Part shown: piece by piece, positions 1-32,407 of the stretch
Numbering within the stretch: position 1 is the stretch's first letter
Layout of the letters: every line of letters begins with the position of its first letter
Assembly: GCA_018056545.1 (NCBI GenBank)
Contig: JAGPFL010000012.1
Span: forward strand, 1 to 32,407
DNA from: Syntrophobacterales bacterium
GTDB taxonomy: Bacteria > Desulfobacterota > Syntrophia > Syntrophales > UBA8958
Direction: 5' to 3'
DNA: 32,407 nucleotides
The notes under the pieces: model-generated
Databases searched by the model: none
The model's input: the letters and a program-made list of their open reading frames with translations, nothing else
What the model was told of the DNA's origin: nothing
Position numbers and translations under genes: made by a program

Positions 1-113
1 TGATAGATCTTCATCTCTTCCCACCGGGCCAGCATTTCCGGCTCCCGGGCGGCGAGGTTGGCCTTCATGGGGAAATCGGTCTTGGGCAGGTTCAAGCTTT
101 CTTTGTAGTCCAT
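1..113 (-). CDS. ileS: isoleucyl-tRNA synthetase, N-terminal fragment
   Basis: This is the first 37 or so residues of a gene that runs off the left edge of the window on the minus strand. The translation begins [20 protein letters not shown] and continues through a [11 protein letters not shown]-like stretch, which is the characteristic N-terminus of bacterial isoleucyl-tRNA synthetase just before the Rossmann HIGH-motif domain. The enzyme charges tRNA-Ile in the cytoplasm. It reads in the same direction as groS-groL but lies about 210 bases past groL, beyond the hairpin at 206-241, so it probably has its own promoter. The catalytic domain is outside the window, so identification rests on the N-terminal signature alone. 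Confidence 0.85.
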
Positions 114-205
114 GGCGCGCTCCTTCTGTTTTCGAAATCGTAAGGCGGGAAACTATCACAGAAAGGGAATGCTTTCAAGGAGATTGAAATCATCAAAATT
201 GAAAG

Positions 206-241
206 ACAAAGCCCTCGGAAATCGCTTTCCGGGGGCTTTGT
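206..241 (-). terminator. probable intrinsic terminator of groSL
   Basis: A near-perfect inverted repeat has arms ACAAAGCCCTCGGAAA and TTTCCGGGGGCTTTGT, with a 4-base loop and one G-T wobble. It lies about 85 bases after the groL stop on the minus strand and is followed in that direction by a T-rich run (CTTTCAATTTTG). The T-run is imperfect. Confidence 0.7.
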
Positions 242-324
242 CGATTTATCGGTCGTTTTGTCCCGACGCCGTTGCCTCTTTGCGCCGCGCCGGGACGTGA
301 TTACAAGGTTATAAGGCTACGGGC

Positions 325-1971
<1,647 letters not shown>

Positions 1972-1983
1972 TCATCGGGTTTT

Positions 1984-2298
1984 TTACTTGCCTTCGATGA
2001 CGCCCAGAATGTCGTCTTCGCGCATAATGAGATATTCCTTGCCGTCGATCTTCACGTCCGTCCCGGCATACTTGCTGAAAAGGACCTTGTCGCCCGCTTT
2101 GACGTCGAGTTTAATGAGTTTGCCGTCTTCGGCTACTCTTCCCTTGCCTACGGCAATGACCTTGCCCTCCATGGGCTTCTCCTTGGCCGTGTCGGGGATG
2201 ATGATCCCCCCCTTGGTCTTTTCCTCTTCCGCCAAGCGCTCCACGATGACTCTGTCCTGCAATGGCCTGATCTTCATGCTCTCCTCTCCTTTCCTCAA
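1984..2298 (-). CDS. groS: co-chaperonin GroES (Hsp10)
   Basis: The encoded 104-residue protein is the heptameric lid of the GroEL cage. The translation contains the standard GroES motifs: [20 protein letters not shown] at the N-terminus, [13 protein letters not shown] (the mobile loop that contacts GroEL), and a C-terminal [16 protein letters not shown]. It is slightly longer than the usual 95-97 residues because of a short N-terminal extension (MRKGEESMK). The internal Met at residue 8 could be the true start, which would give the standard length. It is the first gene of the groS-groL operon. Confidence 0.97.
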
Positions 2299-2349
2299 AT
2301 ATATTTAAGATTTTAAAGGCAAAATAGCTTACCCGGCATGTCGCGGCAT

Positions 2350-2377
2350 AACATATACATCAAATTCCTGCTGTCAA
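2350..2377 (-). promoter_or_regulatory. candidate sigma-70 promoter of groSL
   Basis: On the minus strand a perfect -35 TTGACA (2372-2377) is followed after 16 bases by TATGTT (2350-2355), about 50 bases before the groS start. No CIRCE operator (TTAGCACTC-N9-GAGTGCTAA) is visible, so HrcA control is not supported. Confidence 0.5.
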
Positions 2378-2409
2378 GGCTAAGGAAGTATTTTTTTTGC
2401 GATCAATAT

Positions 2410-2715
2410 GGGGACTCTTCCCGTATTTACATTCGTTTTTTGTCGTTCCTATCCTTGACTGCACTGCGGCGAATGAGTAGCGCGATAAATGCCTGTAAAC
2501 CGCCATCAACGATTCGTGCAAAACGCCATATGCGCAGTTCTTTATGAGGATCGGTATAACTCGTAAAAGTGCCATAACTGCGCTCCTCCTGTTCAGGGGG
2601 AGGGTGGCGGTGGGGATGAATTTTCTTCTATTGTTTCAAATGATTGACACCCCTCTCCAAATGCCTTCCTGAACGGGAGAGTTTAGGATAAATTTAAGGT
2701 ATGAGAAGTGTCCCC
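2410..2715. repeat. 306-bp gene-poor segment bounded by inverted GGGGAC repeats
   Basis: The left end (2410-2430) begins GGGGACTCTTCCCGTAT. The right end, read on the minus strand from 2715, begins GGGGACACTTCTCATAC, so the two ends are imperfect inverted copies of one motif. The stretch between groS and the hydrolase gene contains no convincing gene. Short open frames of up to about 70 codons exist on both strands but resemble nothing I recognise and lack good ribosome sites. The layout fits a decayed small element, possibly one of the REP-type modules mobilised by Y1 transposases, but that is inference. The right end lies just past the stop codon of the hydrolase gene. Confidence 0.35.
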
Positions 2716-2718
2716 GTA

Positions 2719-3330
2719 TTATGAGGAGGGGTTTTTGATTTCCACGGGGACCTTGGCTAGCCGGCGAAACTTTTCGGCATCGGCCCTGGTTCCTACGATG
2801 TCGCCCCAGTGGATGGGGATGGCCAGGGCGGGGTTGATGAGGGTAGCGGCCTCGGCCGCCTCGGCGGCGGTCATGGTGTAGGTGCCGCCCACGGGGAGGA
2901 TGGCGATGTCGGCCCGGATGTCCTGCATGGCGGGGATCAGATCGGTGTCCCCGGCAAAGTAGATCCGTTTGTCCTCCACGGTCAGGACGAACCCGAGCCA
3001 CCGGTTGGCTTCGGGATGATAGGGCTTGCGGGGGTTGTAGGCAGGGACGGCCTCGATGGTCATTCCGCCGACCGTCAAGATGTCTCCCGGGGCCACGGTG
3101 CGGACATTCCCCGTGAGTTGGGCCGTGCAGTCGCCGGGACCGACAATGACGGTGTCTGCCTTGCAAAGCTTCTTTACGTCTCCCGGGGAGAAATGATCAT
3201 GATGACTGTGGCTGATCAGAATCAGGTCCGCCTTTGGTTCCCCCTTGACCTTCCAGGGATCGATATAGACGATCCGGTCCGCCTCGATCCGGATGCTGGC
3301 GTGGCCCAGCCAGAAGATCTTTTCCTCCAT
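2719..3330 (-). CDS. metal-dependent hydrolase, metallo-beta-lactamase fold (UlaG/UPF0173-like)
   Basis: A 203-residue cytoplasmic protein of the metallo-beta-lactamase superfamily. The N-terminus IFWLGHASIRIE is typical of the UlaG/UPF0173 branch. The metal-binding HxHxDH motif is HSHHDH near residues 40-45. A later FAGDTDLIP and a C-terminal PIHWGD supply the expected Asp and His ligands. Members hydrolyse phosphodiester or lactone-type bonds, but the substrate cannot be read from the sequence. It stands 166 bases downstream of the PiT transporter on the same strand, so co-transcription is possible. An ATG start with an upstream GGAGGTGT Shine-Dalgarno sequence supports the chosen start. 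Confidence 0.88.
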   Translation of the reverse strand: MEEKIFWLGHASIRIEADRIVYIDPWKVKGEPKADLILISHSHHDHFSPGDVKKLCKADTVIVGPGDCTAQLTGNVRTVAPGDILTVGGMTIEAVPAYNPRKPYHPEANRWLGFVLTVEDKRIYFAGDTDLIPAMQDIRADIAILPVGGTYTMTAAEAAEAATLINPALAIPIHWGDIVGTRADAEKFRRLAKVPVEIKNPSS

Positions 3331-3496
3331 GTCACACCTCCGCGTGGTTTGTCAGCATCATAAGCCGGCAAGATAAATACCCCAAAAGGTGGGGGTGATT
3401 CAAGAATAATTTCATCGGTGTTGTGGTTTGGGGTGTGGAACGTGCCGCGAGGCCCGGAGACCGGCGTAACGGCCCGGCGATACAAGCGGGGGGGTC

Positions 3497-4498
3497 CTAC
3501 TTGAAAAGGACGACGCTCAGGAGATAAACCAGGGCGGAGATCACGGCGGCGATGGGGATGGTGAGGATCCAGGCCCAGACGATCGTTCCCGCCACCCCCC
3601 AGCGCACGGCGGTCAGTCTCTTTGTGGCCCCCACCCCCATGATGGCCCCGGCGATGGTATGGGTCGTGCTGACGGGGATGCCGCCCAGGGAGGCGCCGAT
3701 GATGGAGACGGCCGCCGCCGTTTCGGCACAGAAGCCGCCGATGGGCTGGAGCTTGGTGATCTTGGTGCCCATGGTCTTGACGATCCGCCAGCCGCCGCTC
3801 ATGGTTCCCAGGGCGATGACGGTGTAACAACTGAAAACGACCCAGAAGGGGATATGGAACACCGGGCCGATGAGCCCCTTACTGAAGAGAATGATGGCGA
3901 TGATACCCATGGTCTTCTGGGCGTCGTTCATCCCGTGCCCCAGGCTGTAAACCGCTGCGGAAAAGAGCTGCATCCTCCGGAAAAGATTGGTGGACCGCGA
4001 CACGTTCGTATGGCGGCTGAGATTCAGGACCAGGACCATCATGCAAAAGCCGAGAAACATGCCGATAGTCGGGGATAGAAAAATAAAGAGGGTTGTCTTG
4101 ATGAGCCCCCACCAGACGAGGGTGCCGATGCCGGCCTTCATTATCCCGGCGCCAACGAGGCCGCCGATGAGGGCGTGGGAGGAGCTGCTGGGAAGCCCGA
4201 AATACCAGGTGATCAGATTCCAGATAATCGCCCCGCTTAAGGCGGAGAAAATAATGTAATTATTGATTATTTCCGGATGGATGATCCCGACGCCGATGGT
4301 TTTGGCGACGGGGGTGCCGACGATGAAGATGGCGGCAAAATTGAAGAAAGCCGCCCACATCACCGCATGGCGGGGTGAAAGCACCCGGGTGGAGACGATG
4401 GTGGAGATGGAATTGGCGGCGTCGTGAAAGCCGTTGATGAAATCGAAAAACAGGGCGACGGCAATCAGAAAGATGATGAATCCAAGTGAGTCAATCAT
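3497..4498 (-). CDS. low-affinity inorganic phosphate transporter, PiT family
   Basis: A 333-residue inner-membrane protein with about ten hydrophobic segments that imports phosphate with a cation. The two internal PiT repeats are marked by FINGFHDAANSIST near residues 20-33 and by GHGMNDAQKTMG near residue 200, corresponding to the family GANDxxN signatures. It follows the DUF47/PhoU-like gene by 49 bases, the common pairing in which the PhoU-like protein modulates the transporter. Arsenate is a known adventitious substrate of PiT proteins. It is a second phosphate uptake route beside the Pst operon in this window. No Pho box is seen upstream of the pair, which fits constitutive expression. 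Confidence 0.95.
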   Translation of the reverse strand: MIDSLGFIIFLIAVALFFDFINGFHDAANSISTIVSTRVLSPRHAVMWAAFFNFAAIFIVGTPVAKTIGVGIIHPEIINNYIIFSALSGAIIWNLITWYFGLPSSSSHALIGGLVGAGIMKAGIGTLVWWGLIKTTLFIFLSPTIGMFLGFCMMVLVLNLSRHTNVSRSTNLFRRMQLFSAAVYSLGHGMNDAQKTMGIIAIILFSKGLIGPVFHIPFWVVFSCYTVIALGTMSGGWRIVKTMGTKITKLQPIGGFCAETAAAVSIIGASLGGIPVSTTHTIAGAIMGVGATKRLTAVRWGVAGTIVWAWILTIPIAAVISALVYLLSVVLFK

Positions 4499-4547
4499 TT
4501 GATCATGTTATGAAGAACCTGATCCTGGCGGCATGGGCAAGGATAGA

Positions 4548-5183
4548 TCAGCCATTTTTCAGGACGATACCTTCCACGATGTTGGAGACATCCTCGCAGA
4601 CATCCAGGGTTTCTTCAAAGCGTTCGAAGATCTCTTTCCATTTGATCAACTCGAAGGGATCCGTTTCGGTTTCGAAGAGCTTGGCCATGGTCGTTCTCAG
4701 GATCTGGTCGCCGGCGTTTTCAATGGTGTTGATCTCCACGCATGCTTCCAGGATCATGGGGGCGTTTTTCATGTCCCGGAGACCCTGGACGATCTTTTTC
4801 ACCTTTTCCGTGGCCACATTGAGCAGTTTTGCCTGTTCCAGAAGTTCCGGCGCCGGCGATTTGATCTTGTACAGGGACATGCGGATCGCCGAGGCCTCCG
4901 TCATGTCGAGGATGCTGTCCATCTTGTTGACGAGGGCGTAAATATCCTCCCGGTCCAGAGGGGTGAGAAAAGTTTTATGCATCTTTTCGTAAGTCCGGTG
5001 GGTGATGACGTCCGCCTCGTGTTCCAGCTCTTTGAGTTTGACGAGATGCGTGGCGAAGGATTCATAATCATGAAGCATATCGAGGAAGAGCTTGGCCCCT
5101 TCGTCGATCTTGTCGGCCAACTCTTCGAAGAGGTCGTAAAATTTCTCCTCTCTCGGTATCAGTCGCATCTTCACGTCCTCCAA
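4548..5183 (-). CDS. PhoU-like phosphate transport regulator (DUF47/TIGR00153)
   Basis: The 211-residue product is an all-helical PhoU-fold protein. The start MRLIPREEKFYDLFEELADK matches the DUF47 family, as do the helical repeats with FATHLVKLKELEHEADVITH and IVEGIVLKNG at the C-terminus. Family members are encoded beside PiT transporters and are thought to regulate them through metal-binding acidic and His residues in the three-helix bundles. The Met within MEDVK or the following MRLIPREEKF could be the start; GGAGGACGTG precedes the latter, favouring MRLIP at about 5168. It is the first gene of the two-gene unit with the transporter. Confidence 0.92.
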   Translation of the reverse strand: MEDVKMRLIPREEKFYDLFEELADKIDEGAKLFLDMLHDYESFATHLVKLKELEHEADVITHRTYEKMHKTFLTPLDREDIYALVNKMDSILDMTEASAIRMSLYKIKSPAPELLEQAKLLNVATEKVKKIVQGLRDMKNAPMILEACVEINTIENAGDQILRTTMAKLFETETDPFELIKWKEIFERFEETLDVCEDVSNIVEGIVLKNG

Positions 5184-5312
5184 ACTTTATAAATCCGATC
5201 AGCGCCGCGATCAGGCGTTATGAAAACTGAAACTATCAATGACCCGTGATACTTTCCGGCGATTATGTTTTCTCACGAAGTCGACGCCATCCGGTATCGG
5301 GTGCGCATTTTA

Positions 5313-5326
5313 CTGTTGTACAACAG
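5313..5326. repeat. 14-bp perfect palindrome upstream of the DUF47-PiT unit
   Basis: CTGTTGTACAACAG is perfectly self-complementary and lies about 130 bases upstream of the DUF47 gene, in the 275-base gap after the hybrid kinase gene. It could be an operator for a dimeric regulator, but nothing else supports this. Confidence 0.3.
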
Positions 5327-5458
5327 CCCCCATGACGCCGCCGCGTTCAAATTTACCGACTCCATCTATCGGATTGCGCTCCAAAATGCAACTTATATCT
5401 TGCCGGGAAGGACCGTGAGGGGATGCAAATATTCTCATGGGGAAGGCGGTTCATGTCT

Positions 5459-8323
5459 TTATTGCAGTACCTCGCGCACCTTTTCCGCCAGCCTTTCCAT
5501 CTGGAACGGTTTCTGGAGAAAGCCGTTGCAACCCCGGTCCATGATTTCTTGTGCCTGGCCGTCGATGCTGTAGCCGCTGGAGAGCAAGATTTTTATGCCG
5601 GGGGCGATCCGGCGGAGACGCATAAATGTTTCCTCTCCCGACAAGCCGGGCATAATCATGTCGAGAATGACCAGATCGATCCCGGTGGGATCGGCGGCCA
5701 GTATATCCACCGCCTCCTGGCCGTTCCGCGCCGTCCGGACGCGATAACCCAGGATTTCCAGGAGATCCCGGCTCACGGACAATACCGTATCCTCGTCATC
5801 CACGACGAGGACGGCTTCCGTGCCGGTCTTGATCGGGGAGGGCGCCGCGGCGGTGACGGTCTTGGCGACGGTCTTGTCGGAGGCAGGGAGATAGATACGG
5901 AAGGTCGTACCCAGCCCGAGTTCACTTTCCACGAGGATCGCCCCTTCATGACCTTTGATGATCCCATAGACGGTGGCCAATCCCAGGCCGGTTCCCCTCC
6001 CCATGGCCTTGGTGGTGAAAAAGGGATCGAAGATCCGGGACATGGTCTGGGGACTCATCCCCACGCCCGTGTCGGTTACGGAAACGTGAATGTATCGTCC
6101 TGCCGACAGAGCGATACCTTGGGCCTGGTCGTTACCGAGAAGGATATTTTCGGAGGCGACCCGCATCTCTCCCCCGCCGGGCATGGCTTGGCAGGCGTTC
6201 ACGAAGAGGTTCATCAGCACCCTTTCCATCTGGCTCGTATCGACCTCCACCGTCCAGAGATCCGCCGCGAGCTTGCGCTGTACGAACACATCCTTTCTTG
6301 ACCTGCTGAGAATGAGGGTGGTTTTTTCGATCAATTCATTCATGTCCGCGGGCTTCTTTTCATAGCGACCGCCGCGGGCGTAGCCGAGGATCTGCTTCGT
6401 CAGGTCGGCCCCGCTGGCCACCTGTTTTTCGATCCCTTTCAGATATTCGTAATGGGGATGGGAAGGGTCGGTACCCATGAGGGCCAACGAGGTATAACCC
6501 TGGATGCCCATGAGCAGATTGTTGAAATCATGAGCGATTCCCCCCGCCAGGGTGCCGATGGCCTCGAGCTTCTGGGCCTGGGCAAGATCGTGTTCCAGGC
6601 GGCGACGTTCTTTCTCGGCATTGATCCGGCCGCTGATGTCCGTCATGGTGCCTTCGAAATGACTTGTCTCCCCTTGAGTGCCCCGTACCGCCCAGACGCT
6701 CATGGATACCCAGACTTCGCTGCCGTCCCGCCGGTACACCTTGTGCTCGAAGTTGTCAACCCGTTCGGCATCGTTAATAATCGCGCGAAAACGTTCCAGC
6801 AGTTCGGCCTTCACGAAGAACTGCCGGCCGATATCCGTGATGGCGTTTATCATTTCTTCCGGCGAGGCGTAACCGCAAATCTGCGCCATGGCCCGATTGA
6901 CGCTGATGAACCGCCCTTCCCGATCGTACTGGAAGATGCCTTCGCTTGCCCGCTCGAAGATGCTCCGATACTTGCTTTCACTCTTTTCCAGGGCCTTCTG
7001 CGTTTTCCAGCGCTCCGTGATGTCCCGGACGATGCCCCGGACGATGGGCGCTTCCCCCTCTTCATTTCTCAGGGTGTTGTTGTATTCCAGGATGCGGCGT
7101 TCCCCCCGGGGGGTTTCGATGGACATCAACCCGGAGGCGCAACCGTGCTGTCTGATGGCCGCCATATAGAGGTCTTCGAAATCCCGGCGGTAGGAAGGAC
7201 TGATGAACTCGCTGACTTTCCTGCCGATTATCTCCTCCCGTTTATATCCGATGATGGTGGCGCCGGCGGGATTGATGGAGAGAACTCTTCCTTCCAGATC
7301 ATGGGTATAGATCAGATCGCGGCTGTGTTCGAATAGATCGCGGAAGCGCCCTTCGCTGCGCCGGAGTTCGTCCTCGGCCCGGCGTCGCTGCGAGATGTCG
7401 CGGGCCGAGGTCATGACGGCATGAACATCGCCGTGGCCGTCCCTTTCCGGGATGAGGAGCCAGTCGATCCAGACGCCGCTGGGCAGTTGAAATTCCAGAC
7501 GATGGGAAACCCCTTCTTGAAAGACCTTGTCCAACGCCTCCTCCCATAACCGGACCAGCTCAGCGGGGAATCCCAACTCCTGATGGGTCTTGCCGAGGAA
7601 GGCCGTCGGGGGGAGGCCCGTGCTCTTCTCTACGGCGGGGTTTACGTAGAGGTGGCGATGCTGTCTGTCGAAGCGCATGATGACGTCTTCGGAATTCTCC
7701 GCCAGGGCCCGGAACATCTCCTCCCGCTCCCGGGCCAGACTCCGGACCTCCTTCAACTCCGTGACATCCACCAGGGAGGCCACGCTTTGCGATGTCCCCG
7801 GAATCATGTCGATGTAGAGGAGGATATGCTTCAGCTCCCCCTCTTTGTTAAGGAAACGGAATTCGTATTTAGTCGGGACTCGGGCGGGATCGGTACGGCG
7901 TTCCCGGTGGCGGGCCTGCATCACCTCCAGATCCTCCGCCACGACGAATTCCGTCCACCTTTTGCGACCTTCGATCTCCTGCCGGGGATAGCCGGCGAGG
8001 CGGGCGAATCCCTCGTTGGCCATCGCAATGGTGCCGTCCGCCTCGATGATCGCCGTGGCGGCACCGATGTTTTCGAACATCGCCCGATACCGCTGCACCG
8101 ACGCCGCCACGATCTCCTGGGCGACTCGGACCTTTTTCAACTCCCGTTGTTGTCTCCAGACGATAAAACCAAGGCCGGCGAGGGCGAGGCCGGCGCCGGC
8201 GGCAAGGGACAGCGCCCTGACATCCCCGGCGGACCAGGCGTAATAAAGCAGCGCAAAGGTGAGAAAAAAGACGAGGAGCAGGAGGAGAAGCAGGGGACTT
8301 TTAAGCAGCGTGGGTTTCTCCAT
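5459..8323 (-). CDS. four-PAS hybrid sensor histidine kinase with C-terminal receiver
   Basis: A 954-residue membrane-anchored sensor. Two hydrophobic segments lie at about residues 9-29 and 37-56, with almost no periplasmic loop. Four PAS/PAC domains follow at about 75-195, 200-315, 325-440 and 450-570, each ending in a D(V/I)(T/S)E-type PAC motif. The dimerisation/phosphoacceptor helix has [11 protein letters not shown] with His598. The ATPase has an N-box ([11 protein letters not shown], about 706-716), [14 protein letters not shown] and GTGLGL. The receiver domain at 837-954 has acidic DDE and phospho-Asp888. The [10 protein letters not shown]-box marks the NtrB-like group. No PAS residue that would bind haem or flavin is obvious. 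No partner DNA-binding regulator is adjacent; the stand-alone receiver at 10681 is a possible phosphorelay partner. Confidence 0.93.
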
Positions 8324-8449
8324 AAAGAGGTGTTCCCTTTCTGATTTTGTTCCTGTCGGAGCGGACAGGCAACGAGCATGCGGGAACGACTACGAAACGT
8401 TTCAGGAAAGGAACTTTTTCCCGCGGCGGCTTATCGACCACTTACCGTT

Positions 8450-8479
8450 ACGATAATTTCAAGTTGTTGAGATGTCAAG
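8450..8479 (-). promoter_or_regulatory. candidate sigma-70 promoter of the hybrid kinase gene
   Basis: On the minus strand TTGACA (8474-8479, perfect -35) is followed after 18 bases by TATCGT (8450-8455, 4 of 6). It lies about 130 bases upstream of the kinase start, leaving a long leader. Confidence 0.45.
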
Positions 8480-8591
8480 GATAATCATAATCTGTCTCCG
8501 GGAAAAAAATAATTGACCGGCTTTGTGGCGTGCGGCTTGTCCGAATTTGGTTTCGTAACGGGGGGCATGTGGGAACGGGAGGGGAACGGCG

Positions 8592-8610
8592 GCCCTGCCC
8601 CAGGCAGGGC
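8592..8610. repeat. perfect 8-bp hairpin upstream of the sigma-54 promoter
   Basis: GCCCTGCC and GGCAGGGC form a perfect stem with a CCA loop, 31 bases before the -24 element of the phaC promoter and with no T-run. It may be an activator site or a transcript barrier for divergent transcription. The rest of the 370-base gap between kinase and phaC holds the two promoters and no gene. Confidence 0.4.
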
Positions 8611-8640
8611 GGTATGATCTTCCGGGAATCGATTTTCTTA

Positions 8641-8656
8641 TGGCATGACAATTGCT
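8641..8656 (+). promoter_or_regulatory. sigma-54 (RpoN) -24/-12 promoter of phaC
   Basis: TGGCATGACAATTGCT matches the sigma-54 consensus TGGCACG-N4-TTGCW with the required 10 bases between the GG and GC doublets. It sits 38 bases ahead of the phaC ATG, an ideal distance for a transcription start just downstream. Transcription would need an enhancer-binding AAA+ activator, and none is encoded in this window. Confidence 0.8.
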
Positions 8657-8693
8657 AATTTAACTATCGACAAATATCTCGGGGTGAGGGACC

Positions 8694-10451
8694 ATGTTGC
8701 AGGAACAGAGAATAAAGACCACGGATTTATTGAACTTCATGGGGCGTACCCCGGCGGACAACGCAGAAGGACTTGCGGAATCGGTGCCCTGGAAGGACGA
8801 AGCGGCGACGTGGTATCTGGAGAATGTCTTCAAGTATGAGACCTATCTCGATAGTCTTTGCCGCAACTACATGTTTTTCGCGCCGGTGGCGGCGGTCGCC
8901 CATTGGCAGCGCCTGGCGTGGCGGACCTTCGTGACCGATCCCATCAGAAAAAACGTGCAATTGAGCGTACGCCTCCGGAAAGAGCCGGACATCTTCAGGG
9001 ATACCAACAGTTGGATTTACAAGGCCTACGGTAAATTGCTCTATAGCCTCACCGAGCATGTGATGACCGACGAGCGCTTCGATCGGCAAAAGGCCGAACA
9101 GTTGGTCACGACACCCCAGGGTCAGGAACGGCTGAAATTCTTTGCCGGGGAGTTTTCCCGGTTGGAAAAGGCCTATACCGCCCGGGGTCTCACGAGGTTA
9201 CGGGCCATGAAGACCCTCCTGGAGTGCCTCCTCATGGTGATTACCGCCACCCCCCTTGAAGGCAGGCGGCTGCCGTATATGTCTTACGACAAAGCCGGTG
9301 TGCCGGCGAAAAGCTGGGAGGAATACCTGGCGGACAATTATCGGCGCTTCGAGAACCTCTACCGGGCCAACGCCTTCGATCCGAAGGAATATGCCCGCCG
9401 GGCCACCCGGGGGAAAATCGGCTGTTCCCCCTTCGAAATCGTTGCCGGTTCCGCCATGCGTACCGCCACCCTGCGCCATTACCTGCTTCCCGACGGCGTC
9501 GCCCCGAACGGCTGGGTGCTCTATCTCTCCAGCCCCCTGATCAACAGGCCGGAGATATTCGATCTCGCCCCCGGAAAATCCGTTGTCGAAGGGCTCCTCC
9601 GGGAAGGCTTCACCGTCTATATGGTGGATTACGGCCAGCCTACGAGCGCCGAGCAGGACGTCGGTCTCGATTACTACAGCAAGACCATCCCCGATGCCTA
9701 TCTCGAGATCATCAGCCGCCGACATCCCCGACAAAAAATCGGCATCGTGGGCTATTGCATGGGCGGCGCCCTGATCCTGCCCTATCTCGCCCGCCGGGCC
9801 GAGGAAAGATACGCCGCGGGCCTGTCCCCGGACATCGAGCGGGTGTGCCTCATGGCGGCCCCTATCAAATTCGACGACGGGGCGAGCGGTCAGGGGCAGA
9901 TGAGGAAATATATCAGGAGAAATTACAACACCTATCTCATGGAAGAACTCTTCAAGTACGTCAATATCCCGCCCCAGGTGATCGATTACGGCCTGAGCGA
10001 GATTCAGCCCGGTGTCCAGCACAACATCCTGGCGGGCTTTTACGAGCGCGCCGTCCAAGCCGAGGCCCTGGAGGACGCCGCGCCGTTTCTCTTCTGGCTG
10101 ACCCACGGCACCCGGTTCCCCCTGCGGGCCCATCGGGAATGGCTGGGAAGATTTTTCCTGGGCAACGAGGTCATGGAAGGAACATATTGCCTGCCCTCCC
10201 GGATCGCCGCGTTGGACGGCAAACCGGTGAAGATGGGGATGCTGGCGGAGGCCGGCGTGGCCCTCTTCGACTACCGGGGGACCCGGGATCCCATCGCCCC
10301 GGCGGGGTCGTGCGTGGCGAGCGAAAACTGGGGACGGGTCGGGAACGGCAATCAGACGGTGGAGAAGAACATCGGCCATATCTTCGTCGTCAGCAAGAAG
10401 CTCCTGGGGGAGTTCCTCACCCATGTCCGGGATTTTTTCCTCCGGAACTGA
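8694..10451 (+). CDS. phaC: poly(3-hydroxyalkanoate) synthase (PhaC, class I-like length)
   Basis: The 585-residue alpha/beta-hydrolase polymerises hydroxyacyl-CoA into PHA granules. The lipase-like box is GYCMGGAL, with nucleophile Cys355 in place of the lipase Ser. The general acid/base residues are Asp532 in RGTRDPIAP and His562 in NIGHIFVV, so the Cys-Asp-His triad is complete. Length matches class I single-subunit synthases rather than the 350-residue class III enzymes. The strand before the box reads VDYGQP where typical synthases have a DWG motif, so this is a divergent member. No phaA, phaB, phasin or PhaE/PhaR gene is nearby. Expression appears sigma-54 dependent. The start has a GGGGTGAGG ribosome site. 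Confidence 0.88.
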   Translation: MLQEQRIKTTDLLNFMGRTPADNAEGLAESVPWKDEAATWYLENVFKYETYLDSLCRNYMFFAPVAAVAHWQRLAWRTFVTDPIRKNVQLSVRLRKEPDIFRDTNSWIYKAYGKLLYSLTEHVMTDERFDRQKAEQLVTTPQGQERLKFFAGEFSRLEKAYTARGLTRLRAMKTLLECLLMVITATPLEGRRLPYMSYDKAGVPAKSWEEYLADNYRRFENLYRANAFDPKEYARRATRGKIGCSPFEIVAGSAMRTATLRHYLLPDGVAPNGWVLYLSSPLINRPEIFDLAPGKSVVEGLLREGFTVYMVDYGQPTSAEQDVGLDYYSKTIPDAYLEIISRRHPRQKIGIVGYCMGGALILPYLARRAEERYAAGLSPDIERVCLMAAPIKFDDGASGQGQMRKYIRRNYNTYLMEELFKYVNIPPQVIDYGLSEIQPGVQHNILAGFYERAVQAEALEDAAPFLFWLTHGTRFPLRAHREWLGRFFLGNEVMEGTYCLPSRIAALDGKPVKMGMLAEAGVALFDYRGTRDPIAPAGSCVASENWGRVGNGNQTVEKNIGHIFVVSKKLLGEFLTHVRDFFLRN

Positions 10452-10482
10452 CAAGTTTTTCTGCCTTTGTCCAGCAAACCGT

Positions 10483-10579
10483 CAGGATAAAATTTGTTCT
10501 CCGAGTAAGCTATTGTTGTTACGTGAGTAAAACAGGAGCCATCTTTTTTCCCTCTTCCAGATAGAACAAATTTATCCTG
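10483..10579. repeat. long-armed inverted repeat between phaC and the receiver gene
   Basis: The left arm CAGGATAAAATTTGTTCT (10483-10500) pairs with the right arm AGAACAAATTTATCCTG (10563-10579), perfect except for one extra A. The 62-base centre holds no gene. The arms are AT-rich compared with the surroundings. It may be the phaC transcript end, a small non-autonomous element, or an invertible or structured RNA segment. It ends 20 bases before the -35 of the next promoter. Confidence 0.6.
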
Positions 10580-10598
10580 GTCTTCCTATGGCCGATTC

Positions 10599-10627
10599 TT
10601 GACAAGCCCCTTGGTTTCCCCTATAAA
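10599..10627 (+). promoter_or_regulatory. strong sigma-70 promoter of the receiver gene
   Basis: TTGACA (10599-10604), a 17-base spacer and TATAAA (10622-10627) form a near-consensus promoter 53 bases ahead of the start codon. Confidence 0.75.
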
Positions 10628-10680
10628 ACAAACCATGGGAACACTAATGGGCATGGGGGCGGAGATAAGGAGGAACGATC

Positions 10681-11136
10681 ATGGCCGATACGCTGGATGT
10701 CATCATCCTTGACGATGACAAGATGGTCTGTGAGTTGCTGACCGACATGGTCAAAAACTTCTATACCTGGGGGGGGGTGTTCCCCTTCACGGATTTCGAC
10801 AAGGCCGTCAAGCACTGTCTGCAACGGGATGTGGGGGTGGCGATCTTCATCGTGGATGTCTATCTGTCGGGCAAAAACGCCTTTTCCTTCCTCGATGCCA
10901 TTGCAGACAAATTTCCCATGGCCTTCGAAGACACCATCATCATCACCGGCAATGCCAGCGACGACATCGTCAACATCTGTCTGGCCTCGGACATCAACTA
11001 TCTTTTGGAGAAACCCGTGCGCCCCTACGCCCTGCAGTTGGCCGTCCGGGCCATCGTTTCCAAATATCTGTATTTCGTCAAGAAACTCCACATGAACCCG
11101 GAGCTGATCGAAAGCTTGAGCAAGTTTGCGTCTTGA
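10681..11136 (+). CDS. stand-alone response-regulator receiver protein
   Basis: The 151-residue protein is a single CheY-like receiver. Acidic residues Asp11-Asp13 (ILDDDK), phospho-acceptor Asp59 (FIVDVYLSG), the Thr in IIITGNAS and the Lys in LLEKPVRPY are all present. There is no DNA-binding or enzymatic output domain; the last 25 residues form a short helical tail. Such proteins relay phosphate or act by protein-protein contact. A strong promoter and a perfect ribosome site (AAGGAGG) suggest good expression. The nearby hybrid kinase is a candidate phosphodonor, but that is inference. It converges with the caspase-fold gene. Confidence 0.9.
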   Translation: MADTLDVIILDDDKMVCELLTDMVKNFYTWGGVFPFTDFDKAVKHCLQRDVGVAIFIVDVYLSGKNAFSFLDAIADKFPMAFEDTIIITGNASDDIVNICLASDINYLLEKPVRPYALQLAVRAIVSKYLYFVKKLHMNPELIESLSKFAS

Positions 11137-11210
11137 AATGAAATAACCGCGACGTCTTGCCTGTTGTCATCAGGCCAACCTCATTTAATATCAATTAATT
11201 GATGGTTCGC

Positions 11211-12920
11211 CTATTTTTCCTTGATGAACACAAAATCGCCGCCCTCGTGGCCGGAGTTTTTGATGATCCGATATTCGGGGGTCTGTTCGCTTTGGCCTCC
11301 CACCGACTCCTTGATATGTCTGATCATCAACTCTTCCGCAGTAAAACTACGGGAAAAAGGGTTCTTCAGGGCCTTGAGCAAAACGGCGGCAAAGATGGAG
11401 TGACCGGGAACGCCCGAGTCCGAGACAGGTTCGTTCCCGCCACTGGCAATCAGCACTCGTGATTTCTTTTCCATCATTTTGCTGAGGTAGATTTCTCTTG
11501 CCCCATGTCCTTCCAAGCTGGGACTAAAGGAGCGGGTCATGGTCCCGGCATAGCAGCTGTCGGCAACGATCAATATCTGCCGCGCCTGGGATCGGTTCAA
11601 CTCGTTGGTGATGGATTTCGCATCGATCCAGCGGATGGTGTTGTTCTTTTCCGCATCCACCGGTAGCCAAAAGGAAGTGTCGGTGTCTTTCTCATAATAG
11701 CCGTGACCGGCATAATAAATCAGGAGGCGGTCCTCGGGGTTGAGCTTCTTTTTCAAATCATCGAGGGCCTTCAGAATGCCCTCACGGGTGGCCGATCCGT
11801 CGAGTAAGAGGGTGCACTGGAAGTTGTAATGTTCGGCCAGGACATCACAGATGGATTTTGCGTCGCCGGCAGCGGTTTTCAACCTTCCGATGGCGTCCTC
11901 GTAATTGTTAATGCCTATGACCAGGGCAAAGGAACGTCCTGCGGACAAACCGGCATCGCCGCCTTTCCGGGCAGCCGTCCGCGCATCCCCCTTGGATTTG
12001 GCGATCTTTCCCCCCTCCCGGCGGATAGTGAAACTTTCCGTAGTTCGGTTCTTGCGGGTATCGATAGCAGTTACCGTGATCTTGTTGTCCCCCACCTTCA
12101 GGAGAATATCGGCGGAAAAATTGCCGTTTTCATCAAGAACCGCCTTTTCTTCATTTACGGTTACCGATGCCACGCCGCTTTCGTCGGTGGCCCGACCGGT
12201 TACGGTCAGCCCTTCTTCCTTTGCAACTATCCTGATCCCTCTTTTTACCTCCGGAGAAGTAATCGTGATAACCGGAGGGCGGTTGTCCTTGGTTTCCTGC
12301 ACCACTGTCGGCTTCTGCTCATACCGGTCTGCCGTCTGTCTTCTTTCAAATGCCTGCTTTTCCTCCAATTTCCAATCTTTTGCCATGTCCTCCCCGGCAA
12401 AAGTTTCCCTCCGTGATTCAGCAATCGCAGGGCCCTTGACCTGTCCCTGGCGGGGCAGAGACTCCCTGAGGTTATCGCTGATGGACAGGGCAAGCTGATG
12501 CGGACCGCCGTACCCGCTCGCCCATCCCTTCGTTATTATCCCGCCGGTCCGAACATCGATAAGGCGATAGCTTGCGGACAAGGGATCTCCCCTTTCGACC
12601 TTGCCGACCATTACGAGGTCCGCGCCCGCAAACCTTCCTACTTGTACCAGCCGCTCCGTAGTGAGCGGGCCCGATGCTTCAAGCCTTAATTCACCGGCGA
12701 CTGACCTCATCAACTCCCTTGACACTATCCGGAATTGTCCTTTCATGGCCAATATTTGCACCAGTTCTTTCGTGACCTCTGCCCCCAATGATACCGCACC
12801 GGGACTGTCGAATTTCAGAATCGCCAGCGTCTGCTGGCCTTGCGTGTAACCCCGGCCGGTCCAAAAGAAAAGAATCGCCGCCAATGAAAGGAAAATTAAT
12901 CGTTTCCCGAACCCGTTCAT
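11211..12920 (-). CDS. exported caspase-fold (C14-type) peptidase with FlgO/CsgG-like N-terminal domain
   Basis: A 569-residue protein with an N-terminal signal peptide (hydrophobic core about residues 8-20, no lipobox Cys), so it is probably periplasmic. Residues 30-150 (LAILKFDS through GADLVMVGKVERG to DVRTGGII) resemble FlgO/CsgG-like outer-membrane-associated domains. Residues 215-300 form an Ig-like beta domain (PPVITITSPE with TVTAIDTRKN). Residues 330-567 are the caspase fold: SFALVIGINNY, catalytic His406 in YYAGHGYY, and Cys456 in VADSCYAGT. Both dyad residues are intact, so activity is plausible; bacterial orthocaspases of this group usually cut after Arg or Lys. A promoter candidate lies upstream. 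Substrate unknown. Confidence 0.88.
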   Translation of the reverse strand: MNGFGKRLIFLSLAAILFFWTGRGYTQGQQTLAILKFDSPGAVSLGAEVTKELVQILAMKGQFRIVSRELMRSVAGELRLEASGPLTTERLVQVGRFAGADLVMVGKVERGDPLSASYRLIDVRTGGIITKGWASGYGGPHQLALSISDNLRESLPRQGQVKGPAIAESRRETFAGEDMAKDWKLEEKQAFERRQTADRYEQKPTVVQETKDNRPPVITITSPEVKRGIRIVAKEEGLTVTGRATDESGVASVTVNEEKAVLDENGNFSADILLKVGDNKITVTAIDTRKNRTTESFTIRREGGKIAKSKGDARTAARKGGDAGLSAGRSFALVIGINNYEDAIGRLKTAAGDAKSICDVLAEHYNFQCTLLLDGSATREGILKALDDLKKKLNPEDRLLIYYAGHGYYEKDTDTSFWLPVDAEKNNTIRWIDAKSITNELNRSQARQILIVADSCYAGTMTRSFSPSLEGHGAREIYLSKMMEKKSRVLIASGGNEPVSDSGVPGHSIFAAVLLKALKNPFSRSFTAEELMIRHIKESVGGQSEQTPEYRIIKNSGHEGGDFVFIKEK

Positions 12921-12963
12921 GACATCACCTTCAACCTTCCCGCTAAAAGTGTTATTGGTCTAT

Positions 12964-12992
12964 TTTATAAATCAACCGTCACAAAAAGGCAA
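12964..12992 (-). promoter_or_regulatory. candidate promoter of the caspase-fold gene
   Basis: On the minus strand TTGCCT (12987-12992), 17 bases, then TATAAA (12964-12969), about 44 bases before the start codon. The -35 is weak (4 of 6), the -10 good (5 of 6). Confidence 0.45.
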
Positions 12993-13009
12993 TTTTGATG
13001 TTAAAAATC

Positions 13010-13023
13010 ACCGATTGATCGGT
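13010..13023. repeat. inverted repeat between divergent genes
   Basis: ACCGAT-TG-ATCGGT lies between the divergent caspase-fold and Lgt-like promoters. It is a possible operator; there is no further support. Confidence 0.3.
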
Positions 13024-13115
13024 TGCTTGGCTGTTTTATGAATATATTATAGTTTAATGTTATTTCTTTCTTACCCTTGCCACAGGGCCTGGGGTTTAAT
13101 GAAAACTTCTTTCCT

Positions 13116-13149
13116 GTGTCATCGTCCTGCAACATGGCTTTGCTATCCT
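13116..13149 (+). promoter_or_regulatory. Pho-box promoter of the Lgt-like gene
   Basis: Half-sites GTGTCAT (13116-13122) and CTGCAAC (13127-13133) are separated by 4 bases, giving the 11-bp repeat period of PhoB sites. After exactly 10 bases comes an extended -10, TGC-TATCCT (hexamer 13144-13149). The same arrangement, and about 70 bases of similar sequence, recur at 16035-16068, and the geometry recurs at pstS. No -35 hexamer is needed at PhoB-activated promoters. Confidence 0.7.
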
Positions 13150-13170
13150 CCTCTGGAAAAGGATGATGAT

Positions 13171-14211
13171 ATGATCAAGACGATCTTTATCAGTGTTTTA
13201 ACCCTGACCCTCGTCGTCTTGTTCCGGTGGGCCTTCCGCACTTTGCCCGCCGAGGACTGGCAGATAATGGCCGCTGTGCCCCTACGCAAGGGGAAAAACG
13301 GACGCTGGATCGGCATGAACCTGACGTGGTATGGCTTTTTCAGCGCGAGTGCCTATGTTCTCGCTGCCGCCGTGTACTTAATGTTTACCACCTCCGTGGG
13401 TGTGTCCATAGGAGCCGCCGGTGCCTTGCTCGTTGCCGTCCTCGGGATCTGCGCCCCGGCGGCGAGGATCCTTGCCCGGCTGATCGAGGGCAAGGGTTTT
13501 ACCTTCACCGTCGGTGGGTCATCCTTTGTGGGTATCATCGTTTCCCCGTTTTTGGCTTTATGGCTGGAGACCATATCGGGATGGTCCCTGCCGCTCTTCC
13601 CGGTGATGGCCGCCATCGCCATTGCCTACGCCTTCGGCGAGGGGTTGGGAAGGCTCGCCTGTGTGAGCTTCGGTTGTTGCTACGGCCGGCCGTTGACGGA
13701 CTTCGGACCCGCAACGCAAAGAAGGATCGCACGCTGGGCCTTCATCTTTACGGGCAAGACCAAGAAGATCGCTTACGAAAGGGGGCTGGACGGGCAGGAA
13801 GTGATCCCCATCCAGGCCTTGTCGGCCATAGTCAACAGCGCCGCTGGTCTTTTAGGAACGGTCCTTTTCTTGACCTCAAAGTTTATCGCCGCTTACATGG
13901 TGACGGTGGTGATTACCCAGGGGTGGCGTTTTTTCTCCGAGTTTCTCCGCGCTGATTACCGCGGGCAGGGGAAGATTTCGGCCTATCAGAAGATGAACGT
14001 CACGGCCGTGGTTTTTGCCGGGGCCATGGCCGCCCTGGTGCCCGCCTTGGGGACCCCGTCTGCCGATCTCGGTGCCGGAATCGCAATCCTCTGGGATCCC
14101 GGCATGATCTTCTTCCTGCAAGGCCTTTGGCTGGTCTTCTTTCTCTATACGGGACGTAGTCGGGTCACGGGGGCGATACTGGACTTCTTTGTGCACCGCG
14201 ACCGGATTTAG
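13171..14211 (+). CDS. Lgt-like (prolipoprotein diacylglyceryl transferase family) membrane protein
   Basis: A 346-residue polytopic membrane protein. The region GRLACVSFGCCYGRP corresponds to the Lgt signature (GR-x-G-C/N-F-x-x-G-x-x-x-G), and SEFLRADYRGQG corresponds to the C-terminal Lgt motif containing the essential Arg. The usual PTQLYE before the last helices is replaced by VIPIQALSA, and the body is divergent, so it may not act on prolipoproteins. Canonical Lgt moves diacylglyceryl from phosphatidylglycerol to a lipobox Cys, releasing glycerol-1-phosphate. The start at 13171 is chosen because AAAAGGATG precedes it and because a 13057 start would place the Pho-box promoter inside the gene. 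The HAD-GDPD gene follows by 44 bases. Confidence 0.75.
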   Translation: MIKTIFISVLTLTLVVLFRWAFRTLPAEDWQIMAAVPLRKGKNGRWIGMNLTWYGFFSASAYVLAAAVYLMFTTSVGVSIGAAGALLVAVLGICAPAARILARLIEGKGFTFTVGGSSFVGIIVSPFLALWLETISGWSLPLFPVMAAIAIAYAFGEGLGRLACVSFGCCYGRPLTDFGPATQRRIARWAFIFTGKTKKIAYERGLDGQEVIPIQALSAIVNSAAGLLGTVLFLTSKFIAAYMVTVVITQGWRFFSEFLRADYRGQGKISAYQKMNVTAVVFAGAMAALVPALGTPSADLGAGIAILWDPGMIFFLQGLWLVFFLYTGRSRVTGAILDFFVHRDRI

Positions 14212-14255
14212 CCGTTTCAACATAACCGAGGTTGGAGGATCAAGGATAAGGTAAA

Positions 14256-15755
14256 ATGGATCAGAGCAATACCTCTTGGATGTCGAGACTTGCCGAGCAC
14301 TACGAGCGGATACGTTGCTGCCTTCCCGACGAGGATCTGATGATCCTCTTCGACATCGACGGCACCATCCTCGACTCCCGCTACATGATCCACTTCGCCC
14401 TTAGCTCCTACGACCGCGCCCACGGCACCCAGTGGTTCCGCGATCTGACCGTGGAAGACATCATGGTGAACGAGAGCCAGGTAGAACTGCTCCTGGAAGG
14501 GCTGAACATCGGCGGCGGCCAGCGGGACGGAATCATTGCTTGGTATAATGAACGTTGCTGGTCTCCCGAGGGGATCCTCCGTTCCCATCGTCCCTTTATG
14601 GGGGTGATGGAGGTCATTCGCTGGTTCCAGATCCAGCCCCGGACCTATGTGGGTCTCAACACAGGACGCCCAGAGTCGATCCGTAGGGAAACCCTTATCT
14701 CCCTCAACAACATAGGGCGGGAGTACAAGGTAAGCTTTTCCAACGAACACCTCTTCATGAACCGGCGCGGATGGGGTGAGGGGGTGATCGAGGAGAAGAT
14801 GGAGGGCATTCGCCACTTTCGTGCTGCTGGTTTTCACGTCATTGCCTTCGTGGACAATGAACCTGAGAACCTCCAGGCCGTGGCCGGCATGGAGGGGGTC
14901 GACGAGCTCCTCCTCCTCCATGCCCACACCCTCTTCCGCTCCCAGCGTGAGCAACTCCCGGCACGGTCCGTGGCGGGGAAGGAGTATGATATAACGGAGC
15001 TTGTTCAAGAGCGCGCTTTACCCCGCCATGTACAGTTTGTCTGGCACGGTGTGAACGACGAGGCGAACCTGCGGCAATTCCTCGCCTCCAATGTCGAATG
15101 GGCCGAGTGCGATGTCCGCTTCGATTCCGGCGGGGAGGCGGTTGTGCTGCGGAACGACTCCTTTGCGGAGACCCCCCTCGATTCTGGCGAGCGGCTTATG
15201 GGCTTCAAGGAAATCCTGGAAAGCCTCAGGGGAAAGGACAAATCCCTTAAGATCGATATCAAGGAAAACGGCCTGCTACTGAACCGTGTCCTGGAGATCC
15301 TGCATGCCCAAGGTTTTCCCGACCGGCGGCTCTGGTTCAACGGAATGGTCGAAGTTCTGCGGGAGGAGGGATTCCGGAAACTTAAGGAAGTGTTTCCCGG
15401 TGCCGTCATTCAGTGCCCCATCGATTTTTTGATTCCCCTTATCCTCGGCGCTCCCGCCAAGGCCCTGGCCATTTTAGATGTTCTCCAGGGCTGGGGGATC
15501 AACCGTTTCTCCATCAACTGGAAGGCACAGGAAAAGCAGGAGATCATCGCTAAATTAGAGCGTTGGGGATATGAATTGAATATCTACAACGTGCCTGATC
15601 TCGAGGCCTTTCTCAAGGCCGTCCTCCTGCTCCCCCGTTCGGTCACCGCCGATTTCAACTTTCCCAAGTGGCACTACTTCGGCAGAGGCCCGGGATGGAA
15701 ACGCCGCCACTTCGAGTATTCCCTCGTACGGGCGCCGGAGGGACCGGTGTTATAG
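14256..15755 (+). CDS. HAD-type phosphatase fused to GDPD-like TIM barrel
   Basis: The 499-residue soluble protein has two parts. Residues 28-235 are a HAD hydrolase: FDIDGTILD with nucleophile Asp33 and acid Asp35, motif II in LNTGRP (Thr136), and a metal site in FVDNEPEN (Asp200). Residues 258-475 resemble the glycerophosphodiester phosphodiesterase superfamily: VWHGVNDE (His264) for the HRG strand, AECDVRFDSGGEAVVL (Glu284, Asp286) for the EFDV strand, LKIDIKE, and a C-terminal ELNIYNVPDLEAF like the GDPD V-N-x-x-T-V-N strand. The second catalytic His of GDPD (HD motif) is replaced by Asn300. It also recalls Menorin/FAM151 barrels. It is co-oriented with the Lgt-like gene, probably in one Pho-controlled transcript. 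Confidence 0.72.
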   Translation: MDQSNTSWMSRLAEHYERIRCCLPDEDLMILFDIDGTILDSRYMIHFALSSYDRAHGTQWFRDLTVEDIMVNESQVELLLEGLNIGGGQRDGIIAWYNERCWSPEGILRSHRPFMGVMEVIRWFQIQPRTYVGLNTGRPESIRRETLISLNNIGREYKVSFSNEHLFMNRRGWGEGVIEEKMEGIRHFRAAGFHVIAFVDNEPENLQAVAGMEGVDELLLLHAHTLFRSQREQLPARSVAGKEYDITELVQERALPRHVQFVWHGVNDEANLRQFLASNVEWAECDVRFDSGGEAVVLRNDSFAETPLDSGERLMGFKEILESLRGKDKSLKIDIKENGLLLNRVLEILHAQGFPDRRLWFNGMVEVLREEGFRKLKEVFPGAVIQCPIDFLIPLILGAPAKALAILDVLQGWGINRFSINWKAQEKQEIIAKLERWGYELNIYNVPDLEAFLKAVLLLPRSVTADFNFPKWHYFGRGPGWKRRHFEYSLVRAPEGPVL

Positions 15756-15948
15756 ACAGGGGGGAGACCCTGCCGTCGGATCGATTCCACAAAACCTCCT
15801 CGCCGACCCATTGTGGGCTGACCTCAGTTCTCACCGAAGGAAGCTGCCGCCGCACATCTGGTCCGGCCACACCTTGCCCCGTGCACCCAAAGGGCGAAGG
15901 CCGCTTCTTTGTCGTTCATCATCTGCGATAAGGACCAGGATCCTTTTA

Positions 15949-15980
15949 TATGAAAATGTTCGCAACAGACCGAATGTTTT
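15949..15980. repeat. imperfect hairpin ahead of the 819-aa gene
   Basis: TGAAAA-TG-TTCG pairs with CGAA-TG-TTTTCA around an 8-base loop, with a symmetric two-base mismatch. It lies in the 337-base gap between the HAD-GDPD and 819-aa genes. The rest of the gap contains the Pho-box promoter and no gene. It could help end the upstream transcript, although no T-run follows. Confidence 0.3.
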
Positions 15981-16034
15981 CATGTTTCGGTGTGCCAGCC
16001 CAGGGGCATGGGTTTTAATAAAATCTTCTTTGCG

Positions 16035-16068
16035 GTGTAATCGCCCTGTAACATGACGGTGTTATCCT
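16035..16068 (+). promoter_or_regulatory. Pho-box promoter of the 819-aa protein gene
   Basis: Half-sites GTGTAAT (16035-16041) and CTGTAAC (16046-16052) are 4 bases apart. Ten bases further is an extended -10, TGT-TATCCT (hexamer 16063-16068). CTGTAAC is the commonest second half-site of PhoB boxes. The flanks align with the promoter at 13116, suggesting the two regions arose by duplication. Confidence 0.72.
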
Positions 16069-16092
16069 TGCTCTCAAAAAGGAGGACGGCCG

Positions 16093-18552
16093 ATGAGCAG
16101 ACAGGAGGGAATCGTTGTCAGTCGTCTCCGCACGGTAAGCCAGGGGGAGGAGAACCTGCCCCCTTTGCGCCGGATGCTGGAGAATTTAGGGATCCAAGGT
16201 GTCTTTTCCCAACTTGATGTTTCCACCCTGCCCTTTGCCGGCGGGGATGGCACGGCGGGCAGCGAGACGGAACTCCAGGCCGTAGTCAAAGGGGCCAAGG
16301 AAAAAGTCGATCTCCCTCTGGCCATCGAGGAATCCAATTATTTTGCGGATATCCTGCGGCGTGCCCGCTCCGGGGATACACAAAAGCGGATCGTGACGCA
16401 ACTCGAGAACTACCTGAACGCAAACGAAGATCGGGTATGGGAGAACAGTTGGGTGCGCTTTCCCCGGAAGCATTTGAGTTCCTGGACGGAAAGGATATTT
16501 CAACAGGATCTCCTGGCGGACAAAGAAGAGCCTGCCGCCGGGCTGCGTGCCGATGTCCACCGTTTCCTCTTCCGGAAAGACGGCGAGGAATGGGTGCGGC
16601 TGCCCATAAGTTACCTCCTCAAACTTGCCCTGGCGGAAAGCCTCGGCCGGGATTCGCCGGCGCGGCCGGAAGCGATCGCCGCGACGGGCCGCGATTTGCT
16701 GGGACATTTTCTCAACGACAACACCTCGCCGGAGACCTATTCCTTTCATGTCGTTTCCCTTAACGGCCGGCGGGGCATGGGCGGGGCCGTCGCCCGGGAG
16801 ATGGCCAAACGCTTCCTCCTTTCCCAACTCCTCGTCATGTACGCCAATGAACGGTTCAAATTACGGCAATACGGACAGGAGGCCATGGTCTATTGTTCCC
16901 CCCATCCGCCCCTACGGCAAAAACAGCTAAATGAAGCCATTTCCGATGCCTTCTACCGGGAATTGTTCATGAATCCCTGTCTGTCCGGATGGAGGTACGG
17001 GGAGGCTAAGCATGACTATATGCATCTCTGTCACCGGGTTCTGAGCCGCAGTCAATTGAACGCCGTGGGCAAACTTAGGGAGGCGGGGATCATCACCAGC
17101 AACCTCGTCATCCTTCCCCATACCTCGAATATCAGCCTGGCGAACAATGGAACCCATGTGAGCCTGGGGAGCCGCCGCCTGGGGGAGGCCATGGGAGATC
17201 GAACGAGCGGTTTTACGAGGGGTCAGGAGAAATATCTGGGTGATTTGGCAGTCAAGATCGTGGAACATTTCCTCCCCCTCTTCGTGGGAACCTATACCGC
17301 CGCGCCTTATCGCCTCGATTTCCTGGATTTCCATCCCGAAAGGGCCCTGTCGTTTCTCCCCCATGAGTTGGATTACACCCATCTGCGTATGCTCTGGCGG
17401 CGCTGGCGGAAGAAGGCCGATCTGAAGCTCTTCGGGCGCCCCCTTACCCCCTTCGGCCCCCCCTGGCTGGACCGGTCCCTCAGCGCCCTATGTCGTTTGC
17501 GGGGCGATTTTCTGCCCGATTTCCGACTGATCGATTATCTCGTAGCCCTCATGAGCACGGAGCGCTGCCCGGCCCTCGACGGGCGGCTGTCCAACAGCGA
17601 CCGCTTGAAGAAGGATCTTGCCGATCAGGGGATCTTCAGTACGCGGATGTCGCTATATCTATTTGAAAAAATGAGGGAATATAATGTGATGGGGTTTTCG
17701 GGATTCGAGGCCCGGCATTATAGCCTCTTCGAGACCTTCGGCGATGACATGGGCTGGGCCGTGGAACTGCAGAACCTTCTGTACTGCCTGGCCTTCAAGT
17801 ATATCGCGGCGGGTCGGCTTGACCACCGGCACATTCCCGACCGCCCCTTCACGGAGAGCGAACGCCGGCAGGTAATCTTCGGGACGGCGATCGGGGTGCC
17901 GACCTTTTTTGTCCGGAAAGATACGGACAACGAACTGCTGCGGATGATCATGGCCCGGACGGACCGGGTAAGGTCGAGTCATCGTTACCCCGGTTATCTG
18001 CGGGTCTATAACCTGGAATATCGCCGGGCGCTGCTGAAACTGATCCGGGAAGACGGCGCCGACCTTTTGGAGATGTTCGACATGGGGGAGGTTATGGAAG
18101 ACCTTTCCCGGCGGCTGGAGGAACCGGAAGATCATTCCGCCGTGGACCGCCTCACCGCCGGCATCCTGAGGAAGAGCGGCGCCGCCTCTCCCCTGGCGCA
18201 GTCCGCCTCCGATTTCAACCTCGCTGCGGAGCGCTACTACCGGGAGGAGTTGCGTCTTCGGCATTGCGAGGAGAGCCTGAATTTTCTGGCGGAAGATCTA
18301 CAGACCCTCGAGGAGAAAGACGTGACAGTGGAGCTAAGGCCGGCCCTCCGGTATGTCCTTTCCATCGAACATCCCGTTTCCTACCTGGACCGCCTGCGGA
18401 GAACTCTCCTCCGGGGAGAGGCGGGGGAGACGGAACTGCTGCGCCTTATCTATTTGATATTGCTCACCGTTTATCAGGACCGCCGTCTGGCGGAAAGAGA
18501 AAATAAGCCGGTAGGCGAGGAGAAGAAACCCCATGTCGCATCAGTATATTGA
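16093..18552 (+). CDS. unrecognised 819-residue protein, Pho-box controlled, coupled to a PSD-like gene
   Basis: I do not recognise this family. The protein is long, soluble-looking, rich in Arg, His and Leu, with no signal peptide and no clear membrane segment. Distinctive stretches likely to be conserved are VSLNGRRGMGGAVAREMAKR (about residues 222-241), YCSPHPPLRQKQLNEA, WRYGEAKHDYMHLCHRVLSR, and ILPHTSNISLANNGTHVSLG (about residues 338-357). The Gly-Arg/His-rich stretches could form a nucleotide or anionic-substrate site, but that is a guess. It starts a transcript with its own Pho-box promoter (ribosome site AAAGGAGG). Its last 20 bases overlap the start of the PSD-like gene, implying translational coupling and a shared pathway. 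The length resembles PlsB acyltransferase, but the HxxxxD motif is absent. Confidence 0.8.
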   Translation: MSRQEGIVVSRLRTVSQGEENLPPLRRMLENLGIQGVFSQLDVSTLPFAGGDGTAGSETELQAVVKGAKEKVDLPLAIEESNYFADILRRARSGDTQKRIVTQLENYLNANEDRVWENSWVRFPRKHLSSWTERIFQQDLLADKEEPAAGLRADVHRFLFRKDGEEWVRLPISYLLKLALAESLGRDSPARPEAIAATGRDLLGHFLNDNTSPETYSFHVVSLNGRRGMGGAVAREMAKRFLLSQLLVMYANERFKLRQYGQEAMVYCSPHPPLRQKQLNEAISDAFYRELFMNPCLSGWRYGEAKHDYMHLCHRVLSRSQLNAVGKLREAGIITSNLVILPHTSNISLANNGTHVSLGSRRLGEAMGDRTSGFTRGQEKYLGDLAVKIVEHFLPLFVGTYTAAPYRLDFLDFHPERALSFLPHELDYTHLRMLWRRWRKKADLKLFGRPLTPFGPPWLDRSLSALCRLRGDFLPDFRLIDYLVALMSTERCPALDGRLSNSDRLKKDLADQGIFSTRMSLYLFEKMREYNVMGFSGFEARHYSLFETFGDDMGWAVELQNLLYCLAFKYIAAGRLDHRHIPDRPFTESERRQVIFGTAIGVPTFFVRKDTDNELLRMIMARTDRVRSSHRYPGYLRVYNLEYRRALLKLIREDGADLLEMFDMGEVMEDLSRRLEEPEDHSAVDRLTAGILRKSGAASPLAQSASDFNLAAERYYREELRLRHCEESLNFLAEDLQTLEEKDVTVELRPALRYVLSIEHPVSYLDRLRRTLLRGEAGETELLRLIYLILLTVYQDRRLAERENKPVGEEKKPHVASVY

Positions 18553-19555
18553 CCGGGGCAGCCGGGAAGTTCGGGAAGAAACCTTTTTCGGGCACGAGGG
18601 GATCAGATTCATCTATTCCCGCCTACGGGAAAACGCCCCCCTGATGTTCCGACTGACGACGAGTGCCAGGATGTCGCGGCTGCTGGCTTTCGTGAACTTC
18701 CATGACCTCCTCAACGAGAAGCTGAACGGTCGGCGCGCTTTTTTGAAAACCGCGGGGATCGATCCGGCGGAGTGCCTCGACGACGCCTGCCGTCTCGATT
18801 CCCCCCGGAAGGTTTTCGAAAGGAAGATCCGCTACTGGGATTGTCGTCCCCTGCCCCGGGACCCCGCCGTCGTGGTTTCCCCCTGCGACGCCCGGATGCT
18901 GATCGGTTCTTTCGACAGTGCTTCCGGATTCTTTCTTAAAGACAAGTTCTTTGTGTTTGAGGAACTTCTGGGACGGAACAAGAAAACCTGGCTGAAGACC
19001 CTGGCGGGAGGAGATTTTGCCGTCTTCCGCCTGACCCCCGACCGTTATCATTACAATCATACCCCCGTGGCGGGCCGGGTCGTGGACTTCTACACCATTC
19101 CCGGACGCTACCATGCCTGTCATCCCGAAGCGGTCGTCAGTCTTGTGACGCCATATGATAAGAATAAACGGGTGGTTACGATCATCGACACCGATGTCCC
19201 CGGCGGCACCGGCGCGGGCTTGGTGGCCATGGTCGAAGTCGTGGCGTTGATGATCGGAGAGATCGTCCAGTGTTACAGTGAGCGAAGATATGATGATCCG
19301 GTGCCGGTTGGTCCGGGGCTCTTCGTCCGGAAAGGCTGTCCGAAGAGCCTGTTCCGTCCCGGCAGCAGCACCGTCGTCTTGATCTTTCCCCGGGGTCGGG
19401 TCCGCTTCGCCGACGATCTGGTCTGGAATATGCGGCTTCCCGGCGTAAAGAGCGTTTTCAGCGAGGGGTTCTCTTTGCCCCTCGTCGAGACGGATGTCAA
19501 GGTCCGGGAGCTGATCGGGACGGCTCATCCAGTTCTTCAAGGAGATTCCGCGTGA
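18533..19555 (+). CDS. phosphatidylserine decarboxylase-like pyruvoyl enzyme
   Basis: The 340-residue product has the three catalytic elements of phosphatidylserine decarboxylase. Asp119 lies in VVSPCDARM (family SPxDG), His173 in RYHYNHTPVAG (family YHxxHxP), and the self-cleavage site is PGSST at residues 276-280 (family LGST, cut between Gly277 and Ser278 to make the pyruvoyl group). TIPGRYHACHPEAV also matches the family core. Canonical enzymes turn phosphatidylserine into phosphatidylethanolamine. No phosphatidylserine synthase gene is nearby, and the CDAR change at the Asp motif suggests another serine- or amino-acid-bearing lipid or small molecule. It overlaps the 819-aa gene by 20 bases, with GAGGAGAAG as ribosome site inside it. 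Confidence 0.85.
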   Translation: MSHQYIDRGSREVREETFFGHEGIRFIYSRLRENAPLMFRLTTSARMSRLLAFVNFHDLLNEKLNGRRAFLKTAGIDPAECLDDACRLDSPRKVFERKIRYWDCRPLPRDPAVVVSPCDARMLIGSFDSASGFFLKDKFFVFEELLGRNKKTWLKTLAGGDFAVFRLTPDRYHYNHTPVAGRVVDFYTIPGRYHACHPEAVVSLVTPYDKNKRVVTIIDTDVPGGTGAGLVAMVEVVALMIGEIVQCYSERRYDDPVPVGPGLFVRKGCPKSLFRPGSSTVVLIFPRGRVRFADDLVWNMRLPGVKSVFSEGFSLPLVETDVKVRELIGTAHPVLQGDSA

Positions 19556-19637
19556 CCGGAGCTCTCCCGTCCGTTCAGGCGGCAAGATATCGACAACTCG
19601 GGAATGAGATGAGAAAGCTATTGTTAAGGAGCCCCTT

Positions 19638-20045
19638 ATGAAGTCTGCACAGATCGAGTTCTTTCGCACGCTCCTCCTTGGGGAGCTCAATGCGCTGCGG
19701 CTTGCCGCCGGAAAAACCGTGAACGGCCTGCGGGACGGCGGCGGTAAGCTGGCTGATCCCCTCGATCGGGCGGCGGTGGAACTGGACCGACACATCGAAT
19801 TGTCCATCCGGGATCGAGAAAGAGCCGTCATGGAAGAAATAAAAGGGGCCCTGGCGAGGATGGACCGGGATGAATTTGGGATCTGTGACCGCTGCGGCCG
19901 GGACATCGGCGAAAAACGCCTGCGGGTGCGGCCCACCTGCCGTCTTTGCCTCATTTGTCAGGAGCGCCGGGAAATGAATGCCCGGCAGCCGTTTCCCGGG
20001 AAAGTGACGGGGTCGGGGAACGACATCGCCGGTTTCAGGGAGTGA
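19638..20045 (+). CDS. dksA: DksA/TraR-type zinc-finger transcription factor
   Basis: The 135-residue protein contains the DksA coiled-coil tip DPLDRAAVE (Asp40, Asp43) and a four-Cys zinc finger, CDRCGRDIG with a later CLIC (Cys83, Cys86, Cys104, Cys107). DksA binds RNA polymerase in the secondary channel and, with ppGpp, resets transcription during nutrient stress. The acidic tip needed for activity is present, so it is a DksA-like factor rather than only a TraR-type fragment. It is 82 bases after the PSD-like gene with AAGGAG ahead of the start, and may share its Pho-controlled transcript. Whether it is the organism's only DksA is unknown. Confidence 0.88.
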   Translation: MKSAQIEFFRTLLLGELNALRLAAGKTVNGLRDGGGKLADPLDRAAVELDRHIELSIRDRERAVMEEIKGALARMDRDEFGICDRCGRDIGEKRLRVRPTCRLCLICQERREMNARQPFPGKVTGSGNDIAGFRE

Positions 20046-20127
20046 AAGGTGACGACGGCGGAAATCAGGTTCTATGTGCGCCCGTACAGGATATGGACCC
20101 TTTGCTAACCATAAGGAAACACAAAAT

Positions 20128-21987
20128 ATGTTGACTCAGCAGGAAATACCGGCGGTCTCCTGTGCCCAGCCGGAAACGAAGATAAATCTTTATCTGTCCC
20201 ATCCGACCAGGGAGACAATAAAGGATGAAAAGAACTTTCTCGCTCTGGTGCAGCCCCGGCCGCACTTTCACCCGATAATCGACTTCTTTACGGGGATGAC
20301 CCTCGGTTATGAGGTGCTCTCCCGTGGAAACCCCCCTTTCGAAACGCCGGCGAAGATGTTTGCCGAGGCCAGGCGCCGGGGTCTGGCCTGGGAAATGGAA
20401 AAGGCGTGCCGCATTGCCGCCCTGAAGACCATCGCCGGCTTTCCCGGCGAACTGCGGGGGGCTACCTACTTCATCAATGTCAGCCCCGATTCTTTCAGTG
20501 ACCCCCGCTTTACGGATCGCTTTACCCAGAAGCGACTTGCCGAATACGGCCTGGACCAGCGGCAGATCGTCATCGAGATCACGGAGGAGAAATCTTTCGA
20601 AGACTATGAACGTTTCCAGAAACTGACGACTCACTATGTGAACCAGGGATTCAAGATCAGTCTCGACGATTTCGGTGCCGGATATTCGGGCCTTATCGCC
20701 CTTATCGCCTGCACCCCACACTATCTGAAGCTCGACATGGCCATTGTTCGTGACGTCCACAAGCACGATTACAAACAGAAACTTGTGAAGGCCATTGCCG
20801 CCTTTGCCGCCAGTGTCAACGCGAAGCTTATCGCCGAAGGTGTGGAAAGCTGGGAAGAGCTGGACGTTCTTGTGCGCTACGGGGTCCGTTACGCCCAAGG
20901 TTTTCTTTTCGGGCGGCCCTGGGAGACGCCCACCGGCCTATCCGGTACCCAGAAGACGAAAATCATGTCGCTGGTAAAGAAATACGACCAGACCAAGGCG
21001 GATCTCGATGAAAGGATCGGCAGTATGGTGGTCCGACCCATGACCATCAGGAGAAATAGTCTCCTCTGCCGGGACCTGGACGATCAGTTCAAGAAGGCAC
21101 CCCATCTGGATCACGTGGTGATCATCGATGAAGATCGGGTTTACGGCCTCATCACCCGGCAGCATTTCTATCTGGAAACCGGTGGTGCTTTTGGTTATCA
21201 GCTTTTCCAGAAGAAATTCGCAGATGTGATCTGCAAGCAACAGCCCTTGACGGTGCCGGACAAGATCACCGTCACCGCCCTGGCAAAACTGGCCATGGAC
21301 CGGTTTCAGGAGGACCTCTATGACCCCGTCCTGGTGGTGGATTGCCGGGGAGGGTTTGTCGGTTCCGTAACGATGAAGCAGGTCATCACCAAGGCCGTGG
21401 AATTGGAGGTGCGTTGCGCCATGGCGGCCAATCCGTTGACGAACCTTCCCGGCAACGAGGTGATCCGCCACTGGATCCACGATGCCCTCCTGAACGGTGA
21501 ATACACTATCATTTATGTCGATTTGGACAATTTCAAAGGCTTTAACGATTCATACGGCTTTCTTATGGGTGACGAACTCCTCCGCCTCACCGCCCGGATC
21601 CTGGGAGAAGGTGTGCCGACCATCCAGGAGGGGGCCAAGCTGGGCCATGTGGGGGGAGACGACTTTGTCATCGTCTGTCCCGGCCTCATCTCTGAGAGGA
21701 ACTTAGGTGATCTTTGCCGTTCTTTCGATCAGGCCAAACTCGAGTTGTTCAAGCTCGAACATGTGCAAAAGGGGTATTTCGAGATGGTGGATCGGCAAGG
21801 CCATCTCACTCAAGTGCCTCTGGTCACCATGAGTATGGCCGTCATCGACAGCCGCCGGGTCTGGAGCGACCCCCATCCCGCTCTCTTTTCCGAAGTGGCG
21901 GCCTCCCTGAAGAAGAAGGTAAAACAGCTTACCGGACAGACGGGGAGAAGCGCCTTCCTCTTCGAGCAACGCACCTATGGCATATAA
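20128..21987 (+). CDS. EAL-CBS-CBS-GGDEF cyclic-di-GMP signalling protein
   Basis: The protein has 619 residues from the ATG at 20128, chosen over 20074 because AAGGAAA precedes it. Residues 35-270 are an EAL phosphodiesterase with GYEVLSR (Glu62), NVSPDS, EITEE, DDFGAG (180-185), LKLD and AEGVE, all metal and catalytic positions kept. Residues 290-425 are a CBS pair (VRPMTIRRN, VVIIDEDRVYGLI, VLVVDCRGGFVG) that may bind an adenine nucleotide. Residues 435-615 are a GGDEF domain with DLDNFKGFN and GGDDF (509-513), likely still competent. It has no signal peptide or membrane segment, so it is cytoplasmic. It lies between the DksA gene and phoB, which suggests coupling of cyclic-di-GMP to phosphate or energy status. 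Confidence 0.92.
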   Translation: MLTQQEIPAVSCAQPETKINLYLSHPTRETIKDEKNFLALVQPRPHFHPIIDFFTGMTLGYEVLSRGNPPFETPAKMFAEARRRGLAWEMEKACRIAALKTIAGFPGELRGATYFINVSPDSFSDPRFTDRFTQKRLAEYGLDQRQIVIEITEEKSFEDYERFQKLTTHYVNQGFKISLDDFGAGYSGLIALIACTPHYLKLDMAIVRDVHKHDYKQKLVKAIAAFAASVNAKLIAEGVESWEELDVLVRYGVRYAQGFLFGRPWETPTGLSGTQKTKIMSLVKKYDQTKADLDERIGSMVVRPMTIRRNSLLCRDLDDQFKKAPHLDHVVIIDEDRVYGLITRQHFYLETGGAFGYQLFQKKFADVICKQQPLTVPDKITVTALAKLAMDRFQEDLYDPVLVVDCRGGFVGSVTMKQVITKAVELEVRCAMAANPLTNLPGNEVIRHWIHDALLNGEYTIIYVDLDNFKGFNDSYGFLMGDELLRLTARILGEGVPTIQEGAKLGHVGGDDFVIVCPGLISERNLGDLCRSFDQAKLELFKLEHVQKGYFEMVDRQGHLTQVPLVTMSMAVIDSRRVWSDPHPALFSEVAASLKKKVKQLTGQTGRSAFLFEQRTYGI

Positions 21988-22040
21988 AGAATAATTTTTC
22001 TTGCCAGGGGTCCCTTTCGCTTGAGATTCGATGTCTTACC

Positions 22041-22069
22041 TTGACATTATCATTTAACTCGGCGATGAT
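22041..22069 (+). promoter_or_regulatory. candidate sigma-70 promoter of phoB
   Basis: TTGACA (22041-22046), 17 bases, then GATGAT (22064-22069, 4 of 6), about 30 bases before the phoB start. No Pho box is apparent here, so phoB may be expressed at a basal level. Confidence 0.45.
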
Positions 22070-22098
22070 TCTGTCCGGAAAGAGGAGAAATTGTCGTC

Positions 22099-22809
22099 AT
22101 GAAAGCGAAGAAAATTCTGGTGGTAGATGATGAAAAGGATATCGCGGAGCTTATCGCCTTCAATCTCGAACAGGAAGGATTCTCCGTTTTCCGGGCTGGG
22201 GGCGGTGAGGAGGCCATGAGCCTGATCCGGAGCAAAGAGCCCGATTTGGTCATTCTGGATCTCATGATGCCCGGACTGAGCGGTTTCGATGTCTGCCGTC
22301 TGGTCCGCAAGAACGTGGCCACGGAAAACCTGCCCATCATCATGGTTACGGCCCGGGGGGAGAACCTGGACAAGGTCCTGGGTCTGGAGCTGGGGGCCGA
22401 CGATTACATCACCAAACCGTTCAGTGTCCGTGAACTTGTCGCGAGAGTGCGGGCTGTACTCCGACGCTCCGAGCGGCGTCCGCCACCGGAAGGAACGGAG
22501 TTTTTCTCTTGTCGCGATCTGGAAATCAATTATCTTTCCTATGAGGTGCGCCGGAAGGGGCAGAAGATCGACTTGGGTACAAAAGAACTGAAACTGTTGA
22601 TATTTCTTACAAAAAATCCCGGCCGTGTCTATTCACGGGATCAACTGCTCGAATATGTCTGGGGGGACGAGACCTTTGTGGAACCCCGAACGGTGGATGT
22701 CCATATCAGCAGGCTCCGGGCGGCCATTGAGGAGGACCGGGATCATCCGGAATTCATTCTCACCGTGCGGGGGTTGGGATACAAGTTCGTCGATCTGCAG
22801 ACCCGGTAG
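22099..22809 (+). CDS. phoB: phosphate regulon response regulator PhoB
   Basis: The 236-residue OmpR-family regulator has a receiver domain (Asp10-Asp11, phospho-Asp54 in VILDLMMPG, Thr in MVTARGE, Lys in YITKPFS) and a winged-helix DNA-binding domain (from about residue 135: LGTKELKLL, RDQLLEYVWGD, RTVDVHISRLR, VRGLGYKF). PhoB-like identity is supported by the pst-phoU-phoR operon next door and by the Pho boxes. It is unusual in being on the opposite strand to phoR and converging with arsC, rather than in a phoBR pair. It probably activates the promoters at 13116, 16035 and 29746. Confidence 0.92.
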   Translation: MKAKKILVVDDEKDIAELIAFNLEQEGFSVFRAGGGEEAMSLIRSKEPDLVILDLMMPGLSGFDVCRLVRKNVATENLPIIMVTARGENLDKVLGLELGADDYITKPFSVRELVARVRAVLRRSERRPPPEGTEFFSCRDLEINYLSYEVRRKGQKIDLGTKELKLLIFLTKNPGRVYSRDQLLEYVWGDETFVEPRTVDVHISRLRAAIEEDRDHPEFILTVRGLGYKFVDLQTR

Positions 22810-22892
22810 TTTTTCCAACCGCCGTTATGTTCGGATTTAATGCGTATCGTCGGCAAACCTCTCTTTCGATTTCCGAGCGAAAATCGCAATGA

Positions 22893-22917
22893 CTTGAAAT
22901 GTTATGGGTATTTCAAG
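22893..22917. repeat. perfect 8-bp hairpin between converging phoB and arsC
   Basis: CTTGAAAT and ATTTCAAG form a perfect stem around a 9-base loop. It is placed to end transcription from both sides, but lacks a T-run. Confidence 0.4.
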
Positions 22918-22952
22918 GATCGTGGTTTTCCTGGACGGCCGGGAATGAGACG

Positions 22953-23459
22953 TTATTTTGCGTGGCCGCGCACAAAGAGGGGTTCCGTGGCGAGCCAGGC
23001 CCGGATCTCGTCGCGGACCCGGCGGAAACAGTTCCGACGTTCTTCCGGTGTTCCCGTTGCCGCCGCCGGGTCGGGGAAGCCCCGGTGTATTTTTTTCGCT
23101 CCCCCGGGAAAGATCGGGCAGGTTTCACGGGCGCCGTCGCATACCGTAACGACCACATCGAAGTGTTGATCCCGGAGGGTATCCACGTGGCGGGATTGGT
23201 TTTGCGCGATGTCGATGCCGATTTCTTTCATGACGGCCACGGCGTCGGGATGGACGCCCCGGGGGTCCGTGCCGGCGCTGGCGGCTTCCCAATGCCCGCC
23301 GTGGAGAGCGCTGAGGAGGGCGGCGGCCATCTGGGAGCGACTGGAATTGTGGGTGCACAGAAAGAGGGCTTTTTTCTTGGGGACGAGTCCGCTGTGTTCG
23401 GGAACGGCGTCATCGCCGACGCTGTTGTTGTGGTTCTGTTTAAGTTGTCCCCTCGTCAT
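22953..23459 (-). CDS. arsC: arsenate reductase, thioredoxin-coupled LMW-PTP-type ArsC
   Basis: The 168-residue product has the low-molecular-weight phosphatase P-loop LFLCTHNSSRSQMA (Cys35, Arg41) and the two further redox Cys in VTVCDGARETCPIFPG (Cys107, Cys114), the Staphylococcus-type ArsC three-Cys relay. A FPDPAA motif and a FRRVRDEI C-terminus also match. It reduces arsenate to arsenite. The first 25 residues are a non-conserved extension. It begins 3 bases after the phoR stop, with GAAGGAGA inside the phoR end, so it is the last gene of the pst-phoU-phoR operon. Arsenate enters by phosphate carriers, so co-induction with Pst makes sense. No arsenite exporter (ArsB/Acr3) is in view. 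Confidence 0.9.
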   Translation of the reverse strand: MTRGQLKQNHNNSVGDDAVPEHSGLVPKKKALFLCTHNSSRSQMAAALLSALHGGHWEAASAGTDPRGVHPDAVAVMKEIGIDIAQNQSRHVDTLRDQHFDVVVTVCDGARETCPIFPGGAKKIHRGFPDPAAATGTPEERRNCFRRVRDEIRAWLATEPLFVRGHAK

Positions 23460-23462
23460 TGC

Positions 23463-25364
23463 TCACGTCTCCTTCGTCGTCGGGCCGGCAGGAAAAAATA
23501 GGGAAACCGTAGTCCCCTGGCCGAAGGTGCTCTCGATGTCCATCCGCCCGCCGTGGGCTGCCATGAGGTGCTTGACGATGGACAGTCCCAGACCGGTGCC
23601 GCCCAGCTCTCGAGAGCGGGTCTTGTCCACCCGATAGAAACGCTCGCCAAGGCGGGGGAGATCGCCTTTCGGTATCCCCGGCCCGGTATCGGTGACGCGG
23701 ATGACAACGAAACCCCTTTCCTGGTCGTTACCGCCGGAAAGGGTGGGGGCGACCGCGGTGCGTCCCGCTGATGCAATCCGACCATGTCTGGAGATTTGGG
23801 GGTCGCCGCCGGGGCCAGGGCCTTCTTTTTCCATATTATTTCCGACCGTTAGCTTTTGCGTGTCCGCCGTCACGGTGATTTTTCCCCCCACAGGGGTGTA
23901 TTTGACCGCATTGTCCAGGATATTGAGAAGCGCCTGGGCCGCCCGGTCCCGATCCGCCCGCAGGGGCGGGGTGGCCGGGGCGACGCGGGTGACGGCCTCG
24001 ATCTGCTTTTCCTGCAAGCGGGGATGAATCGTTTTCCAGACGTCGGCTATCAACTCTGCCGGGGTTACACTTTCCAGATGCAAACTTGTTTCCCCCGTCT
24101 CGATGTTGGAGAGGGTGAGGAGATCGTCCACCAGACGGTTGAGGCGCCGGGCGTTGGCGTGGATCGTCTGGAGAAATCTTTCCGTCTGGAGATCGTCACT
24201 GACGGCGCCGGGTTGCAGCAGTGTTTCCACATAGCCGATGATGGCCGTCAGGGGCGTCCTGATTTCGTGGGTCACGTTGGCCACGAAATCCATACGCATC
24301 CGCTCGAGCTGCTTGAGACGGGTGACGTCGTGAAAGACCATCATCACCTTTCCCGTGTCGTCGGGATAACCCTTGACGCTGGAGATATTCACTTCGAGTA
24401 CCAGGGGTTTTTCCTCTCCCAGGACAACTTCCTGGGTCAACGGGGTTCCTGTTTTACGGAAGAGGAGGAAGGCGTCATGGAGGGCGGCGCTGCGGAACAC
24501 CTCCAGGATGGTCTTGCCCAGGATTTCGTCCTGGCGGCGGCCGAGCATCCGGCGGAGACTGCGGTTGAACTGGTCGATGCGGTTGTCCCGGTCCAGGGTG
24601 AGGACCCCTTCCACCATCCCGGCGAAGGCCGCCTCGAGCTTGCTCTTTTCTTCTGTCGCCAGGCGGATCTTTTCCTCCTGCGCCGCAAGAATCAGATTGA
24701 TGTCTTTCGTCAGTTTGCCCAGTTCGTCCTCACTATCCGTCAAGAGCGGTGAGACCTTTTCCCCGGCACGGATCTTTGCCGTGAAATCCATCAATCTCCG
24801 GATCGGCGCGGAGATGTTACGGGCGAAAAAGAAGGCCAGCAGGAGGGAGGGAATCGCGATGATGAAGAGGGTCAGATATATGGAACGATAGAGATGCTCG
24901 ATGGATTGAGATACCTCCTCCAGGGAGTGGGCGAGACGGACGTAACCGCGGATAACCTTGCCGTCCCCTACGGCGACGGCGACATACAACATGTGCTGCC
25001 GGAGGGTCCGGCTGTAACGCACGGCGGTGCCCAGGCCGCGAATTCTTGCCTCCTGAACTTCAGGACGATTGAGGTGATTGTCCCATTTCTGCTCCTGTTG
25101 TGAGGAGTCCGCCAGCACCCGCCCGGCGGCGTCGATGACGGTGATCCGCGCCTGGGCGCCGGCAGCCATCTCTTTGGCCTTCTTCGTCAGTTCTTCCAGG
25201 GGCGTAAGGGCCATGATCCGGCCGTGACCGATCATCCTTTCCTTGACGCCCCGGGTGATGGTCTCGCGGATCTGGGGCGTCAAGAAGAATTCCATGACGG
25301 CGACAACCAAGATCACCAGGATCAAATAAGTGGCGAGTGTCTTGTAAAAAAGTCGGCCTTTCAC
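23463..25364 (-). CDS. phoR: phosphate regulon sensor histidine kinase PhoR with ATP-domain insertion
   Basis: The 633-residue membrane kinase has TM1 at residues 8-27, a periplasmic sensor region to about 158, TM2 at 160-180, a HAMP domain at 181-235, a PAS domain at 245-350, and a dimerisation helix with FVANVTHEIRTPL (His366). The ATP domain has the N-box LLNILDNAVKYTP (479-491), DTGPGIP, FYRVDKTRSRELGG and GTGLGLSIV. The PhoR assignment rests on the operon and the typical RELGGTGLGL stretch. Between the N-box and DTGPGIP there are about 50 extra residues (roughly 502-552), rich in Gly, Pro and charged residues, where most PhoR proteins have a short loop. It follows phoU by 90 bases and precedes arsC. 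Confidence 0.92.
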   Translation of the reverse strand: MKGRLFYKTLATYLILVILVVAVMEFFLTPQIRETITRGVKERMIGHGRIMALTPLEELTKKAKEMAAGAQARITVIDAAGRVLADSSQQEQKWDNHLNRPEVQEARIRGLGTAVRYSRTLRQHMLYVAVAVGDGKVIRGYVRLAHSLEEVSQSIEHLYRSIYLTLFIIAIPSLLLAFFFARNISAPIRRLMDFTAKIRAGEKVSPLLTDSEDELGKLTKDINLILAAQEEKIRLATEEKSKLEAAFAGMVEGVLTLDRDNRIDQFNRSLRRMLGRRQDEILGKTILEVFRSAALHDAFLLFRKTGTPLTQEVVLGEEKPLVLEVNISSVKGYPDDTGKVMMVFHDVTRLKQLERMRMDFVANVTHEIRTPLTAIIGYVETLLQPGAVSDDLQTERFLQTIHANARRLNRLVDDLLTLSNIETGETSLHLESVTPAELIADVWKTIHPRLQEKQIEAVTRVAPATPPLRADRDRAAQALLNILDNAVKYTPVGGKITVTADTQKLTVGNNMEKEGPGPGGDPQISRHGRIASAGRTAVAPTLSGGNDQERGFVVIRVTDTGPGIPKGDLPRLGERFYRVDKTRSRELGGTGLGLSIVKHLMAAHGGRMDIESTFGQGTTVSLFFPAGPTTKET

Positions 25365-25454
25365 CTTTCGATCTTACCTCATATCTCTCTTTCCCCCTTG
25401 TGCGGGAGCCGCCTTCCGGCAATGAAACGCGAAACTTTCTTCCGCGGCGATCGG

Positions 25455-26156
25455 TCAGTTCGAAGGGGCCTGCTCTTCGGCAGCGGGCCATTGGTGGCGG
25501 ACATTCTGGCCGGTGATCATGAAGACGACCATGTCGGCGATGCCCTTGGCGTGATCGGAGATCCGCTCCACCGTCTTGGAGATCTGCATGATGAGCAGCG
25601 CCCGGTGGATCGTCCGGGGGTCCTCCATCATGAAGGTTAGAAGCTCCCGGAAGATCTGTTCGTTGAGACTGTCCACCACCTCGTCCTCGCGGCGGACCTT
25701 GTTGGCCAGCTCCACGTCTTCACTGACCAGGGCGTCCAGGCTTTCCCGGATCATCGTCCGGGCGATCTCCGCCATCCGGGGGAGATCGATGTAGGGCTTC
25801 AGTTGGGGCTCCTCGTTAAGAAGGGCGACCTTTTCGCAGATCTTTACCGCCATGTCGCCGATCCGCTCCAGGTGACCGTTTATCTTGATGGCCGTGGTGA
25901 TGAAGCGGAGATCACGGGCGGCGGGCTGCCGGAGGGCAAGGAGGCGGATGCACTTTTCTTCCACTTCGTCGTCCAGTTTGTCGATTAGGGCGTCGTTGGC
26001 GATGACCTTCCGGGCCAGGTCGGTATCCCGGTCCAAAAGGGCCTGGATGCTGTCCTCGATCGCCTTTTGCGTCAGGGCGCTGAGGTAGAGGAGATTCTCC
26101 TTCACCTCCTGAAGATCCGTTTCGTACTGTTTGCTGGTGTGTCTTCTTTCTTCCAT
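25455..26156 (-). CDS. phoU: phosphate transport regulator PhoU
   Basis: The 233-residue helical protein has two PhoU repeats: AIEDSIQALLDRDTDLARKVIANDALIDKLDDEVEEKC with ARDLRFITTAIKINGHLERIGD, and the second with ELANKVRREDEVVDSLNEQIF followed by ISKTVERISDHAKGIADMVVF. PhoU links the Pst transporter to PhoR so that the kinase is held inactive when phosphate is abundant. The ATG at 26156 (MEERRHTSKQYE) with AAGGA 8 bases ahead is preferred to the TTG at 26198. It lies between pstB and phoR, exactly the context for that relay. Confidence 0.95.
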   Translation of the reverse strand: MEERRHTSKQYETDLQEVKENLLYLSALTQKAIEDSIQALLDRDTDLARKVIANDALIDKLDDEVEEKCIRLLALRQPAARDLRFITTAIKINGHLERIGDMAVKICEKVALLNEEPQLKPYIDLPRMAEIARTMIRESLDALVSEDVELANKVRREDEVVDSLNEQIFRELLTFMMEDPRTIHRALLIMQISKTVERISDHAKGIADMVVFMITGQNVRHQWPAAEEQAPSN

Positions 26157-26244
26157 TTCCGGTCCTTGAAAAAGTTGTTGCTGCAGGTGGTTGGTCAAAT
26201 CGTTCCGGCGGCTCTAATCATCGGTTGTGGAGGTTGTTTCTTGC

Positions 26245-27060
26245 TTATCCGAAGCGGCCGGTGATGTAGTCTTCCGTCTGTTTCACGTCGGGATTGGTAA
26301 AGATCTTTTCCGTGGCGTTGTATTCTATCAGCTTTCCCAGGTAGAAAAAACCCGTCGTGTCGGAGACCCGGGCGGCCTGCTGCATGTTATGGGTGACGAT
26401 GATGATGGTATATGTTTTTTTCAACTCGTCAATCAATTCTTCGATCTTGGCGGTGGAGATCGGGTCCAGGGCCGAGGTGGGCTCGTCCATGAGGAGGACG
26501 TCGGGTTTCATGGCGAGGGCCCGGGCGATGCAGAGACGCTGCTGTTGCCCCCCGGAGAGGGTCATGGCCGACCTCCCGAGGATGTCCTTCACCTCGTCCC
26601 AGAGGACGGCCTGGCGTAGGCTTTGCTCCGCCAGGGCTTCGAGCTCCGCCTTGCCGCTGACGCCTGCCAGGCGCGGGCCGTAGGTGATGTTGTTGAAGAT
26701 CGACTTGGGAAAGGGGTTGGGCTTCTGGAAGACCATGCCGATGCGGCGGCGGACCTCCACGGGATCGATTTCCGGGGCGTAGATGTTCATCCCTTCGAAG
26801 AGGACCTCTCCTTCCACCCGTGCCCCGTCGATGAGGTCGTTCATTCGGTTGAGGAGCCTAAGCAGCGTGGACTTGCCGCATCCCGAAGGTCCGATGAGGG
26901 CGGTCACCCGATTTTTCTCGAAGTCCATGGAGATATCCGTCAAGGCCTGGAAGGCGCCGTAATAGAAATTTACCCTTCTGGTTTTGACGATGATGTTGTC
27001 GCTGCCGAAGTCGTCGTTATGGCTGTTGCCGACGTCACGGTTGTTTGCTCGCTGTTTCAT
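26245..27060 (-). CDS. pstB: phosphate ABC transporter ATP-binding protein PstB
   Basis: The 271-residue product has Walker [10 protein letters not shown], the Q-loop in [12 protein letters not shown], signature [15 protein letters not shown], Walker [14 protein letters not shown] and the switch His in VTHNM. The VFQKPNPFP and [20 protein letters not shown] stretches are specific to PstB. It energises phosphate uptake through PstC-PstA. A short polar extension of about 20 residues precedes the first strand. It lies 52 bases after pstA, and phoU follows by 88 bases. Confidence 0.97.
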
Positions 27061-27112
27061 AGTCTATTGCTCTTTTTTGTAATGACCATATACGTTTCCC
27101 CGGCGGTTTGCG

Positions 27113-27994
27113 CTACCATCTCTTCTTCCTGCGCATGTAACTGCGGATGACAATGGCGATGAGATCTATGCCCAGAACCAGGGCGACAAGAACCAGGACC
27201 GTCCCGTACTGGATGGGCCGGGTCTGTTCGATATAGGTGCCGGCGGTGGCGAGGACATAGACGTGATAGGGAAGGGCCATGACCTCGTCGAAAATGGAGC
27301 CGGGAAGTTTGGCGGTGAAAAAGGCGGCGGCGGTGAACATGATGGGGGCCGTTTCCCCGGCGGCCCGGCCGATGCCGAGGATGGAACCGGTGAGGATGCC
27401 CGGCAGGGCGTTGGGGAGGACGATCTTCAGGATCGTCAGCCACTTGGAAACCCCCAGGGCCAGGGAAGCCTCCCGGAAGGTTTGGGGGACGGATTTCAGG
27501 GCCTCCTCGGAGGCGCCGATGATGGTAGGCAGGATGAGGATGCCCAGGGTCAGGGCGCCGGAGAGGATGCAGGAGCCGAACTGCAGGAAGACCACGAAGA
27601 AACCCAGCCCGAAGAGGCCGAAGACGACGGAGGGCACCCCGGCCAGGCAGTTGACGCCCACGCGGATGGCCCGGACGACTTTCCCCTGCTTGGCGTATTC
27701 CGTGAGATAGATGGCGGCCATGACCCCGAGGGGCAGCGCCACGGCGATGGCCCCGACGGTTAGATAAAGGGTTCCCAGGATCGCCGGCATGATGCCCCCC
27801 TTGGTCATGGAATCCGTGGGGGGCAGGGTCAGGAAGTCCCAGGAGATGACCCGGAAGCCGTTGATGAAAATGTAAAAGAGCAGGCCCCCCAGGGCGGCGG
27901 CGAGAATCAGGGCGGCGAGGCGGACGATCCCGAAGAAGACCTGCTGTTTCAGATAACGCCATTTCATGGCGCCGCTCATGTTTTGTCTGGTCAT
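27113..27994 (-). CDS. pstA: phosphate ABC transporter permease PstA
   Basis: The 293-residue inner-membrane permease has about six hydrophobic segments and the ABC coupling helix EEALKSVPQTFREASLALGVSK (EAA loop), followed by VLPNALPGILTG and GRAAGETAPIMF, all typical of PstA. The open frame extends far upstream, but the ATG at 27994 overlaps the pstC stop as ATGA, indicating translational coupling and fixing the start. Met at 27979 or 27967 are alternatives. It pairs with PstC to form the channel. Confidence 0.95.
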   Translation of the reverse strand: MTRQNMSGAMKWRYLKQQVFFGIVRLAALILAAALGGLLFYIFINGFRVISWDFLTLPPTDSMTKGGIMPAILGTLYLTVGAIAVALPLGVMAAIYLTEYAKQGKVVRAIRVGVNCLAGVPSVVFGLFGLGFFVVFLQFGSCILSGALTLGILILPTIIGASEEALKSVPQTFREASLALGVSKWLTILKIVLPNALPGILTGSILGIGRAAGETAPIMFTAAAFFTAKLPGSIFDEVMALPYHVYVLATAGTYIEQTRPIQYGTVLVLVALVLGIDLIAIVIRSYMRRKKRW

Positions 27995-28878
27995 AGCGTC
28001 GCCGACCCCACTTCCTTGAATTTCTGGGCGATGTAATCGGCGACGAGATTGAAGGCCAAGGTCATGAAAAACAGGACGATCCCCGTGGCGAAAAGGGCAT
28101 GGTAATGGCCGCTCCGGAAGGGGGCCTCCCCCATCTCGGCGGCGATGCTGGCCGGCATGGGCCGGACGGAATCGAAGACGCTCTCCGGGATGGCGGCGGC
28201 GCCGCCGGCGACCATGAGGACCACCATGGTCTCCCCGATGGCCCGGGCCATGCCGAGGATCACGGCGGTGGAGATTCCCGAAAGGGCGGCGGGGATAATG
28301 ATCCGGGCGATGGTCTCGAATTTCGTCGCCCCCAGGGCGTAGGATGCCTCCTTGAAATCCTGGGGAACGGCGTACAGGGCGTCCTCGGAGATGCTGGAGA
28401 TGGTGGGGACGGCCATGACGGCCAGGATCACCGAGGCGTTGACGATATTGAGCCCCGTGGGGAGATCGAAGGTGTCCTGGAGCCAGGGGGCGACGATTAC
28501 CATGCCGAAAAAGCCGAGGACCACCGACGGCAGCCCGGCGAGGAGTTCGATTATCGATTTGAGGATTTCCTTGATCGCCGGGGGGGCGATTTCCGAGATA
28601 TAGACCGCCGACAGCACCCCCAGAGGGACGGCGACGAGGGAGGAGAAAAAGGTGACGACGAGCGAGCCGACGATCAGCGGCCAGATACCGTAGGACGGCG
28701 GACTGTAGGTCGGATACCACTCCCGGCCGAAGAGGAACTCCCGGACGGATACCTCCCGGAAGATCGGCAGCCCCTCCCGGAAGAGAAAGACGATGATGAG
28801 TCCCAGAATCATCACGGAGATCAGGGAGAGGACGAAGAAAACATTTTTTATGACGATTTCTTTTTGATAGCGGGTCAT
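27991..28878 (-). CDS. pstC: phosphate ABC transporter permease PstC
   Basis: The 295-residue permease has a long first membrane helix (residues 14-34), then YGIWPLIVGSLVVTFFSSLVAVPLG, a conserved LAGLPSVVLGFFG, the EAA coupling loop EDALYAVPQDFKEASYALGATK and ARAIGETMVVLMVAGG. These are standard PstC features. It begins 7 bases after the pstS stop with GTAGGA as ribosome site and its end overlaps the pstA start by 4 bases. Confidence 0.96.
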   Translation of the reverse strand: MTRYQKEIVIKNVFFVLSLISVMILGLIIVFLFREGLPIFREVSVREFLFGREWYPTYSPPSYGIWPLIVGSLVVTFFSSLVAVPLGVLSAVYISEIAPPAIKEILKSIIELLAGLPSVVLGFFGMVIVAPWLQDTFDLPTGLNIVNASVILAVMAVPTISSISEDALYAVPQDFKEASYALGATKFETIARIIIPAALSGISTAVILGMARAIGETMVVLMVAGGAAAIPESVFDSVRPMPASIAAEMGEAPFRSGHYHALFATGIVLFFMTLAFNLVADYIAQKFKEVGSATL

Positions 28879-28885
28879 CGTTGTC

Positions 28886-29704
28886 CTACTTAATGGGGAC
28901 GAAGCCTTCCTTTTTCACGATTTCCTGGCCTTTGTTGCTGAGAAGAAATTTGATGAAGCCTTCCGTATCTCCCTTGGGTGCCCCGGCGGTGTACATATAC
29001 AACGGGCGGGCGATGGGATATTGCTTGGCGAGGGCCGTTTTTGCCGTGGCCGGGACGCCGCCCACGGTCAGGGCCTTCACGCTTTTATTTAGATATCCGA
29101 TGCCGATGTAGCCGATGGCATATCTGTTTTTGGATACCGCCTGGACGACGGCGCCGTTGGAGGCCTGGAGCTGGGCCCGGGGCGAGACCTTGGCGCCGTT
29201 GAGGACCAGATGCCCCCAGGATTCATAGGTGCCCGAACTGCTGTCCCGGGAAACCACGACAATGGCCAGGTTGTCTCCCCCCACTTCTTTCCAGTTGGTG
29301 ATCTTTCCCTGATAGATCTGACTCAACTGGTCGATGCTCAGATCCTTTACCTTGTTTTTCGGATTCACGATGGGGACGATGGCGTCGATGGCCACGGTAT
29401 GGGCCACGGGGTTCACCCCTTTGGCCTTGGCCTGCTCCACCTCCTTCGGTTTCATCTCCCGGGACGAATTGGCGATATCCGTGGATTTGTCGATGAGGGC
29501 CTTGATCCCGTCGCCGGAACCGCCTCCCGACAGGGAGATGTTGACGTCCTTGTGAAGCTTCATGTAGGCCTCCGCCGCCGCCTGAGCCACGGGCAGCACC
29601 GTTGTGGAGCCTTTGATGACCACGTTGCCTTTGGCCAGGGCGGCCGGCGCGGCGATCAGCAGGCACAGCATTGCCGCAACGACGATTTTGGTTAATCTGG
29701 ACAT
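28886..29704 (-). CDS. pstS: periplasmic phosphate-binding protein PstS
   Basis: The 272-residue precursor has a Sec signal peptide (residues 1-24, cut after AALA). The mature protein carries the family landmarks VIKGSTTVLPVAQAAAEAY, SGGGSGDGIKALID, DIANSSREMKP, and SRDSSSGTYESWGH, which supply the phosphate-ligating Ser, Asp and Arg residues. It delivers phosphate to PstCA. It is the first gene of the operon, with a GGAGG ribosome site and a Pho-box promoter immediately upstream. Confidence 0.97.
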   Translation of the reverse strand: MSRLTKIVVAAMLCLLIAAPAALAKGNVVIKGSTTVLPVAQAAAEAYMKLHKDVNISLSGGGSGDGIKALIDKSTDIANSSREMKPKEVEQAKAKGVNPVAHTVAIDAIVPIVNPKNKVKDLSIDQLSQIYQGKITNWKEVGGDNLAIVVVSRDSSSGTYESWGHLVLNGAKVSPRAQLQASNGAVVQAVSKNRYAIGYIGIGYLNKSVKALTVGGVPATAKTALAKQYPIARPLYMYTAGAPKGDTEGFIKFLLSNKGQEIVKKEGFVPIK

Positions 29705-29745
29705 TTTTTACCTCCTGAAATTTTATTTTTTCGATCTTGCCGGAC

Positions 29746-29779
29746 AGTATAGTGACGAATTGTTGCCGTTTTGTGACAA
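29746..29779 (-). promoter_or_regulatory. Pho-box promoter of the pst-phoU-phoR-arsC operon
   Basis: Read on the minus strand: TTGTCAC (29773-29779), 4 bases, CGGCAAC (29762-29768), 4 bases, CGTCACT (29751-29757), all in an 11-base period. The -10 TATACT (29746-29751) begins exactly 10 bases after the second half-site. A weaker extra half-site CTTTAAT lies one period further upstream. It is about 40 bases before the pstS start. The remaining sequence to 30061 holds the leader of the divergent porin gene, with no other gene. Confidence 0.82.
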
Positions 29780-30061
29780 TCGGATTAAAGTTTCGCTAAA
29801 TATGTAACCCTTCAATAAGATAAGAAATGTTTTCCCATGGCGTTCCCGCGGGGAGCCGTTTTCTGATACCTTGTAAACATCACTGTAGGCCATATTACGG
29901 CAACTATTGATTATAGCTCCGTAATCGGCAATTACATCTGTTGTTGATCAGTTTCATCGGAATTTAACGACGGCTAAATCATGTCGTAATGAAAATTTTC
30001 TATAGCTTCCCGCAAACCTGAACAGGCGCCTGGACAGGTAACAAATTTCAAGGAGGAAGCA

Positions 30062-31672
30062 ATGAAGAAGAGTTTGTGGTTTTTACTGACGATTGTTGCC
30101 GTTGCCGCCTTCGCCGTGCCCGCGGCGGCGGTGGACGTGAAATTCAGCGGCAGCTACTACGCCCAGGGCTGGTATGTGGACAACCATTCGGCCCTGGACA
30201 AGAACGAAGCCCCCGGCGCGGCCTCGTGAGGAACCGTGGATGCCAGTCAAGCCAACTATAACACCCGTGACAGCCGCACCCGCCGCGGCGCCTATGCCTT
30301 CTACTCCCAGCGGTTCCGTCTTCAACCGGAATTCCAGGTTGTGGAAGGCCTGAAGCTGGTGACCCGCTTCGATGCCCTGGAAAAGAGCTGGGGCGATCAG
30401 GGCTGGGCGGGCGGTACCGGCGAAACCCAGTCCCGGACTCAGACTCCGCAGGGATCGCCTGATCCCAACGGTACAAGAAGAGGCGCCGCCACCCCCAAGG
30501 CCCAGGAAAACCTCGAATGGGAACGGGCCTATGTGGATTTCAACGTCCCCTTCGGTAAGTTCCAGGTCGGCTACATGCAGTTCCTAACCTGGGGAACCTC
30601 ATTTCTGGATACGACCCTGACCTCCGCCGGCATCCGTTACCTTTACAGTCAGGGACCTTGGCAGGCGGTGGCCGCCGTTGAGAAGCGAGGGGAATGGGTA
30701 GGTCTCAATGCGAACAATATCGGTATCGCCAATGACGCCGACCGTGATGTCTATGATTTGGGGGCCATCTATAAATTCAAGCCCGGCGAGGCAGGCATCC
30801 TCTATCAATACACCCGGAGCGCCCAGAACAAGTGGGAGCAGGGAAACGGTTATCTGACCCAGATCAGCGGCCTGTATCCCTATGTCAAGGCCACCTTCGG
30901 GAATCTGTTTCTCGAAGGGGAGGCCATGTACGCCTTCGGTGATCTGAGATCTTACGAGAGCACCGGCAAGGCCCCCACGGGGGGGACGGCGGGCACCAAC
31001 CGCCCCGGCGGGACGAGTGCCAACAACCCCGCGCAGAATGTGGGACTCCAGGCGTACGGCGCCTATCTCCATGGAAAGTACAATCTGAAGCCGGCGTATG
31101 TGGGTGTGAAATTCGTCTATCTGAGCGGCGACGACAACGCCAACAGCGACAAGGCGACGGGCTCGATCATGCAGTCCCAGCAGATGAACCGGAGCTTCTT
31201 TCCCACCCTGATTCTCTGGAACGACGATTACCAGAGTGTAATGGGAAATATCCAGGGCAACGTCCCGGCTGGGGCGACGGGAGCGAATCGCCGCACCGGT
31301 CAGAACTATATGATCAGCCAGAATATGGACAATGTGTGGTTCTATCAGATTTATGCCGGCGTCAAACCCATGCCCAAATTGGACATTATGGCGGCCCTGT
31401 CATACGCCACGGCGGACAAGAAACCGAAGAGCGACGTGGGCGCCGTAGGGGCGGCCGGTTACTATGACCCGGCGAATAGGGTCACGGAATTCGTTTCGGA
31501 CAAATACGGCACGGAGCTGGATATCACAGGGAGCTACAAGATCTACGACAACCTCACCTATATGATCGGCATCGGTTATCTCTGGACGGGAGACTATTTC
31601 AAGGGTTACGACACCAACGCCAAGGTCAAGGACAATTACCTCGTGACCCACAAATTGACCTTGAATTTCTAA
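30062..31672 (+). pseudogene. outer-membrane beta-barrel porin gene with an in-frame TGA
   Basis: From the ATG at 30062 (ribosome site AAGGAGG) the frame gives a signal peptide (KKSLWFLLTIVAVAAFAVPA, cut after AAA) and the first strand VDVKFSGSYYAQGWYVDN. It meets TGA at 30227-30229 (codon 56), then continues in the same frame for 480 codons. The rest is a typical porin: alternating amphipathic strands, many Tyr, Gly and Asn residues, and a C-terminal KLTLNF ending in Phe as barrel-assembly needs. A Trp codon (TGG to TGA) is the simplest lost residue. Without the first 55 codons the product has no export signal. TGA serves as a normal stop for phaC and phoR. It may be a real nonsense mutation, a sequencing error or readthrough. 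Confidence 0.75.
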
Positions 31673-31751
31673 GGCGGTTTTTCATCTACAATGCCTTCGT
31701 AACTTATTGATTTATTATGGTTCTTCTTATGTATCATTTTCGCTCCCCTTT

Positions 31752-31769
31752 ATGACGGGATCCCGTCAT
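31752..31769. repeat. 18-bp perfect palindrome after the porin gene
   Basis: ATGACGGGATCCCGTCAT is fully self-complementary. It lies 80 bases after the porin stop and ahead of the strong terminator, and could be an operator, a processing site or a second transcript-end structure. Confidence 0.5.
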
Positions 31770-31796
31770 GGGTGTTTCCTAACGATTCCCAGGGAG

Positions 31797-31837
31797 GCGC
31801 TGCCTCGGAGTGTTGAGCTCCAGGGCAGCGCTTTTTT
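31797..31837 (+). terminator. intrinsic terminator of the porin gene
   Basis: GCGCTGCCTCGGAG and CTCCAGGGCAGCGC form a long GC-rich stem with a small loop and one mismatch, followed directly by six T residues. It is in the right orientation and distance to end porin transcription. Confidence 0.85.
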
Positions 31838-31896
31838 GGGGGGACTTGTTAACCCTACAACGATACATATTCATGTTCGCCCATAGCGGCCAATTT

Positions 31897-32245
31897 TCAT
31901 TTTCGATGGGAGCGATAGGCGCGGTAATTTTTGAGCTGAATCCATTCAACAAGTTCAATCAATTCCATGGCATCGAACAATTTCATGGGCAGAACAGCGC
32001 TGATTGGCAGCTTAAGCTGCGATAGCGTAACGGCTGGTGCTTTTTTCCCCCAACCTGATTCTCATATGCCAGAGGAAAAAGTGGGCCGGCATGCAAGTGA
32101 TCATATGGTGACGCCACCCCGGATACTTCCTTACCTCGTAGTGGTCCATTCCCAGATCGGTCTTGGCTTCCTCGAAGCACTGTTCAATAGCCCAGCGGAT
32201 GCCCGAGAGCCAGACAAAGGTTTTCAGCCGGGTGGCGCGCCGGGC
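31897..32245 (-). pseudogene. IS701-family transposase C-terminal remnant, frameshifted
   Basis: The minus strand encodes IRWAIEQCFEEAKTDLGMDH then YEVRKYPGWRHH, the C-terminal DDE-domain motif of IS701/IS4-like transposases, containing the catalytic Glu. The frame breaks at a run of five G and six A near 32045: the downstream part LSQLKLPISAVLPMKL to NYRAYRSHRK continues in another frame and ends at 31897. Removing one A from the run restores one continuous reading (GEKAPAVTLSQLKL). Everything upstream of about residue TRLKTFVW is missing, so the element is also 5'-truncated, close to the end of cutA. Confidence 0.8.
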
Positions 32246-32303
32246 TGGATGACGTTTCTCGCCGCAGGTACTATGAGGCGGCGCCGCTTCCGGGCGACGG
32301 AAG

Positions 32304-32407
32304 TCATACGGGAGGTCCCGCGGGCAGGACTTCCTTCAGCCAGTCCAGGTAAGGCCCGGCGGCGGTGATGTCAAAGGCCACTATCTCCGGAACTTCGTAA
32401 GGGTGCA
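32304..32407 (-). CDS. cutA: CutA-like divalent-ion tolerance protein, C-terminal fragment
   Basis: The last 33 codons of a gene that enters from the right edge. The translation HPYEVPEIVAFDITAAGPYL followed by DWLKEVLPAG matches the highly conserved C-terminal motif of CutA1, a small trimeric protein linked to divalent metal tolerance. Its stop is about 60 bases from the transposase remnant, and the last residues (PAGPPV) differ from the usual end, so the insertion may have altered the extreme C-terminus or 3' region. Confidence 0.85.
   Translation of the reverse strand, partial: HPYEVPEIVAFDITAAGPYLDWLKEVLPAGPPV

Follow-up and report, generated by a model that had tools for sequence, protein, structure and literature searches.

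The window (the whole stretch of DNA that was analysed, 32,407 nucleotides) contains an open reading frame for an 819-residue protein, X819, followed by a gene for a PSD-like pyruvoyl decarboxylase, PSDL (Table 1). Both frames are present as claimed in an earlier sequence-only reading, and the 20 bases by which they overlap are positions 18533-18552. A third gene, coding for an Lgt-like membrane protein, had not been recognised as a partner in that reading, though it lies inside the window. The HAD-like protein encoded between the Lgt-like gene and X819 is a facultative neighbour, with homologues of at least 55% identity at 6 of the 55 X819 loci; its C-terminal part may be glycerophosphodiesterase-like, as judged by eye. 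The pstSCAB-phoU-phoR set and phoB are also located inside the window.

Table 1. Genes, sites and motifs of the cassette and its surroundings (positions within the window).
Feature	Position	Strand	Remark
Lgt-like membrane protein (third cassette member)	13057..14211	+	PF01790; start more likely 13171
HAD-like protein, facultative neighbour	14256..15755	+	Weak HAD match
Pho-box-like site GTGTAAT-CGCC-CTGTAAC (GTGTAATCGCCCTGTAAC)	16035..16052	+	58 bp 5' of the X819 ATG
X819 (819-aa open reading frame)	16093..18552	+	Without match in family databases or PDB
GxExELQ motif of X819, a metal-binding candidate; TAGSETELQAVV, residues 54-65	16252..16287	+	hhalign
X819 motif SNISLANNGTHVSLGS, residues 345-360, which may correspond to the GLHVHVG strand of GCS2	17125..17172	+	hhalign register, block test
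PSDL, PSD-like pyruvoyl decarboxylase, 340 aa	18533..19555	+	PF02666, E 7e-36
PhoB-type response regulator	22099..22809	+	TIGR02154, E 1e-81, slightly under the equivalog cut-off
phoR, phoU, pstB, pstA, pstC, pstS	23463..29704	-	Open reading frames and translations; PhoR profile-scanned

A Pho-box-like site, as had been claimed for the promoter of the pair, is indeed found ahead of X819. Only two sites scoring at least 14.5 occur in the 32 kb window, namely this one and a Pho-box-like site at 29773, 69 bp upstream of pstS. Shuffled windows contain 0-1 sites of that quality. When upstream regions were scored at 54 loci, p was at most 0.05 in 12 and at most 0.01 in 9, so that the box is enriched among the relatives without being universal; with the E. 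coli-like matrix that was used, 42 of the 54 have no recognisable Pho box (p>0.05). At other loci, homologues of PhoU, PstB, PstC and PstS were identified by profile typing. PhoU, PstB or PstC is encoded in 11 of the 55 neighbourhoods, against about 0.3 expected over 839 kb, as estimated from a pst cluster frequency of about one in 3.3 Mb. The predicted phosphate control of the cassette is well supported by these sites and neighbours.

The distribution of the three genes was surveyed in 395 genomes of the phylum (Desulfobacterota), and that of X819 also in plasmid and viral collections. X819 (complete or truncated at the end of a contig), PSDL and the Lgt-like gene are each found in 44 of these genomes, and all three are found together in 43 (Fisher p 3e-55). 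The Lgt-like gene co-occurs with PSDL in 44 of 44 cases. The cassette runs into a contig end in G175, G382 and G061, where it is incomplete, and genome G420 contains a 31-aa relic of X819 with neither partner. The distribution is patchy, covering 40 of 245 genera and about 11% of the sampled genomes. PSDL follows X819 at 54 of 55 loci, the Lgt-like gene lies within the stretch at 54 of 55 as well, and the cassette is usually one operon-like run. Only these three genes are near-universal across the X819 loci, and conserved genes for small peptides, transporters or polymers were not found beside them. The cassette proteins have also diverged together, as their distance matrices are correlated (Mantel r 0.61-0.75, p 0.001). 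The pairing with a PSD-like gene proposed in the sequence-only reading is thus fixed, X819 standing apart only at contig ends and as the one relic. Because this pairing is essentially invariant across the phylum, it is supported that X819 and PSDL form a functional pair.

PSDL is PSD-like, as had been proposed: it matches PF02666 with 124 bits against a cut-off of 22. It also matches the E. coli PSD in the PDB, in an alignment that spans the Asp/His part, and the search additionally returned a PsiD-like match. The residues D119, H173 and H176 and the GSST sequence (277-280, placed by eye) are conserved in 21-55 members of the subfamily. However, PSDL remains below the cut-offs of the NCBIfam PSD equivalogs, which were taken as a proxy for activity on phosphatidylserine (best 115 bits versus a cut-off of 371; 65 versus 112 for TIGR00163). 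Its scores across the phylum are bimodal, with E values of 1e-141 and, for the next PSD, 1e-40. Elsewhere in the genome (C28) there is an ordinary short psd with a gene for a CDP-alcohol phosphatidyltransferase (pssA-like) downstream of it, and an ordinary lgt is likewise located outside the window (C60). The reported absence of a phosphatidylserine synthase consequently holds inside the window but not in the genome, and the argument that had been built on it is wrong at that level. Given these ordinary copies of lgt, psd and pssA elsewhere, PSDL and the Lgt-like protein are specialised paralogues.

The Lgt-like protein scores 38.9 bits against PF01790 (cut-off 24.9), and its scores across the phylum are likewise bimodal (E 1e-93, then 1e-11). 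In a by-eye alignment, the conserved residues R199, R291, E295, R298 and D300 are the equivalents of R143, R239, E243, R246 and D248 of Lgt. In the same kind of alignment, the equivalents of H103, N146 and E151 have been replaced by V, C and C within conserved blocks. Because these three residues are replaced, a lipobox cysteine is an unlikely acceptor for the Lgt-like protein.

The X819 family comprises 53 members with a mean pairwise identity of about 52%, and no relatives were found in the viral and plasmid collections. The earlier statement that X819 fits no recognised family was confirmed, as searches of Pfam, NCBIfam, PHROGs, PADLOC and the PDB returned zero matches; a match to a non-lipid enzyme, which would speak against a role in lipid metabolism, did not turn up either. 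Among the three motifs singled out earlier, strong column conservation is seen in SPHPPLRQKQ and HTSNISLANNGTHVSLG, whereas most of GRRGMGGAVA lies outside the strongly conserved columns. Conservation across the family is at least 98% for G56, E58, E60 and Q62 of the GxExELQ motif and for N351, N352, G353, H355 and S360 of the motif SNISLANNGTHVSLGS. A PlsB-type acyltransferase of similar length was considered and rejected, as the HxxxxD motif is absent and there is no profile match. AlphaFold models from two-row alignments had low pLDDT values, 36 for the whole protein and 35 for residues 42-446.

Some resemblance to the glutamine synthetase (GS)/glutamate-cysteine-ligase superfamily could be detected at the level of active-site blocks. 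In a three-block GCS2 test (GxExE, GxHVxxG and LPxxxALxAxSP, in this order; blocks picked post hoc), X819 obtained a z of 4.6 (p<=0.0005). True members of the superfamily obtained similar values in the same test (GS z 4.5, plant-type GCS z 4.3). Seven decoy families gave p>=0.11, and among 250 single proteins no decoy got to the X819 median. The third block hits at about residue 421, the predicted segment being 393, and the plant-type GCS blocks gave no signal on X819 (p 0.78). Unguided hhalign placed the GxExELQ of X819 opposite the ExE of GCS2 proteins with E 0.011-0.016, which is not significant alone. In hhalign comparisons of X819 with GCS2, GS and decoys the probability stayed below 4%; GCS2 versus GS fails too, so this is a weak test. 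The hmmscan and hmmsearch comparisons of X819 with GCS2, GS and guanido-kinase families were empty or insignificant. X819 is accordingly put forward as a candidate soluble, ATP-dependent carboxylate-amine ligase of this superfamily, weakly supported by the active-site blocks.

As the fixed trio sits beside phosphate-starvation genes, the Desulfobacterota probably carry an undescribed starvation-lipid pathway. Judged from sequence and gene context, the chances are about even that X819, PSDL and the Lgt-like protein constitute one phosphate-starvation pathway to an alternative, probably phosphorus-free, membrane lipid. In such a pathway, phosphatidylglycerol would be the diacylglycerol donor of the Lgt-like protein, and the acceptor would be a small molecule or a lipid rather than the cysteine of a lipoprotein; the reaction would free glycerol phosphate. 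PSDL, in which the autoprocessing serine and the catalytic Asp/His are kept, would decarboxylate an amino-acid headgroup, and X819 as ATP-dependent ligase would make or extend this headgroup. That X819 helps to make or modify the substrate of PSDL is plausible. The specific version, in which an Lgt-type enzyme recycles diacylglycerol onto an amino-acid headgroup that a new ligase family builds and a PSD-type enzyme trims, is proposed more tentatively and falls somewhat short of an even chance.

Several other explanations have to be weighed against this phosphorus-free lipid pathway. The most serious one leaves the pathway intact and changes only X819, which may belong to another superfamily, for instance as acyltransferase, glycosyltransferase or guanido-kinase-type phosphotransferase. 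We consider this a real possibility, with roughly one chance in three: the sequence-profile searches with X819 are all empty, the block test was post hoc, and 1 of the 53 members shows a weak guanido-kinase match (E 0.021). Guanido kinases have a GS-like fold in common with the ligases, but their chemistry is different. Guanido-kinase homologues were searched for across the phylum and none was found, the controls being equally silent. In the block test, however, X819 stands apart from the decoys and falls together with GS and GCS. It is unlikely, in turn, that the cassette lipidates or modifies something other than a lipid, for instance an amine-containing cell-envelope polymer or a small signalling molecule. 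PSDL would then decarboxylate a free amino acid, X819 would ligate it and the Lgt-like protein would anchor the product to the membrane. Some PSD relatives do act on free amino acids (cf. the PsiD-like match), and the native target of Lgt is a protein, yet the trio is not accompanied by any of the conserved peptide, transporter or polymer genes that were looked for.

Slightly more doubtful still is the idea that PSDL is a stress-specific PSD isoenzyme: when phosphate is short, the cassette would synthesise or turn over phosphatidylethanolamine or a different phospholipid, and X819 would act as regulator or substrate presenter. PSD is required for the classical lipids, and PSDL falls within PF02666 with its catalytic residues intact. 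However, the genome already contains the short psd and the pssA-like gene, an extra PSD leaves the obligate Lgt-like partner and the all-or-none distribution unexplained, and extra phospholipid during phosphate starvation would be contrary to the usual response. Finally, all members were found in one phylum (sampled: phylum genomes, plasmid and viral collections), as would fit a neutral syntenic accident inside a single lineage. This last explanation is strongly disfavoured and highly improbable: the genes are patchily distributed, their loss is all-or-none, with the relic in G420, and their adjacency has been kept at deep divergence while the neighbours change.

In anoxic waters a large share of the polar lipid is phosphorus-free (PMC5193443). 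The genes for these lipids are only partly known, and the cassette offers a concrete target that includes a large enzyme family missing from the searched family databases. If the proposed phosphorus-free lipid pathway is true, the Lgt and PSD folds would have been jointly re-used beyond lipoprotein and phosphatidylethanolamine synthesis. A literature search found no description of a set of Lgt-like, PSD-like and X819 genes. The setting, Pho-controlled phospholipid replacement in anaerobes of the phylum, resembles that of BtaAB (betaine lipids), OlsBA/OlsF (ornithine lipids) and Agt, whose glycolipids take part in the lipid remodelling of phosphate-starved Desulfovibrio alaskensis G20 (PMC5193443). 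However, the cassette contains no such enzyme.

The individual proteins can be compared to known enzymes in a similar way. Like Psd (PF02666), PSDL exceeds the Pfam cut-off and has kept the Asp, the His and the GS(S)T autoprocessing site, but it constitutes a distinct subfamily below all NCBIfam PSD equivalog cut-offs and is obligately tied to X819 and the Lgt-like gene, not to pssA. The Lgt-like protein is a multi-pass member of the same family as Lgt (PF01790; E. coli structure 5azb) and most residues of the phosphatidylglycerol site are kept, but it differs in the invariant GRLACxSFGCCYG motif and in the replaced equivalents of H103, N146 and E151. X819, for its part, has GxExELQ and GTHVSLG-type blocks in the same order as their candidate counterparts in the GCS2 ligases (PF04107, YbdK/glutamate-cysteine ligase) and GS. 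In contrast to these enzymes, it is about twice as long, with large insertions and an additional C-terminal part, and has no significant profile match to them.

The 819-aa protein X819 and the phosphatidylserine-decarboxylase-like protein PSDL form a cassette with a third partner, an Lgt-like membrane protein. A neighbourhood survey, proposed in the sequence-only reading, found the X819-PSDL pairing fixed: PSDL follows X819 in 54 of 55 loci, and the Lgt-like gene lies within the fetched stretch in 54 of 55, the one gap being a contig end. Usually the Lgt-like gene comes next after PSDL, whereas in the window it lies upstream of X819. The 20-base overlap of the first two ORFs claimed earlier is borne out by their coordinates.

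Features of the cassette and its surroundings in the window
Feature	Position	Strand	Remarks
Peptidase C14 protein	11211-12920	-	caspase fold
Lgt-like	13057-14211		PF01790, membrane protein
HAD-like protein	14256-15755	+	
X819	16093-18552	+	819 aa
PSDL	18533-19555	+	340 aa, PF02666
DksA/TraR-type protein	19638-20045	+	zinc finger
EAL-CBS-GGDEF protein	20074-21987	+	
PhoB	starts 22099		
phoR, phoU, pstB, pstA, pstC, pstS	after PhoB, to 29704	-	

Of 60 near relatives, 16 carry an X819 homologue; across the phylum Desulfobacterota the count is 46 of 395 genomes (two of the 46 with short fragments only). The homologue is always a single gene, split over two contigs in one genome of the same genus (G007). 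Profile searches of the 395 genomes are bimodal for both partners: 44 genomes match PSDL at E<1e-140 (next level 1e-40) and 44 match Lgt-like at E<1e-92 (next level 1e-11). All three genes are found together in 43 genomes (Fisher p 3e-55), and in three genomes (G175, G382 and G061) the cassette is cut by contig ends. The single-contig genome G420 carries a 31-residue X819 relic (L149:6058-6150) and neither partner, as expected from loss of the entire cassette, of which the relic is an apparent leftover. The trio is co-inherited, the pairwise distances of the three proteins being correlated (Mantel r 0.75, 0.73 and 0.61).

The window is a phosphate island. The Pho-box proposed upstream of X819 was located as a Pho-box-like site (GTGTAAT-CGCC-CTGTAAC) 58 bp before the ATG; with the same matrix, the only other site of equal quality in the window lies 69 bp upstream of pstS, and shuffled windows contain 0 or 1. 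Upstream of X819 in relatives, the site is enriched, not universal (p<=0.05 in 12 of 54 regions, p<=0.01 in 9). PhoU, PstB or PstC is encoded in 11 of 55 cassette neighbourhoods (839 kb in all), where about 0.3 would be expected if one pst cluster occurs per roughly 3.3 Mb, our own estimate. The DksA/TraR-type protein recurs by the cassette in 15 of 55 related loci, in varying position and on either strand, and homologues of the EAL-CBS-GGDEF protein recur nearby in 11. The Peptidase C14 protein is an unusual fusion: its N-terminal part is CsgG/LpoB-like, and it also carries a domain resembling glucodextranase-B/Big_7.

PSDL matches its Pfam family at E 7e-36 and falls far below every NCBIfam phosphatidylserine-decarboxylase equivalog cut-off. 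The catalytic Asp (119), His 173 and 176 and the GSST autoprocessing site (cleavage site placed by eye) are retained, and PSDL should therefore be an active pyruvoyl decarboxylase. Phosphatidylserine synthase had been thought absent, which fails genome-wide: on contig C28 a short psd is directly followed by a CDP-alcohol phosphatidyltransferase (pssA-like) gene. With this pair and a third PSD homologue on contig C109 in the same genome, PSDL is a paralogue with another job. The C109 protein (L039:10780-11943, minus strand; 387 aa, HFAYGGS motif) has a signal-peptide-like N-terminus and is possibly an exported decarboxylase relative.

Lgt uses phosphatidylglycerol as donor and yields a diacylglyceryl thioether and glycerol 1-phosphate. 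When mapped by eye onto the E. coli enzyme, Lgt-like retains the equivalents of R143, R239, E243, R246 and D248, but has V, C and C, respectively, in place of H103, N146 and E151. An ordinary lgt is also present, on contig C60. These residues suggest that Lgt-like kept the donor and uses an acceptor other than the lipoprotein cysteine.

Searches of Pfam, NCBIfam, PADLOC, PHROGs and PDB sequences with X819, whose motifs were said to match no recognised family, gave no hit for either the single sequence or the profile. X819 contains no hydrophobic segment and should therefore be soluble. Unguided profile alignment of X819 pieces with YbdK-type carboxylate-amine ligases (GCS2) pairs GxExELQ with GxExExQ, and GTHVSLG plus EHFLPLFVGTYTAAPY with GLHVHIG plus LLSYLPHFLALSSNSPF, at residues that matter in the superfamily, with scores not significant alone (E 0.011 to 0.11). 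In a three-block ordered test, whose blocks were chosen after the resemblance had been noticed and whose third block sits ~28 residues off its expected place, X819 reaches z 4.6 (p<=0.0005), alongside glutamine synthetase (z 4.5) and plant-type GCS (z 4.3), both true members. For seven unrelated families p stays at 0.11 or above, and 0 of 250 decoy proteins match or exceed the X819 median. Plant-type blocks give no signal. A ligase of the glutamine synthetase/GCS2 superfamily is slightly favoured, and X819 is not assigned as a member.

Under phosphate starvation, diacylglycerol would be taken off phosphatidylglycerol, releasing glycerol phosphate, and capped with an amino-acid-derived headgroup, which X819 would make or extend and PSDL would decarboxylate. 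The HAD-like protein, which adjoins the cassette in the window as well as in six relatives, could retrieve phosphate from the freed glycerol phosphate. Its N-terminus is HAD-like and its C-terminal stretch looks glycerophosphodiesterase-like by eye, with no clear family match.

In Desulfovibrio alaskensis G20, phosphate limitation leads to glycolipids and ornithine lipids via Agt and OlsF (PMC5193443); neither enzyme is in the cassette. No description of the trio was found in the literature searched. Both the cassette and the protein family are therefore new, and the cassette would fall into an already familiar class, Pho-controlled lipid remodelling.
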